A DNA stretch of 51,645 nt, from positions 1-51,645 of the IMG/VR virus record IMGVR_UViG_3300044825_002834. One strand, given 5' to 3'. The notes under the pieces were generated by a model. The model worked only from the letters and a program-made list of their open reading frames with translations. It had not been told where the DNA came from and made no database searches. Below are positions 1 to 51,645 of the stretch, in pieces. Origin of the DNA: a virus. Position numbers and translations under genes: made by a program. Positions within the stretch are counted from its first letter, which is position 1. Each line of letters starts with the position of its first letter.

Positions 1-70
1 TGCGGCTCTGAGAATCGAACTCAGGTTGCGAGCTTATGAGACTCGCCAGACTACCAAGCCTAGCCAACCG
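1..70 (-). tRNA. tRNA-Met candidate (anticodon CAU), at window edge
   Basis: Read on the minus strand this has a clean T-arm (5-bp stem around TTCGATT) and an anticodon arm with loop CTCATAA, giving anticodon CAU. The acceptor 3' strand runs to window base 1, so the discriminator and any CCA lie outside. The best acceptor pairing leaves an A-A mismatch at 1-72, and the D-arm does not fold cleanly. It could be an initiator-like, a clipped or a degenerate tRNA. It lies directly downstream of the 71-478 gene and probably shares its transcript. Confidence 0.6.
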
Positions 71-478
71 CTATGAGTTAATGCTGTTACGCTTTTCTCC
101 CCAAACTATACCCAACTTTCGCCGCTGGTCAAGAGAAAAATTGCTCAAATTATGTAAAACACTTTCTGCGCCAAGTTTAAATGCAGTATTTAATGCCTGG
201 GCCATTTGTTTTGCTTCTTCTCTAGTGCCGCAAACAACTCGGCGCTCTTCTGAATTGTCGCAAACAACATATTTGCCGCCATTTGATTCAAAAATTTTAT
301 ACTCATCAACTGGAACGAACAGTGGAATTGTAATGTGTTCCTCATCTTCCTCCAAACTCTCCCACGCTAGAGAGAATGCATCGCCTCTTTTGTTTTTACA
401 ACGACTGCATTTTTTTTCTTTTGTTGCGCGATGAATGTATTCTGCTGGCGCTCCGCAGAGCAGTGTGCTGCATCTCAT
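71..478 (-). CDS. Hypothetical protein with N-terminal zinc-binding-type cysteines
   Basis: Encodes 135 aa of unknown function. The N-terminal third carries Cys4, Cys8 and a CSRCKNK pair (C-x2-C), suggesting a small metal-binding knuckle. The middle is acidic and the C-terminal half is charged and helical. The ATG at 478 gives the full reading frame. The only convincing promoter lies at 563-590, which implies a leader of about 75-80 nt, unlike most genes here. The gene ends next to the tRNA-Met candidate. Codon use and composition look like a real phage gene, but I recognise no family. Confidence 0.6.
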   Translation of the reverse strand: MRCSTLLCGAPAEYIHRATKEKKCSRCKNKRGDAFSLAWESLEEDEEHITIPLFVPVDEYKIFESNGGKYVVCDNSEERRVVCGTREEAKQMAQALNTAFKLGAESVLHNLSNFSLDQRRKLGIVWGEKRNSINS

Positions 479-562
479 AAATGTTCTTATTTGGGTGGAA
501 ATGGTTCAAAAATTCTTTATTTGGCTGAAAGGCGCTCAAATTTTATCAACGCTTCTCTCTAT

Positions 563-590
563 ATTATAGAGGGGGAAACTCTTTTGTCAA
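563..590 (-). promoter_or_regulatory. Sigma-70-type promoter for 71-478 and the tRNA
   Basis: On the minus strand, TTGACA (585-590) and TATAAT (563-568) are separated by 16 bp, both perfect consensus. A short inverted repeat (CTCTA / TAGAG) overlaps the -10 box and could be an operator. Unlike the other promoters in the window, the first good ATG (478) is far downstream, so this transcript should have a leader of roughly 75-80 nt. No clear Shine-Dalgarno sequence precedes that ATG. Confidence 0.75.
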
Positions 591-595
591 CGCAT

Positions 596-1310
596 ATTAA
601 ACAAAATCTCGCTCAAGAATCACGAAAGTATCAACAATCAGTGGCCAAACGGTTAAAAATGGTGTTTTACCCCTGTCAAAAACACACTTTTTGGGTTGTG
701 GTGGTATTTTTGTGATTTTTGGAGGTGGATTTTGCAGCGAAATTTGGGCTGTTTTGATTAAAAAAGGGCAATATTTAATACATTTAAATTGCCGTGGAAG
801 CTTTCTCCACCATTCTAATAACAAATCTCATCAAAAATGTTTGTTTTCTCTTCTATGTTTATCCCTTATATGTTTCTTACATCTATCTTGTATTCTACCT
901 ATACAGTGGTCAGTGAGCTTGGCACTATCTTACCCTTTAAAATCCAAACGCCCACAAGGGCATTTCTCCTTGATAATCAAGGAAAAACTCAGTCCTTCTT
1001 GGCACCAAAATTCTTTCTTTTCTTAGGGCGATATTTGGGCTTTTTGCGGCTATAAACTTTGTTGTTTTGAGGGAGTTTTTGAGGCTCCAAACACCGCAAG
1101 CATTTGCTCAGTTCAGCGTCTCTTTCTCTCTTGCTTGTGAACCAGTAGGTTAAAAATTTACAAAGCAGCTTCCCTAAGAGTTTCATTTGTTGTTTTAATT
1201 GGTTTATAATAGCATTATAATATTACACAATGCGGCGAAAATGTGTTATTTCATTAAGAAATCATTACAAATTGCGCCAGGATGGGTATTTTGGGCAAAT
1301 TGAATCATTA
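596..1310. other. Long intergenic region without a confident gene
   Basis: About 700 bases with no convincing gene. A 65-codon minus frame (989-1186) has a basic, Lys-rich C-terminus and a CLRC motif and is a weak candidate. Frames on the other strand are low-complexity. The region holds small dyads (GGCAAT...ATTGCC near 769-793; CCTTGAT-A-ATCAAGG at 968-982) and an AT-rich stretch with overlapping TATAAT-like strings at 1203-1226. It may be a control region or may hold a small RNA; I cannot decide. Confidence 0.4.
968..982. repeat. Perfect 7+1+7 palindrome, operator-like
   Basis: CCTTGATAATCAAGG reads the same on both strands around a single central base. It sits in the largest gene-free stretch of the window and has no poly-T tail, so a repressor or other dimeric-protein site is more likely than a terminator. 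I saw no second copy. Confidence 0.4.
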
Positions 1311-1523
1311 TTAATTATTTGTGTTGGGTGCGCCTTGTCGCTCAATGGTGATTGTTCTGCATCCATCGTCCAATAAATCCCGCACTTCGCGTATTACGTC
1401 CTCGGCAGTGGTCACTGTGATAGAGTCTCCCCACGCTCCAACAACCCACACTTCGGGGCCGCCGCGCAATGCACAACAAGCCGTCTCATCCAACCTGTTG
1501 ATTTTGTTTCTAAATTGCCTCAT
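1311..1523 (-). CDS. Hypothetical phage protein
   Basis: Encodes 70 aa with an alternating strand/helix pattern: a hydrophobic segment around residues 26-32 (VWVVGAW), then an acidic helix (DVIREVRDLLDDG). Its ATG overlaps the TAA of the upstream gene as TAATG, so the two are translationally coupled and belong to the cassette that starts at the promoter 2216-2243. No known family recognised. Confidence 0.65.
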   Translation of the reverse strand: MRQFRNKINRLDETACCALRGGPEVWVVGAWGDSITVTTAEDVIREVRDLLDDGCRTITIERQGAPNTNN

Positions 1524-1720
1524 TATAAAACTCTTAAATGTCTTTGAGCAGAACCCAACTTATCAAGATCAATGGGTTGAATTTTCCCAAAACAAAGCGG
1601 CAAAATCTTTGCCAACTCAAAAGCTGTAATGTCTTCCTTTGGTTCAAAGGAATAACACAGTGGCATTTCAAAATTAATTGTTCTAATCGTGTCTTTTGGA
1701 TAATTATTTTTTTGTTTCAT
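1523..1720 (-). CDS. Hypothetical phage protein
   Basis: Encodes 65 aa of unknown function; the middle (ITAFELAKILPLCFG) is predicted helical. It is the second gene of a three-gene minus-strand cassette, 9 nt after the beta-helix repeat gene and overlapping the next gene by one base (TAATG). That packing and the absence of its own promoter support it as a real gene. Confidence 0.65.
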   Translation of the reverse strand: MKQKNNYPKDTIRTINFEMPLCYSFEPKEDITAFELAKILPLCFGKIQPIDLDKLGSAQRHLRVL

Positions 1721-1729
1721 GTGTTTAAA

Positions 1730-2209
1730 TTAACATTTAATGCGCAAATTGTTGACATCAACTTCAAACTTGTCTGCAATTTCTTGTAAGCTAAGTTCGA
1801 TTACTGTGTTTTGCTGAGAAGGTTTAACGTCTCCAGTAGTCTGCAAGTCTTTATAAACCCTTGCGTTTCCATAAACCCTTGCGTTTCCAAAAACCCTTGC
1901 GTCTCCAGAAACCCTTGCGTCTCCAGAAACCCTTGCGTCTCCATAAACTTTTGCGTCTCCATAAACCCATGCGTTTCCATAAACCCATGCGTTTCCAGAA
2001 ACTTTTGCGTTTCCAGAAACCCATGCGTTTCCAGAAACCCATGCGTTTCCAGAAACCCATGCGTTTCCATCTTGCGAAAGGTTTGCTTCTTTTTCAATCC
2101 ATCCTCCAAGTTCGCCTTCTTCGACATCTCCAAATTCTTTTAGCGACTGGATTTGATGGAGAGTGACGCCGTTGACAGTTTTAGTGTTGGTGGTGAGTTT
2201 GTATTTCAT
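1730..2209 (-). CDS. Hexapeptide-repeat (left-handed beta-helix-like) protein
   Basis: Encodes 159 aa. Residues 1-45 form an N-terminal cap (ending EGELGGWIEKEANL). A run of about 13 six-residue units of the type G-[ND]-A-x-V-x follows, the pattern of a left-handed parallel beta-helix. A C-terminal module (ELSLQEIADKFEVDVNNLRI) resembles the end of the 2883-3215 protein. The start is the ATG at 2209: the promoter -10 box ends 6 nt upstream, ruling out the TTG at 2236. Such repeat proteins are widespread in phages but have no established function. Confidence 0.8.
   Translation of the reverse strand: MKYKLTTNTKTVNGVTLHQIQSLKEFGDVEEGELGGWIEKEANLSQDGNAWVSGNAWVSGNAWVSGNAKVSGNAWVYGNAWVYGDAKVYGDARVSGDARVSGDARVFGNARVYGNARVYKDLQTTGDVKPSQQNTVIELSLQEIADKFEVDVNNLRIKC
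1855..2070 (-). repeat. 18-bp tandem coding repeat
   Basis: About a dozen near-identical 18-bp units, two differing mainly at CATAAA/CAGAAA and TTT/TCT positions, encode the hexapeptide beta-helix. Near-identity at DNA level points to recent expansion or slippage, so copy number may vary among related phages. Confidence 0.85.
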
Positions 2210-2215
2210 ATTATT

Positions 2216-2243
2216 ACTGTATGCTTTTTGAATCAAATGTCAA
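2216..2243 (-). promoter_or_regulatory. Leaderless sigma-70-type promoter
   Basis: TTGACA (2238-2243), 16-bp spacer, TACAGT (2216-2221), then 6 nt to the ATG at 2209. Transcription would start at or next to the A of ATG. The -35 lies between the beta-helix cassette and a structured region. Confidence 0.8.
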
Positions 2244-2666
2244 GAGAAAAACTGCCCCCTGTTCTTTGCTTCTCTGATCAAAGAGTCCTGAACGCTCCTT
2301 GGCACGCCAAAAGTTTTAAAGAATTTTCGCACGTTGCGGTATGTTTTGTATTGTTTGATTATTTCATAGATGCTGTTGTGGACGTTCATTTAAAACAAAA
2401 TAACCCCTTGCGTAAAATTGGCAATGAGAAATACTGCTTCCAAACATGTTGAAAAGTCCCTGATCCTCCCTTGCGGGCAGCAGTCCGTTTTGCATTAGGC
2501 TCTCATTATTTAAGAAATTAAATACCTGCCGCCGAGAGATTCCCCGAAAAGGTCGAAGTTCACGCCATCTCTCGCTTTTCTGCCACTACTCGTTCGTCGG
2601 ATATTTCCAATCTACTTTGGCGACATACTTCCGCCAGCGTAAGCACGGCAGGCAAATTTTTATTTG
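2244..2666 (-). ncRNA. GC-richer structured intergenic region, possible RNA or decayed gene
   Basis: No gene recognised in 420 bases. Positions 2525-2652 can fold as a three-way junction: an outer stem CCTGCCG (2525-2531) with CGGCAGG (2646-2652), a hairpin CGAGAGAT (2533-2540) with ATCTCTCG (2567-2574), and a hairpin TGGCG (2618-2622) with CGCCA (2632-2636). The minus strand also reads as a protein-like frame from about 2660 to the stop at 2364, broken by a TAG at 2586-2588; its last part has an ATG at 2495 (43 aa). Base composition is clearly richer in GC than the flanks. A structured RNA, a decayed foreign gene, or both are possible. Confidence 0.35.
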
Positions 2667-2876
2667 TTATTTTTTATTCTTTTCTTGTATTGTTTTTGCC
2701 ACTTTGATTAGGGCTTCTGCCACAAGAATTGCTATTTCTGGCGTGAAATAAATTGGGTCTGCTCCATCGCTGGAAATAACTACGCAGCCAAAATCATCAA
2801 GGTCTTCACTAATTTTGATTTTGGTTTCATTATCGTCGTCCCAAATCTCGAATGATTGATAGATTGAATGGTTCAT
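2667..2876 (-). CDS. Small acidic phage protein, paralogue of 5196-5408
   Basis: Encodes 69 aa. The C-terminal half (YFTPEIAILVAEALIKVAKT) matches the layout of the 5196-5408 protein (FIPPDMALLLAEAMIKMAEH): a Phe/Pro turn followed by an Ala-rich amphipathic helix. The N-terminal half is acidic and strand-rich. The two genes look like diverged duplicates. It lies 6 nt downstream of the 2883-3215 gene in the same cassette. Function unknown. Confidence 0.7.
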   Translation of the reverse strand: MNHSIYQSFEIWDDDNETKIKISEDLDDFGCVVISSDGADPIYFTPEIAILVAEALIKVAKTIQEKNKK

Positions 2877-2882
2877 AATTTT

Positions 2883-3215
2883 TTATTCTTTAATTCTGAT
2901 TTGACTCACATCAACTCCTTTGAGTTTGGCAACATCTTCTAGAGTTAATTCAATGATTGGCTGTGGACGTTTATCAACGATTTCTCCATTTGAATTTTCA
3001 TAATGGATTTCATTTCCATCAGAATCATATTCACTTTTGCTCCAAAATCCATCTGAATTTTCGAAACTGATTTCATTACCTTTGGAATCGTATTCACTTT
3101 TACCCCAATATCCATATGAATCTTCATAATAGATTTTATTGCCATTATTATCCTTGATACTGAATGGAAATTGTTTGACTTTAAGAAATTGAGCTATGGT
3201 TTGATTGTCTTTCAT
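2883..3215 (-). CDS. Protein with short YD-like repeats and conserved C-terminal module
   Basis: Encodes 110 aa. Residues 25-80 contain three copies of a roughly 19-residue unit (SEYDSxGNEIxxENSxG), similar to short YD/MORN-like strand repeats. The C-terminus (IELTLEDVAKLKGVDVSQIR) is related to that of the beta-helix protein at 1730-2209, so the two carry different repeat bodies on a common tail. The ATG at 3215 is fixed by a promoter whose -10 ends 6 nt upstream. Function unknown. Confidence 0.75.
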   Translation of the reverse strand: MKDNQTIAQFLKVKQFPFSIKDNNGNKIYYEDSYGYWGKSEYDSKGNEISFENSDGFWSKSEYDSDGNEIHYENSNGEIVDKRPQPIIELTLEDVAKLKGVDVSQIRIKE

Positions 3216-3221
3216 GAGACT

Positions 3222-3249
3222 ATTATAGGCTTGAACGGCAAGATGTCAA
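3222..3249 (-). promoter_or_regulatory. Leaderless sigma-70-type promoter
   Basis: TTGACA (3244-3249), 16 bp, TATAAT (3222-3227), then 6 nt to the ATG at 3215. Both boxes match consensus exactly. Confidence 0.85.
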
Positions 3250-3336
3250 GTTTTTTGTCAATTACTTCAAACATAATTAAAAAGCTTTTTCTGTTAGCAA
3301 GTTGTCACGGTTATATTCGCGAAATCCATTTTGTTT

Positions 3337-3819
3337 TTACTCTTTAAATACTGTTTTAATAATTTTAGCAATGTCTTTAAAAGACAATCTTAGATCATCA
3401 TTGCACTCCGTTAGAGCCTCACAAACTGTCCCATCAACAAATTCATCACTACTATTTTTTCTTACGCTCACGCCTTGAGGAAGCTTGCCATCATTACCAA
3501 TTACGCTATAGCAAGGATTTGATCTGTGCAGTACTTCTTCTGTTGCGCTTTTATGCAAAGTGTCTAGCATGAATCCGTCTTCATCTTTCTCTAGCCTGTT
3601 TTGAATTTTACTCAAAACTCCAAGACAGCAGTAGCTTAATTTTTTACTGCGCGGAGCGCATAGTTTCTGTGTGCATTGGCGATATTCACCGCTCTCTAAT
3701 GCGTTCACCCATTTTTGGAAAAATGGCAGTTTAACTTTTTTAAAGTTTTTTGGCAGATTGACGAAAAAATCGCCGCCTTTTGTTGATTTGAATTGCAGTA
3801 TTACTTTGTGTGCTTTCAT
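3337..3819 (-). CDS. Conserved phage protein of unknown function
   Basis: Encodes 160 aa. A segment near residues 35-70 (WVNALESGEYRQC ... YCCLGVL) is a pattern I associate with a widespread family of uncharacterised phage proteins. The C-terminus is a helix (LSFKDIAKIIKTVFKE). The upstream 3820-3897 gap has a TTGACC (3888-3893) but no good -10 at the usual distance, so the promoter is unclear. No catalytic motif is visible. Confidence 0.75.
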   Translation of the reverse strand: MKAHKVILQFKSTKGGDFFVNLPKNFKKVKLPFFQKWVNALESGEYRQCTQKLCAPRSKKLSYCCLGVLSKIQNRLEKDEDGFMLDTLHKSATEEVLHRSNPCYSVIGNDGKLPQGVSVRKNSSDEFVDGTVCEALTECNDDLRLSFKDIAKIIKTVFKE

Positions 3820-3897
3820 ATTAATTTATTAAAAATTCATGGCTTGAACATTTTTTTGCCAAATTTCTTTGACGAATTTGTTAATGAGGTCAAGAGA

Positions 3898-4239
3898 TTA
3901 TTTCACTCCATAAGAAACTTTTTTAACTTCTTCTATCAAGCCAAGACGAATAAAATCTTGCACCCATTCATGAGGCGGATGAGAAAAAACATCTCTATCA
4001 GCATATCTGCTATACCAAGAAAATGCCACATGAACAACGTCATCGTATGATTCAATTACATCAACTTGATCGTAGCGCGTCAGACACAAAATAGTGCCGT
4101 CATCTTTTTCGTAGAGCTTAGAATTTCCAGACTTGCTGAAACCACCAATTTCAAAAACCAAATGACCATCATTATCAAATGACCATTTTTCTGCCTTATC
4201 TTTGAGCAAGTATAGAAGGTTTTTAAATTTTTGAGTCAT
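3898..4239 (-). CDS. Hypothetical phage protein
   Basis: Encodes 113 aa, mixed alpha/beta, Asp- and Tyr-rich, with no recognised domain. The N-terminal 20 residues form a basic helix; the middle (DVVHVAFSWYSRYADRDV) is aromatic. The start at 4239 is fixed by a promoter ending 6 nt upstream, and the gene appears to be a single-gene unit. Confidence 0.7.
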   Translation of the reverse strand: MTQKFKNLLYLLKDKAEKWSFDNDGHLVFEIGGFSKSGNSKLYEKDDGTILCLTRYDQVDVIESYDDVVHVAFSWYSRYADRDVFSHPPHEWVQDFIRLGLIEEVKKVSYGVK

Positions 4240-4245
4240 ATTTAT

Positions 4246-4273
4246 ATATTAGCTAGTTTTTCGATACAGTCAA
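4246..4273 (-). promoter_or_regulatory. Leaderless sigma-70-type promoter
   Basis: TTGACT (4268-4273), 16 bp, TAATAT (4246-4251), then 6 nt to the ATG at 4239. Confidence 0.75.
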
Positions 4274-4289
4274 GAGATTATTTTTGTTT

Positions 4290-4508
4290 TTAATCAAAAG
4301 ACAAATTCTCTTCTGCCATGCGTTGAAAAATTAATCCGCGCAAACTATCCAAAGATTTATAAACTTCGGCGGGAATTTCTTTGTGTTTTAAATCGAGGCG
4401 AATGCTCTCGCTCAAATCGTTCAAAATCATTCTCCATTTCCAGCCGTCAATGGCTGTTTGATGCTCAAAAGCATCCTGTGGGAGTTCAAATTCAAGAGTT
4501 GCTTTCAT
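4290..4508 (-). CDS. Small phage protein
   Basis: Encodes 72 aa. The sequence (DGWKWRMILNDLSESIRLDL ...) is helical and amphipathic and resembles a small phage family seen in many genomes, without known function. The ATG at 4508 is preferred over the TTG at 4514. It overlaps the upstream gene by 17 nt and is the last gene of a cassette driven from 4973-5000. Confidence 0.7.
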   Translation of the reverse strand: MKATLEFELPQDAFEHQTAIDGWKWRMILNDLSESIRLDLKHKEIPAEVYKSLDSLRGLIFQRMAEENLSFD

Positions 4509-4752
4509 CGTCAAAGGTTGTTAAGTGAAGTTGTTTATTGTCTTTACTGGAACAAAGAATAGTTTGATATGGTGAGTAGTCGCCTTTAGTTTTGAAAAAA
4601 CTAAGAGAAAAGCGTTTTCCATCCAAAACTGCTTGCATTTCCTCTACTTGTTCTTTGTTTAGCTCAAATTCAACGCCGTCTTTGGTGAATTTGATGGTTT
4701 CAATGGTTGAATCAAATCCAACCTTGCGTTTTGCATATACTGAGAAGCTCAT
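4492..4752 (-). CDS. Hypothetical phage protein
   Basis: Encodes 86 aa, strand-rich in the first half (FDSTIETIKFTKDGVEFEL) with a short helix after it. Starts inside the ATGA overlap with the gene at 4749-4964 and overlaps the next gene by 17 nt, so it is the middle of a coupled trio. Unknown function. Confidence 0.7.
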   Translation of the reverse strand: MSFSVYAKRKVGFDSTIETIKFTKDGVEFELNKEQVEEMQAVLDGKRFSLSFFKTKGDYSPYQTILCSSKDNKQLHLTTFDDESNS

Positions 4753-4964
4753 TTTGCTTGAATTTGTGCTAGTTTGACTCTGAGTTGTTTTAACTCGATA
4801 AAATTGTCAACGGCATTTTTAAGAATTTCTTCTTCCATATCGTGACAATCGGAATAAGGATTCCAATCTCTCCAGCAGTATTGAAAAGCGTCATCATTTT
4901 CGGGCAAAGAATCATGAATCTCTTGCGTGGCAAATGGTCTATCGCAGATTTTGCATGTTTTCAT
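4749..4964 (-). CDS. Small protein with CxxC metal-binding-type motif
   Basis: Encodes 71 aa. The N-terminus MKTCKICDRPF has a C-x2-C knuckle, and two further Cys follow (YCWRDWNPYSDC), enough for one zinc site. The C-terminal 30 residues form a Leu/Lys-rich helix. First gene of a three-gene coupled cassette; the ATG is 8 nt after the -10 box. Confidence 0.7.
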   Translation of the reverse strand: MKTCKICDRPFATQEIHDSLPENDDAFQYCWRDWNPYSDCHDMEEEILKNAVDNFIELKQLRVKLAQIQAK

Positions 4965-4972
4965 TTGTTTTT

Positions 4973-5000
4973 ACAATAGTGATTCTTTCGAGTTAGTCAA
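4973..5000 (-). promoter_or_regulatory. Leaderless sigma-70-type promoter
   Basis: TTGACT (4995-5000), 16 bp, TATTGT (4973-4978), then 8 nt to the ATG at 4964. Confidence 0.75.
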
Positions 5001-5007
5001 GAGATTT

Positions 5008-5199
5008 TTATAGAGAAACTTTCATTTCATCAATTTCTTCCTCAATCTCATTTAGTCCTTTGAGTATTCCTTGACAAATGGAAAAGGCTGTTTCATTTCG
5101 CCATTTTTTGCAGTCTGATCGCAACTCTTTATAATATTCTCTCATGTTGAGAATATGTAGTTTGAGAGCATCTACAGGAATGTAATCAGTGGTTGTCAT
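5008..5199 (-). CDS. Small helical hypothetical protein
   Basis: Encodes 63 aa, almost entirely helical, with two Cys and an acidic C-terminus (LNEIEEEIDEMK). Overlaps the 5196-5408 gene by 4 nt (ATGA), which supports translational coupling at the distal end of the cassette that begins near 6588. Unknown function. Confidence 0.65.
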   Translation of the reverse strand: MTTTDYIPVDALKLHILNMREYYKELRSDCKKWRNETAFSICQGILKGLNEIEEEIDEMKVSL

Positions 5200-5408
5200 T
5201 TGTTTTTGAGGTGTTCGGCCATTTTAATCATTGCTTCTGCCAGTAGCAAAGCCATGTCTGGAGGAATAAATTCCATTTCTCCATCATTTTTTTGCAAGCA
5301 AACACAATCTAGTCCATCAGGGTCATCGCAAACAGTAAATGTTTTTATTGGCGGGTCAGTAGCGTGGTCAAAGATTTCGTATTTGGGGGAAAGGGAGTAG
5401 TCTTTCAT
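5196..5408 (-). CDS. Small acidic phage protein, paralogue of 2667-2876
   Basis: Encodes 70 aa with an acidic N-terminal half containing two Cys (DGLDCVCLQ) and an Ala-rich helix (DMALLLAEAMIKMAEHL) like that of the 2667-2876 protein. Overlaps genes on both sides by 4 nt. The duplicate pair suggests selection for dosage or for two related partners. Function unknown. Confidence 0.7.
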   Translation of the reverse strand: MKDYSLSPKYEIFDHATDPPIKTFTVCDDPDGLDCVCLQKNDGEMEFIPPDMALLLAEAMIKMAEHLKNK

Positions 5409-5986
5409 GCTTTTACGTTAACGATTTCTTCAATGATGTCAATCATTTTTTGGTTAAATTCGTTTTTATCAGCAGCACTAGCAGCAGCCCAAGCAGCAGC
5501 AGCATCAGCAGCATAAGCAGCATCAGCAGCACTAGCAGCAGCCCAAGCAGCAGCAGCATCAGCAGCACGAGCATCAGCAGCACTCTCTTTGCTCCTGTCA
5601 CTGCCATTCAGCCAAGAGTCTGCCCAAAGATTCCATTTGGAAGCTTTATAAACTATTTTTGCAACTTTAATAGCAAATTCAACTTTTTGCTCTGTATTAA
5701 TTTGTGGTAAACTAATTTCTTCTATCAAAGTTTGAGATTTGCTTGCAAACTTTAAACCATCAGTGTTAACGATTTTATCAACGCTGATTTCAAAAAGTTT
5801 TGGATTAAGAATATCTGCATGAATTGGATTGAATAAAACTGCCAAAAGTGGATGGTTATAACAATGTAATACTTGGTCAGTACACATTTCAACACCTTCT
5901 TTTTGAATGGTAACTGGCACTCCAATTTGCCACTGTGTGTTGTTATGGCTCTTCAAGTCTTGGGTTAAAAGTTTATAGTATTTCAT
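5405..5986 (-). CDS. Phage protein with Ala-rich repeat insert
   Basis: Encodes 193 aa. Residues 1-135 form a globular part with a conserved look (LHCYNHPLLAVLFNP). Residues about 135-175 are a repetitive Ala/Asp/Trp tract (units of AADAAAAWAAASAAD), predicted as one long helix. A normal C-terminal helix (NQKMIDIIEEIVNV) follows. The ATG at 5986 overlaps the upstream stop (ATGA) and is preferred to the frame start at 6001. The GCA/GCT-rich tract is a slippage-prone DNA repeat. I associate such proteins with uncharacterised phage families; function unknown. Confidence 0.7.
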   Translation of the reverse strand: MKYYKLLTQDLKSHNNTQWQIGVPVTIQKEGVEMCTDQVLHCYNHPLLAVLFNPIHADILNPKLFEISVDKIVNTDGLKFASKSQTLIEEISLPQINTEQKVEFAIKVAKIVYKASKWNLWADSWLNGSDRSKESAADARAADAAAAWAAASAADAAYAADAAAAWAAASAADKNEFNQKMIDIIEEIVNVKA

Positions 5987-6168
5987 TTGTTTTCTTTCCA
6001 TTTAAATTCAACTTCTCTGGTTCCTGCGACAATTTGCCACTCTGCAAAACCTTTGTTAACGAGTTCCTGTCTCCAAGAGTCCGAAGACAGACACCAACCA
6101 AGCACAATCGCGACGATAAACGTCATTGTTGCTACAGTCACTAAAAGCATAGGAGAATCTTCGTTCAT
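5983..6168 (-). CDS. Small membrane protein, tandem paralogue of 6165-6344
   Basis: Encodes 61 aa with one transmembrane segment (residues about 8-26, LLVTVATMTFIVAIVLGW) and a cytoplasmic-type tail containing GFAEWQIV ... EFKWKE. The same tail (GFAEWVV ... EFKWKE) is in the next upstream gene, so the two are a tandem duplication. The ATG at 6168 overlaps the upstream TGA. Function unknown. Confidence 0.75.
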   Translation of the reverse strand: MNEDSPMLLVTVATMTFIVAIVLGWCLSSDSWRQELVNKGFAEWQIVAGTREVEFKWKENK

Positions 6169-6344
6169 TGTTTTTCCTTCCATTTAAATTCTGTTTTATC
6201 TTGACCCTTAACTACCCATTCAGCAAAGCCGCGATCAACAGCTTCTTGCTTAAGATCGTCTCTCTGACCTGCGGCCACAAACGCGCAAATCAAAAGCGTA
6301 ATTATCATTGCAACAGATAGCCATTCTAAAGTGTTTTCTTTCAT
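6165..6344 (-). CDS. Small membrane protein (59 aa), tandem paralogue
   Basis: Encodes 59 aa with a transmembrane segment (residues 8-26, WLSVAMIITLLICAFVAAG) and a hydrophilic tail ending EFKWKEKQ. Matches the downstream 61-aa protein in topology and in the GFAEW and FKWKE motifs. Ends in an ATGA overlap with it and starts 4 nt after the gene at 6349-6588. Unknown role; a membrane-inserted phage protein that acts on the host envelope is one possibility. Confidence 0.75.
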   Translation of the reverse strand: MKENTLEWLSVAMIITLLICAFVAAGQRDDLKQEAVDRGFAEWVVKGQDKTEFKWKEKQ

Positions 6345-6348
6345 GTTA

Positions 6349-6588
6349 TTATGAGTTGTCTATTTGTTTTTTAACAGTTTTAGGAATCAAACACCAGCAT
6401 CCTTGAGAGTCTTGAACGATTTTCCACTGACAGGTTGCTTCTGCGCCAAGAAAAATGGCATTTTTACCATATTCGCCAAAGTAACGCAAACTAATCATGG
6501 AATTATAGGGGCGAAATGCCTCATTAATTCTGCTCAATGAAGTGCTCTCGTTGAGTCTAGAGAGAGCTTTGGTCGGCTGTTTGTTCAT
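6349..6588 (-). CDS. Hypothetical phage protein
   Basis: Encodes 79 aa. The N-terminal 30 residues are Ser/Arg-rich; the rest is strand-rich with two close Cys and Trp (GCWCLIP). Leads the long cassette 6588-5008. Its start is fixed by a promoter whose -10 ends 6 nt before the ATG. No family recognised. Confidence 0.65.
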   Translation of the reverse strand: MNKQPTKALSRLNESTSLSRINEAFRPYNSMISLRYFGEYGKNAIFLGAEATCQWKIVQDSQGCWCLIPKTVKKQIDNS

Positions 6589-6594
6589 GCTCTC

Positions 6595-6622
6595 ACTATG
6601 GAGAGGTCTTGGCCGCTGTCAA
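6595..6622 (-). promoter_or_regulatory. Leaderless sigma-70-type promoter
   Basis: TTGACA (6617-6622), 16 bp, CATAGT (6595-6600), then 6 nt to the ATG at 6588. Drives a seven-gene cassette down to about 5008. Confidence 0.75.
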
Positions 6623-6637
6623 GATTTTTTTTTGATC

Positions 6638-6895
6638 TTAATCTGGCTTTTTTTTCCACGACAAGAGTTTGTTCAAATACTTTTTACGCCTTGAGCATCC
6701 GCATTCTTTGAGATTCAACCAAGATTTAAACTTTTCTTCTGTGATGCCAAACTTTGTTAGCACGTTTTCCACCAAGTCTCCCAAGCCAACCGTTTCGCCT
6801 GTTTCTAAAGAAATGTTTTGAGCTTCAAGGTCTTTGATGACCTCATCCATTTCTTTTTGAATTTTTAAGTTTTCTTGTTGCTCTTCTGGAGTCAT
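6638..6895 (-). CDS. Small conserved phage protein with CGC-RRK motif
   Basis: Encodes 85 aa. The N-terminal half is an acidic coiled-coil-like helix. The C-terminal part (KECGCSRRKKYLNKL) is a short Cys/Arg motif that I associate with many small uncharacterised phage proteins, possibly a metal-binding or nucleic-acid contact. The ATG at 6895 lies one base after the stop of the metalloprotease gene, so both are probably expressed together from the late-type motif. Confidence 0.7.
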   Translation of the reverse strand: MTPEEQQENLKIQKEMDEVIKDLEAQNISLETGETVGLGDLVENVLTKFGITEEKFKSWLNLKECGCSRRKKYLNKLLSWKKKPD

Positions 6896-6896
6896 G

Positions 6897-7370
6897 TTAA
6901 AGATTGTTAACAAAGAATTCGCGATAGTTTTTAACTTCGCGGCTGTTTAATTTCCTACTATCATTATAATCATGATACATGATAAAATCCACATTTTCTG
7001 CGTGTGGCAAAGCAAAAACATGACCAAATTCATGCAATGCGGATGATCTTAAATCATATCCAATGCCAAGCATTTTGCGCCAGCCACCAACATGCCATTT
7101 TTCGCGACTGTCAAAAGAGATTTCCCAACGGCGGGGGTTTCGGAAAGTGCGGCACTCTGCGATTCTGTTGGGGTTGAGTTTTTTATCTATTTTTTGATCA
7201 AAGCAGATGCGTATTTGAAGTTCGCCGTTTCCTTCTTTTAGCTCTACTAATCCTTTCATGCAGAAGTTCCACTCGTTTGTGGCACCGCGAATGGCAGAAA
7301 GAATTTGCTCATGGGATAGGTTCTTTGGCTTCCAGATTGGTAAATAAGTCCAGTGAACAATGTCGCTCAT
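6897..7370 (-). CDS. Matrixin-like zinc metalloprotease
   Basis: Encodes 157 aa from the ATG at 7370. Residues 113-123 read HEFGHVFALPH, the HExxHxxxxxH zinc site of metzincins, and a Met (IMYHDY) follows 8-10 residues later, as in their Met-turn. The domain is short and has no signal peptide. The start is chosen because the AGTGTA motif lies exactly 9 nt upstream, while the ATG at 7394 would place that motif inside the gene. Expression with virion genes suggests a structural-protein or lysis role, for example cleavage of peptidoglycan-linked or host proteins; the substrate is unknown. Confidence 0.75.
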   Translation of the reverse strand: MSDIVHWTYLPIWKPKNLSHEQILSAIRGATNEWNFCMKGLVELKEGNGELQIRICFDQKIDKKLNPNRIAECRTFRNPRRWEISFDSREKWHVGGWRKMLGIGYDLRSSALHEFGHVFALPHAENVDFIMYHDYNDSRKLNSREVKNYREFFVNNL

Positions 7371-7379
7371 GAATTTATT

Positions 7380-7385
7380 TACACT
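7380..7385 (-). promoter_or_regulatory. Candidate late promoter motif AGTGTA
   Basis: TAGTGTAA on the minus strand, with exactly 9 nt to the ATG at 7370. The same spacing occurs at 14796, 19650 and 29116. No sigma-70 -35 box is present. Confidence 0.6.
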
Positions 7386-7400
7386 AAATTTCAAGAAAGA

Positions 7401-7491
7401 TGGTGTCCTGCCCCGAAGTCGAATCGGGATACCCTTGCGGGGATACAGGAAATTTTAAATTTCCTGGCGATACCATTTAGCCTAGCAGGAC
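7401..7491 (-). tRNA. tRNA-Leu (anticodon UAA), CCA encoded
   Basis: The acceptor stem GTCCTGC pairs with GCAGGAC, followed by discriminator A and an encoded CCA. The anticodon stem GGAAA/TTTCC encloses TTTAAAA, giving anticodon UAA. The variable arm is long (CCCCGCAAGGGT region), as expected for class II tRNA-Leu. T-loop TTCGACT. It serves UUA codons, which are frequent in this AT-rich phage. Confidence 0.93.
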
Positions 7492-7549
7492 TTTTTTAAA
7501 GATCAAAAGTTTCTTAACTTCTAGCGGCGAACCGCCTTGTAATAACTCT

Positions 7550-7577
7550 ATTATGCCTTGGCTTTGGAGTTTGTCAA
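7550..7577 (-). promoter_or_regulatory. Promoter for tRNA-Leu
   Basis: TTGACA (7572-7577), 16 bp, CATAAT (7550-7555). Transcription would begin near 7543, about 50 nt before the tRNA, with no gene in between. The -35 overlaps the end of the 7574-7822 gene. Confidence 0.7.
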
Positions 7578-7822
7578 AGGTATTTTGACAAATGTTTATA
7601 GCATAAGAATTTATATCCCTCTGGAGTTGGTACTCCACCGCTAGTAGGGTGAACGCAGTCTTCATGGTCGCAAAGAGGCATGAATCCTTCTTCGCACTGC
7701 TTGCAATAAGGACAACCAAAGATTTCCGCTCCCTCGATGAAAGGATGAGGGGCGACTAGTTTTTCCGCTGGGAAATTAAATATAATTTTATCGCACGAAC
7801 GGCATTGGAATTTGTTCTTCAT
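7574..7822 (-). CDS. Zinc-ribbon-type hypothetical protein
   Basis: Encodes 82 aa with a CRSC knuckle at residues 7-10, a CPYCKQC cluster near 37-43, and further Cys/His downstream (CDHEDCVH, LCYKH), enough for two zinc sites. Divergent from the APS-kinase-like gene; a GATAAT box ends 5 nt before its ATG, but no good -35 is visible. Function unknown. Confidence 0.7.
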   Translation of the reverse strand: MKNKFQCRSCDKIIFNFPAEKLVAPHPFIEGAEIFGCPYCKQCEEGFMPLCDHEDCVHPTSGGVPTPEGYKFLCYKHLSKYL

Positions 7823-7837
7823 AGTGTATTATCTTTT

Positions 7838-7845
7838 GAAAGGAG
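7838..7845 (+). promoter_or_regulatory. Shine-Dalgarno site of the APS-kinase-like gene
   Basis: GAAAGGAG, 5 nt before the ATG at 7851. It is one of few clear ribosome binding sites in the window and selects 7851 over the upstream in-frame ATG at 7812. A TATTAT box at 7826-7831 with TTGGAA 15 bp upstream may be its promoter. Confidence 0.7.
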
Positions 7846-7850
7846 TTTTT

Positions 7851-8273
7851 ATGATTATTCTCGTCACTGGTAAAAGCGGAGCAGGCAAAACATATTTCTG
7901 CAAGAGATTCTTGGAGCAGTGTTACGCTGCGCATTTTAATAACGATTATATTCGTAACCTCACTAAAAATCAAGACTTCTCAATGGAAGGCCGCATTCTT
8001 GCGGCAAAAAACATGAGAAAAGCTATTGATGAAAGCGATGCTAGAGTGAAACTGGTTGACATGATTTGCCCAACAAAAGAATTGCGCGAAATTATTTCTC
8101 CAGACACAATTGTTTACATCAAAACAGACTGCCCGTCAAAATATAGCGACACTGACTCCTTGTATCAAGAGCCATCAATTGAAGAAGCAAAATACTTCTT
8201 TAGCTGCTATACTCGTAAGACTGATCAGCTTGTTGATCGTGTTGTGTATTGGCTTCAAAAGGGCCATCACTAA
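7851..8273 (+). CDS. APS-kinase-like P-loop kinase
   Basis: Encodes 140 aa. Residues 5-13 form a Walker A loop (GKSGAGKT). The following NNDYIRNL and DFSMEGR match the substrate-loop layout of adenylylsulfate kinases (D-x2-R ... F-x3-R), and DTDSLYQEP resembles their lid. True APS kinases make PAPS, the sulfate donor for sulfotransferases, two of which are encoded in this window. Phage members of this family are often shorter and of unproven substrate, so a nucleotide or other small-molecule kinase is the main alternative. It is an isolated plus-strand gene with its own ribosome site. Confidence 0.75.
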   Translation: MIILVTGKSGAGKTYFCKRFLEQCYAAHFNNDYIRNLTKNQDFSMEGRILAAKNMRKAIDESDARVKLVDMICPTKELREIISPDTIVYIKTDCPSKYSDTDSLYQEPSIEEAKYFFSCYTRKTDQLVDRVVYWLQKGHH

Positions 8274-8349
8274 GCTCTTCTGCGCCTTCGATTTCCCAAG
8301 GTTGAACGGAAAGGATTTCGTATTCGGTATTTTGAAGGTTGCTGTTCAT
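8200..8349 (-). CDS. Small protein antisense to the kinase 3' end
   Basis: Encodes 49 aa; the first 30 residues (NTEYEILSVQPWEIEGAEEL) look like genuine protein. The last 25 codons lie antisense to the end of the kinase gene (overlap 8200-8273). It is the last gene of a minus-strand series (ATG 10 nt after the stop of the 8360-8512 gene). A convergent overlap of 74 bp is unusual but possible in a packed phage genome; the true end could be selected by only one of the two genes. Confidence 0.5.
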   Translation of the reverse strand: MNSNLQNTEYEILSVQPWEIEGAEELSDGPFEANTQHDQQADQSYEYSS

Positions 8350-8359
8350 AATTGAATTT

Positions 8360-8512
8360 TTAAGCATTTTCTAAGATTTCGTCTTGAAGGTTTTTGTCTG
8401 CCAAAATTTCCACAGCAAAAGCTTTCATGAGAGTGGCGATGTCATCCAATTCTTCACTGGTGTAGCCCCATGTTTGTTGCAGTTCGGTGAGGTGTTTTTC
8501 TAGGGTTTTCAT
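8360..8512 (-). CDS. Small helical phage protein (50 aa)
   Basis: Encodes 50 aa, largely helical and acidic (LEKHLTELQQTWGYTSEELD ...). Its ATG overlaps a TGA in the upstream frame (CAATGA), a typical coupling signal. No family recognised. Confidence 0.65.
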   Translation of the reverse strand: MKTLEKHLTELQQTWGYTSEELDDIATLMKAFAVEILADKNLQDEILENA

Positions 8513-8655
8513 TGTTTTAAAAATTCAGGATTCTCGAAAATGCTGTTATTGATTTTTATTTCTGCGCCGTATTGGAGTAAAAATTGAATAGACCACTCGA
8601 TTTTATCAAGTACTCTTTGTCCTGCTGGATGCGATTGTATTCCAAAATCTAAATT
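8509..8655 (-). pseudogene. Protein-like frame directly after an in-frame stop
   Basis: A 48-codon frame with clear coding character (GQRVLDKIEWSIQFLLQYG ... NPEFLKQ) begins right after the TAA (8656-8658) of the upstream gene, in the same frame, and has no ATG, GTG or TTG of its own. It ends in TGA overlapping the next ATG. It may be the tail of a formerly longer protein, a readthrough extension, or a gene that lost its start. Confidence 0.45.
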
Positions 8656-9012
8656 TTAGTTCTCGCATACTATTTTTAATTGATGTAATTTTAATTCTTT
8701 TTCAACGAGCTTGTATGTTTCTAGCGTTTTAAAAATTGGATAACCATCATCGTCAGTTTCTCCCGACTCTTCCTCATCGTGCTCTCTTGTGCTAATGTGG
8801 AAAATACCAAGACCATATTTAATAGTTTGATTGTCTTCTTTATACAACAAACGCCATGGAGAACAGCCGTTATAGACCACGATAACATCTTTCTCTAAAC
8901 GCACCCTGCTAATATCGAAATAATAGTCTCCATATTGGAGTGCTGTGGCGGTAAATAAAAATGCGATAAAATTATCCCATTCTATGTCCTTCTCAATTAT
9001 TTTGTGACTCAT
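8656..9012 (-). CDS. Hypothetical phage protein
   Basis: Encodes 118 aa, with an N-terminal helix, strands around residues 28-75 and an acidic loop (EHDEEESGETDDDG). It ends in TAA and is followed in frame by 48 more protein-like codons. Overlaps the upstream gene by 4 nt. Unknown function. Confidence 0.65.
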   Translation of the reverse strand: MSHKIIEKDIEWDNFIAFLFTATALQYGDYYFDISRVRLEKDVIVVYNGCSPWRLLYKEDNQTIKYGLGIFHISTREHDEEESGETDDDGYPIFKTLETYKLVEKELKLHQLKIVCEN

Positions 9013-9269
9013 GCTTTTAATCTATACTCGATTTCAATTTCTACAAGCTCAAATTCATGAAAGTTTAGTGCAGCATATCGCTCACCATTCATGGTACTGC
9101 GCAGCAAGTCTTCTTCAATGATGTTGCGAGCATTGTAAAGCATACCTTCTGGTGAAAATTCATCAACAAGATGCATATATACATCCCAATTACTGATGAA
9201 TGTTTCTAATACAACCCACTTGCCCGTTGGCTTGTGACGGTATGCGAATTTTGTTTCAGTGTGAATCAT
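9009..9269 (-). CDS. Hypothetical phage protein
   Basis: Encodes 86 aa beginning with strands rich in Lys/Trp (YRHKPTGKWVVLETF) and ending in an acidic strand. ATGA overlaps at both ends place it in the middle of a coupled cassette driven from 9508-9535. No family recognised. Confidence 0.65.
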   Translation of the reverse strand: MIHTETKFAYRHKPTGKWVVLETFISNWDVYMHLVDEFSPEGMLYNARNIIEEDLLRSTMNGERYAALNFHEFELVEIEIEYRLKA

Positions 9270-9496
9270 ACTTTTGTTATAAAGAATCTCCTTTGACAGC
9301 TTGGTTGATTGTATCCTTCTACATGATCAGGGAAATAAATTTCATCCTCGTATAGATCAATTGTTTTTTCGTATCCATCAAGCCTGATTCGATGCATTTT
9401 GTATTTTCCAACGAACCATGATTTGATTGTTTCTCCAGTATGACCGAAGAAAAATTTTGGGGTAGAAATAATATCAACTGCGATAGCGACTCTCAT
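9266..9496 (-). CDS. Hypothetical phage protein
   Basis: Encodes 76 aa, strand-rich, with an aromatic and charged body. First gene of the cassette 9496-8200. The -10 box ends 11 nt before the ATG, giving a leader of only a few bases. No ribosome binding site. Function unknown. Confidence 0.65.
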   Translation of the reverse strand: MRVAIAVDIISTPKFFFGHTGETIKSWFVGKYKMHRIRLDGYEKTIDLYEDEIYFPDHVEGYNQPSCQRRFFITKV

Positions 9497-9507
9497 ATTA
9501 TGACTTT

Positions 9508-9535
9508 ACTGTAGAGAGATTTCTTTGCTTGTCAA
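9508..9535 (-). promoter_or_regulatory. Near-leaderless sigma-70-type promoter
   Basis: TTGACA (9530-9535), 16 bp, TACAGT (9508-9513), then 11 nt to the ATG at 9496. The -35 overlaps the stop of the 9532-9840 gene. Confidence 0.8.
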
Positions 9536-9840
9536 ATGGTTTTTTGCTTGGAAAGTTCCTGCATTTTTACCTCAATAAATGCTTTCATGAGCTTGTTTAG
9601 CTCTTCGCTGTCACCACCATATTCTGCGCCCAACACTGTGAGCAAGTTGCTTTTGAACGATGACTCTGCGAGAGAATGCACCCATTTCTCAACATCTTTT
9701 ACGTTGATGGGATGCACAATCTGCACTTTGTTCATTTGATTGATGGGGCTTTCGTTCCAAAAACACCAAATAAAAAGTGTAACAAATGCGGTGCCAATCA
9801 TGGTGATTAAGATGCTGGATTGAGTTTTTGATTCGTTCAT
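9532..9840 (-). CDS. Small membrane-anchored protein
   Basis: Encodes 102 aa. A single hydrophobic segment at residues 9-28 (ILITMIGTAFVTLFIWCFW) follows a short polar N-terminus, then a mostly helical soluble domain. Possibly inner-membrane with the domain outside. It lies next to the endolysin, so a lysis-accessory (spanin-like) role is conceivable, but the promoter is of the early type. Start fixed by the -10 box 5 nt upstream. Confidence 0.65.
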   Translation of the reverse strand: MNESKTQSSILITMIGTAFVTLFIWCFWNESPINQMNKVQIVHPINVKDVEKWVHSLAESSFKSNLLTVLGAEYGGDSEELNKLMKAFIEVKMQELSKQKTI

Positions 9841-9845
9841 TCCAA

Positions 9846-9873
9846 ACTATAGAACGAAAATCTAACTTGTCAA
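9846..9873 (-). promoter_or_regulatory. Leaderless sigma-70-type promoter
   Basis: TTGACA (9868-9873), 16 bp, TATAGT (9846-9851), then 5 nt to the ATG at 9840. The -35 overlaps the end of the amidase gene. Confidence 0.85.
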
Positions 9874-10622
9874 CAACTTTTTTGAATTGAATCAAGCTCT
9901 GCAAGCGAAATCATTGTAGCTCCTGCGGTTTTGTCATAGTAGGCTGTTTCGAGCCATTTTTCGCGCCAAAAGATTTTGCCGCTGACTGATTTTAAACCTT
10001 TTTTAATGTCTTCGTCCGAATATCCTTTGAGTTTTAGAATCGGCGCAAGAGGCGCAAAACTTGGTGCTAGTGTTGGCGGAGGACTGTTTGTGTATTTAAA
10101 ATCTTTGATCAAGTCAATCACCCAAGGCTTCTGAACCTTTGTGCCAGGGCATGTTTTGGTTGTGCGTGGGTCGTCACGATGAAACAATACAGTTTTATCA
10201 TTCACTGGCAGTTTGAGCCAATCTAACAGCATTTTTGTTGCGGCTGCTGCTGTTTTCCAGCACTCGAAACCTCTACCTTTCTTGGGGTCTTCGTTGTCGT
10301 AGTCTCCAAGCACTTCAATGCCCAAAGCGGTGCGATTAAAGCTAGAAGCATGAACGCCAGTTTCAGTTAATGGAGTCATGCCCCAAACTTGATCGTCATC
10401 AATGAATAAATGTGGTGCGCTGCGCCAACCTAATTGATTGGAATAGTAGTCTTTGAGGTTTTCCAAGTGTTTTGCTAGGAAACCATCTGGCCTTTGATTC
10501 AGGGAAGGCGCGGCTGTATGATGGAGGCAAACAGATTTAGCCCAAGTTGGAGCTTTAATTCCATTTAAATATTGAGCGAAACCGCTCACGGTCCAAACTT
10601 TTCCAGTGTTGCTAAAAGACAT
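9870..10622 (-). CDS. N-acetylmuramoyl-L-alanine amidase (endolysin)
   Basis: Encodes 250 aa. Residues about 27-165 form an amidase_2/PGRP domain: LHHTAAP places the zinc ligand His34 or His35, with FHRDD (His148) and TCPG (Cys158) as the other zinc ligands. It would cut the bond between muramic acid and the stem peptide. A Pro-rich linker (SPPPTLAPSFAPLAP) leads to a C-terminal 55-residue domain with a short GYSDEDIKKGLK helix, perhaps wall-binding. No signal peptide, so a holin or similar is needed; a holin candidate is at 28927. No clear promoter precedes its ATG. Confidence 0.9.
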   Translation of the reverse strand: MSFSNTGKVWTVSGFAQYLNGIKAPTWAKSVCLHHTAAPSLNQRPDGFLAKHLENLKDYYSNQLGWRSAPHLFIDDDQVWGMTPLTETGVHASSFNRTALGIEVLGDYDNEDPKKGRGFECWKTAAAATKMLLDWLKLPVNDKTVLFHRDDPRTTKTCPGTKVQKPWVIDLIKDFKYTNSPPPTLAPSFAPLAPILKLKGYSDEDIKKGLKSVSGKIFWREKWLETAYYDKTAGATMISLAELDSIQKSC

Positions 10623-10625
10623 ATA

Positions 10626-10883
10626 CTAATAGTAACAAATTGGATGATATTTTAAACCCTTGTAATCCTCTTGCCGCACAATGCTCTCGCGGGAGCGACC
10701 CGCATCCACTTCGGTAAGAGCATTGTTACTTTCCGTCATTTGGGTGACACCCTCTTTTGCAAGAGGCAGTTCCATCGGGATTTCGCTTGTGGCAGCGCGG
10801 CAATTTGTTAGTTGTGAGTATTGATTCACGGGGAATTTCGGCCCTCTCTTTTGGATACTTGCCACCCTTGTAACTAACTCGGA
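10626..10883 (-). ncRNA. GC-richer hairpin-rich intergenic region
   Basis: Base composition is richer in GC than the flanks and several perfect stems can form: ACAATGCTCT (10678-10687) with AGAGCATTGT (10717-10726), enclosing GCGGG (10689-10693) with CCCGC (10699-10703); GGGTG-A-CACCC (10742-10752); CCTCTT-TTGC-AAGAGG (10751-10766); CGCT (10784-10787) with AGCG (10794-10797). A 79-codon minus frame crosses it but has no recognisable character. A structured RNA between the 10884 gene and the endolysin is my preferred reading. Confidence 0.35.
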
Positions 10884-11231
10884 TTACCTGCGTTCCGATT
10901 TGGAAGGTTCATTAGCAGGTGAGTTATTCCCTTCCAAAATTGCTTGAACTTTGCGGCGAACGCGCAGTTCTGTATTGCTTTCCCAATATTCTGTAAAATA
11001 AAGCATTTGTTCAATCAACAAATCTTGCAGTCCTTTTTCTGCTTCTTTATAAGTGGGAAAAGTTTTTTCATAATCGCCAATCAAGTAACCGCGATGATGC
11101 AGTCGCCATTCTGATTTTTCGTAAGTTGAAAAGTTTTTTTCGATGTAGAAGTGACAGTCGCGATCCTTGTGATGATCGCCGCCAATTAATTCATACCATA
11201 GTTCAAGAAGTTGTTCGGTGAGTGCTTGCAT
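10884..11231 (-). CDS. Hypothetical phage protein
   Basis: Encodes 115 aa, helical at both ends, with His-rich patch (GGDHHKDRDCHFYIEK) and strands around 43-60. No recognised family. The start at 11231 lies 9 nt after a perfect -10 box. The next gene downstream is the endolysin, 260 bases away across the structured region. Confidence 0.65.
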   Translation of the reverse strand: MQALTEQLLELWYELIGGDHHKDRDCHFYIEKNFSTYEKSEWRLHHRGYLIGDYEKTFPTYKEAEKGLQDLLIEQMLYFTEYWESNTELRVRRKVQAILEGNNSPANEPSKSERR

Positions 11232-11240
11232 GGGTAGCTA

Positions 11241-11268
11241 ATTATAATATGAAAAATGAGCTTGTCAA
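11241..11268 (-). promoter_or_regulatory. Leaderless sigma-70-type promoter
   Basis: TTGACA (11263-11268), 16 bp, TATAAT (11241-11246), then 9 nt to the ATG at 11231. It overlaps the divergent late-type motif at 11268-11273, so the two promoters cannot be used at the same time. Confidence 0.85.
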
Positions 11269-11277
11269 GTGTATAAT
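11268..11277 (+). promoter_or_regulatory. Candidate late promoter (AGTGTA) with TATAAT overlap
   Basis: AAGTGTATAAT: AGTGTA at 11268-11273, 10 nt before the ATG at 11284. A TATAAT at 11272-11277 overlaps it, but no -35 box stands upstream. Shares bases with the divergent early -35. Confidence 0.55.
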
Positions 11278-11283
11278 TCATAT

Positions 11284-11685
11284 ATGAATGTTGAAGTTGA
11301 TTTTTCCGAAAAAATCGTCGCCTCTGGTCGCGCCTCTCTGATTACAAAATTGATTTACCTGCAAAATCAATTCAAAATTTTTCATTGGCAAACCTTTTCT
11401 TATGCAAATCATCAAGCTTTTGGTCATCTTTATGATGAATTAAGCGAAAAAATTGATGAGTTTGTGGAAACCTATCAAGGAATCTATGAGCGTCTTGACT
11501 TTAGCGGCGAAATGATTGCGTTCTCTAATCTGCGCGAAACAAATTTTGCAATGATTCTTTCAGAACAAGCAACAACTTTAAAAAGCTACGATGAAGTTTT
11601 CGCTGGACACACTGATTTGCTCAACCTTCGCGATGAAATGCTCGCAGTCTTGCACAAGACATCTTACTTGCTCACGCTAGTTTAA
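11284..11685 (+). CDS. DUF5856-like (ferritin-like/Dps-like) protein
   Basis: Encodes 133 aa, four predicted helices. The segment LQNQFKIFHWQT ... HQAFGHLYDELSEKIDEFVE resembles the helix bundle of Dps/ferritin-like proteins, with His/Glu/Asp residues in ferroxidase-like positions. I recall this as the DUF5856 group found in large phages and viruses. Iron or DNA binding is inferred. The ATG at 11284 is preferred to the GTG at 11269 because the AGTGTA motif and TATAAT sit directly before it. It ends at a bidirectional terminator. Confidence 0.75.
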   Translation: MNVEVDFSEKIVASGRASLITKLIYLQNQFKIFHWQTFSYANHQAFGHLYDELSEKIDEFVETYQGIYERLDFSGEMIAFSNLRETNFAMILSEQATTLKSYDEVFAGHTDLLNLRDEMLAVLHKTSYLLTLV

Positions 11686-11692
11686 AACCAAT

Positions 11693-11723
11693 AAAAAAGG
11701 GCGGCTTTTCAGCCGCCCTTTTT
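11693..11723. terminator. Bidirectional rho-independent terminator
   Basis: GGGCGGCT - TTTC - AGCCGCCC perfect stem, with A6 before and T5 after. Serves the DUF5856 gene on the plus strand and the DUF1501 gene on the minus strand. Confidence 0.95.
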
Positions 11724-11725
11724 GT

Positions 11726-12961
11726 TTACGCCAACAGTGATGGAATTGGCTTGCCTTTATCAGCGATTTTGAATGGTCGCCCTTCTGGAGAAATTAACAC
11801 TTGTTCAGTTTGTAATCCAGCAGCAGCAGCAATGGTAGCATTGAAATCTTGCGGAGAAACAATGCCATCCAAAACTTTCATGCCTTTGTCATCGCTCTTG
11901 CCATAAACTTGACCGCCTTTGATGCCAGCACCAATGAGAGCACTAGAGAATGCGCCAGGATGATGATCGCGCCCATCGTTCACGTTGATGATTGGCGTGC
12001 GTCCAAAGTCAGTAGTCACAACAATGAGAGTTTTCTTTAACAAGCCAGAAGCTTGCAAGTCTTCAATGAGAGCAGTTAAAGCTGTGTCAAGAATTGCTAA
12101 TTTATCTTCTAGTGCATCAAAGTTGTTAACGTGAGTGTCCCAACCACCATCTGACACTTCAATAAATTTGCAACCACCTTGCTCAATGAGTCTCTTGGCA
12201 AGGCAAACACCTTGGCCAAAACGATTGTTGCCATATTTTTCTCTCTTGTCTGCGGACTCTTTTGTGAGGTCAAAAATATCAAGCTCGGATGAGTTGAGCA
12301 AACGAACAGTTTGATCGTAGAATTCTGTGTAGCTCTTTTCAGAAGGATTTGCGCCCTTCATTGCATCGCGTTCAATTTGCTTGAGAACTTCAATGCGTTT
12401 GCTGAATTCTTCTTTGTTTCTAATCTTTGCGTTCTCCAAGCCGCGAAGAGGGTCTTGAATTGGAATAGGAGAATATTTCTTTGCCATCCAACCAGCGCCA
12501 GGATGGTCTGCTGGACCACTAATCAAAACATTTTGAGGGATGCTGATTTTTTCTCCCTTGTCTTGCATCTTGCACATCCATGCGCCCATGTTTGGATGAA
12601 TGATTGTGCCGATCTTCTTGTAGCTTGTGCGTTGAAGATACTGAGCTTGCTCATGTGCGCCAGTATTGACCATCATGCTGCGAATCACTGCCATCTTGTC
12701 GCCGTGTTTGGCGAGTTTTGGCAAGTGTTCGCTGATAGCATAATCAGCGTTTGTGTTGATAGAATTGAATTTGCCTTTTACTTCTGCGTCTTTCTTGGGG
12801 TCAAAAGTATCAAGATGGCTCATGCCACCATTCATAAACAAGTAAATAATGTGTTCTGCTTTGTTGGCAGACTGTGCAGCGTGAATTTCTGGTAGCACAG
12901 AAACGCCCAAGCCTGCACTGGCTAGACGAAGAACGAAGTCGCGACGATTGATAGAGTTCAT
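11726..12961 (-). CDS. DUF1501 family protein (alkaline phosphatase superfamily-like), Tat-type signal
   Basis: Encodes 411 aa. The N-terminus MNSINRRDFVLRLASAG is a twin-arginine-type signal. Residues 42-55 (FMNGGMSHLDTFDP) and the C-terminal GGWDTH, TDFGRTP and DGRDHHP are the characteristic DUF1501 motifs, positioned like metal ligands of the alkaline-phosphatase/sulfatase superfamily. In PVC bacteria DUF1501 genes are paired with DUF1549/DUF1553 genes, exactly as here, with a role not established. It starts 4 nt after the stop of that gene. An exported esterase, phosphatase or sulfatase acting on the host envelope is inferred. The TTG/ATG candidates upstream of 12961 lie inside the preceding gene. 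Confidence 0.92.
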   Translation of the reverse strand: MNSINRRDFVLRLASAGLGVSVLPEIHAAQSANKAEHIIYLFMNGGMSHLDTFDPKKDAEVKGKFNSINTNADYAISEHLPKLAKHGDKMAVIRSMMVNTGAHEQAQYLQRTSYKKIGTIIHPNMGAWMCKMQDKGEKISIPQNVLISGPADHPGAGWMAKKYSPIPIQDPLRGLENAKIRNKEEFSKRIEVLKQIERDAMKGANPSEKSYTEFYDQTVRLLNSSELDIFDLTKESADKREKYGNNRFGQGVCLAKRLIEQGGCKFIEVSDGGWDTHVNNFDALEDKLAILDTALTALIEDLQASGLLKKTLIVVTTDFGRTPIINVNDGRDHHPGAFSSALIGAGIKGGQVYGKSDDKGMKVLDGIVSPQDFNATIAAAAGLQTEQVLISPEGRPFKIADKGKPIPSLLA

Positions 12962-12965
12962 AAGA

Positions 12966-14735
12966 TTAATTAGAGAATTTAAATTCGGTTGAATTGAGCA
13001 ATGCCCAAATAACATCATCGTCATTTGCGCCAGAGAATGCGGCCTTCTCTGATAGTGTGGGTTTGCGGCTCAAAATGCTTTTGTAAATGATTTCCATCTT
13101 TTCGGATGGAGACTTGCCTGCCAAGGACTTGATGAGAGATGTTTCTTTGTTTGTGGCAATGTTTGCAAGCTGACCATTCATGAATGAGATTACTTGCGTC
13201 ACAGAACCTTCCAAGGAAGATGTTTGAATGAGTTCACGATCACTGCGGCCAAGTTGAGCAAGAATAGTGTTTGTTTGATTGGCATCATTGATTTCAGAAG
13301 CTCTTGCAACAACAACATTTGCAATCTTTGGCGCGAGAGAGTATTTGTCGCGCATAATTTGATTATACTTTTCGAGCTTCATTCTCATCTTCTCTAACGA
13401 AATATCCTCAATGGTTGTTTGCATGTTTTTTGCGTATTCAGTGTGAAATTCTGTTTTATATTGTTCTGGACTCTCCACGCAAAGAGCCACAACAGAATCC
13501 CAAAGCTGTTCTGCGGTGAGTCTGCGCTTCACTGGACCAATGAAAATAAAGTTTTCGCTGTTGGCGAAAGCTCCACTGTATGTTTGACGCTGAAAGAGTT
13601 TCGTGTTGCAAAGCACAAAAAGAAACTTTTGGCTATCATAGTTTAGTTCAACAAAAATGTTCGCCAAAGTGTTCATGAGTTCACTGTTCAAAGCGTCAGA
13701 GTCGTGAATGTTGTCGTATTCTGAAATGATATACTTGCCAAACACCAAGTTCCAGTAGCGATTCACAATGTTCTTTGTGAATGTGGGATGGTTGGGATTG
13801 GCGAGCCAAGCCACAGCGTCTTGCCGCAAATCTTCTTTGTTTTTGATTTCTCCTTTGCCGTCAAGAGTGCTTGGAACAACAGAGTCGTTTGGCTTTGCAT
13901 CCTTGTATTGATAATCATGAGGAAGCTTGAGTTCTTTTGTGGAGAGGATTTCAAGATCAGCTTGAGTAGCGCGAACAAAGTTATTAATTTGATTGTTCAA
14001 GCCGCGATTCTTAACAGGGTCGCTTTTAATGAGAGCATCAATGGTTTCTCTCAAGGCTTTGATCTTTTCGCGTGTTTCTTTTGATTCTTTTGGACGAAGC
14101 TCAATTTGATTAAACATTGCAGCCATTTTGTAGAACTGCATTTGTGTGAAGTCTTGGAAGGGGTCATCGTGACACTGTGCGCAGCCAATGTCCGTGCCTA
14201 GAAACACTTTGTTTGTGGCAATCAAGTTGTCAAGAGGCATTCCAACGTCTCTGTAGTAGTAACCAGTAGCAGGGTTGGAATAGTAATTGCCAGAGCTTAG
14301 GAGCAAATCTTTAACGAATAAATGATATGGTTTGTTTGCTGCAATGCAGTCTTTCACATAGTCAATGTATGGTCCGCCATTAAAATTATTGATTGGCGAG
14401 AGTCTTTCGCGCATTCTAAGAGCGTCTGCCCAAAAATTAAACATGTGCGAAATGTGGCCAGGATGTTTTAATAGATATTTAATTAGTTCTGTTTTTTTAT
14501 TTTCGGCAGAAGCAGAGAAGTAAGCATTGTATTCGCTAAACGTGGGATTGCGGCCAATGATGGTCAAATATGCTCTGCGCAAGAAAACGTCTTCGCTAAC
14601 TGGTGCAAGAGGTTTGATTTTGGCATTTAAACACTGCTTTTCTAGCACGTTGTCAATCTTGAAAGAGGCGAGATTCAAGTCTGCGCCAAAGGTTGATGCC
14701 AACAGACAAAATAAGATTAAAACTATTTTTTTCAT
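12966..14735 (-). CDS. DUF1549/DUF1553 protein with signal peptide and CxxCH
   Basis: Encodes 589 aa. Residues 1-18 form a signal peptide (MKKIVLILFCLLASTFGA). DUF1549 covers about 25-210, with a CAQCH heme-c-type motif at 185-189 followed by DDPFQDF. DUF1553 covers about 310-585 (WLANPNHPTFTKNIVNRYW; VKRRLTAEQLWDSV). Compared with the usual 800-1000 aa planctomycete proteins, the N-terminal cytochrome (PSCyt1) domain is missing. Its ATG is preceded by AAGTGTA (15 nt) and a weak AAAGG ribosome site. With DUF1501 it forms a two-gene exported unit. Biochemical function is unknown in any organism to my knowledge. Confidence 0.92.
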   Translation of the reverse strand: MKKIVLILFCLLASTFGADLNLASFKIDNVLEKQCLNAKIKPLAPVSEDVFLRRAYLTIIGRNPTFSEYNAYFSASAENKKTELIKYLLKHPGHISHMFNFWADALRMRERLSPINNFNGGPYIDYVKDCIAANKPYHLFVKDLLLSSGNYYSNPATGYYYRDVGMPLDNLIATNKVFLGTDIGCAQCHDDPFQDFTQMQFYKMAAMFNQIELRPKESKETREKIKALRETIDALIKSDPVKNRGLNNQINNFVRATQADLEILSTKELKLPHDYQYKDAKPNDSVVPSTLDGKGEIKNKEDLRQDAVAWLANPNHPTFTKNIVNRYWNLVFGKYIISEYDNIHDSDALNSELMNTLANIFVELNYDSQKFLFVLCNTKLFQRQTYSGAFANSENFIFIGPVKRRLTAEQLWDSVVALCVESPEQYKTEFHTEYAKNMQTTIEDISLEKMRMKLEKYNQIMRDKYSLAPKIANVVVARASEINDANQTNTILAQLGRSDRELIQTSSLEGSVTQVISFMNGQLANIATNKETSLIKSLAGKSPSEKMEIIYKSILSRKPTLSEKAAFSGANDDDVIWALLNSTEFKFSN

Positions 14736-14750
14736 AAGCCTTTAGTATTT

Positions 14751-14756
14751 TACACT
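14751..14756 (-). promoter_or_regulatory. Candidate late promoter motif for DUF1549-DUF1501
   Basis: AAGTGTAAAA on the minus strand; AGTGTA ends 15 nt before the ATG at 14735, 6 nt more than at most other late-type sites, which leaves room for AAAGG as a ribosome site. Confidence 0.55.
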
Positions 14757-14769
14757 TTTTAAAAAGCTT

Positions 14770-14790
14770 TTGAAAGATGGAATCTTTCAA
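14770..14790. repeat. Perfect dyad between divergent late genes
   Basis: TTGAAAGAT - GGA - ATCTTTCAA, a 9-bp perfect inverted repeat with a 3-nt centre. It lies between the two divergent AGTGTA motifs (14751-14756 and 14796-14801). It could be an operator for both genes or an RNA hairpin. Confidence 0.5.
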
Positions 14791-14795
14791 GGATA

Positions 14796-14801
14796 AGTGT
14801 A
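14796..14801 (+). promoter_or_regulatory. Candidate late promoter motif AGTGTA
   Basis: ATAAGTGTAAAAA; AGTGTA is followed by 9 nt and the ATG at 14811. No ribosome binding site, so the mRNA would be leaderless. Confidence 0.65.
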
Positions 14802-14810
14802 AAAATAATT

Positions 14811-16559
14811 ATGCCTCCAACGCCATCGCCTACGCCAACGCCGCCGCCCACTCCGCCGCCAACGCCTCCGCCGCCGCCAACGCCTCCGCCGCCGCCTACT
14901 CCACCACCGCCTCCTACGCCGCCGCCTCCGCCAACGCCTCCACCAACCTATTATCCTTACACTGGAACAGATTGCAGCGGAACGCCTGTTACAATTTACA
15001 CACTTAATAATTCCTTTAGTGTTAGTGATACTGCTTATTCAGACACCGCTAATCCAGCCCAACCCTATACTGGAGCTTTTGTTTATAATAATGCTTATTA
15101 TACTTATACCTCTGGAAACGGGTCGCTTGTTACTAATACTTACGCCCATTCTGGAACAGATTGCAGCAATGCTTCTGTAACGATTTACACAAATCAAAGC
15201 TCTTTTGCATATACCGATACTGCTTATACTAATCAATGTTTAACAACAACTTATACTGGAGACTTTATTCATAGTGGAAGCGTTTACGCATATAGCAATG
15301 GTGTTGGTAGTTTCAGTGGCATTCCTTATGTTTATTCTGGAACGAATTGCAGCGGTGGTGCTGCAACAATTTACACGGGATACAGTTCTTTTAGTTCTTC
15401 CGATACTGCATACAGCGATCAGTGTTTTAAAACGCTTTTTAGTGGCATTTTTATTCGCAGCGGAAATACCTATAAATATGTTGATGGCGTAGCCACACAA
15501 TACTACGCTCATGTTGGAACAGATTGTAATGGCGGAAGCGTAACAATTTATACAGTCGCTAGTAGTTTTGCTTATACTGATACAGCATATTCAGACTGCA
15601 ATATATCGTCTCTTTTTGATGGCACTTTTGTAAAAAATAATACGATCTATACTTACACTTCGGGTAGCGGAACAGCGGGGAATGCGACCCATGCTCATGC
15701 TGGCACAGATTGCAGCGGAAGCAGTGTAACAATTTACACAAACTCTAGCAGTTTTGCTTATACCGATACTGCCTACAGTGATTTGTGCCAAACAACAGCT
15801 TACACTGGATATTTTATTCTTAGTGGAGCGGTTTATTCATACAGCAGTGGCACTGGAACTCCCGTAACTTCTTATTCCCACTCTGTAACAAATTGCAGTG
15901 GTGGTTCTATTACGATTTATACTAATGCTACTCCGTTTAGTGCCAGTGATACGGCCTATAGTAACCCATGCCTAACCACAACTTTTAATGGAGCCATCTC
16001 CAGTGGCGGTGGCATTTACAAGTATAGCAGCGGTGTCTCTACACAATACTACGCTCATGTTGGAATTGATTGCGACAGTGTTTCTACTACAATTTATACT
16101 AATAGCAATACGTTTAATGTTGGTCAGACAGCGTATGCCTCTTCTTGCATCTCCACACTGTATAATGGATATTTTATTTTTGCTAGTTTTACATATTCAT
16201 ATACTGATGGTGTTGGAGGCGCAAGTTCTTGTCCAAGTCCACCAACGCCTCCGCCAACACCACCACCAACGCCTCCACCTTCGCCACCAACGCCGCCGCC
16301 GTCTCCACCAGCATATACCAATCCAAACATTTTACGAGCAGACATTCACTCAAGCTATGCGACTGGTTCTGGAACGTGGCAAACTTACCGAACCAATGTG
16401 ACAGGTTTGTTTGTGGCAAATTCTGGAACCAACAGGTCAGACTATCGCGACCACGTTATCCGAGAATTTAATCGTAAAATTAGCGTTTTAAATCAGCCCA
16501 CAGGCTTGTTTATCAAACCGTTTGACGATGGTTTTAGGTTTACGGGAGTTTCAATATAA
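14811..16559 (+). CDS. Pro-rich, seven-repeat putative adhesin/tail protein
   Basis: Encodes 582 aa. Residues 2-44 are a Pro/Thr stalk. Seven repeats of about 60 residues follow (to about 475), each with GTDCSG ... TIYT ... DTAYS ... C ... G-F ... YxYSxG, generally with two Cys per unit. A second Pro-rich linker (PPTPPPTPPPSPP) leads to an 85-residue globular C-terminus (NILRADIHSS ... RFTGVSI). One further copy of the repeat forms the N-terminus of the tail fibre at 43441. That link, the late-type promoter and the terminator behind it support a virion-surface adhesin. I do not recognise the repeat family. Confidence 0.8.
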   Translation: MPPTPSPTPTPPPTPPPTPPPPPTPPPPPTPPPPPTPPPPPTPPPTYYPYTGTDCSGTPVTIYTLNNSFSVSDTAYSDTANPAQPYTGAFVYNNAYYTYTSGNGSLVTNTYAHSGTDCSNASVTIYTNQSSFAYTDTAYTNQCLTTTYTGDFIHSGSVYAYSNGVGSFSGIPYVYSGTNCSGGAATIYTGYSSFSSSDTAYSDQCFKTLFSGIFIRSGNTYKYVDGVATQYYAHVGTDCNGGSVTIYTVASSFAYTDTAYSDCNISSLFDGTFVKNNTIYTYTSGSGTAGNATHAHAGTDCSGSSVTIYTNSSSFAYTDTAYSDLCQTTAYTGYFILSGAVYSYSSGTGTPVTSYSHSVTNCSGGSITIYTNATPFSASDTAYSNPCLTTTFNGAISSGGGIYKYSSGVSTQYYAHVGIDCDSVSTTIYTNSNTFNVGQTAYASSCISTLYNGYFIFASFTYSYTDGVGGASSCPSPPTPPPTPPPTPPPSPPTPPPSPPAYTNPNILRADIHSSYATGSGTWQTYRTNVTGLFVANSGTNRSDYRDHVIREFNRKISVLNQPTGLFIKPFDDGFRFTGVSI

Positions 16560-16591
16560 TAAAAAGGGCGGGATTTCTCCCGCCCTTTTTT
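16559..16591. terminator. Rho-independent terminator
   Basis: GGGCGGGA - TTTC - TCCCGCCC perfect stem, A5 before and T6 after, between the repeat-protein gene and the convergent rIIB gene; works in both directions. Confidence 0.95.
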
Positions 16592-16597
16592 GTGATC

Positions 16598-17590
16598 TTA
16601 ATCTTCCAAGTCAACTTCCCAACCCTCTTCTCCCTCATACCAGAAGTAACCAAGTTCATCAAGTGCATCCAGCACGCGATTCCTTGAGGGATATTCGGGT
16701 GAAAAGCTGTTCTGAATCTTGCGAATGCCAACAGCAGAGTAGCCTTTCTTTTTGCAATTTTCAAGATACTTCTCAACACGCTCCACAAATTCACTGCGCT
16801 TTTGAACAGTTTCGTTTTGCACAGGTTCGTTGTCTTCATCCACAACAGGAGCTTTGATTTCCTGCTCGAACACAGAAACAACCTTGTAAGCTGAAACTCG
16901 GCACTTTTGGCAGTTATAATCTGTGGGAACGCTCACAACATCTTTGGGATTCACTTTAACAACAACCACAGAGCCGCGAGCAAAGCCGCGAGCATAGTCG
17001 AGACTGCCAACATGAAGACCAAACGAGCAATGATTGTCGCGATTGTCGTCCACATCACGGCGCTTTACTTCAATCTCTGCGCCAACAGAGTTAAGAATGC
17101 GACCATGATTATCAATCTGACCCTTGACAACCTTCGTGTCCTTGTTGCCGCTAATGCTCCAGAAATCGCTTTCCAAGCCCTTGTAAGCAAGGAAGCAGCC
17201 ATCGTCAGTGATGGGGAGTTCCTTGTAAGCAAGGAAGTCATAAAGCTCACGAACAGAAGATGAAGATGGATTGTCTTGAATGTTTTGCCAGAACTTCTCA
17301 AACAAGTTGAGTGGCAAACCTTCACGATGAATGGAGCGCACCTTTTCAGCAAGAGCTTTTGGAAGAGTTTCGCCTTTGTAGGAAACCTCTTCTGGAGAGA
17401 TTTTAAATCCATTCTTTTCAGCGCGTTCAGAGGTCTTTTCGAGAGCTTTGCGAATTGCTGCTTCTTGCTGGTTTTCTGGCAAGTCAAACGCTTCAATGAT
17501 TTTGGCGTATTGGCTGGAACCCTTTTCGAGTTTGACTGGCTTGTTGTCGAGGAACAGGACAATGCCTGCTTGGTTGATGATGTAGTTCAT
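16598..17590 (-). CDS. rIIB: RIIB-like protein
   Basis: Encodes 330 aa. Residues about 110-235 (LYDFLAYKELPITDDGCFLAYKGL ... GSLDYARGFA ... NPKDVVSVP) correspond to the conserved core of T4 RIIB and its relatives, with a charged middle and a C-terminal wing-like segment. T4 RIIA and RIIB act together at the membrane to overcome exclusion by the lambda Rex system and influence lysis timing. Here each has its own leaderless promoter, and they are adjacent in the order rIIA-rIIB as in T4. The exact molecular action is unknown. Confidence 0.85.
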   Translation of the reverse strand: MNYIINQAGIVLFLDNKPVKLEKGSSQYAKIIEAFDLPENQQEAAIRKALEKTSERAEKNGFKISPEEVSYKGETLPKALAEKVRSIHREGLPLNLFEKFWQNIQDNPSSSSVRELYDFLAYKELPITDDGCFLAYKGLESDFWSISGNKDTKVVKGQIDNHGRILNSVGAEIEVKRRDVDDNRDNHCSFGLHVGSLDYARGFARGSVVVVKVNPKDVVSVPTDYNCQKCRVSAYKVVSVFEQEIKAPVVDEDNEPVQNETVQKRSEFVERVEKYLENCKKKGYSAVGIRKIQNSFSPEYPSRNRVLDALDELGYFWYEGEEGWEVDLED

Positions 17591-17599
17591 AGTGCAGTT

Positions 17600-17627
17600 A
17601 TTATAGTTTGGTTTTAGGGTTTGTCAA
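17600..17627 (-). promoter_or_regulatory. Leaderless sigma-70-type promoter of rIIB
   Basis: TTGACA (17622-17627), 16 bp, TATAAT (17600-17605), then 9 nt to the ATG at 17590. Both boxes are perfect. Confidence 0.88.
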
Positions 17628-17630
17628 GAA

Positions 17631-19574
17631 TTATTTGAGGCGAAGAATGGTGCGAAGTTCTTGGCGAGAGAGGTTTGGCTTGCTGGAGTAGTAATATCCA
17701 CTGTTGTCATTCATGGTTTTGATGATTTTGCCGCGAATAGAAATTTCATCCGCAATCTTTTCAAACACGCAGTTGGCTTTTTTAGCAAATTTAATGTTTC
17801 GCTTGGCCTTTTCAACTAGAGAGTTTGAGAGATCAATGCTCAAAAATTTCTTTTTGAGATTGTCAATGTTTTGGCGAGCTTTGGATTTTTCAGCCTCAAG
17901 TTCGCTGATTTGCTTGTGTTTGTCCTTGTATTCTTGGCTTTCTGCATCCAAGAAACCAAGAGAGACTAGGTTCTTGTGCATGGTTGAACTGCGAGTCACT
18001 GTGGTATTGCAATTTCTGGTTGAATTGGCTTGCTTGACCGTGAAGTTGTTGAGCTTCTTCAAAGAATCAAAAGTGATTTTGCTCATGTTTTCCTTGGCTT
18101 CCTCAATGGTGTTGGCGGTTTGAGGATAACCAGTAACCATTGTGCAAATGTGATTATAAACTTCCAAAGCATTTAAATCATAAGTTAGGTAATAACCACT
18201 AACACTATTGATTTGAACACAGAAGGAGGCATTCATGGACAAATCAACCTTAGCTCCTGCTGTTTTTGGCCAGCCAAAGATGGTGCTCTTCACATTGCGC
18301 ATTTCAAAAACCTCATTGATCTTGCTCATGTCGCAGCCGCTCAAACCTTCTGCATACACTAGATAGTATTTTTTACCATTTTTATTGGCAAGAGTTTCAA
18401 ACTTGTCTCTCCAATATGCGAGAGTTTTGCGAGATTTGATGATGGCACACAAGGGCTTGCCTTTGACTTTTTCAAAGTCTGCACCAGCGCCAGCGGTTGA
18501 AATTCCAGTGATAAAAGGATAAACGTCAGAATAAATGTTCTTCTTATAGACTGAAAAGTTTTCGCCATGAAGGAATACATTGTTGCGATCTTCAACGAGT
18601 TCTTGAAGAGACATTGGCTTGATGGAATCAATGTCTTCTTTGGCGATTTCACGCAAAGCGTGCTGCATGTTAGCAAGAACTCGGTTATTGCTTGCTGTGT
18701 TTTCAAAATTCTCACGCGAGATTGGCAAGCTCATTGCGCCAATAGGCACATCAATAAACAACATGAGATTTTCTTTGAGCTTCGGGCTTTTTAAAACTTC
18801 ATTAGAAAATGTTTTTTTGTAAACCACGTTGCCCATTGTTGCATAAATGTCATTATGCATGTAATAGCTTGCTTCTCTTTCAAAGAACCTGAAAACAAAA
18901 CCATCCTTTTCAATTCTCGAAACTGGCTTGAGAGGTTCTACGCGAACAGAGAAAATATCAAAAACAATATTCGCAGAGCAAAACTTCACAAAAAACTCGC
19001 TCTTTTCCCTGAAACGGCTCATATCTGAACCTGTTTTAATTTCCAAATAAACTTCCAAGCCAGTTTCTTTTGTGGGAGATTCGCTGACTTTCAAGATGTG
19101 ACCAACAGGAACTCCTGTATCTCCGCCACCAAGAGCGCAAGCATAGAGTGTGCAAACGCCATTGTGGTAGCTTTTCACATAAAAAGTATCAGTGTAACTA
19201 TGCGCAGCTTTGCTGCCAATGCCAAAGCCACCAATCTGCTCATTGTTGCCGCTCTTTGTGCTGCGAAAATACATGCCAAACACGTTGCGAATGTCGTTTT
19301 CGCTCAAGCCCTTGGCAAAGTCGCGAACAAAAAAGATGTTGGAGCCGTCTTCGTCACGAATTCCAACCTCCACTGCACGATCAATATTGTGCTTCTTGTG
19401 CTCATCAAGAGCATTGCAAATGTATTCGCGCACAACAGCAAGAATCTTGTCGCTGTAAATCTTGTCGCGAAGATAATAAGTAGCCATGTCTGCGCCTTTA
19501 GCGTCCATGCCCATGATGGAGGAAGACATGTTTTCCGAAGTGATGAGTGGGTTTGCAAGAGTTTGTGTTTTCAT
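17631..19574 (-). CDS. rIIA: RIIA-like protein with GHKL ATPase domain
   Basis: Encodes 647 aa. The N-terminal 200 residues form a GHKL/HSP90-type ATPase: N-box EYICNALDEH (about 48-57), G1 box DFAKGLS, and G2 box GGFGIGSKAA. The rest is long and helical with a coiled-coil region near 545-590. This matches T4 RIIA in length and domain layout. With RIIB it is expected to protect the phage from prophage-encoded exclusion. The ATG is 8 nt after its -10 box and there is no ribosome site. Confidence 0.88.
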   Translation of the reverse strand: MKTQTLANPLITSENMSSSIMGMDAKGADMATYYLRDKIYSDKILAVVREYICNALDEHKKHNIDRAVEVGIRDEDGSNIFFVRDFAKGLSENDIRNVFGMYFRSTKSGNNEQIGGFGIGSKAAHSYTDTFYVKSYHNGVCTLYACALGGGDTGVPVGHILKVSESPTKETGLEVYLEIKTGSDMSRFREKSEFFVKFCSANIVFDIFSVRVEPLKPVSRIEKDGFVFRFFEREASYYMHNDIYATMGNVVYKKTFSNEVLKSPKLKENLMLFIDVPIGAMSLPISRENFENTASNNRVLANMQHALREIAKEDIDSIKPMSLQELVEDRNNVFLHGENFSVYKKNIYSDVYPFITGISTAGAGADFEKVKGKPLCAIIKSRKTLAYWRDKFETLANKNGKKYYLVYAEGLSGCDMSKINEVFEMRNVKSTIFGWPKTAGAKVDLSMNASFCVQINSVSGYYLTYDLNALEVYNHICTMVTGYPQTANTIEEAKENMSKITFDSLKKLNNFTVKQANSTRNCNTTVTRSSTMHKNLVSLGFLDAESQEYKDKHKQISELEAEKSKARQNIDNLKKKFLSIDLSNSLVEKAKRNIKFAKKANCVFEKIADEISIRGKIIKTMNDNSGYYYSSKPNLSRQELRTILRLK

Positions 19575-19582
19575 TGTGCGTT

Positions 19583-19610
19583 AGTATAGGCTCAAAAAGC
19601 AGCTTGTCAA
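19583..19610 (-). promoter_or_regulatory. Leaderless sigma-70-type promoter of rIIA
   Basis: TTGACA (19605-19610), 16 bp, TATACT (19583-19588), then 8 nt to the ATG at 19574. Confidence 0.85.
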
Positions 19611-19649
19611 GAGCAAAGTCAAAATCTTCTTCAAAATTGTTGGTTAAAA

Positions 19650-19655
19650 AGTGTA
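19650..19655 (+). promoter_or_regulatory. Candidate late promoter motif AGTGTA
   Basis: AAAAAGTGTAATT; AGTGTA is followed by 9 nt and the ATG at 19665. The ATG at 19661 (out of frame, short) is only 5 nt away and opens no useful frame. Confidence 0.65.
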
Positions 19656-19664
19656 ATTAAATGG

Positions 19665-21011
19665 ATGGCTGACTTATACGCTTTTCAAAACCTTGCAGAG
19701 TTATCGCATACCGCTGGTCAAATTCCATTTATTTTGGACAAGGCCAACGATTGTTATAGGCCGCTTGGACAAGATGATTTAAGTTTTGCAAATAGTGCTG
19801 GTTCCACTACTTTTGATGCGTTTGGGCGCATGAGAACTTCTCAGCCTTTGACTCTGTTCGATTCAAGTCACAGATACGCTGATAATGGTCTTTGGGCATC
19901 TGCTAGTGGAACTGGTGGATATGTTTCTTTTAACCAAAACCAAGGCTTGATAGACATGAACGTGACCAGTGGTTCTGGCTCTTATGTCACAAGAGAAACA
20001 ACAAAAGTTTTTGCCTATCAGCCTGGCAAGTCTCTTTTGAATTTAAATACATTTGTAATGTCGCCAGCCAAAACTGGTCTAAGACAAAGGGTTGGTTATT
20101 TTGGCGCGGATAATGGAATGTTTTTGGAACTTGACGGCTCTACACTAAACTTTGTTGAGCGTTCATTGGTTGATGGTTCTCCCCCAACAGAAACAAGAGT
20201 TCAGCAGTCTAGCTGGAATGGAGACAAACTAGATGGCAACGGCGCATCTGGCTTAACTCTTGACATTACCAAAGCTCAAATTTTATGGATGGACATTGAG
20301 TGGTTGGGTCTTGGCTCTGTGAGAATGGGTTTTGTTATTGACGGCAAATTTATTTTGTGCCACACCTTTCAACACGCAAACGTCATTGATTCAACATACA
20401 TTACCACTGCTTCTCTTCCTTTAAGATATGAAATAATTAATACCGCCAACACTTCTGGCAACAGCACACTCAAACAAATATGTAGTTCTCTTATTTCAGA
20501 GGGTGGTTATGAACTAAGAGGTGCGCAGCAATCAATCAGCAGCAATGTTGCTGCTCCATACGAATTAATCACTGCAACAAATACTGATTATCCAATCATA
20601 ACAATTAGATTAAAATCAACCAAACTTGACGCTATTGTTATTTTGACAGCTATATCTTTGTTACCCGCTTCTTCTGGAAATTTTCGATGGAAATTAATTC
20701 TCAGTGGCACAACGAGTGGTGGCAGCGAAACTTGGACACCTACTGGAACAAATTCAGCAGTGGAATATAAAATGGATGCTACAAGTATTTCGGGCGGTAG
20801 AACTGTCGCCTCTGGATTTATTAGCCAGTCTAATCAGTCTAATCCTGCCTTAGACATTTTAAAAGAGGCTTTATTTAAATTCCAGTTAGAAAGAAATGGG
20901 TTAACCAATACGCCTTATGAACTAACTCTTGTTGTTGCTGCTGGAAGCGCTACTGGCGGTAATCCAGCCAAAGTTCTCGCCTCTCTTGATTGGGAAGAAA
21001 TTAGTAGATAA
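19665..21011 (+). CDS. Virion structural protein (conserved phage family)
   Basis: Encodes 448 aa. The N-terminal region (TTFDAFGRMRTSQPLTLFDS) is a signature I associate with a large-phage and marine-phage structural protein family. The remainder is strand-rich and Gly/Ser-rich, consistent with a capsid-decoration or tail-surface protein. No enzymatic motif. Monocistronic on the plus strand, preceded by the late-type motif and followed after 3 nt by the end of tRNA-Tyr on the other strand. Its exact place in the particle is unknown. Confidence 0.75.
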   Translation: MADLYAFQNLAELSHTAGQIPFILDKANDCYRPLGQDDLSFANSAGSTTFDAFGRMRTSQPLTLFDSSHRYADNGLWASASGTGGYVSFNQNQGLIDMNVTSGSGSYVTRETTKVFAYQPGKSLLNLNTFVMSPAKTGLRQRVGYFGADNGMFLELDGSTLNFVERSLVDGSPPTETRVQQSSWNGDKLDGNGASGLTLDITKAQILWMDIEWLGLGSVRMGFVIDGKFILCHTFQHANVIDSTYITTASLPLRYEIINTANTSGNSTLKQICSSLISEGGYELRGAQQSISSNVAAPYELITATNTDYPIITIRLKSTKLDAIVILTAISLLPASSGNFRWKLILSGTTSGGSETWTPTGTNSAVEYKMDATSISGGRTVASGFISQSNQSNPALDILKEALFKFQLERNGLTNTPYELTLVVAAGSATGGNPAKVLASLDWEEISR

Positions 21012-21014
21012 TTT

Positions 21015-21100
21015 TGGTGGGCAAGGTAGAATTCGAATCTACTCAATCAAAGATAAAAGATTTACAGTCTTTCGCATCTCTCCAACTATGCCGCTTGCCC
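21015..21100 (-). tRNA. tRNA-Tyr (anticodon GUA), CCA encoded
   Basis: The acceptor GGGCAAG pairs with CTTGCCC, followed by A and an encoded CCA. The anticodon stem AAAGA/TCTTT encloses CTGTAAA, giving anticodon GUA. The variable arm is long, as in bacterial tRNA-Tyr. T-arm GTAGA-TTCGAAT-TCTAC. It has no obvious promoter of its own and is probably co-transcribed with the 21109-21471 gene. Confidence 0.93.
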
Positions 21101-21108
21101 CAAAATTT

Positions 21109-21471
21109 TTATGAATTGATTAGCTTATCAACGTCTTCATTGATGTTTTTGACAAACTTGTAGTCTCCATCATTCAAAAAACTAAGAATAGTGCCAAAAC
21201 CAACAGGTTCAGGAAAGTCTGAATACACTTTCAAACCGTTAAGTCCAGCAATTTGATAACGCTTCTCTTTGCCGTAAAAACTGGCATCATGGCTAGTTTC
21301 CATGATGATCACCGAAGTAAATTCTGCACGAAATACATCGCCAGCTTCAAACCACTCAATCTTGGAGTCAAGGTCTTCGCTGTCATTAGTATTTTGAATC
21401 AAGCCAAGCTCTATGAGTTTGTTGATGTCAACTTTGTATTCTTTGTTGTCGAGTGTGAGAGTTGCTTTCAT
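21109..21471 (-). CDS. Hypothetical phage protein
   Basis: Encodes 120 aa. Begins with strands (ATLTLDNKEYKVDI), then a mixed alpha/beta body. Its -10 box ends 6 nt before the ATG, and that promoter lies inside the end of the upstream gene. The gene is followed by tRNA-Tyr. No family recognised. Confidence 0.7.
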   Translation of the reverse strand: MKATLTLDNKEYKVDINKLIELGLIQNTNDSEDLDSKIEWFEAGDVFRAEFTSVIIMETSHDASFYGKEKRYQIAGLNGLKVYSDFPEPVGFGTILSFLNDGDYKFVKNINEDVDKLINS

Positions 21472-21734
21472 AGCGTAACTGTATCGTTGGTTTGAGAGTT
21501 GTCAACCATAAAATTGAATTTGAGTTGATTTTGGTTGTCAATCAAGGGAGCTTGAATCTCTTCAACAATCTCTGGAAATCCAGAAACGAGACAGTCAAAA
21601 GCTTCTGCGCCAGACAAGATAGCTGCTGAAAGGCTATGATTTGCCACGATGTCTTTTTGATCTTCAAGAAGCATGGAGGCAATTTGAAGTTTTTTAATAG
21701 CGTTTTTAATTGCAGTTTTTTGTGTTTTATTCAT
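21468..21734 (-). CDS. Hypothetical helical phage protein
   Basis: Encodes 88 aa, N-terminally basic and helical (KKLQIASMLLEDQKDIVANH). Its last codons (VDNSQTNDTV) coincide with the promoter of the next gene, so the sequence is under double constraint there. Starts inside the end of a 33-codon membrane frame. Unknown function. Confidence 0.65.
   Translation of the reverse strand: MNKTQKTAIKNAIKKLQIASMLLEDQKDIVANHSLSAAILSGAEAFDCLVSGFPEIVEEIQAPLIDNQNQLKFNFMVDNSQTNDTVTL
21478..21505 (-). promoter_or_regulatory. Leaderless sigma-70-type promoter inside a gene
   Basis: TTGACA (21500-21505), 16 bp, TACAGT (21478-21483), then 6 nt to the ATG at 21471. Fully inside the coding end of 21468-21734. 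Confidence 0.75.
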
Positions 21735-21828
21735 GAGTAGAGAGTATCATTTTAATTCCAATAAAAATACCAAAACCTGCTAAAAATAGCAGCCCAAGTA
21801 ATTGAAGATCAGTTAGTGGTTGGTGCAT
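21727..21828 (-). CDS. 33-residue membrane microprotein
   Basis: Encodes 33 aa with one hydrophobic helix (residues 9-28, LQLLGLLFLAGFGIFIGIKM). It overlaps the gene before it by 20 nt and the gene after it by 8 nt, as expected in a packed cassette. Phages often carry such one-helix proteins, but a chance frame cannot be excluded. Confidence 0.5.
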   Translation of the reverse strand: MHQPLTDLQLLGLLFLAGFGIFIGIKMILSTHE

Positions 21829-22009
21829 CGGAGTTTTGCACTCGTTGTTGAAAAATCAAAAGCAATAGTTTTAATTGTTCTGTTGTGCAGTTGCATATTA
21901 CGTCTTCGCCCGTCTCAACATTAAAGCCAATCACTAAATATTTGTCAAAAATAGAGCCAAGATGAGCTTCTGCTAGAGCTTTTGCGGTTTCAACTTTACT
22001 CTTGTCCAT
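21809..22009 (-). CDS. Small hypothetical phage protein
   Basis: Encodes 66 aa from the ATG at 22009, preferred over the TTG at 22021. Short helix, strands with Cys pair (DVICNCTTEQ) and a Leu-rich helix (LKLLLLIFQQRV). Overlaps the upstream gene by 14 nt. Unknown function. Confidence 0.65.
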   Translation of the reverse strand: MDKSKVETAKALAEAHLGSIFDKYLVIGFNVETGEDVICNCTTEQLKLLLLIFQQRVQNSDAPTTN

Positions 22010-22184
22010 AAAAGATTTCAAAAGTGTCTTTGTTGAGTTGGCGGGAGTCTTCTAGCTGTTCTGACAATTCGCGCAAACGATCTGCTGCTTCTAGCAAGCA
22101 AGAGTTAACAATGCCGTCTTCTGTTTCAATATCTTGCGCCAAGACTCTAAGAGCAGCGATCAAAGTTTGTGTTGATGATTTCAT
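21996..22184 (-). CDS. Small helical phage protein
   Basis: Encodes 62 aa, nearly all helix (ALRVLAQDIETEDGIVNSCL ... ADRLRELSEQLED). A TTGACA (22219-22224 region) stands upstream but the -10 position (TAACCT) is poor. Leads a four-gene overlapping cassette toward tRNA-Tyr. Function unknown. Confidence 0.65.
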   Translation of the reverse strand: MKSSTQTLIAALRVLAQDIETEDGIVNSCLLEAADRLRELSEQLEDSRQLNKDTFEIFYGQE

Positions 22185-22221
22185 ATTTCTTAAAAAAGGT
22201 TACATGGGCAAGGAACTTTTG

Positions 22222-22740
22222 TCAACAGAAATCTGGTTTACAAATATAAACGTCATTAAAACTCTTTTCAAATATTTTGTGCAAGATTTCTTCTATAATG
22301 TTCCAATCAGCACCACCCAAACCGCAGCCGATTTTATATGGAATGTAAATGTCTGTTAAATCAATAGGCACTTTTTCATAGCCAATTCCACAAAAATGAA
22401 TCGTTTCTTTGTCATTACCGTGAAAATTCGTACTAGCAATACTCTTAAAGCCTGCAATGAGAGCAGAGTATTCTGTTTGTCTTTCTCTGGTGCCAACATT
22501 GTTCTGACCAAACAGATTTGCTACAACAACATTATGCGCCACATTCACTTCAAAAACGCTGCCTAGCAGCATAATGGGCAGCTTTTGACGTTTCACATGA
22601 GCACGGTATTCTTCTGCATTCTTGGGCCATTTGCGAGCAATTGCGCCTGCTAATCCACCTACTGCTCCAATGCAATTGACAGAGTGAACAATCACTCCTT
22701 TGTCAACTGTCAGAATGTCTTTATTAATTGTTGTGATCAT
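22222..22740 (-). CDS. Macro domain protein (ADP-ribose binding/processing)
   Basis: Encodes 172 aa. VHSVNCIGAVGGLAGAIARK is the macro-domain loop with the N and G-rich nucleotide-contact motif; VANLFGQN and a C-terminal IGCGLGGADW, the second phosphate-binding loop, follow. Such domains bind or hydrolyse ADP-ribose derivatives. In phages they may counter NAD+-based or ADP-ribosylation defences. The ATG overlaps the upstream stop (ATGA). The reaction here is inferred. Confidence 0.88.
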   Translation of the reverse strand: MITTINKDILTVDKGVIVHSVNCIGAVGGLAGAIARKWPKNAEEYRAHVKRQKLPIMLLGSVFEVNVAHNVVVANLFGQNNVGTRERQTEYSALIAGFKSIASTNFHGNDKETIHFCGIGYEKVPIDLTDIYIPYKIGCGLGGADWNIIEEILHKIFEKSFNDVYICKPDFC

Positions 22741-23231
22741 TCTTTACTATAGAGTTTGTCCCATTCTTTGTCAACTGCATTTAATGCGTTTATTGCAACT
22801 TTATTATCATCAAAATCTGCAAGTTCTCCTAAAGCCTTACGCATAATCTCCCATTGGTTGAGAGTGCATTCATAGTCTTTTAAATTGATTTCGCCGTATT
22901 TGCATTTGACTGCTTGGCAGTTGATTGGAGAGCAGCAGCCAGTTTCACCACAACTGCCGCAAGTTTTGCAGTAGTCAGAATCTTCTGGATAATTGTCAGG
23001 GTCACAAATTAGTGGTCTGACTTGATTATCGTCAGCAATTTCCGCAACAATGTCTGTTTCAAGAAAGAAACAAGTTTCTTCATCAAGGGGAATTTTAAAT
23101 CCATAGGTAAAAGTATCGCCGTTTTCACCGCAAAAGCCATTAACATCACCCGTGCATACGCCTTCACCAACATAAGACCCCCAATGGCCTTTGAAATTGA
23201 TCATGTATTTTTTGTCTTTGATTGGAATCAT
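22737..23231 (-). CDS. Cys-rich hypothetical protein
   Basis: Encodes 164 aa. A strand-rich N-terminal part (residues 1-75, GHWGSYVGEGVC) precedes a Cys cluster at about 88-111 (CKTCGSCGETGCCSPINC), enough for a zinc or Fe-S site, then a helical C-terminus. Overlaps the macro-domain gene by 4 nt, so the two proteins are co-produced. Function unknown. Confidence 0.7.
   Translation of the reverse strand: MIPIKDKKYMINFKGHWGSYVGEGVCTGDVNGFCGENGDTFTYGFKIPLDEETCFFLETDIVAEIADDNQVRPLICDPDNYPEDSDYCKTCGSCGETGCCSPINCQAVKCKYGEINLKDYECTLNQWEIMRKALGELADFDDNKVAINALNAVDKEWDKLYSKE
22746..22774 (-). promoter_or_regulatory. Possible sigma-70-type promoter within a gene
   Basis: TTGACA (22769-22774), 17 bp, TATAGT (22746-22751), 5 nt before the ATG of the macro gene. 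It lies inside the coding end of the upstream gene and has a spacer one base longer than the others. Confidence 0.5.
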
Positions 23232-23234
23232 AAT

Positions 23235-23399
23235 TTAAAATGGGCATTTATTTTCACTGCATGATTTGAGTAAGTTTAAGACGCTCACGATAAACAAGCT
23301 CATACCTCCTACCATATAAATTTTCTCCCACCATGCCATAGGTGGTGGAACATAGTCTTCATCTTCATCATTTGGTCCGTTTGGAAATCCTTCAAACAT
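23235..23399 (-). CDS. 54-residue single-pass membrane protein
   Basis: Encodes 54 aa. An acidic, Pro-containing N-terminus (NDEDEDYVPPP) is followed by WWEKIY and a hydrophobic segment at residues 28-44 (MVGGMSLFIVSVLNLL). Gaps of 3 and 6 nt to its neighbours fit an operon. Function unknown. Confidence 0.65.
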   Translation of the reverse strand: MFEGFPNGPNDEDEDYVPPPMAWWEKIYMVGGMSLFIVSVLNLLKSCSENKCPF

Positions 23400-23405
23400 A
23401 ATTTT

Positions 23406-23678
23406 TTATTCTTTAATGGGCCATTCAAACATAGAGAGATGAAAGAAATGATCGCCCTCAATTTCTTCCAACCATACCGCACACCACGAAGAGTAAACTT
23501 CACAATTTCGAACTGTATAGATTTTTCCAACCTCTAAATTGTCTTTGGCAAATTGAATGACATTGACATGGTGTGGATAGAACATTCCATCAGCACCTTT
23601 GAATTTCGCTTTGTCGCCAATATGGGGCCATTCCCATTCACGACTTTTGCATCGTTCTTTGAACTGTTCTTCGTTCAT
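23406..23678 (-). CDS. Hypothetical phage protein
   Basis: Encodes 90 aa, aromatic and His-rich, with KAKFKGADGMFYPH and GKIYTVRNCEVY strands that look like a small beta-barrel of SH3 type. Overlaps the 47-aa membrane gene by 4 nt. No family recognised. Confidence 0.65.
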   Translation of the reverse strand: MNEEQFKERCKSREWEWPHIGDKAKFKGADGMFYPHHVNVIQFAKDNLEVGKIYTVRNCEVYSSWCAVWLEEIEGDHFFHLSMFEWPIKE

Positions 23679-23818
23679 CTACCAAAAGGGTTAAAATTTG
23701 CTGCTGCATAAAGCAGCAAGGCAAAGGCAAGTCCAACTGCTGTAGAAAATCCACCCCAATATTGGCCAGAAAAAAGCCAATCAGGAATTTCAAGTGTGAG
23801 TGCTAGTAATGTGTTCAT
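23675..23818 (-). CDS. 47-residue membrane protein
   Basis: Encodes 47 aa. The N-terminus is amphipathic (LLALTLEIPDWLFSG) and residues 22-40 form a membrane helix (GGFSTAVGLAFALLLYAAA). TGA overlaps the next ATG. A phage membrane-active role is possible; nothing specific can be said. Confidence 0.6.
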   Translation of the reverse strand: MNTLLALTLEIPDWLFSGQYWGGFSTAVGLAFALLLYAAANFNPFGR

Positions 23819-23821
23819 AAA

Positions 23822-24118
23822 TCAATAACTGTCTTCGTGTTCATCAAGCCTGAATTTGTATTGCTCAATTTGAGATTCCAAAAAGCTCATGTAACCGCGA
23901 AGATTTTCAATGGCTTTTTTATGTTGCCAAATTTCTTTGTCTTTGTCTTCTAAAAATCTTTCGAGGTTTTTGATTTGAAGTTCTGTGATGCGTTGCCCAC
24001 GATGAGCAGCAAATGCTTCTTTGGTGATCGTGTCAACGTCAGTACACCAAGTGCGTTGCTTATCTGAATATTCAGAGAGTGCTTTGAATACAATGTCTTC
24101 TACGTCTTTGTTTTTCAT
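23822..24118 (-). CDS. Coiled-coil phage protein
   Basis: Encodes 98 aa; residues 45-95 form a charged coiled coil (ELQIKNLERFLEDKDKEIW ...). A TTGACT stands 16 bp before GCTAAT, but that -10 abuts the ATG directly, so I do not count it as a promoter. Lies 3 nt from each neighbouring cassette gene. Function unknown. Confidence 0.65.
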   Translation of the reverse strand: MKNKDVEDIVFKALSEYSDKQRTWCTDVDTITKEAFAAHRGQRITELQIKNLERFLEDKDKEIWQHKKAIENLRGYMSFLESQIEQYKFRLDEHEDSY

Positions 24119-24119
24119 A

Positions 24120-24323
24120 TTAGCAGTATGTTTTTGGTCGAGTCAATGTCTCTGCATTGAATTTCATTTCAGGCTCTTTATTTTTGCTGCGATCAGGGGT
24201 TCTCTTTTCAAACAGCAAGGCCAAGTGATCTTTGATGATTTGAGTCTGTTGTTTGTCAATTGTTTCTGCATTGGTAATTTCAAGGAATCCATGCAGCCAT
24301 ATTGCGAATTGTTCGTAGTTCAT
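24120..24323 (-). CDS. Small conserved phage protein
   Basis: Encodes 67 aa. YEQFAIWLHGFLEI ... IKDHLALLFEK resembles a small family recurrent in phages (a WLxGFL helix and IKDHL motif), function unknown. Sits 9 nt after the stop of the 24333-24731 gene. Confidence 0.75.
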   Translation of the reverse strand: MNYEQFAIWLHGFLEITNAETIDKQQTQIIKDHLALLFEKRTPDRSKNKEPEMKFNAETLTRPKTYC

Positions 24324-24332
24324 AAATTTATT

Positions 24333-24731
24333 TCATTTCTTTTCACCAATTAAGGCTTTGACAATCTTTTCGGCGTTTTCTTGAAAGGATGGGAAGAAGA
24401 TTGTGCTGAATTCTTTCCCATGTCGAGAGATGAACCATTCCCAATCTTTGCGAGCTTGTTCACTCAAAGGAATGCCTTCTTTGGGCTTGGCTTCACTAGC
24501 ATCACGAATGATTGCTACAAGCTCATCTTCTTTGTCCTTGGCAGCAGCAATGATTTCTGCATTGTGCGGATAAACAATGGAGCGAATAGTCTTACTGTTT
24601 GGCTCAACTTTAACAAGCCACCAGCCATTCGTCAATCCGTCATGAGCATAAGGGTCATTGTGCTCAACGTATTTTTTGCCGACTTTTTTATAGAGTTGAG
24701 TTTTGTTAGCAATGCGAGTGAGAGAGTTCAT
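24333..24731 (-). CDS. Conserved phage protein
   Basis: Encodes 132 aa. Strands in the first half (GWWLVKVEPNSKTIRSIVYP) and a helical second half (KDWEWFISRHGKEFSTIFFP). The pattern seems familiar from uncharacterised phage proteins. Overlaps the upstream gene by 4 nt. No catalytic motif visible. Confidence 0.7.
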   Translation of the reverse strand: MNSLTRIANKTQLYKKVGKKYVEHNDPYAHDGLTNGWWLVKVEPNSKTIRSIVYPHNAEIIAAAKDKEDELVAIIRDASEAKPKEGIPLSEQARKDWEWFISRHGKEFSTIFFPSFQENAEKIVKALIGEKK

Positions 24732-25156
24732 TGTAGTAATTGTTTTAGTTCACTAACGATGTCTTCTAGTTTGCTCATTTTACCCTTTTGCATGTAAAAG
24801 TCAAGCTCATTTTCGACATAATTATATCCCTCTTCAAACTCTTTTAGGTCAGCTTCGTAAGAAGAGATTAGTTCTTGGAGGCGAGTTTGGAGTTTTTGGT
24901 TTTCTTTCATGAATTTTGACATGCGATTTGCGCGGTCTTTGAGGTCTGGACGCTGAATTAAAATGCTTTTTAATTTTACCTGATTGTCGTGGTTGGCTTT
25001 CCACTGTTTGATTTCTTTGTTGAGAGCGTTCATGGTTTCTCGCGAACAAACATCAGCAATGCACCAATTGTCACTCCAACCCTGCATTTTAGCGTAGTTA
25101 GAAACAGTGAGCGCAGCTTCCCACACATCATTTGGAATGGCGAAATCTTCAATCAT
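24728..25156 (-). CDS. Helical/coiled-coil phage protein
   Basis: Encodes 142 aa from the ATG at 25156, chosen because it overlaps the preceding stop by 8 nt while upstream ATGs lie deep in that gene. Mostly helical, with a coiled coil from about residue 60 to 115. Function unknown. Confidence 0.65.
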   Translation of the reverse strand: MIEDFAIPNDVWEAALTVSNYAKMQGWSDNWCIADVCSRETMNALNKEIKQWKANHDNQVKLKSILIQRPDLKDRANRMSKFMKENQKLQTRLQELISSYEADLKEFEEGYNYVENELDFYMQKGKMSKLEDIVSELKQLLQ

Positions 25157-25550
25157 AAAAGTCTTTAAATGGCACAATGCAAACGCTGTATGCGTGTTTG
25201 TGTGGCAAAATGGCAGCGACACCACTTAGTTCATCACTTTCTTCTTTACTTTCTGGAATCAGATAAAGTTCTAGTGAGTCTTCGGGGAAATCAATTTTGC
25301 TTCGCTCGTCGAAATAAGTTTCAGGTGTTTCAATTGTGAAACCCTGAGCCATTCCATGCTCGCAAAGCTCATCTTCAATATGAGAAGTGCTGCAATTATA
25401 ATCAACGCAAAGATACTTATGGTTTTCGCTGGAAAACCTAATAGTCCATTGGCTCTTTTTGTTCTTGACAACCTCCAAATTCTTCAAAAGAATTGGAAGT
25501 TCAAGATTGGGTTTGCGAATATGAGTGTGGTGTTCAATATGTGTTTTCAT
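25149..25550 (-). CDS. Hypothetical phage protein
   Basis: Encodes 133 aa from the ATG at 25550. A His-rich N-terminus (THIEHHTHIRK) is followed by a strand-rich domain with several Cys (YLCVDYNCSTSHIEDELCEH), possibly metal-binding. Acidic C-terminal half. Overlaps its neighbours at both ends. Confidence 0.65.
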   Translation of the reverse strand: MKTHIEHHTHIRKPNLELPILLKNLEVVKNKKSQWTIRFSSENHKYLCVDYNCSTSHIEDELCEHGMAQGFTIETPETYFDERSKIDFPEDSLELYLIPESKEESDELSGVAAILPHKHAYSVCIVPFKDFYD

Positions 25551-25656
25551 TGATTTGTTTCCATAGTTTTTCTTCTTCTGGAGATAGGTCCACTGAGCGT
25601 TTACCGTCAAAAGACCAGCCATAGGCTGTACAGCCTTCTGTTTTAATGATTTTCAT
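25534..25656 (-). CDS. 40-residue hypothetical protein
   Basis: Encodes 40 aa (TEGCTAYGWSFDGKRSVDLS ...), with coding-like composition. Overlaps the preceding gene by 14 nt and the next by 17 nt. The longer frame start at 25737 would overlap the 25643-25867 gene extensively and is not preferred. Confidence 0.55.
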   Translation of the reverse strand: MKIIKTEGCTAYGWSFDGKRSVDLSPEEEKLWKQINENTY

Positions 25657-25867
25657 GGCAGAATTTATATGCTTTTTTATACTCGTCTTCTGTGAGAAGA
25701 TCGTCCGAATTATATTCGCGGAAACCACTAAAGTCAAGAATTAAATGACCAAAATGTTTTTGCCACTCTTTCATGGTTTTTCTCTTGACAAAGATTTTTT
25801 CATAGTTGTCCCAATAAGAGGGAAGATTTGCGCCTTTGCGGAGTTTATCGCCTTTGCCTGCTGACAT
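25643..25867 (-). CDS. Small conserved phage protein (GKGDK type)
   Basis: Encodes 74 aa. MSAGKGDKLRKG plus NYEKIF is a pattern shared by many small phage proteins whose N-terminus is Gly/Lys-rich and possibly nucleic-acid-binding. The C-terminal part is helical. Follows the 25877-26482 gene after 9 nt. Function unknown. Confidence 0.75.
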   Translation of the reverse strand: MSAGKGDKLRKGANLPSYWDNYEKIFVKRKTMKEWQKHFGHLILDFSGFREYNSDDLLTEDEYKKAYKFCHENH

Positions 25868-25876
25868 TGTTTTTTT

Positions 25877-26482
25877 TTATTTTTGTTTAGCTATTTTATA
25901 GCCTTTGTATGGCTCTTGCTCAAGCAGCTTTGGAGAGAGTGTTCGCAACCAACCTCCCCTAATGCAGAGAGCGCCCTCTTCTCCACTAGCTTCACAAGTT
26001 TTACTGCAAAGATATTCTGCCATGTGAACCATGCCTTCAACTTGCTTGTCGCCACCTGTGTAATAAAAGCGTAACGAAGCATATTTTTCTTTGATTTGTT
26101 CTATCTTTACAGCAGGTGGGTATATTTTAATCCATTTTGCGTGTTTTAATGCATTGGCCGAAAGCTTGTGTAGAAAATTATAAAATGGTTTATTTAACTC
26201 GTAACCGTTCAGTTTTGGAAAGAGGTTAATGATTTTATAGTGAATTTTTTTAAGCAAGAAATGCGGAACGCGCCAAAGATAATATTTCTTTGACAGGATT
26301 TCCTGACCTTGGCGATATGTAAGAGTGGTGTAATCCACGATTGCGCCACAAAGACTATCCACGGTTTTTTCCCAGCCTTGAGGAACCCAAATCCCACAAG
26401 GGCATTCTAGTTCTCCAAGTTCGTTCTTGGAAAACAAACTTGGATATTTATTCATGAGACGCATTTCAAAATCCTCTTCCAT
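25877..26482 (-). CDS. Conserved phage protein with Cys cluster
   Basis: Encodes 201 aa. Residues 25-45 hold CPCGIWVPQGW. The C-terminal half has EKYASLRFYYTGGD and MVHMAEYLCSKTCEASGEEG ... GGWLRTL, a pattern I know from a broad family of uncharacterised phage proteins with a zinc-binding-type Cys set. The ATG at 26482 is one base before the stop of the upstream gene. Function unknown. Confidence 0.75.
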   Translation of the reverse strand: MEEDFEMRLMNKYPSLFSKNELGELECPCGIWVPQGWEKTVDSLCGAIVDYTTLTYRQGQEILSKKYYLWRVPHFLLKKIHYKIINLFPKLNGYELNKPFYNFLHKLSANALKHAKWIKIYPPAVKIEQIKEKYASLRFYYTGGDKQVEGMVHMAEYLCSKTCEASGEEGALCIRGGWLRTLSPKLLEQEPYKGYKIAKQK

Positions 26483-26483
26483 A

Positions 26484-27044
26484 TTAGAATTTGAATGAAA
26501 TTCGTTGTATGAGATTGCCAAAATTAATAATCTTGCGTGAGAGCTTGATTAAAAATTGCCCAAAAACCCTCTGCACTTTGCCTCGAAAAGTTTTGCCGAA
26601 TGCAATTGATTCTGCTAACCTTTTTTGGAATTGTTTTTCTCGCTCAATTCTGATTGCTGCATCCGTTTCCTCATATCCTACCAGTGAGGCTTTTTGCAAA
26701 AACCCATCAATAAATACAAACTGAATTTCAATCCAAATATCAACCTCTTCCGAATTAAGCGCGTCATAAGCTTGAATGGTGCAAGTTTTATTGCACGGTT
26801 TCTTTTCTTTGGAAATTGGTTCCATGAAACCGCCAAAAGGACCGTTCTCTTCAACCCATTGGGCTTCAATGTGTTCTGCAAAAAGACGGCCTTCTTCAAT
26901 AAAGAAGTTTTTTAAGGCGCAGTCAAAGTCTTTGGTTTGAAAGGTGACTTCTTCTTGTCTCAAGAGTCGCAGATATTTATCAACTTCTGGCGCAATTCCT
27001 TGGATAACTGACTTGTTAAAAATGATATTGTCAAAAAGGCCCAT
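26484..27044 (-). CDS. Conserved phage protein
   Basis: Encodes 186 aa. The N-terminal MGLFDNIIF and the long charged strand region (EVDIWIEIQFVFIDGFL) have a familiar uncharacterised-phage look. The C-terminus is basic and amphipathic, possibly membrane- or nucleic-acid-associated. It lies 4 nt after the 27049-27255 gene. Confidence 0.7.
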   Translation of the reverse strand: MGLFDNIIFNKSVIQGIAPEVDKYLRLLRQEEVTFQTKDFDCALKNFFIEEGRLFAEHIEAQWVEENGPFGGFMEPISKEKKPCNKTCTIQAYDALNSEEVDIWIEIQFVFIDGFLQKASLVGYEETDAAIRIEREKQFQKRLAESIAFGKTFRGKVQRVFGQFLIKLSRKIINFGNLIQRISFKF

Positions 27045-27048
27045 TTTA

Positions 27049-27255
27049 TTAGTTCATGTTTGGTTCTCTGAAAAGTTTTTCAATCTCTTCGATGCCTGCA
27101 AGAATGGCTTCATTACTCATTGCAATGCGACCATAATAAATGCGCAAGCAAGGATTATGAAATTGCTCATAGTATTCTTTCTTTTTGCGCATGATTAGCA
27201 AGTCAGTTTGCAGTTGCGCAATTTGGTCATTTAACATTTCTTCGTTCATAATCAT
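27049..27255 (-). CDS. Small helical phage protein
   Basis: Encodes 68 aa, helical, with an acidic C-terminus (GIEEIEKLFREP). Its ATG at 27255 overlaps the TGA of the 28-residue membrane protein (ATGA); an ATG at 27249 is the alternative. Function unknown. Confidence 0.65.
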   Translation of the reverse strand: MIMNEEMLNDQIAQLQTDLLIMRKKKEYYEQFHNPCLRIYYGRIAMSNEAILAGIEEIEKLFREPNMN

Positions 27256-27338
27256 CGTTTAAAAAAGCTCTCAAATAGTTCTGTATCACTTGAAAAAGCA
27301 GCAATCATTGCTAATACAAAAATAAAAAATAGTGTCAT
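27252..27338 (-). CDS. 28-residue membrane microprotein with its own promoter
   Basis: Encodes 28 aa: MTLFFIFVLAMIAAF is a hydrophobic helix, followed by an acidic/aromatic tail. The promoter -10 ends 9 nt before the ATG, and its TGA overlaps the next ATG. This is strong context for a frame so short. It could be a membrane-active peptide or a leader for the downstream genes. Confidence 0.65.
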   Translation of the reverse strand: MTLFFIFVLAMIAAFSSDTELFESFFKR

Positions 27339-27347
27339 GTGAGCAAC

Positions 27348-27375
27348 ACTATAACCCCAAAGGTTCAGTTGTCAA
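27348..27375 (-). promoter_or_regulatory. Leaderless sigma-70-type promoter
   Basis: TTGACA (27370-27375), 16 bp, TATAGT (27348-27353), then 9 nt to the ATG at 27338. Its -35 overlaps the last codons of the oxygenase gene. Drives the long cassette 27338 to about 24100 or beyond. Confidence 0.83.
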
Positions 27376-28184
27376 GAAAGATTTTGGTAAGGTTTTTCGC
27401 GAAACCATTTTGTCAGAATGAATTTTTCTCCTTCTTCAACTGGCATTCCCCAATGCTTTGATTCGGGAATATTTGAACCTTCTCTAGTATTTTGCCAAAG
27501 AATCATTGTGCCAGTTTCGGGCTTTGTTTCCAAGTCTATCTCTGTGAATCTAGTGTGACCTCCTTTGGGAGTGTCATTCAAGTAAACCATTGCTGTCCAA
27601 GTGCGGTTGCCGTGTCGCTCTAACTGTTTTTTTTGATCGTCGCTAAGGGGAAAGAAAGAATCAAAATGAGGTTTGAACTGTTCGCCAACTTTGTAGTATT
27701 GGCCTTGAACTTGCTCGCTGTATTGCTCTGGAATGCCAACAATGTTTAAAATTGCATCTTCAATCTCAGCAATTGTGGGGTCAGAATTGCGAAACAAATG
27801 AGCAGTAGAGCTTGTGCGAAAGTCGGAAATCTTATTCCCGCCATTATCATAGTCAATCACAGAAGACTTTTGACAGCGATTCTTGATGATTTCAATGGCG
27901 CGAGAGCACTGGTCCTGTGTCAAAGCGTTCTTGATTTTAAAGATGTTTAATTTATCAGAGAGTTTTTCTGCGCCAAATTTATCAGTCAAATCTTCAATTT
28001 TAACAGGTGGAGAAATGCCTTCAACCTTTTTTAAAATGTCTGGCATACAAAATTCTTGAATGATTAGGCTTTCATCAAAGCCTTTGTCAAGCAAAATCTG
28101 TGCCAATTCTCTCTTAGATGAACCCCTTTTTACGTTGTCCCAAATCCAAAATTTCCAAGAATCGTCAAAACTGGTCTTTTTCAT
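27372..28184 (-). CDS. 2-oxoglutarate-Fe(II) oxygenase (prolyl 4-hydroxylase-like)
   Basis: Encodes 270 aa from the ATG at 28184. The C-terminal 190 residues form a P4Hc domain: FKPHFDSF gives the iron-binding His173 and Asp175, SKHWGMP gives His244, and the Lys of FILTKW (about 254) is placed to bind 2-oxoglutarate. The N-terminal 90 residues are a separate helical module. It probably hydroxylates a protein residue or nucleotide; phage targets are unknown. Its ATG and the ATG of the divergent gene overlap as CATG. Confidence 0.85.
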   Translation of the reverse strand: MKKTSFDDSWKFWIWDNVKRGSSKRELAQILLDKGFDESLIIQEFCMPDILKKVEGISPPVKIEDLTDKFGAEKLSDKLNIFKIKNALTQDQCSRAIEIIKNRCQKSSVIDYDNGGNKISDFRTSSTAHLFRNSDPTIAEIEDAILNIVGIPEQYSEQVQGQYYKVGEQFKPHFDSFFPLSDDQKKQLERHGNRTWTAMVYLNDTPKGGHTRFTEIDLETKPETGTMILWQNTREGSNIPESKHWGMPVEEGEKFILTKWFREKPYQNLS

Positions 28185-28884
28185 GCAAGAAGTACGGCTC
28201 CAAGGTGTAAATATTTCTGTGAAAATAGACAGGAAAGCTCGCGCCATCTTAAACTCTTTTCCCAAAGATGTGCAGGACTATTTTCAAGAAATCAACGAAA
28301 AGTGCGCAAAACACGGAGTCAAGTTTAGAGTTTCCAGCGGTTCTGTTGTTTATTCTGGAGGCGGAAGTTGTGGCGGTTTCTTCTCTGATTCTCCCAAGGA
28401 ACTAGCTATTGCAGTAAATAAACCTTTAAAATGGGTCATTGCCACTCTTGTTCACGAAGATTCCCACTTTGATCAGTGGCTAAACCGTCAGTCTATATGG
28501 CACAATCAGAAAGTTTCGCGCAATTTTAATAGCTTTTTTGATTGGTTGCTCAAGATTAAAAACATTAAAAATCCCACAGAAACAGCCAAACATGTGATTG
28601 CTCTTGAGTCTGACTGTGAGAGACGGTCCATCAAAAAAATAAAAAGGAGATGGTCGCACATTATTTCGCCCGAAACTTATGCTCAGTCTGCTAATGCTTA
28701 CATGTTTTCCTACTTGTATATGGCGCAATCGCGCAAGTGGATTTCTGAAACTATAGAGATTAAAAACAAATGCTTCTATAGGAATTTCCCGCAAAAAATC
28801 CTTAGTAAGTTTGAAAACTTATCAGAAGAGTATTTTGAGCTTTTTCAGCGCTATGACAAAAAATGCAAGAGCGGCTCAAAATAG
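28183..28884 (+). CDS. Putative HExxH zinc metallopeptidase
   Basis: Encodes 233 aa. VHEDSH (His91-Glu92-x2-His95) is an HExxH zinc site, and ALESDCE around residue 142 may supply the third ligand in gluzincin style. GGGSCGGFFSD precedes it. No signal peptide or known prodomain. The plus-strand ATG overlaps the minus-strand ATG of the oxygenase. A peptidase acting in assembly, lysis or defence is inferred from the motif alone. Confidence 0.65.
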   Translation: MQEVRLQGVNISVKIDRKARAILNSFPKDVQDYFQEINEKCAKHGVKFRVSSGSVVYSGGGSCGGFFSDSPKELAIAVNKPLKWVIATLVHEDSHFDQWLNRQSIWHNQKVSRNFNSFFDWLLKIKNIKNPTETAKHVIALESDCERRSIKKIKRRWSHIISPETYAQSANAYMFSYLYMAQSRKWISETIEIKNKCFYRNFPQKILSKFENLSEEYFELFQRYDKKCKSGSK

Positions 28885-28893
28885 AGCCGCTCT
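28868..28893. terminator. Perfect 10-bp hairpin, likely transcription end
   Basis: AGAGCGGCTC - AAAATA - GAGCCGCTCT, overlapping the stop of the metallopeptidase gene and facing the convergent holin-like gene. There is no poly-T tail, so it may act as a structural end rather than a classic rho-independent terminator. Confidence 0.65.
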
Positions 28894-28926
28894 GCGTCCT
28901 ATAAACCGAAGTCTATAAGAGGGGTA

Positions 28927-29106
28927 TTATTTATCCTTGGCTTTGCCAACATTGAGAGCGAGCCAATCCACAATCTTGTAGAGCTTGCCTGCCCAAGTGT
29001 CGTCTTTCGGAGTTGGAGTCAAAGCTGCAATTGCAGCAAAGGCCGCAATCGTGGCTGTAACTGCATGAAAGATGTCAAGTTGATGAGTGATAATCCAATT
29101 AATCAT
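28927..29106 (-). CDS. Candidate holin (59 aa, one membrane helix)
   Basis: Encodes 59 aa. Residues 13-29 (FHAVTATIAAFAAIAAL) are Ala-rich and hydrophobic; PTPKDDTWAGKLYKIVDWLAL resembles the soluble tail of small phage proteins often annotated as holin-like. The late-type AGTGTA motif is exactly 9 nt before the ATG, consistent with lysis at the end of infection. Holin activity is inferred from size, topology and expression signal, not from a specific motif. Confidence 0.6.
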   Translation of the reverse strand: MINWIITHQLDIFHAVTATIAAFAAIAALTPTPKDDTWAGKLYKIVDWLALNVGKAKDK

Positions 29107-29107
29107 A

Positions 29108-29599
29108 CTATTCTTTACACTTTTGGCTGACCCAAAAATTGACTATTTTTAGTAGTGAATTGTTTTCGCGCTTTTCGCACAGTTCTTTAATGTTTATTAA
29201 ATGTTCAGGCGAACAGTCTTTCAGCATAATATAAGAAGTTGGTTGATCGCCATTAATTCCACACGTTCCCCAAATAGCGTTTTCAGCTTGCCACTCAAAA
29301 CTTTCAGTATTGGGAACCTCTTCTGGCGTTAGGATTTTTACTTCATTATAGTTCCAAGTTCCATATTTTCTTGGTTTATTAAGTGACTGGTTCCAATCAT
29401 TGTAGAGTTCGGCAAAAGTTTGAAGAACCTCGAACCAAACTCGTTTGCCATGTTTCCTATTGTAACCTGCTGAGTCTCCAATGTTCGGTTGGCCACCATC
29501 AGCCATAATGTATTCAGTTCCCTCGCCAAGACTATTGTAGTCATGACGTGCAATTGACGCTACAATTTGTTTGCCGTTTGTAAATCCTAGTAGTTTCAT
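29108..29599 (-). CDS. Hypothetical phage protein
   Basis: Encodes 163 aa, strand-rich in the first 60 residues (GKQIVASIARHDYNSL), with a Trp/Asn-rich middle (YNDWNQSL). Ends over the holin late motif. Overlaps the phosphatase gene by 4 nt. No family recognised. Confidence 0.7.
   Translation of the reverse strand: MKLLGFTNGKQIVASIARHDYNSLGEGTEYIMADGGQPNIGDSAGYNRKHGKRVWFEVLQTFAELYNDWNQSLNKPRKYGTWNYNEVKILTPEEVPNTESFEWQAENAIWGTCGINGDQPTSYIMLKDCSPEHLINIKELCEKRENNSLLKIVNFWVSQKCKE
29116..29121 (-). promoter_or_regulatory. Candidate late promoter motif AGTGTA
   Basis: AAAAGTGTAAAG on the minus strand, 9 nt before the ATG at 29106. Lies within the last codons of the 29108-29599 gene. Confidence 0.62.
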
Positions 29600-30030
29600 C
29601 GAATCATTGTGTATTGATGAAGTATTACATCGTTTGGATGTGGCTTCAATTTGTCTGGAATCCTTGCATCATACAACTCTTGTAGAGCGATGTCAAGGCT
29701 TTTTCTATCACGCTCGCATTTTGCGATTGCGACTGCTGCTGGGCTGCGGCTGTATCCAGCAAAACAATGAACCAACAACTTGTCAATAGGATACAAATCG
29801 CGAATGAAATCCAAAAACTTTTGTATATGGGATTCTTGGGGAGCATATTTTGCATTAGTTGGGTCTATATTAATAGAGGCAAAGGTTTCGTCTTCAAAAT
29901 CTAAAAACAGATATTTTTTCCCTTCACGAAATCTTTCAGGAAGAAAATGACCAAGAGAAACTACTGCGTCATAATTTTTAGCATATTTTTCAGCATTGGC
30001 AAAGTCTGTGTAGTGGTTGATTGTATTCAT
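29596..30030 (-). CDS. Dual-specificity/PTP-like phosphatase
   Basis: Encodes 144 aa. LLVHCFAGYSRSPAAVA carries the HC-x5-R(S/T) signature of cysteine-based protein tyrosine phosphatases, with a plausible catalytic Asp earlier (LFLDFED). It would remove phosphate from Tyr, Ser/Thr or another phosphoester. The start at 30030 is set by a promoter ending 5 nt upstream; the frame extends to 30090 but that part overlaps ThyX. A protein-kinase-like gene lies at 32387, so the phage may affect protein phosphorylation in both directions. Confidence 0.82.
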   Translation of the reverse strand: MNTINHYTDFANAEKYAKNYDAVVSLGHFLPERFREGKKYLFLDFEDETFASINIDPTNAKYAPQESHIQKFLDFIRDLYPIDKLLVHCFAGYSRSPAAVAIAKCERDRKSLDIALQELYDARIPDKLKPHPNDVILHQYTMIR

Positions 30031-30035
30031 GCTGC

Positions 30036-30063
30036 AATATAGACTAATATCCAAAAGCGTCAA
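30036..30063 (-). promoter_or_regulatory. Leaderless sigma-70-type promoter
   Basis: TTGACG (30058-30063), 16 bp, TATATT (30036-30041), then 5 nt to the ATG at 30030. Overlaps the end of the ThyX gene. Confidence 0.78.
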
Positions 30064-30721
30064 GTGTGTATTTGAAGGGGTTGCCTTCAATATATTTTAC
30101 AAGAAGAAGCATATATTCTGCAATATCGCGAATTTCTTTCTGCGCCTCTGGTTTGTTGCGAAGCTCTAAGAAATGATGGAAGCTGCGCCAATTGAACATC
30201 ACATCAGCTTGAATTTGCGAATTGTAAGTCTTGAAGAAGCGAGCAGATTCTTTTGCGCGTTTGCGACCAAGAACGGGTTCAAGCTCTTTGAGGCACTGAT
30301 GGTATAATGCATTACCTTCTTCGGTAAACTTTTGAAGTGTTTCTGCCCAACTATCAACAGAAAAATTTGTCCAAGGACAGCCCCATTCCTCACCACTATG
30401 ACCATCTAATGCAGCCCAATCATCAGGAATATAAAACTTATCTTCTTTCAGTTCTTTGTACCTAGCACTTTCTCCATTGATCGAAACACCAATACGGTGT
30501 TTAAGTAGGTGGATGTGAGAAGCAATGTCGCAATCCACAAGAAAATGCAGGCTGCTTTTTTCGAAGGGAGTATGATGCCCCTGTTCTGCAAGCATCTTCA
30601 AAAGCTTAGGAATGCGTTCGCGCTTTTCTTCTGTGATGTCGCGGCTAGTGGATGTCCAAGCAGAACATGCATGAATCTCGTCGCTACCATAGAATCCAAT
30701 GAGTTCAACTTTATTAGTCAT
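30044..30721 (-). CDS. thyX: Flavin-dependent thymidylate synthase ThyX
   Basis: Encodes 225 aa. HHTPFEKSS (residues 49-57) and KHRIGVSINGESARY (74-88) correspond to the ThyX substrate/FAD motifs (RHRxxSxNxxSxR form, with Lys at the first position). It converts dUMP to dTMP using methylene-tetrahydrofolate and NADPH. Length fits the family (about 220-250 aa). A 52-aa gene overlaps its start by 8 nt, and the phosphatase gene follows. Supplies thymidylate for AT-rich phage replication. Confidence 0.92.
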   Translation of the reverse strand: MTNKVELIGFYGSDEIHACSAWTSTSRDITEEKRERIPKLLKMLAEQGHHTPFEKSSLHFLVDCDIASHIHLLKHRIGVSINGESARYKELKEDKFYIPDDWAALDGHSGEEWGCPWTNFSVDSWAETLQKFTEEGNALYHQCLKELEPVLGRKRAKESARFFKTYNSQIQADVMFNWRSFHHFLELRNKPEAQKEIRDIAEYMLLLVKYIEGNPFKYTLDAFGY

Positions 30722-30872
30722 TTTTAATTAGTTCGGGGTTTTGTTCTAAAACTCTCGATACAAGATATACGCATTCTTGTGCAGTGAAATGCGTTTTCCA
30801 ATCGCACTCGTCAAGAATTTCATCCATTGCTTGTAGATAAAGTTCGTATAGTTTTTCTCTATTGATTTTCAT
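30714..30872 (-). CDS. 52-residue helical protein before thyX
   Basis: Encodes 52 aa, nearly all helix (REKLYELYLQAMDEILDECD ...). Overlaps thyX by 8 nt and the upstream gene by 4 nt, so it should be co-translated with ThyX. No family recognised. Confidence 0.65.
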   Translation of the reverse strand: MKINREKLYELYLQAMDEILDECDWKTHFTAQECVYLVSRVLEQNPELIKND

Positions 30873-31438
30873 GTCCAAAAGTAATCGCGGTATTCAACCA
30901 TTTGTTTGAGAATGCTAGTGTCTGTTTGAGCAATCAGTGCTTCAACTTTATTAAGTTCACCATAAAGTTCATCATAAGTTTTATTTTTTAATTCTGGCGG
31001 CAGAGGATGTGGAGGATACAAAACGTCTCGCTGCGCTTCACAATTTGGCCTGCCTTCTTCAATCCAATGAACAGCGGAATCAAGCCAGTTCTTGAATTTG
31101 CGATGTTCGGGTGTGCCATCCCAATCTACGAAAGAAGATTCAGCCTCTTTCTTAAACGAAAGAATCATGGCAAAATTAACCTCAACAATTAAATTAGAGA
31201 TGTCGCTCCACTGACGAGGAATAACCTTGCGAATATCCTTATGACATGGCTTGAAAAAGCGATAAACTTTCCAATATAGTTCTCGACATGGCCATTTGAT
31301 ATGAATTGAGAACCAATGAGGCGCAGTTTCGCGCATCCAATACTGAATTGGATATTGTTTCTTGGTGTTTTTGCGCCAAGTTTCCCAACCCTCCCATGTT
31401 TGAGAAGCTGGAACAGGGTACCAAAATTTGTTTTTCAT
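30869..31438 (-). CDS. Conserved phage protein
   Basis: Encodes 189 aa with a Trp-rich N-terminus (WEGWETWRKNTKKQYPIQYW) and helical remainder; it looks like a recurring uncharacterised phage family. A TAATAT box ends 4 nt before the ATG, with TTGACA only 14 bp upstream, which is too short for a confident promoter call. Follows UvdE by 7 nt. Confidence 0.7.
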   Translation of the reverse strand: MKNKFWYPVPASQTWEGWETWRKNTKKQYPIQYWMRETAPHWFSIHIKWPCRELYWKVYRFFKPCHKDIRKVIPRQWSDISNLIVEVNFAMILSFKKEAESSFVDWDGTPEHRKFKNWLDSAVHWIEEGRPNCEAQRDVLYPPHPLPPELKNKTYDELYGELNKVEALIAQTDTSILKQMVEYRDYFWT

Positions 31439-31445
31439 GCTTATA

Positions 31446-32357
31446 TTATGCAGGGATTGCTTGCTTTGTCAACTCACGAATGCGGAAAATAGCTTGGCAT
31501 TTGTGTTTGAGTTCCACATCAAAATAAACATCACGGCCATAGTTGTTGGGAACTGAAACTGGCATGTCAGCATGTTTACGAGTACCATCAATGCCTTCGC
31601 TGTAGTGAAACAATGGAGTAGTTGGCCAAGTTTCGTAAGCAAGATTGAATGCTTCCTCTGCTGCTAGATTGTCATGCAAGATGCTGTGATGCAAAGAGTC
31701 GTAAGTGATGGGGATGTTGCGAGAACCGTAGAAATACTTGACAAGATTCTTGATGCCCCAAACACCTTTGGCATTGTCATTGTTCTCAAGCACAAGGCGT
31801 TGGCGAATATTGTCTGGCAGTTGATCGTAAACGCGCAATACCTTGTCTGCAATGGTTTGAGGGTCGCCATCCTGTCTAACATGTATGTTGAGCGGCGAAC
31901 GATAGTCTTGAGGAAGACCAAGCAAGTCAAACACTTCTGCGTGCTGCTGTAGGTCAAGGATGCTGTTATTGATGCATTCTGGATTGTCAGACGATAGTGT
32001 GATGTATTCGCTAGGATGAGCAGACAAGCGAAGAGGATGCTGCGTCAAAAGCTGCTTGATAGAGTCGCAAACACTACGGATAGCAGCGATATTGGGCAAG
32101 TCTGCAATGCGCATATTGACGTTCTTGTGCGTCAATACTGGAGCAAGAGAAGAGGACAAGCGATAGCCTTGAATGTTGTTAAGCTGACAGAAGCGAATAG
32201 TATTGAGCGTCATCTTGAAATTGTGCAAGATGCGCTCGGAAAGCTCGCTGATAGCAGCGTTGAATGGCAGCTTGGCAAACTGCGTGTAAGTCATAGAGCG
32301 AAAGCTCTGCCCGTTATCAGACAATGTTTTTGAGATGCAGCAAAGGGATAGGTTCAT
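31446..32357 (-). CDS. uvdE: UV damage endonuclease UvdE
   Basis: Encodes 303 aa, a TIM-barrel family member: NLSLCCISKTL at the N-terminus, RLSSSLAPVLTH, LSAHPSEYITLSS, LVLENND and YDSLHH are the conserved metal-binding and substrate segments of UVDE. It nicks DNA 5' of UV lesions. Start fixed by a promoter ending 5 nt upstream of the ATG at 32357, about 33 nt downstream of the open frame limit. It would help repair the phage genome after light exposure. Confidence 0.92.
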   Translation of the reverse strand: MNLSLCCISKTLSDNGQSFRSMTYTQFAKLPFNAAISELSERILHNFKMTLNTIRFCQLNNIQGYRLSSSLAPVLTHKNVNMRIADLPNIAAIRSVCDSIKQLLTQHPLRLSAHPSEYITLSSDNPECINNSILDLQQHAEVFDLLGLPQDYRSPLNIHVRQDGDPQTIADKVLRVYDQLPDNIRQRLVLENNDNAKGVWGIKNLVKYFYGSRNIPITYDSLHHSILHDNLAAEEAFNLAYETWPTTPLFHYSEGIDGTRKHADMPVSVPNNYGRDVYFDVELKHKCQAIFRIRELTKQAIPA

Positions 32358-32362
32358 ATTAA

Positions 32363-32390
32363 ACAGTAACCCATGCTTGCCCTTTGTCAA
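32363..32390 (-). promoter_or_regulatory. Leaderless sigma-70-type promoter of uvdE
   Basis: TTGACA (32385-32390), 16 bp, TACTGT (32363-32368), then 5 nt to the ATG at 32357. The -35 overlaps the stop codon of the kinase-like gene. Confidence 0.82.
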
Positions 32391-32818
32391 GATAAGATTT
32401 TTTCAGGGTCGCGCTCTTTGGAGCCTTTTTCTGTTGAGGTCCAAGATTCAAAATCAATTAAAAACAATTTGCCGTCATCAGACTCTACCACATTTTTCCA
32501 CCGAATGTCATTGTGATGAATTCCATAAACATGAACTAATTCATGATTCATATTTTGGATTTGAGTTTTAAACTTTTTTCTCTCTGGTGGAAGGTATTTT
32601 AAATTTAACGATTGGCCAACATATTTAGTCACAATCACTCTATCATCTATGGAACTTGCCAATAATTTTGGCACAAACTCGCAAGACTCCAGTATTTTGT
32701 AAGCATCTAGTTCTTTTATGAATTTGCCATCTGTTTTTAGGTATTTAAAAACAGCAGTTTCTCCGCGCCAGTTTCCTAACTCTACCTTCTCTGTTGAAAC
32801 GCCTTTTTTAAATTGCAT
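32387..32818 (-). CDS. Small protein-kinase-like (Kdo/RIO-type) protein
   Basis: Encodes 143 aa. HHNDIRWKNVV corresponds to the catalytic loop (HxDxxxxN), and LFLIDFESW to the metal-binding DFG/DFE segment of protein-kinase-like folds. The N-lobe is short (VFKYLKTDG supplies a possible Lys). At this length it lacks much of a normal kinase. A phosphotransferase acting on protein or lipid/sugar is inferred. It overlaps the sigma-factor gene by one base (TAATG). Confidence 0.65.
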   Translation of the reverse strand: MQFKKGVSTEKVELGNWRGETAVFKYLKTDGKFIKELDAYKILESCEFVPKLLASSIDDRVIVTKYVGQSLNLKYLPPERKKFKTQIQNMNHELVHVYGIHHNDIRWKNVVESDDGKLFLIDFESWTSTEKGSKERDPEKILS

Positions 32819-33405
32819 TAGTAGTTTGGCTCTTCGCAGAGGATTCTGCTGACTTCCTCTTTGATTTTTTTGATCATGCGGTGTTTAGCAATGTAAACTG
32901 TGCCACAGTTCACTTTGTATTTCTTCATCAACTGATCATTATTTAGTTGGTTAAAATGCATATCGCAAAAAATCATATAGTCTTTGCTCTTGTGAGCTTT
33001 GCCAAGATTTTTCAAAGCTTGAACAAAGAGTTTTTGCTGATAATTATTCTCAAGTTTTGCATCAAGGTCTTGATTCTCGTCTGGCTGCATTTCCATGAGA
33101 AGATCGTCGCCAGTTGTAACATGCTTGTGCTGGCGTTGATTGCGGCGAATAATGTCAACCATTCTCCACTTGGCAAATGTTGTGACCCAAGAATAAATGT
33201 TTCCCTTTGACGAGTCGAACTTATTTTCGCGAAAGTAATTCGCCATTGAAATGAAAACCTCTTGAACAACATCATCAACATCTTGTGATGGCAGCTTATA
33301 CGATTGAGCTAGAGACTTTAAATACTCATTAAATTGTTCAAAAAATGCATTCCAGCTTTTGCTGTTGTTCCAATCAGAGAGTTGACGTTCTTGTAGTTCG
33401 CTCAT
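32818..33405 (-). CDS. ECF-type RNA polymerase sigma factor
   Basis: Encodes 195 aa. Region 2 spans about residues 20-90 (DVDDVVQEVFISMANYF; SWVTTFAKWRMVDIIRR), a variable linker follows, and region 4 near residues 140-185 contains a helix-turn-helix (NNDQLMKKYKVNCGTVYIAK). No other sigma domains, as in ECF factors. It could direct RNA polymerase to the AGTGTA sites seen upstream of lysis and virion genes; that link is inference. It follows a candidate spanin pair and precedes the kinase-like gene. It has no leaderless promoter of its own. Confidence 0.85.
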   Translation of the reverse strand: MSELQERQLSDWNNSKSWNAFFEQFNEYLKSLAQSYKLPSQDVDDVVQEVFISMANYFRENKFDSSKGNIYSWVTTFAKWRMVDIIRRNQRQHKHVTTGDDLLMEMQPDENQDLDAKLENNYQQKLFVQALKNLGKAHKSKDYMIFCDMHFNQLNNDQLMKKYKVNCGTVYIAKHRMIKKIKEEVSRILCEEPNY

Positions 33406-33412
33406 TATTTCT

Positions 33413-33637
33413 TTAGTTTAGTGGCCTGAATTTGGAAAGCTCGTCTTGCAAAGAAGAGTATTTCTTGTGAGAGTGCCAGATTTCAATGTCTTTACCAGTG
33501 GTATAGACTCCTTGAGTGGTGGCTACGCTTGTATTTGGCGGAATGAAAAGCTCTGGAGGCTGCTGTTCCAAATTCCTTTCGGGAATATATTTTTGGCAGC
33601 ATCCGCAAATCATTAATGCTAGAATAGTCTTTTTCAT
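33413..33637 (-). CDS. Small exported/lipoprotein-like protein
   Basis: Encodes 74 aa. The N-terminus MKKTILALMICGCCQK looks like a short signal peptide with ICGC as a weak lipobox. The remainder is Pro- and Ser-rich. With the overlapping 33634-33882 gene it has the layout of an outer/inner spanin pair. That role is suggested by arrangement only. Confidence 0.55.
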   Translation of the reverse strand: MKKTILALMICGCCQKYIPERNLEQQPPELFIPPNTSVATTQGVYTTGKDIEIWHSHKKYSSLQDELSKFRPLN

Positions 33638-33882
33638 TTTTTTAAATCTTGTAAGAAGATGTGCATTTTTTGCTGCTCTTCAATAATTTCTTCATCGAAT
33701 TCAGTGGCTCTTTTCTGGCCTTCGGGAGTGGGTATTTGACGCGCTTGATTTCTTTGAGAGGTTAGTTTATCAATCCTGTTGTCAAACTTCTCCAAAATAT
33801 CGAAAAGAAAGGATTTATTACGCAACTTGAAGTATTCAACCGCAAGCTGCAATAACAAAGGAATTGCGTCCAATATTTTCAC
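33634..33882 (-). CDS. Hydrophobic N-terminus/coiled-coil protein (possible inner spanin)
   Basis: Encodes 82 aa using GTG at 33882, which overlaps the upstream TGA as GTGA; the frame upstream lies inside the preceding gene. The N-terminal 20 residues are hydrophobic (ILDAIPLLLQLAVEYF), followed by a charged coiled coil. Overlaps the lipoprotein-like gene by 4 nt. Confidence 0.5.
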   Translation of the reverse strand: MKILDAIPLLLQLAVEYFKLRNKSFLFDILEKFDNRIDKLTSQRNQARQIPTPEGQKRATEFDEEIIEEQQKMHIFLQDLKK

Positions 33883-34076
33883 GGCTGCTTTTTGAGAGCA
33901 TTGAAAATCACTTTTTCCTCTTGGCCAACCTCGCACTCGCAAATGTAGCCACCAATATGTTTGGCACAATCTAAGGCCCAAACATACGCATCAGAGAAAT
34001 ACTGATCATAAGAGGCTTGATGCTCGCCCTTTTGACTATAAACTGAATACCACTTAACGCCTGATTTGTTTTCCAT
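33879..34076 (-). CDS. Hypothetical phage protein
   Basis: Encodes 65 aa with an aromatic, strand-rich middle (YVWALDCAKHIGGYICEC) and two to three Cys. Precedes the possible spanin pair in the same coupled unit. Lies one base after the 34078-34329 gene. Function unknown. Confidence 0.6.
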   Translation of the reverse strand: MENKSGVKWYSVYSQKGEHQASYDQYFSDAYVWALDCAKHIGGYICECEVGQEEKVIFNALKKQP

Positions 34077-34077
34077 G

Positions 34078-34329
34078 TTATTGCTTGTTGATTTTGGTCA
34101 TCTTGATAAGGGAGTCGTGAATCATGTGACGGGTTTCCCAATCAATGATGCGACCATTTTCTTCTTTTGGAAGCTCGGACACTACTTGTTCCAAGTCCAA
34201 ACCAAATGCCGAACAAAGGGCTTTGACTTTGCGAAGAACGCCGATTTCCTTATACTTGAGGATTGCCCAACAGAGGTCAATCTGTTCGGGTCCGCTTTTT
34301 TCAATTGCCTTGGCAATGGTGTTGCTCAT
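34078..34329 (-). CDS. Hypothetical helical phage protein
   Basis: Encodes 83 aa, helical, with Cys and Glu-rich segments (LCSAFGLDLEQVVSELPKEE). Leads the group 34329-32387. The upstream 34330-34374 is T-rich and gives no canonical promoter. Unknown function. Confidence 0.65.
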   Translation of the reverse strand: MSNTIAKAIEKSGPEQIDLCWAILKYKEIGVLRKVKALCSAFGLDLEQVVSELPKEENGRIIDWETRHMIHDSLIKMTKINKQ

Positions 34330-34374
34330 AGGTTTTATTTATTTTTTATTTGTTTGTGGTTGTGTTGTTGTTAA

Positions 34375-35298
34375 CTATTCTACAATGAGAAGGATTTTTG
34401 TCAAGGTTTCTTTTACCTCTTCTGCTGCTTTTTCTTTCCAGACTCGCAAACAATAGTCGCGAATTTCTGGCATTTGAAATTGAGTTTTTAGTGCGAGTTC
34501 TTGCTCATTACCAATAATGCAATAAGGAGGTACGTCATAACCAGACATGGCAATGGTGTTTTTACACTCATAATCGAATAGAGTAAGAACGCTATAATTG
34601 AGAGCTTCATAGAATCGGTTAGCCAAACAATTATAGTTGACATGGTTAATCTCATCCTCAATGTAGAGACTAGAGTAGAAAGCAGAGAGTCCTTCTTTTG
34701 ACCAGTTGATTCGATCAATGAATGGGCCGTTGACCTCAATTGCGTTAAATTTTTCACGGTTTTTTTGGTGTGTTGAAACAGTTACTTTGCCTTTTAAATA
34801 TTTACGGAATGAGACTTCGCGATTCTTGCGAAAAGAACCATAATAAATGCATCCTTCTTTAGGATTAGTTGTTTCTTTGGGGTCAAAAACCAAGCAATTA
34901 AGATTAACAAAATGCCAACTATCTAAATATTTTTCTACAATTTTAGAAATACTACCACCATGATTAGCGATAACTTCGTAACGGCGACCTTCTTTAACTC
35001 CCATCCACAATGCTCTTGGTTCGCCAAGATTATATTCATTGGTGATGTAGAAGATTCGCGCTTCTGGACTAGCCTTTAGCCAAGCGTAGTCAACATAAGA
35101 ATAGTGGCTTGCATGATTAAAGATAATTCGATCATAACCGCTTTTAATGTTGTCATTCACAGTTGGATAACTCCAAATGAGGTCAGCCTCATGACCGCTT
35201 TGAATCAAAAAGTCTTTGATCTTCTTAGCGTTCAACCAGTGAAGATTTTGAGGCTCTTTTAGAGAACCTTTATGAGAATCAATAATTAAATACTTCAT
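34375..35298 (-). CDS. Putative glycosyltransferase (GT-B-like)
   Basis: Encodes 307 aa from the ATG at 35298. MKYLIIDSHKGSLKEPQNL and WLNAKKIKDFLIQSGHEADLI form an N-terminal Rossmann-like half; the C-terminal YNCLANRFYEALNYSVLTLF ... GYDVPPYCII resembles the nucleotide-sugar-binding half of GT-B enzymes. No family is assigned with certainty. Overlaps the 35279-35572 gene by 20 nt and is expressed with the sulfotransferase region. Confidence 0.55.
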   Translation of the reverse strand: MKYLIIDSHKGSLKEPQNLHWLNAKKIKDFLIQSGHEADLIWSYPTVNDNIKSGYDRIIFNHASHYSYVDYAWLKASPEARIFYITNEYNLGEPRALWMGVKEGRRYEVIANHGGSISKIVEKYLDSWHFVNLNCLVFDPKETTNPKEGCIYYGSFRKNREVSFRKYLKGKVTVSTHQKNREKFNAIEVNGPFIDRINWSKEGLSAFYSSLYIEDEINHVNYNCLANRFYEALNYSVLTLFDYECKNTIAMSGYDVPPYCIIGNEQELALKTQFQMPEIRDYCLRVWKEKAAEEVKETLTKILLIVE

Positions 35299-35572
35299 TG
35301 TTTGGGTCAACCTCAATAGGCTTAGGAAAGAATTCAATTGCTAAACGGCCAAGATTATCTTCAAAATGAGCGTAGCCCTCAAATATGATGCGGTCTTGAA
35401 TAACAATAGTTTTGTAAAGTTCAAAAGGAAACTCGCCTCGATCTGGAACTTTAACGCTGTGAACTGCCGCAGTTCCGCCAGCGTGTTCAATTGTGCAGTT
35501 CTCAAATTCTTTTTCCATCCAATCAAGATGAGCTTGATTGTTTGCGCCAATGATTTTAATTTTACCAGTCAT
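35279..35572 (-). CDS. Hypothetical protein beside the glycosyltransferase
   Basis: Encodes 97 aa, alpha/beta, beginning with a nucleotide-fold-like strand (KIKIIGANNQAHLDWME). A TTGACA 16 bp upstream of a poor -10 (TTAAGG) precedes it. Overlaps the glycosyltransferase gene. Unknown function. Confidence 0.65.
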   Translation of the reverse strand: MTGKIKIIGANNQAHLDWMEKEFENCTIEHAGGTAAVHSVKVPDRGEFPFELYKTIVIQDRIIFEGYAHFEDNLGRLAIEFFPKPIEVDPNNEVFNY

Positions 35573-35580
35573 ATCTTACC

Positions 35581-36264
35581 TTAATAGGTATATTTGAATG
35601 TGTCAATGTCTTTTTCAAAGATTTTTTCAACTATCTTTTTTGTTTTATTATTGTAATAATAATGGTAGTTTTTTCTATGTGCTGATTCGTTGGTATGCAA
35701 AAGTTGATTTGATATATGTTTAATATTGTGAGAATCAATCATTTCTTTGAAATCCTCTTGTAAATTTTCAAATATAAGAATGTAATTGGGTTTAAAATCT
35801 CCCTCAATCCACTCTACTTGATTCTGGATAAACATGAAATGTTTATTACCATCATCAAAAAATTTTTTTAATAGAAGGCAAAAATTTTCGAAATTATCTA
35901 GCTGCTGATCTTGTATATTATAAATCTTTTTAACCTTTTCCAAAGTTATGAGGTCTATTTTATGTATTCCATGATACATTGAAACAATACGGTCCCAAGG
36001 ATTTCTAATAGAAACAAATGACAAATATTCCCTAACTCTCGACCCTAATATATTGAAGACTTCTTGAGATTTAGCGTGATTGCAGCGAAAAATGCCATTA
36101 TAAGTTTTATTTTTTATCAAAACATCATCAAATATTTTTTCGTATTTTTTTATTAAGTTAAAATCACCACAATGTTCCCAAAGAGACGTTGATCCGCATC
36201 TAGGATTGCGAATAGCAATAACATTCCAAATCCATTTTTGAGAACATGGAGAAAACTCTATCAT
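35581..36264 (-). CDS. Sulfotransferase family protein
   Basis: Encodes 227 aa from the ATG at 36264. IRNPRCGSTSLW is the 5'-phosphosulfate-binding loop, and VSIRNPWDRIVSMYHG the 3'-phosphate-binding motif, of PAPS-dependent sulfotransferases. The acceptor is unknown; glycan or lipid sulfation is typical of this superfamily. The plus-strand gene at 47622 is a second, diverged member. Overlaps the nuclease gene by 4 nt (ATGA). Confidence 0.82.
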   Translation of the reverse strand: MIEFSPCSQKWIWNVIAIRNPRCGSTSLWEHCGDFNLIKKYEKIFDDVLIKNKTYNGIFRCNHAKSQEVFNILGSRVREYLSFVSIRNPWDRIVSMYHGIHKIDLITLEKVKKIYNIQDQQLDNFENFCLLLKKFFDDGNKHFMFIQNQVEWIEGDFKPNYILIFENLQEDFKEMIDSHNIKHISNQLLHTNESAHRKNYHYYYNNKTKKIVEKIFEKDIDTFKYTY

Positions 36265-36779
36265 GGCTTTTTCCAAAGAGAATAAGATAAATGCTCCCTA
36301 ATATCTTTGATGGGAATCAGTGAAATCTCGTCTTTTCGGCCTTTGCGCTGATAAATGCGATAAACTGCCTCGCTTGACTTGTCCACCTTGTCAGAAAAAT
36401 CAACATTCTTTTCGCAAAAATCTAACAGAGCTTGTCTCCTTACAATTAAGAAATTCTTCTCTTGTTCAAAAGCAATCAAATCAGCACTGCCGCGAAGCCA
36501 GCCCTCTTTGCCAGCCACATTCGCGAACTCTACCCACAAATATTTATCGTTTGTATTTGAGTCTGTGCGTTTCACTTTCTTTTGAGCTTTAACATCAAAA
36601 GAAACAGTGCCGTGTTTTTTGTGGTCTAAATAAACATCAACATGAGAAAGTTGTTGTTTGCGATCTGCTTTTGAGACTTTCCAGCCTCGTTTTTCAGCCA
36701 TTTCTGAAAAAAGAGTTTCGGCAGAGTATCCTGAATCAGAACATTGGCCATTGTAGTCAAACTGATTACGGTATTTCAT
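36261..36779 (-). CDS. Putative PD-(D/E)XK-type nuclease
   Basis: Encodes 172 aa. DVYLDHKKHGTVSFDVKAQ has the spacing of a D...(D/E)xK nuclease core (Asp, then Asp-Val-Lys). The C-terminus is basic and helical. The family resembles phage-encoded restriction-like endonucleases, but substrate and activity are unproven. It sits between the sulfotransferase and GNAT genes in one minus-strand group. Confidence 0.55.
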   Translation of the reverse strand: MKYRNQFDYNGQCSDSGYSAETLFSEMAEKRGWKVSKADRKQQLSHVDVYLDHKKHGTVSFDVKAQKKVKRTDSNTNDKYLWVEFANVAGKEGWLRGSADLIAFEQEKNFLIVRRQALLDFCEKNVDFSDKVDKSSEAVYRIYQRKGRKDEISLIPIKDIREHLSYSLWKKP

Positions 36780-37290
36780 AATATGCGAAGTCTTCTATGG
36801 TTTTAAATTTAAAAAGTTTTTGGGCAATTGCAATGAATTGTCTTTTTTTGTGTTTTCTGCGCACGTTTCCAGCTATATATTTTACATTATATTTGGTCTT
36901 AATCAACTGAAAAACATCAAAAACAGCTTCGCGGAAAAGTTTCCAATCAAAATTTCTTGAAGCGGCAAAAACAAATTCGCATGTTTGTTCTGGTTTTATA
37001 ACGTGAGCTATGCTGCTTGGAATTTCCAATGTTTTTAAATCAATATCGAAAGATATGAACCCAAGAAATCTATCATTTTGACAACCAAAGAAGATTTTTG
37101 TTTCGTCAGTTAAGTATTGAAAGTGCTTTAGATATTTGCCGTTTTGCTCAGAAAGAGTTTTAGATTTGAAATCTAAAGGCTTGGAACGATTAAAGAATTC
37201 CAAGTAAACAAGCAGCAGTTTTTGCCTTTCGTCCTCACTTCCCAAAAATTCGTGTAATTTATAGTTTGAACTGTTATTATTTTTAGTCAT
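36766..37290 (-). CDS. GNAT-like acetyltransferase
   Basis: Encodes 174 aa. The central strands (FFGCQNDRFLGFISFDIDL) and helices match an N-acyltransferase fold, with weak acetyl-CoA-binding motif. Its ATG at 37288-37290 overlaps the plus-strand ATG of the tail gene at 37289-37291 (CATG), so the two genes are divergent with no intergenic DNA. Confidence 0.6.
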   Translation of the reverse strand: MTKNNNSSNYKLHEFLGSEDERQKLLLVYLEFFNRSKPLDFKSKTLSEQNGKYLKHFQYLTDETKIFFGCQNDRFLGFISFDIDLKTLEIPSSIAHVIKPEQTCEFVFAASRNFDWKLFREAVFDVFQLIKTKYNVKYIAGNVRRKHKKRQFIAIAQKLFKFKTIEDFAYYEIP

Positions 37291-38305
37291 GCCCATTAAC
37301 AACAAAGTTTCTAAAGACTTACTTGATTTAGAGCCAACAGCCGTTTTAGAGTTTTACAAAATCTATTACGATACGGTTAATGAGCCTGACTCTTTCTTCC
37401 CGTTCCATCCATGCTCTAATGGATTACAAGGCAAGATTGTGTTGAATAACATTGCTTATGTGCCTTTGGCAGTTGAAGTTGAGGACTTTGAAACAAATAT
37501 TTTTAATCGAATCAGTCGTCCAAAGATTAGAATCAGCAATGAACAGTTGATGATTAGTCAGATTTTGCGTCGAAAAAACGATTTTAAATTTGCAAAACTA
37601 GAAAGAATTAAAATCTTTGTCAAATACATTGACGATGTAAATTTTGAAGGAGGCATTAATCCTTATGGAGTTGCAGACCCAAATTCGGAAATCTCTCGCG
37701 ACTCTTATGTAATTTCTCAAAAAATGCAAGAGAATAAGTCTCTTGTGGAGTTTGAATTGACTGCTCCATTTGACTTGGAAAACTTTACCATCCCTGGGAG
37801 ATTGGTGATGGGAAGGTACTGCTATTGGCAGTATCGCGGATTGGGGTGTCACTATTTTGGCGCTCCAGTTTGTCAAGAAGATGACACGCCATTCACTTAT
37901 GTTCCAACTGGCAGCTTTAATTTTCAAAGCAGTATTAATGAGTGGACCTATAATGTGACCTACAATCCAGGAATGATTGTTTATGTTTCTACTCCGAAAG
38001 ACCCGTTTAGAACTTGGTATGTTTGCACGCAAACACATATAGCAACAGAAAACAACATGCCTGGACTTGATGATGCTCCTTGGGAAAAAGATGGTTGCTC
38101 CAAGTCTATTGGAGCTTGCAAAAAGCGGTTTTATAATTCCACCCTCTCCTATAGCGGTATTTCTGGCTCTCAAACTGTTACTGGCTCTGTTTATAATCCA
38201 GTTCCTAGCACTCAAACAGCTAGTTTAGGCGCATTTTATCTGCCATTTGGGGGTTTTCCAGCTACAGACAATTATCAATATGGACAATCCTATCGTCAAA
38301 AATAA
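37289..38305 (+). CDS. Lambda L-like minor tail protein
   Basis: Encodes 338 aa. MGRYCYWQYRGLGCHYFG with GCSKSIGACKKRF supplies the four cysteines of the phage tail L protein C-terminal domain, which in lambda binds an iron-sulfur cluster. The N-terminal half is strand-rich. It initiates the tail-tip operon L-K-I-J. Its start overlaps the GNAT start; there is no ribosome site. A CGTGTAAT string 32 nt upstream resembles the late motif but at the wrong distance. Confidence 0.85.
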   Translation: MPINNKVSKDLLDLEPTAVLEFYKIYYDTVNEPDSFFPFHPCSNGLQGKIVLNNIAYVPLAVEVEDFETNIFNRISRPKIRISNEQLMISQILRRKNDFKFAKLERIKIFVKYIDDVNFEGGINPYGVADPNSEISRDSYVISQKMQENKSLVEFELTAPFDLENFTIPGRLVMGRYCYWQYRGLGCHYFGAPVCQEDDTPFTYVPTGSFNFQSSINEWTYNVTYNPGMIVYVSTPKDPFRTWYVCTQTHIATENNMPGLDDAPWEKDGCSKSIGACKKRFYNSTLSYSGISGSQTVTGSVYNPVPSTQTASLGAFYLPFGGFPATDNYQYGQSYRQK

Positions 38306-38684
38306 AAGCTTTAAAAAAGTTCTGGAGTCTGTTCGCGAGCATTGCGATAGGTATTTTGCACTAGAATGCTGCGGCTTCGTAGGTAAAAAGGGCAAAGACT
38401 ATATTGTTCAGTTTGTCAGCAATCGCTCCCCAAATCCAAAACAGTTTTTTTGCGTTGATCCTTTGGACTATTTGAAGTTCAAAAACGAAAACGAATTTAT
38501 TTCATTGATTCACTCTCACCCTGATGGAAACGAGTCTTTTTCAGAAATGGACATCGCAAATTCAGAAGCCACTTGCTTGCCGTCTATTATTTACTCACTC
38601 CAAACTAAGAAATTTGCAATTTATGAGCCAAAAGAGCATGAAGTTGATGTAAATACTCTTAATAAGGTAAAAGGCTTCTTATGA
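38280..38684 (+). CDS. Lambda K-like tail protein, JAB/Mov34 domain only
   Basis: Encodes 134 aa from the ATG at 38280, preferred because the frame start at 38247 lies deep in the L gene. LIHSHPDGNESFSEMD is the JAMM zinc motif (HxHPx7SxxD type). The NlpC/P60 domain found in lambda gpK is absent. Likely a tail-tip protein with isopeptidase-type fold. Overlaps the L gene end by 26 nt and the next gene by 4 nt. Confidence 0.85.
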   Translation: MDNPIVKNKSFKKVLESVREHCDRYFALECCGFVGKKGKDYIVQFVSNRSPNPKQFFCVDPLDYLKFKNENEFISLIHSHPDGNESFSEMDIANSEATCLPSIIYSLQTKKFAIYEPKEHEVDVNTLNKVKGFL

Positions 38685-39298
38685 CAGAAATTCATCTACA
38701 CGGTATTTTAGGTAAAAAATATGGGCGATTGCATAGATTTGCAATCAAGGAGCCTAGAGATATAGTCCGCGCTTTAGAAGCTAACTATGAAAATTTCTCA
38801 AAAGACCTTAAAGACCTGCTAAAGAAAAATATCGTTTATACGATTGTCGCAGACAATCAGTGGGTACAAGGAGATTCTTTTTTTAAAAGAGATAGAATAA
38901 AAAAAATTGATTTTGTTCCAGCTATTATTGGCAGCACCCCTACGATGTGGATTGTTGCAATCTCCCTTGTTATCTCTATCGCTTCTGCCGTATATTCCTA
39001 TGTTCAAGCTGGTAAACAACAGTATCCTCAAATCCCTGGAGCAGAAGGAGTTTCATCTGCTAGTTCTAAATCTTTATCTTTCTCCAATCGAGAGAATATT
39101 ACCGAGCAAGGCAATCCAGTTCCTCTTGTTTATGGGCGATTAAAGGTTGGCTCTTTTGTTGTTCAAAGTTCCATCAAATCTTTCCCACTCACACTCACTT
39201 TAACAGACGAATTCTTAAATTCAACAACTAAAAAATCTGCCAACGAAGTTGCTATTATTGATAGTGCGGATTCGGTTTTGAGCAACCCACAATATTAA
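38681..39298 (+). CDS. Lambda I-like tail assembly protein
   Basis: Encodes 205 aa. IHLHGILGKKYGRLHRF at the N-terminus and GNPVPLVYGRLKVGSFVV near the C-terminus are the hallmarks of phage tail-tip protein I. A hydrophobic segment lies at residues about 90-112 (WIVAISLVISIASAVYSYV). Required in lambda for assembling the tail tip with J. Starts within the ATGA overlap of the K gene. Confidence 0.85.
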   Translation: MTEIHLHGILGKKYGRLHRFAIKEPRDIVRALEANYENFSKDLKDLLKKNIVYTIVADNQWVQGDSFFKRDRIKKIDFVPAIIGSTPTMWIVAISLVISIASAVYSYVQAGKQQYPQIPGAEGVSSASSKSLSFSNRENITEQGNPVPLVYGRLKVGSFVVQSSIKSFPLTLTLTDEFLNSTTKKSANEVAIIDSADSVLSNPQY

Positions 39299-39299
39299 A

Positions 39300-42200
39300 A
39301 TGAGTCATTTTTCTAAAAAATATATCAAAGGCATTGTTGGCGGCGGCGGTGGTGGTGGTGGTGCTCCACCACCACCTCCCCCGCCCACTTTCAAGCCGCC
39401 AAGATTGGGCGATTTGCAAGCTATATCTTCATACGATTATGTTGAAAATATTGATCTCATTTCTGATGGAGAAATTGATGGATTAGTTAGTCCAAACGGG
39501 GAATATATTGATAATATTCGCTTATTTGAAGGTATTTACTTACAAGATGTTGTTGTGCGACAAACTGTTGATAGCGAATCTTCAACCGTAATTCAAAGTT
39601 ATGATTTGGGTTTTATTGGTTCAGCTTTTCAAAATAAGTTTTATTCAAACAATCAGTTTATAGAAACTTCTGTTTCTAATTTAAATGATTTGATAGGCTC
39701 CAACTCAAATAACAGTGTCTCTTTTAGTGTTTTGTCCAAAAAAGACCAGATAGCAAGTTCAATCCGACAATCAATTCAAAATATTGAGACGGCATACGCC
39801 AGTATGTCAACAATGGGTTACAGCAATTCTATATTTAAACAATTGAGATTGCTAAGGGCGCAATTTAATTTCACTTCTCAAGCAGAAGTTTTGGCTTATC
39901 TATTGCCAGATTTTCCAGAGTATTTTTCAAGCGATTATCCATTTTTGGCGCTAAAAATTTCTTTAAATGCAAGTGTTACAGCTAGTAATTATGCTCATTC
40001 AATTGATGATTTAATTGTTTTATCAGAAGATATATACAATCAAATTTACTATGATTTGGAGCCAACAGAACTTCAAAACAAAAAAATCCTTTCTCCTAAA
40101 AAGAAACTAAACACTTGTTTTTTTCAAACAATTAGTGGCAGCACCTTAGTCAAAGGTGATTTTTATGTTTTCTTTTATCAAAGAAACGGTTTTGTTCTTG
40201 AGAATGGTGTTTCAGCGATTATTAATTACATAAAATCAGTTAAACTATTAAACACTTCGGCAAAATTTAATTATGCAAATGCTACATTCGAATTCAGAGA
40301 TGGTGTTGATCTTCAAAAACCACTATCATTGTTTAATAAAACTTATTTAGATACAGAATTTAACTCTAAACTAAGGGGTCCATTTGATATAAGTAAACCA
40401 GTTTTAACACTTTTAAATTCAGATTCTACTGTAGTTGACTCAAGATATAATGCAAATTCTGCTGCTGGAAGAAGTGGACTCATATCTGATTTTACTTATG
40501 GAGCTTACACAACAAAAATTATCTCTGATCAAGAACTGAATGAGTATAAAAATTTGCATTCGGGCCTTTTCAATGTCGCTAATGATGAATCTTTAAAAAG
40601 TGCAGTAAATGCAATTATAGGCCGTGCAAATTTTTCCACTGGAAATATGACGTTTAATTTTAATAAAATTCAACTGGTTGGGTCTTTAATTTCTGTGGTA
40701 TTTAATTTTTTTTACCCAAACGCAAGTCAACTTTACCCTAACGGCTTACAAGTTGGCACTTTAACTATTAGTTTTAATAAAACTACCAAATGTTTTTTAA
40801 AAACTGTTAATTTTTCTGGAGTTACGCCCACTCAATTTGACATTTTATTGTCAGATACGGTTTTTATTAAAGATGCAACAGTAAACTTTGCGCCTAGTCT
40901 TAATTTAATTTTAAGTCCTGGAAACGTAAAACCCACTAATGGATGGCCTTGGTTATTTACAATCCTTTGTAGGGTATTATTGGAGGTTTCTTATTATAAT
41001 GAAGGCGGAAATGATGCTCGTTTGGCTAATGGAGCGGTTGAAAATTATAGTGATTGGAATAGGAACTATGTGAAATACTTGGCTGAACCAGCCTCAAGAA
41101 TTACTCATATTGTTTTAAACCCAAATGTTGATCAGGTTTTTGCATCTTTGCAGATTACTTCTTTAACAGACACCGCACAAGGTAATATGACTTTATTAAA
41201 AGCTGATGGTGTTAATCAAAGTGTTGAAGCTGGAACAAACATACCTTCCATTATTGAATTTAAAATTGAAACAGGTTATCAAACTTTAAATGGCGAAGAA
41301 GAGATATTTACGTCAAGACTTTATCAAGCTAGAGGTTTAGTAAATGGTTCTGCCGCATCAATTGATGTTGGTCGAGAAGAAAATGCTGCCGCTATTCAAG
41401 AATATAGCCGTTTTATTCTTGGAAGTGAAAATATTGCAAAGCCAATTTCACTTCCTCCTTATGTGGTTAATAAGAATAGATTTGTGAGAGTTTATAGAAC
41501 AACTGCGGAATCTTATTCTTCACTTATTCGTCGCGAAATTTATTTGAAAAAAATTACTGAAATTATTAACATTCCATTCTCTTATCCATACTCAACCATT
41601 TGTGGTTTAAAATTGGATGCACGAACATTTAATTCAATTCCTGCTCGCAGTTATGATGCGAGATTTAAGAAGGTTTTCGTTCCAAGTAATTACTTTCCAC
41701 TCAAAGCAAATGGCCAAGATAAAAGATATGTTCTTGGAAAAAATTTGGCTTCATTTAATAGCCTAAGCAATTCTAGCGATGAAAAAATAATTTATAAAGG
41801 CAATTGGGATGGAACATTTAAACTAGCATGGACCGATAATCCTGTTTGGGTTCTTTTTGATATTCTAATCAATCGTAGATATGGATTAGGCAACTTTATT
41901 TCGCCATCTGAGGTTAACTATTGGGAGCTTTATAAGATTGGCCGCTATTGTGATGGTGTTGATACTAATGGCGTATTTGTTGGCGTTCCTGCTGCTGATG
42001 GCGGACTAGAGCCAAGATATGCCTTTAACGGTGTGATTGCTGATAAAACCAATGTGTTTGAATCATTGAAGTCTCTAGTGGCTTGCTTTAGAGGCAACAT
42101 GTTCTATACAAACTCAGAAATCAACTTCACAAACGATAGGCTCAAGCCAATCATGGCCTTCTTTAATAATTCGAATGTGAAAGATGGCATGTTCAACTAC

Positions 42201-43436
42201 TCAAATGAGCGTCGAGATTTGCAATATAATGTTATTGAAGTGACTTATTTGGATCGCGACGACTTGTTCAAGCAGAAAATTGAATATGTAGAAGACCCTG
42301 ATGACATTAAAACTCGCGGTATTTTGAGAACCTCGGCACAAACTTTTGGCATTACTAGCCGCGCTCACGCCAAACGCCTTGGTGAACACATCATCTACTC
42401 AACCATTAATGAAGACGAAAACGTGGCCTTTGTTGGCAACTTGGAAACTCTCTTGTGCCGACCAGGAGATTTGATCTCAATCAATGATAATGTTAAAACC
42501 CTTAAAAATCATGTGGGCCGAGTTTTAGATGTTGATCCAATTAATAATTCTATATATACTAATGTTTCTCTTAAATCGTCTGATTTTAGTTCTTCTGGAC
42601 TAACGGGAGAAATTTCTGTTCTGATTCCAACTGGTAAATATCAGTCTAATGACTTTTATAATTTGGCAAAGTCTCCAACCAAGTTAAGCGTTTCTGAACT
42701 CTATCAAACAGATGTTCCAATCAGAGTAACGCTTCAAACAACTGGAACTCAAGTCATGGACTCTTCTCCAGCATTGGATTATGGTTCAAAGTTCTTTATT
42801 GATACTGGATGTTCTGGCTATCCATTGTTGCAGCAAGTTCGCGCTGGAACACCTTGCTCTATTACAATCGCCAACACTAAACAACAAATCTATAAAATTC
42901 AATCAATCAAAGAGCTAAACCTCAACGAATATGAGGTCATTGCTTCAAAGTTTGACACTGGTAAATTTGCAGAGATTGAGCAAGGCGAAACTGGCTTAAT
43001 GCAAGACTTCTTCTCTGCTTTCCCACCAGCTAGAAATACAGCGGTCAGCGAGGGTCAGGGAGAATTGTTGCAAAATAAATATGTGTATGACTTGGGATTC
43101 CCAAGAATTTTAACATTGAGAACTGGCAATTGGGACATGCAAACAGATACAGCAGATTTGTCTGGAAGTTGGTTGCCTGTTAATGGTGCAAACGCCTATA
43201 ATGTTGAATTAATTACTCCAAAATTTAAAAGCATCAAACAAACTGTAACTGGCAACTCTGCTATTTTTGAAGACCAAACAGAAGTTGGAACCTTTACTCT
43301 CAAAGTAACTGCCAGAAACACTGGTTCATATCCAAACCCAATATCAGCAACCGCATCCAGATCGCTATCTGTTGTATCTTATGTGGCTCCAGTAAGAACA
43401 AACGGAATCATTCAAGGATTCGTAATTAATAAATAA
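39300..43436 (+). CDS. Lambda J-like tip attachment/host specificity protein
   Basis: Encodes 1378 aa. The N-terminus has a Gly-rich stretch (VGGGGGGGGAPP), then LQAISSYDYVENIDLISDGE, the classical J start. The middle (WDGTFKLAWTDNPVWVLFDI and AYTQ-like conserved region; YLDRDDLFKQKIEYVEDPDD) corresponds to conserved TipJ domains. The C-terminal 90 residues look like a fibronectin III domain. It forms the central tip and binds the host receptor. It follows gpI directly. Confidence 0.9.
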   Translation: MSHFSKKYIKGIVGGGGGGGGAPPPPPPPTFKPPRLGDLQAISSYDYVENIDLISDGEIDGLVSPNGEYIDNIRLFEGIYLQDVVVRQTVDSESSTVIQSYDLGFIGSAFQNKFYSNNQFIETSVSNLNDLIGSNSNNSVSFSVLSKKDQIASSIRQSIQNIETAYASMSTMGYSNSIFKQLRLLRAQFNFTSQAEVLAYLLPDFPEYFSSDYPFLALKISLNASVTASNYAHSIDDLIVLSEDIYNQIYYDLEPTELQNKKILSPKKKLNTCFFQTISGSTLVKGDFYVFFYQRNGFVLENGVSAIINYIKSVKLLNTSAKFNYANATFEFRDGVDLQKPLSLFNKTYLDTEFNSKLRGPFDISKPVLTLLNSDSTVVDSRYNANSAAGRSGLISDFTYGAYTTKIISDQELNEYKNLHSGLFNVANDESLKSAVNAIIGRANFSTGNMTFNFNKIQLVGSLISVVFNFFYPNASQLYPNGLQVGTLTISFNKTTKCFLKTVNFSGVTPTQFDILLSDTVFIKDATVNFAPSLNLILSPGNVKPTNGWPWLFTILCRVLLEVSYYNEGGNDARLANGAVENYSDWNRNYVKYLAEPASRITHIVLNPNVDQVFASLQITSLTDTAQGNMTLLKADGVNQSVEAGTNIPSIIEFKIETGYQTLNGEEEIFTSRLYQARGLVNGSAASIDVGREENAAAIQEYSRFILGSENIAKPISLPPYVVNKNRFVRVYRTTAESYSSLIRREIYLKKITEIINIPFSYPYSTICGLKLDARTFNSIPARSYDARFKKVFVPSNYFPLKANGQDKRYVLGKNLASFNSLSNSSDEKIIYKGNWDGTFKLAWTDNPVWVLFDILINRRYGLGNFISPSEVNYWELYKIGRYCDGVDTNGVFVGVPAADGGLEPRYAFNGVIADKTNVFESLKSLVACFRGNMFYTNSEINFTNDRLKPIMAFFNNSNVKDGMFNYSNERRDLQYNVIEVTYLDRDDLFKQKIEYVEDPDDIKTRGILRTSAQTFGITSRAHAKRLGEHIIYSTINEDENVAFVGNLETLLCRPGDLISINDNVKTLKNHVGRVLDVDPINNSIYTNVSLKSSDFSSSGLTGEISVLIPTGKYQSNDFYNLAKSPTKLSVSELYQTDVPIRVTLQTTGTQVMDSSPALDYGSKFFIDTGCSGYPLLQQVRAGTPCSITIANTKQQIYKIQSIKELNLNEYEVIASKFDTGKFAEIEQGETGLMQDFFSAFPPARNTAVSEGQGELLQNKYVYDLGFPRILTLRTGNWDMQTDTADLSGSWLPVNGANAYNVELITPKFKSIKQTVTGNSAIFEDQTEVGTFTLKVTARNTGSYPNPISATASRSLSVVSYVAPVRTNGIIQGFVINK

Positions 43437-43440
43437 CTCT

Positions 43441-46400
43441 ATGCCTTCTTATTTTCATACTGGTCAAGATTGTAGTGGTAATACAGTAGGTCTTTATACT
43501 GAAAACCCCACATGGGTTTCAACTGATATTGCTTATTTTGACTCTGCTTTATCTTCGCGTTTTTATGGAGAATTTAATTCTTTATTTTATTCTAACGGCA
43601 TATCATATCCTTATGATTGCCCAACTCCACCGCCTTCACCGCCACCTTCACCACCATCACCAACGCCTTCACCGCCGTCTCCGCCTACACCGCCGCCTAC
43701 ACCGCCTCCTACACCGCCACCGCCTTCGCCTACACCGCCTTCGCCTACACCGCCTTCGCCTACACCGCCGCCAATTATTCCGCCAGCGCCTCCAGCGCCA
43801 CCGTTTCCAGTTGGTTTTTATCCATCAGCAACGTCCAAAGGCACGGGAGAGAGTTTCTACTATTCAAGATTCAAAGACTCGTCTTTTAATTTTCAATACA
43901 AGGATATTTATGACAATGAAATCACAAGCGATTTACAGTTAGCGCAAAATCAAGGCTTTGCCAATTACAATTTCTCATACAAAGCTTCTCTGCTTTCCAC
44001 TGGAGCTACGCCTGCCACTGCTCCATCACATTTAATTGCTTCGGGTTTTGCAACAAATCAAACAAGTTTATCTTTTAATTTTCCTCAAACAAAAAATGCT
44101 GAACTTTTTGGATTGCCTTCTGGAGAAAGATATTATTCATTGCTATTTAACATAAGAAATCAAGGCTCTGAAAACTCTGTATTAGCAACAGTTTATCATT
44201 TACCAGCTAATATTGATTTTGTTGGTGTTGAAGATTATTTCTCAACTCAAACTTCTGGAATTGTCAATAGTGTTTTAACAACATGGAATTATGTTGGCGA
44301 TGGGGTCTTAACAGGTTTTGATGTCACTGGCAGAACCAATCCATTCATTACTGGATTGACTTCTGGCCTTTCTCAAGTTTTAAATTGGGAGTATTTCCCA
44401 ACTGGAAATGTTTCTGGTTTTGCAATTACTGGTTATGTGAATAGTGGAGACTTTTATCAAGTTTACTCTGGTGGCAATTTAGTTTCCACAAGTGAATATG
44501 AAATAAAATTTTCAAATCCAACACCAGAAATTAATTTCTTTAGTTTACCAAGTGGATTTTTCTTGAACATTGTTGAATTAACAGGAAACACGGGATTTTT
44601 ATCAACAAACTATAGAGCATTTATTGATGGCTTTGAAGAACTTTCTGGAGATTATTCTATTGATGGAAATAATGATCAATTAGTTTTTAATCTTCCTCCA
44701 GCAAGCGGTTCAACAATTGTTATTCAAGAAATAACTGGTATCACACAATTAACCAGTTCACCTTTGAGCGGCCAAATTAATTTTACAGTTAATTTCGATG
44801 CTGATGCTGTTGAAAATTATATTACGAAAGGGATTGATGTTTATACTGGTTCTAACACTGGAACGCCATATTCATTATCTGGTTTCACATTATTGAAAAC
44901 AGTCAATTTCTTGGAAAACGCTTCTTCGCAAAGCTTTTCAATTTTTGCCAATGAAGTTCCAAACAATCAGTTTGTTTACTATAAATTTGTGGGCCAAGAC
45001 GACTTTGGAACTGGCTATGTTTATGGAGAAGAAACGAGCGGGTATTTGTTCTCTCCGCCAGAGCAATTATTTTACACCAATGGTATTCCGCCAACCCTAT
45101 CCTTTGATCGGAGAACGGGTAATTTCTTTAGCGGCTACAATTCACCTGCTGATGTTCCAAATTCAGATGGAGCACTTATTTACCAAACAGGAAGCTCTGG
45201 ACAAAATCTTTATTTAGTCAAGTCTGGACAATGGAAAACTATTTTGCCCTATGAGGAAATTACTGGAAACATTGATCAAACATATTTAAAAAAATCTGAT
45301 GGCCTATATATTAGTGGTCGCGCAATTACTGGATATAATCAATCAATTACTGGCTTACAATTTTCTGGCACAACAACAAAAACTCTTTTCTTATATCCTA
45401 GAAATGGGCAAACAATTTCTGGTTCATTTACCGATAATGCTTCTATTGGTGATGTAGTTTATGCAACTGGAAACCAAACCATCAGTGGAGAAAAAACTTT
45501 TATCGGAAAGCTTATTACTGAAACTGGGTTTTTTGGTAAAAATAATTCTTTTGGTAGTTATGTTCAAAATTACTATCCAACAATTGCTGGTGGTTCTGGA
45601 AACTCTGGAAATTCTCGCTATGGTTTGATTGGTGGCGGTCAAGGTAACGTATTAAATACTGGTTCTCATAATACAATTGCTGGTGGATGGAACAATAAAA
45701 CAGATGATGGTAGTTGGCAATCTATCTTGGGCGGGGTAGGTAATATCACTTCTGGTTCTTATGCCACAATTGGCGGTGGTCAAAATAATTTAGCAAGTAA
45801 TAGTTACGCTTCTGTTTTAGGGGGCTACTATAATACTTCTAGTGGATATTCAGCATCTTGTTTGGGTGGAGAGAATAATAGTGCTGGAGGTTTGTGTTCG
45901 GCTATTTTGGCAGGTATAGGTTGTAGCACAACTCCAAATGCGGCATATTCAATTGCTGCTGGATACTACTCTAAAGCTGATCGTTATGGTTCAAGGGCTT
46001 ACAGTTCAGATAAATTTAGTGCTGATGGAGATTGTCAAAATATTCAGTTTGTTTTAAACGCTACCACTTATAATTCTGGAGTTTCAGTTTTATCTATGGA
46101 TGGTGCGGGTTTATATTTTAATATTTTAGAAAACCAAACCGATAAAGTCATGATGCTTACAGTTAAAGTTCTTGGTGTAGATGAAGATGCTAATCTTTCT
46201 CAATATATGAGAAAAGCAGTTATTAGCACTCTTGCATCTAATTCAGGATACCAAAGAATCCATCATATTGAATCAATAGGAACTGATTTAGAAAACGCTG
46301 GTAAAGCGGTCTTTTCTGTAACGGGCAGTTTTAATACAGGAAGTTATAGTGATGTTTTTTGTATTTTTGGCAGCGGAGTTAGCGGTCAAAATACTAGATG

Positions 46401-46452
46401 GGCAGCTAATATAGATGCTATTGAACTAATTAAACCAGCCGCTTATCCATAA
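43441..46452 (+). CDS. Tail fibre with repeat module, Pro stalk and YadA-like head
   Basis: Encodes 1003 aa. Residues 1-60 are one copy of the roughly 60-residue repeat found seven times in the 14811 protein (GQDCSGNTVGLYT). Residues about 60-120 are a Pro/Ser/Thr stalk. A long strand-rich shaft follows, with many S/T-G motifs. Residues about 715-860 are YadA-head-like Gly/Asn repeats (GGGQGNVLNTGSHNTIAGG). The C-terminal 130 residues form a probable trimeric jelly-roll. Encoded directly behind J, it is the likely side or tip fibre. Confidence 0.85.
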   Translation: MPSYFHTGQDCSGNTVGLYTENPTWVSTDIAYFDSALSSRFYGEFNSLFYSNGISYPYDCPTPPPSPPPSPPSPTPSPPSPPTPPPTPPPTPPPPSPTPPSPTPPSPTPPPIIPPAPPAPPFPVGFYPSATSKGTGESFYYSRFKDSSFNFQYKDIYDNEITSDLQLAQNQGFANYNFSYKASLLSTGATPATAPSHLIASGFATNQTSLSFNFPQTKNAELFGLPSGERYYSLLFNIRNQGSENSVLATVYHLPANIDFVGVEDYFSTQTSGIVNSVLTTWNYVGDGVLTGFDVTGRTNPFITGLTSGLSQVLNWEYFPTGNVSGFAITGYVNSGDFYQVYSGGNLVSTSEYEIKFSNPTPEINFFSLPSGFFLNIVELTGNTGFLSTNYRAFIDGFEELSGDYSIDGNNDQLVFNLPPASGSTIVIQEITGITQLTSSPLSGQINFTVNFDADAVENYITKGIDVYTGSNTGTPYSLSGFTLLKTVNFLENASSQSFSIFANEVPNNQFVYYKFVGQDDFGTGYVYGEETSGYLFSPPEQLFYTNGIPPTLSFDRRTGNFFSGYNSPADVPNSDGALIYQTGSSGQNLYLVKSGQWKTILPYEEITGNIDQTYLKKSDGLYISGRAITGYNQSITGLQFSGTTTKTLFLYPRNGQTISGSFTDNASIGDVVYATGNQTISGEKTFIGKLITETGFFGKNNSFGSYVQNYYPTIAGGSGNSGNSRYGLIGGGQGNVLNTGSHNTIAGGWNNKTDDGSWQSILGGVGNITSGSYATIGGGQNNLASNSYASVLGGYYNTSSGYSASCLGGENNSAGGLCSAILAGIGCSTTPNAAYSIAAGYYSKADRYGSRAYSSDKFSADGDCQNIQFVLNATTYNSGVSVLSMDGAGLYFNILENQTDKVMMLTVKVLGVDEDANLSQYMRKAVISTLASNSGYQRIHHIESIGTDLENAGKAVFSVTGSFNTGSYSDVFCIFGSGVSGQNTRWAANIDAIELIKPAAYP

Positions 46453-46453
46453 A

Positions 46454-47641
46454 ATGATAAAATTGATTCCTTTTGCGAATTTAAACTTAAAAGAAATTAA
46501 TAAAGCCTCTTTAAGAGTATGGTATAGCGATCATGATTATGAAGATTTATTTTTAGACCCTAGTAAAATTAGGCAAGATCATTTTCAAATGCCTAAGAAA
46601 GAATTTGACAAATGTGCATTTTTGGTTTTGATCTTAGAATACAAAGATGGGTCAATTGAAAAATTTAGAAGAAGCGATAAATATGAATGGATTAATGGCC
46701 AAAAACCTAAGAACATTCAGTTCTATTTAAGAAAGAATGAAAACTCTTTTTATGATGATAGTGATTTTGGCAAAAAAACTGTTTTAAAAATACTAGACGC
46801 TCGCTTCTCAAAAATTCAAAACTGCTCAAAAGAAACAGTTGGAACTAAAAATTTAATATACTATGCTGTTGGCGGAGATTTAAATTATCTAAGCTTATTA
46901 GAAACCTCTATCAATTCGATTGTGAGTTTAACAAGCGAAAAGAGTTTTGAGTTTTTATTTATATGCCCCGAATCTTGGCAATCTAAAATTAAAAATTTAG
47001 ACGGATTAAGGGGCATCAACTATCATTTTCACACTGTAGATGATTCAACTGACGGCGTTGAAATCTCAAAAAATAAAACGAAGATTTATGATTTTGATAA
47101 AGTTAATGAATTCGCAAAAATTCTTTTTATAGATAGCGATGTGATTGCTATTAAAAATATCAATGAAGTATTTGATCTCGAAATAGAAAATGGTAAGCTA
47201 TATACAGCATATAGTGAAAAAATTATTAAACTAGATTCTCACTTGGGTCAATATCACGGTATAGTGAAAGATGATGCATTCTATAAGAGAATATGTGAAA
47301 ATCAACAAATGCCATTTAATGCTGGTCAGTTTTTATTTATGAACTGCGAATTAATGAAAGAGCATTTTTATAATGTCAATTGGCTGATGAAATCATGGCC
47401 AAGCGAATACTTTTTTGAGCAATCATTCATGAATTACTATTTTTGCAACTATAATTTAACCGAATATATTACTTTTAATAACAAGGTAAAAATTCATTCC
47501 GCCATAGATCAAAATAAATCTAGGTATAATCCCGAAATAAAAGAATCGGATGTTTTGATACATTTCATCGGTCCTTGTTTGGAGCCAATCGCAAAATCAA
47601 ACTTCATCAAAGAATATTCTCATGCCTATTTGTCAAGATAA
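46454..47641 (+). CDS. Glycosyltransferase family 8-like protein
   Basis: Encodes 395 aa. FIDSDVIAIKNI is the DxD metal-binding motif, and MPFNAGQFLFMN and HFIGPCLEP the other GT8 (glycogenin/LgtC-type) signatures; the N-terminal 150 residues are a separate domain. It transfers a sugar from a nucleotide-sugar to a protein or glycan. Placed behind the fibre gene with a sulfotransferase, so modification of the fibre or the host surface is possible. Confidence 0.8.
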   Translation: MIKLIPFANLNLKEINKASLRVWYSDHDYEDLFLDPSKIRQDHFQMPKKEFDKCAFLVLILEYKDGSIEKFRRSDKYEWINGQKPKNIQFYLRKNENSFYDDSDFGKKTVLKILDARFSKIQNCSKETVGTKNLIYYAVGGDLNYLSLLETSINSIVSLTSEKSFEFLFICPESWQSKIKNLDGLRGINYHFHTVDDSTDGVEISKNKTKIYDFDKVNEFAKILFIDSDVIAIKNINEVFDLEIENGKLYTAYSEKIIKLDSHLGQYHGIVKDDAFYKRICENQQMPFNAGQFLFMNCELMKEHFYNVNWLMKSWPSEYFFEQSFMNYYFCNYNLTEYITFNNKVKIHSAIDQNKSRYNPEIKESDVLIHFIGPCLEPIAKSNFIKEYSHAYLSR

Positions 47642-48212
47642 AAAATTAGCTTTTATACATATTCCTAAAACTGCTGGAACCACAATTGAAACAGCTTTGG
47701 GAATGAAAACTATTAATAATTTCTATAATGAATATAAGTTCAAACACTATTGCGTTTGTCCGCAGCACTTGACATGCGAAGAACTATCACATGAAATTGA
47801 CTTAGCCGATTTTGAACTATTGACAATTGTTCGAAACCCTTATGATAGATTGGTTTCTGAATATAACTATATTGAAAATAACGAATGGCTATTCAAGCTC
47901 AAACATGCAACATTTAAAGAATTTATAAAACTAATTCCAAACTTGGACCAAGTAGAGAGAAAATACATTTTTGATGGTCACTTAGAGACTCAGGGTTCCT
48001 TTGTTAAAGGTTATGAAGACAGAATCAAAATCTTTCATTACGAGAAAATAAATGAATGTTTTGACTATTTAAATTCTAAATATGGTCCGCTAGAATTTGG
48101 ACTCGAAAGAAAACCAATTGAGAAAAAAAATATTAAATGGACGAAAGAACTAAAAAAAATAGTTCAATCAGTTTACGCAGAAGACTTTGATAGATTTAAT
48201 TATAAAATGTAA
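47622..48212 (+). CDS. Sulfotransferase family 2-like protein
   Basis: Encodes 196 aa. FIHIPKTAGTTIE (PAPS 5'-phosphosulfate loop) and TIVRNPYDRLVSEY (3'-phosphate motif) identify a carbohydrate sulfotransferase-type enzyme. Overlaps the GT8 gene by 20 nt. With GT8 it may build a sulfated glycan. A second sulfotransferase lies at 35581 and an APS-kinase-like gene at 7851. Confidence 0.85.
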   Translation: MPICQDKKLAFIHIPKTAGTTIETALGMKTINNFYNEYKFKHYCVCPQHLTCEELSHEIDLADFELLTIVRNPYDRLVSEYNYIENNEWLFKLKHATFKEFIKLIPNLDQVERKYIFDGHLETQGSFVKGYEDRIKIFHYEKINECFDYLNSKYGPLEFGLERKPIEKKNIKWTKELKKIVQSVYAEDFDRFNYKM

Positions 48213-48455
48213 TCAGTTTTGATTTGCCTCAAAAGGTTTAAAGATTACATAATCTGGATGATTGTCTTTTTCTTTATACTTGTTTTTGAAAACAATAATA
48301 TTTTGAGTGATTGTTTCTCCGTTTGAGTCTTGCAGCACTATCTTACCAGATAGATATTTGCTATTCTTGCCCTGTTTCAGCCACAGGCTCCCTAGATTGT
48401 TTTTGGACCAATTCGTAGAATTGCTTTGTTGCTTCGATGAAGTCTTTTCGTGCAT
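48213..48455 (-). CDS. Small phage protein (GxLWLKxGKNxKYLSG type)
   Basis: Encodes 80 aa. NLGSLWLKQGKNSKYLSGKI is a motif typical of a small strand-rich phage/bacterial family (DUF736-like). The only ATG (48455) lies 95 bases into the out-of-frame upstream gene, so either it is long-overlapped or a non-ATG start nearer residue 20 is used. Function unknown. Confidence 0.55.
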   Translation of the reverse strand: MHEKTSSKQQSNSTNWSKNNLGSLWLKQGKNSKYLSGKIVLQDSNGETITQNIIVFKNKYKEKDNHPDYVIFKPFEANQN

Positions 48456-48567
48456 GTTTTGGAACCTTGTTGTATTGCTTCTTTAAACGCCTATAAACTC
48501 TTTTGTTGATAGCGTTATCTTCTGCGTTAGTGATTGCTCTAAGTTGTTTTGCGATTGTTTTTCTCAT
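48361..48567 (-). CDS. Basic helical hypothetical protein
   Basis: Encodes 68 aa, highly basic and helical (KRVYRRLKKQYNKVPKHARK), a possible nucleic-acid binder. Overlaps the 48213-48455 gene by 95 nt and the GNAT gene by 4 nt. Confidence 0.6.
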   Translation of the reverse strand: MRKTIAKQLRAITNAEDNAINKRVYRRLKKQYNKVPKHARKDFIEATKQFYELVQKQSREPVAETGQE

Positions 48568-49019
48568 ATTCTTTTGATATACGATTCTGAATCTTTTTTA
48601 AAACCCATTTTTTGATAAATTTTCTTTAATCTTTTGGAAGTGGGATAGTTTTCGACACAGTTCATGTTGATGTATTTGATGCCCTTGGCTTTGGCAAATT
48701 TAACGGCTCGATGATATAATGCAAATGATGTTTTGGGATTTTTACTAATCCAAAAATATTCCATAAACATTCTTTGTGCCAAAAAGGGATGGATGCTATC
48801 CGTGAATAGAATCATCCCGTCTGCCTTTTCATTTTCAAAATTTGCCCAACAGTGAATATTATTATTTAGTAATGCTGGATGAGCAAATGAATCAATGACG
48901 CATTGAGGATTGATCGGTAAATATGCGTGTCCATATTTGGAGTTTTCCTCTTTGAAAATGGATTCTAAATCTCTGAAAGCTTTTTCAAACTTCTGAGCAG
49001 ATATGACTTTTTCAATCAT
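48564..49019 (-). CDS. GNAT-family acetyltransferase-like protein
   Basis: Encodes 151 aa. HRAVKFAKAKGIKYINMNC and the C-terminal IYQKMGFKKDSESYIK are typical of the C-terminal half of GNAT enzymes. Substrate unknown. Overlaps the upstream gene by 4 nt. Confidence 0.65.
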   Translation of the reverse strand: MIEKVISAQKFEKAFRDLESIFKEENSKYGHAYLPINPQCVIDSFAHPALLNNNIHCWANFENEKADGMILFTDSIHPFLAQRMFMEYFWISKNPKTSFALYHRAVKFAKAKGIKYINMNCVENYPTSKRLKKIYQKMGFKKDSESYIKRI

Positions 49020-49750
49020 TTTGTCACAAGGGACAATAGCTTACGGCTTTCTTTGATTGGAATATCTTCGAAAGAGTTCCAATTTGCAGCCTCTTCATTC
49101 TTATAGGTTTCGTCTTTCCACATCTTTCTCAAATGCTTTTTGAAAGCTTCAAAATCTGCGCAGCCAAGATTTTGTTTAGCCGCATTCTTGAGAGCGTTCT
49201 GTGGTGTTAGCGATTGAACAATCGCTTCGCTTTCCTCATAAGCGACCTTGTTTTTAGACTTATCAATTTCATCGTCACCAACAATATGAATGTTGAGATA
49301 ATTGCGAACAGCACGAACAAAAGCGCGATTTTCAGCGATAGTCTCAAGAAACTTAATGCCAAAGCCTGAACAGTTGTCAAACGTGGCGTTTGCGGTGCTG
49401 CTAAAAATTTGGGAAATTCCATTTGTTTCATAGTTTGGCATCCAACGAATTTCGCAAACCGCTGTTGCGTAATTTGAAGATACAGTGTTAATTGTATAAC
49501 GAACAGTTTCAAGACCACGAAAACGAGCTAGTTCTTTGATGCCTGCAAGCTTAATAAGAAGCTGATGATCACCAAGACCTTCAATTGAATCTGGCATTTG
49601 CATTTTACGAGTTTCAAACCAATCCTTGTTAGGATATAAATGCTCTGGTTTGATCATTGCTCGCCAGTTAATTGAGCCGTCTTCATTGAATTTATATTCA
49701 ACGCCTTCGATAAGGCCCATTTCGTTACGCTTGTATTTGTTAGGATTCAT
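49016..49750 (-). CDS. Conserved phage protein, possible recombination-related
   Basis: Encodes 244 aa. WFETRKMQMPDSIEGLGDHQLL, RFRGLETVRY and FLETIAENRAFVRAVRNYL resemble a family of marine and large-phage proteins; the last motif recalls the helical region of Rad52-like annealing proteins. The C-terminal part is charged. A DNA-binding role is an inference only. Overlaps the GT9-like gene by 11 nt. Confidence 0.65.
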   Translation of the reverse strand: MNPNKYKRNEMGLIEGVEYKFNEDGSINWRAMIKPEHLYPNKDWFETRKMQMPDSIEGLGDHQLLIKLAGIKELARFRGLETVRYTINTVSSNYATAVCEIRWMPNYETNGISQIFSSTANATFDNCSGFGIKFLETIAENRAFVRAVRNYLNIHIVGDDEIDKSKNKVAYEESEAIVQSLTPQNALKNAAKQNLGCADFEAFKKHLRKMWKDETYKNEEAANWNSFEDIPIKESRKLLSLVTK

Positions 49751-50903
49751 AAATAAAATAGTGATCTAAATCTGTCCAGAATGATTCATTATAGATCACA
49801 TCTGATGCTCTGTCAACAAAAACTTGATCACAATCAACATGAGCTTTGGAAGGATAACGCTTGCCGCTGGAAAAAATATCCTTTTTGGTCAAAAATTTCA
49901 AATTTGGAATTTGAGATAGCTCACTTACTCTTTCTTGATTTGGCGGTTCATCAAGCTCAACTCTAAAATCAAAATAAAAATTGCGAATCTCTGCTAACTC
50001 TTCTTTATTTTTAGTTGAACAAGAAATATCTAAACCCAAGTTCTTGACTGATTCTAAATATTCTTTGGAAAAGTCTTTTGTGTTTTGGATTTGAAAAGTG
50101 ATTTTTTTGATATTGTTTTTGCACTGAGCCAAAAGATTAGTCTCAATTGGTTGGCTCGCTATAACGTGGCAAGCATAGTTTGAGCACCAAGCAAGTAGAT
50201 TGTTTTCATTATGAAAATAATCCATTCTGATATTGATGAGTCTATTTTTTAATTCTTCGGCAAAGCCATAAAAGTCTGGAATGATTTCAACAACAGCTTG
50301 TGAATAAAGTTCGCCAATGAATTTGGTGTTGATGCTTTTTGTGTATGGCACATTTAACAATTCACACACATTTTTAACAACATCTTCTGGCTTAATGGTA
50401 TTGATTGATTTGGGCTTTTCGTGATAAGTGTAGCTTGGTTTACGACCACCGCGATCAGCCTCTAAGATGCGAACTTTGCTTGGAGTGCTCCAATACGGAT
50501 TGGCATGGCTTGGATAAATGTGAGAGTAAAGAACAACAATTGGCACATCAAAAGCGCTCGCTTGATGAACAGGAAAACTATCAATTCCCAAATGAAGGCT
50601 TGAATTTTTAACAATGTATGATGTTTGCTTTCTGGAGAAACCAAGGAAAGCTTTGTCAACAAGAGGTAACTGAGGATCGTCGCCGCCACCAATTTGATAA
50701 ATTTTATATCCAAGTGGTCGCAGCAAATTCTTTAAAAGCTCAATAACTTCTGGAAAGAACTCGTAAAATTTTGAATCAATTTTGTTGTCCACATGAACCG
50801 TGATATATTTATCGTCAATCACAGGAATGTAGTGGGTGGGGAAAATTGGTTTGCCGATTTTTACCCCTAAACTTTTAGCGTATTCTTGTATTAAATGGCT
50901 CAT
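49740..50903 (-). CDS. GT9-like (heptosyltransferase-type) glycosyltransferase
   Basis: Encodes 387 aa from the ATG at 50903. IYQIGGGDDPQLP and SSLHLGIDSFPVHQASAFDVPIV are the nucleotide-sugar-binding region of ADP-heptose-LPS heptosyltransferase-like proteins. The C-terminal 170 residues form an extra alpha/beta domain. It has one of the few ribosome sites (AAGGAG at 50910-50915). Clustered with a cupin and another GT9-like gene; host or phage glycan modification is likely. Confidence 0.75.
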   Translation of the reverse strand: MSHLIQEYAKSLGVKIGKPIFPTHYIPVIDDKYITVHVDNKIDSKFYEFFPEVIELLKNLLRPLGYKIYQIGGGDDPQLPLVDKAFLGFSRKQTSYIVKNSSLHLGIDSFPVHQASAFDVPIVVLYSHIYPSHANPYWSTPSKVRILEADRGGRKPSYTYHEKPKSINTIKPEDVVKNVCELLNVPYTKSINTKFIGELYSQAVVEIIPDFYGFAEELKNRLINIRMDYFHNENNLLAWCSNYACHVIASQPIETNLLAQCKNNIKKITFQIQNTKDFSKEYLESVKNLGLDISCSTKNKEELAEIRNFYFDFRVELDEPPNQERVSELSQIPNLKFLTKKDIFSSGKRYPSKAHVDCDQVFVDRASDVIYNESFWTDLDHYFIYES

Positions 50904-50904
50904 A

Positions 50905-51297
50905 TTAATCTCCTTTTTCAATGCGAATAGAATCGCTATCCTCATGGTGAGTGGAAAACTCAATAATTTCTGAATTTTCCAAAGCTAATAGGCGATGCCG
51001 CAAACCAACTGGAACATGAAAAATATCTCCTTCATAAAGCTCTTGCATGATAGCTGCATTTATATCGTTGCCAGTTCCATAATAAAGAACAACAGAGCCT
51101 TTGTTCACATAGAAGGTTTCAGTTTTCTTTTCGTGGTAATGCCAAGAAAGCTTTTTTCCTTTAAAAAGAAAAAGAAGTTTGCCGCAATAATCATCGCGAT
51201 TTACTAACCATTTTTCATATCCCCATCCTTTAGGGACATAGTGTGAAGTCTTGCATCCTTCTTTAATGAAATTGCAATTGAGTTCGGTCTTTTCCAT
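50905..51297 (-). CDS. Cupin (mannose-6-phosphate isomerase type II-like)
   Basis: Encodes 130 aa. GWGYEKWLVN, SWHYHEKKTETFYV and VPVGLRHRLLALE ... EFSTHH match the metal-binding cupin domain of type II phosphomannose isomerases. It may interconvert or shape a sugar phosphate feeding the neighbouring glycosyltransferases. Overlaps the upstream GT9-like gene by 35 nt in another frame. Confidence 0.8.
   Translation of the reverse strand: MEKTELNCNFIKEGCKTSHYVPKGWGYEKWLVNRDDYCGKLLFLFKGKKLSWHYHEKKTETFYVNKGSVVLYYGTGNDINAAIMQELYEGDIFHVPVGLRHRLLALENSEIIEFSTHHEDSDSIRIEKGD
50910..50915 (-). promoter_or_regulatory. Shine-Dalgarno site of the GT9-like gene
   Basis: AAGGAG, 6 nt before the ATG at 50903, in the intergenic end of the cupin gene. 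It selects 50903 over the ATG at 50963, which lies inside that gene. Confidence 0.7.
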
Positions 51298-51645
51298 TAT
51301 GTTGATAGGTAAAATGTCTTTGTGTGGTGACGAAAGGCAAGAACGCTAGTTCAAAATATCCTTTGTGCTCGCCTTGCCCTTCTAAGAAAAGAAGATTGTC
51401 AAAGATTGGCGAATATGGTAAAACTTTATGAACGCACGGATGCTCATCTACAATCTCAAAAAACTGTGGCAGCGTAATAAAATAAATATGATAATTTGGA
51501 TAAAGTTCTTGCAAATTTTCTAGCAACGCATTCACCATTAATACGTCACCAGCAGATTGAGGCATAACAACAGCAATTCTTTTTCCTTCATCATCTTTAT
51601 CCAAAACATCTCCAATATCAATTGTTTTGGGTTCAATTTTAGCAG
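51263..51645 (-). CDS. GT9-like glycosyltransferase, N-terminal part (cut by window edge)
   Basis: At least 127 aa, open at the right edge (upstream codons ...TIDIGDVLDKDDEGKR are in frame). RIAVVMPQSAGDVLMVNALL and YPNYHIYFITLPQF match the N-terminal Rossmann half of heptosyltransferase-like proteins. Its stop lies 35 nt inside the cupin gene. The true start is outside the window. Confidence 0.7.
   Translation of the reverse strand, partial: AKIEPKTIDIGDVLDKDDEGKRIAVVMPQSAGDVLMVNALLENLQELYPNYHIYFITLPQFFEIVDEHPCVHKVLPYSPIFDNLLFLEGQGEHKGYFELAFLPFVTTQRHFTYQHNGKDRTQLQFH

Follow-up and report, generated by a model that had tools for sequence, protein, structure and literature searches.

A phage-borne PSCyt2-PSD1/DUF1501 gene pair of PVC type, probably expressed late and linked to lysis genes in several phage groups

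We found that a viral DNA stretch of 51,645 nucleotides (hereafter the window, a linear 51.6-kb IMG/VR virus record of siphovirus type) carries an intact PSCyt2-PSD1/DUF1501 gene pair, and that several phage groups have related pairs linked to lysis genes. The best explanation, to which we give a probability of roughly 0.48, is that the pair encodes late, exported enzymes that, together with the endolysin, would loosen the host envelope so that the cell lyses and virions are released. An initial annotation had described the two families as of PVC type and unexplained, which is borne out by the cellular relatives found here and by the literature, where they are known and abundant in PVC bacteria and remain functionally unexplained (PMC5615132, PMC2754498, PMC4452313, PMC4960237). 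Our literature search found no paper on the pair, or on DUF1501, in phages; one mention of DUF1501 (PMC5418858) concerns a weak match of a 61-aa protein and is apparently unrelated. The phage clades, the three-gene set and the lysis association reported below appear to be new to the literature, and the second phage DUF1501 paralogue, the lysis-gene link in several groups and the large phage-specific clades go beyond the initial annotation.

The pair shows the order of the two-gene operon, with DUF1501 directly 3' of PSCyt2-PSD1 on one strand:

12966 to 14735, minus strand: PSCyt2-PSD1 (DUF1549/DUF1553) gene, 589 aa (Pfam PF07583, E=1.2e-33; PF07587, E=3.5e-24)
11726 to 12961, minus strand: DUF1501 gene, 411 aa from ATG 12961 (Pfam PF07394, E=1.1e-97; start placed by alignment with relatives)

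Both open reading frames are intact over the annotated region, and the pair is carried by a phage, as had been annotated. The DUF1501 frame as listed runs up to 13024, and the ATG at 13024 falls within the PSD1 gene; because relatives begin at the equivalent residue, the true start is most likely ATG 12961 (MNSINRRDF...). With this start, the spacer between the genes is 4 nt (12962-12965), as had been annotated. DUF1501 matches PF07394 over its full length (profile 1-389 of 390) with 328 bits against a curated cut-off of 27, and PSCyt2 (117 bits) and PSD1 (86 bits) are both above cut-off within one protein, so that by profile matching the two are members of known protein families. Neither protein matched any PHROGs or NCBIfam family, and an Rfam scan of the window gave no match. 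The hallmark motifs CAQCH, GGWDTH and DGRDHHP are all present in the window proteins. As judged from their sequences, the N-terminus of PSCyt2-PSD1 is Sec-like and that of DUF1501 is of the twin-arginine type (RRDF), and both proteins look exported, in agreement with the export signals noted at the outset.

The surroundings of the pair contain the following features:

9870 to 10622, minus strand: endolysin (Amidase_2), 1.1 kb from the 3' end of the pair (PF01510, E=4e-13; PHROG lysis families)
11267 to 11273: AAGTGTA 5' of the DUF5856-like gene
11284 to 11685, plus strand: DUF5856-like gene, convergent with the pair
11690 to 11726: terminator-like hairpin with a T-run (AAAAAGGGCGGCTTTTCAGCCGCCCTTTTT), read from the sequence, between the convergent DUF5856-like gene and the pair
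14746 to 14757, minus strand: late-type promoter-like element AAGTGTAAAATA upstream of the pair (exact match; position-specific enrichment upstream of starts)
14795 to 14801, plus strand: AAGTGTA upstream of the divergent repeat-protein gene
14811 to 16559, plus strand: repeat protein with a proline-rich N-terminus followed by ~60-aa repeats
19649 to 19655, plus strand: AAGTGTA upstream of the virion structural protein gene
19665 to 21011: virion structural protein (phrog_1645, E=1.9e-139)
39300 to 43436: J-like protein, part of a lambda-type tail-tip set with minor tail proteins (PHROG match)

AAGTGTA occurs 9 times in the window against 5.1 expected, which is only a slight excess, since 7 of 100 shuffles reach 9. 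In a binomial test over 108 gene starts (those of the window plus the right-hand part of its 91.6-kb relative), AGTGTAA and AAGTGTA ranked first and second of 1872 7-mers for enrichment just upstream of starts, where 8 of 20 and 7 of 16 copies were found (p ~2e-10 and ~2e-9; ~5e-7 and ~3e-6 after correction for the 1872 7-mers). The genes of the window that bear the element are the DUF5856-like gene at 11284, PSD1, the repeat-protein gene at 14811 and the virion structural protein gene at 19665, and many other genes have, read by eye, TTGACA-TATAAT-like promoters in its place. The proposed link of the pair to late-type expression is therefore likely; we call the pair 'late' because it has the element in common with structural-type neighbours, which is a reading of DNA rather than of RNA. 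This examination covered the window phage type only, and in the T4-like relatives the T4 late motif TATAAATA was not consistently upstream of the pair.

Several other genes of the window were recorded alongside. A gene for an RNA polymerase sigma factor with sigma-70 region 2 (32818-33405) might read the AAGTGTA element. The repeat unit of 14811-16559 also begins a fibre-like gene (43441-46452) downstream of tail protein J (blastp E to 1e-6), and the two genes have in common a ~55-60-aa repeat unit and long proline-rich stretches; they may represent a second fibre tip or an exchangeable one. There are two Sulfotransfer_2 genes (35581-36276 and 47622-48212) in the same phage as the sulfatase-fold DUF1501, with a similar open reading frame seen by eye in the 91.6-kb relative (G001, 51564-52202), and a glycosyltransferase gene. 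The window also has genes for a Matrixin-like (Peptidase_M10) metalloprotease (6897-7394), with relatives near the pair in other phages (L006, L037, L041, L043, L044), for a UvsE-type UV endonuclease (31446-32390) and for ThyX (30044-30721).

The pair is carried by related phages as well. Positions 9008-23862 of the window match two other IMG/VR contigs (3300031857_000076, 91.6 kb, and 3300008117_000309) at 98.6-98.9% identity, and because these contigs diverge from the window outside this ~14-kb block, the pair is part of a phage segment common to them. Profile scans of IMG/VR gave 98 PSD1 and 471 DUF1501 stretches, some of which could lie on cellular contigs, so that only inspected contigs were counted as phage; single-sequence scans gave 24 DUF1501 and 35 PSD1 loci. 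When a further 80 viral DUF1501 loci were checked, PSD1 was directly upstream in 59 of the 73 that had enough upstream sequence. The INPHARED phages gave no match to DUF1501 or PSD1 of the window. A second DUF1501 paralogue, absent from the window, is present in many relatives. One locus (L024, 12402-12803) holds a fused remnant of 133 aa made of the PSD1 start and the DUF1501 end, apparently an in-frame deletion, and has kept its second DUF1501.

The carriers vary. Those of the window type have tail genes of siphoviruses, and many of the rest are T4-like; apart from the pair, the window and the latter have almost no gene in common. In the T4-like carriers the pair lies beside ssb/clamp/helicase genes, next to the sheath-stabiliser/portal/capsid operon, or beside baseplate genes. 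The position directly 5' of tail-sheath stabiliser and portal genes in one T4-like group, and that beside baseplate genes in another, would suit proteins packaged in or attached to the particle and acting at entry, as the initial annotation had offered. We regard virion enzymes as very improbable nonetheless, since both proteins have conserved export-type N-termini while the virions of tailed phages are assembled in the cytoplasm, and the gene context differs among phage groups.

The linkage of the pair to lysis genes is real in several phage groups. In one set of loci (L157-L182 and L208), an Amidase_2, Phage_lysozyme or Phage_lysozyme2 gene was no more than 2.1 kb from the pair in 22 of 24 loci, several being directly adjacent, which corresponds to 10 of the 11 clusters formed at 90% PSD1 identity. 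The recurrent order is endolysin, small hydrophobic protein, 90-aa protein, PSD1, DUF1501, outer-membrane-barrel-like protein and lysozyme. An endolysin gene is also near the pair in L021; in L025 an exported-looking NlpC/P60-type protein is encoded between the second DUF1501 and PSD1, directly before PSD1; and six T4-like loci have a weakly holin-like gene (PHROG E=1e-4, one member) immediately 5' of the second DUF1501. As a rough estimate of chance, with one endolysin gene per 200-kb genome, a 5-kb neighbourhood would be a 5% event per group. No recognised lysis gene was found close to the pair in the T4-like replication-cluster group (L029-L036, L050), in L032/L034 or L044-L057, or in a second phage clade (L184-L211), and three genomes (G002, G003, G007) have a single Amidase_2 gene far from the pair. 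The linkage is thus not universal but confined to some phage groups. Part of the second phage clade (L193-L201, L209) has, between PSD1 and DUF1501, an opposite-strand gene for a 128-aa exported-looking protein containing cysteines.

Outer-membrane-barrel-like genes adjoin the pair in two phage groups. They are just 3' of DUF1501 in many loci (L157-L170, L175, L021; weak PF24653/PF13505 matches), and such genes also stand ahead of PSD1 in six loci of the second phage clade.

A tree built from paired DUF1501s, 57 from phages and 61 from cells, resolved the phage proteins into exactly two phage-only clades, one of 43 rows (SH-aLRT 96) that includes the window and one of 14 rows (100), both nested among host-lineage paralogues of Verrucomicrobiota and Planctomycetota. 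Because a single phage clade was weakly rejected as a constraint (AU p=0.038), two phage origins of the paired DUF1501 are likely rather than certain. The PSD1 tree, with fewer rows, likewise placed the phage copies in groups of their own. The window DUF1501 is 69-75% identical to those of its nearest other phages, and its best cellular matches are at 50% (Verrucomicrobiota) and 51% (Planctomycetota). Verrucomicrobiota, the donor in a first tree, were dropped as such once Planctomycetota were added, the best copies being equally close (51% vs 50%). Since the PSD1-DUF1501 order is kept in most of the cellular loci examined, the operon was captured as one unit. The second DUF1501, acquired separately, has its nearest counterparts in a Verrucomicrobiota lineage (64% vs 59% in Planctomycetota). 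Pairwise dN/dS was 0.04-0.21 across all three phage genes (PSD1, DUF1501 and the second DUF1501), so that all three are under purifying selection.

These results bear on whether the region might be an assembly chimera, the danger flagged in the initial annotation, or else contamination from cells or neutral passenger DNA. Cells carry the families in abundance, and the pair has a G+C content of 42%, the whole record one of 38%; both would be in keeping with chimera or contamination. However, the block recurs in other contigs, the phage copies form phage-only clades, and phage structural and lysis genes adjoin the pair in many contigs, and the dN/dS values are low, so that the chance of such an explanation is next to negligible.

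In the DUF1501 alignment, Arg6, Phe319-Gly320-Arg321, Gly330 and His333 are invariant and Arg7, Phe9, Arg331 and Asp332 nearly so, and the window protein has the FGR and GRDH motifs and the double-arginine N-terminus of the family. Its structure model (pLDDT 86) matched 231 PDB chains at E<=0.001 in Foldseek, with sulfatases as the best (9e-8); across sulfatases and LtaS/LtaP, E ranged from 9e-8 to 5e-6 with modest TM-scores of ~0.4. DUF1501 is thus predicted to have the sulfatase/alkaline-phosphatase fold, and sequence likeness to the alkaline phosphatase superfamily is confined to the TDFGR region. The conserved residues Asp54, Asp275, His277, Asp/Glu318 and His333 are plausible candidate metal ligands. 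In the alkaline phosphatase superfamily the nucleophile is usually Ser, Thr or Cys. At the position where we infer that it would be expected, at the corresponding helix start, DUF1501 has the invariant His103 and no conserved Ser, Thr or Cys, a point that speaks against the envelope-enzyme explanation.

The CAQCH motif (residues 185-189) lies within the PSCyt2 domain. Cys185 and His189 are invariant among 26 aligned PSD1 proteins, and CxxCH is present in all sampled phage copies; the form CAQCH is invariant in phage and cellular copies, two phage copies with CCQCH aside. The phage copies thus combine the CxxCH and the Sec-type N-terminus expected from the sequence of a c-type cytochrome. The AF2 model of PSD1 (pLDDT 87.5) is all-alpha and matched no PDB structure at E<=0.001, hence no known cytochrome c fold, and for this reason we do not file PSD1 as a cytochrome c. 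Local resemblance to phycobilisome linkers, in sequence and in fold, was weak. The phage copy had been described as short and lacking the N-terminal cytochrome domain. PSCyt1 is indeed absent, but it is also absent from 8 of 8 cellular relatives scanned, so that its absence is not special to the phage; the shortness is due to missing internal insertions, as seen by alignment with cellular copies, and CxxCH is retained in PSCyt2.

An invariant or nearly invariant CxxCH could also indicate auxiliary metabolism, in which the CxxCH protein and DUF1501 would aid periplasmic redox or polysaccharide use by the host during infection. PSCyt genes lie near sulfatase genes in freshwater Verrucomicrobia, with a proposed role in carbohydrate metabolism (PMC5615132). 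We consider such a role unlikely: the hosts already have many paralogues (5-39 matches across the seven Verrucomicrobiota genomes scanned), the phage contexts have no accompanying metabolic genes in common, and the late-type timing and the lysis linkage fit it poorly.

The main rival to a lysis-stage role is modification of the receptor or surface during infection, whereby the exported pair would alter or remove a host surface glycan or receptor, sparing progeny from loss on debris and excluding other phages. Exported-looking enzymes with a sulfatase-like fold are compatible with this, as are the Sulfotransfer_2 and glycosyltransferase genes of the phage, the repeats common to the divergent neighbour and the fibre-like tail gene, and the adjoining barrel-like genes. 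Surface modification alone, however, leaves the direct linkage to endolysin/lysozyme genes unexplained, and the pair has a late-type element, whereas exclusion genes are usually early. Although it is the strongest competitor, we hold it to be somewhat unlikely. Envelope action near the end of infection is favoured because late-type expression, export signals, lysis linkage and a sulfatase-type fold are combined in the pair. We propose that phages have domesticated a PVC-type envelope operon, of which the pair is a copy that would be expressed late in infection. The helical CxxCH protein PSCyt2-PSD1 would be exported via Sec and the sulfatase/phosphatase-fold DUF1501 via Tat; in the periplasm or outer envelope the two, possibly in a complex, would jointly attack a glycan or lipid of the host envelope, which would thereby be loosened and, with the endolysin also at work, let the cell lyse and the virions out. 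What we infer for the pair comprises export, complex formation, haem attachment, hydrolase activity, substrate and the role in release. Since sulfotransferase genes are present in the same phage, sulfated glycans are the substrate to consider first.

A bolder reading, which we think unlikely, is that PSCyt2-PSD1 and DUF1501 form an unrecognised envelope-opening system of phages of PVC bacteria, in which an envelope component peculiar to these hosts is dismantled by a helical protein carrying haem and an enzyme of sulfatase fold, as a counterpart or adjunct to spanins. If it were true, the dozens of cellular paralogues would remodel the envelope of the host itself. The genetics of these families is defeated by dozens of paralogues per host. 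Phages have pared them down to a single compact pair, or to three genes, maintained under selection and placed beside lysis genes in several groups, which would make the phage pair a minimal, testable system with a concrete hypothesis (late, exported, envelope-acting). The pair also points to something in the envelope of PVC-type hosts with which their phages must deal.

Among known systems, the cellular PSCyt2-PSD1/DUF1501 operons of Verrucomicrobiota and Planctomycetota have the domains, order and orientation of the phage pair, and have in common with it the CAQCH motif, the twin-arginine-type start and the FGR and GRDH motifs. In contrast, cellular PSD1 is often longer, with internal insertions (521-857 aa among those scanned), identity between the window DUF1501 and its cellular counterparts does not exceed ~50%, and the phage copies fall in their own clades. 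Formylglycine sulfatases and LtaS-type phosphoglycerol transferases resemble the DUF1501 model in overall fold, but DUF1501 is only 10-15% identical to them, is without the CxPxR sulfatase motif and a visible conserved Ser/Thr/Cys nucleophile, and has its metal-site residues rearranged relative to sulfatases. The best viral fold match to the model (E=2e-10), UniProt A0A6J5M742 of an uncultured Caudovirales phage, is a 489-aa protein already in the databases as a DUF1501 domain-containing protein, with 13% identity to the window DUF1501 over the structural alignment. Neither pair protein resembles a known lysis protein or a PHROG family; yet in several phage groups the pair lies in or beside lysis cassettes of the holin, endolysin and spanin kind.
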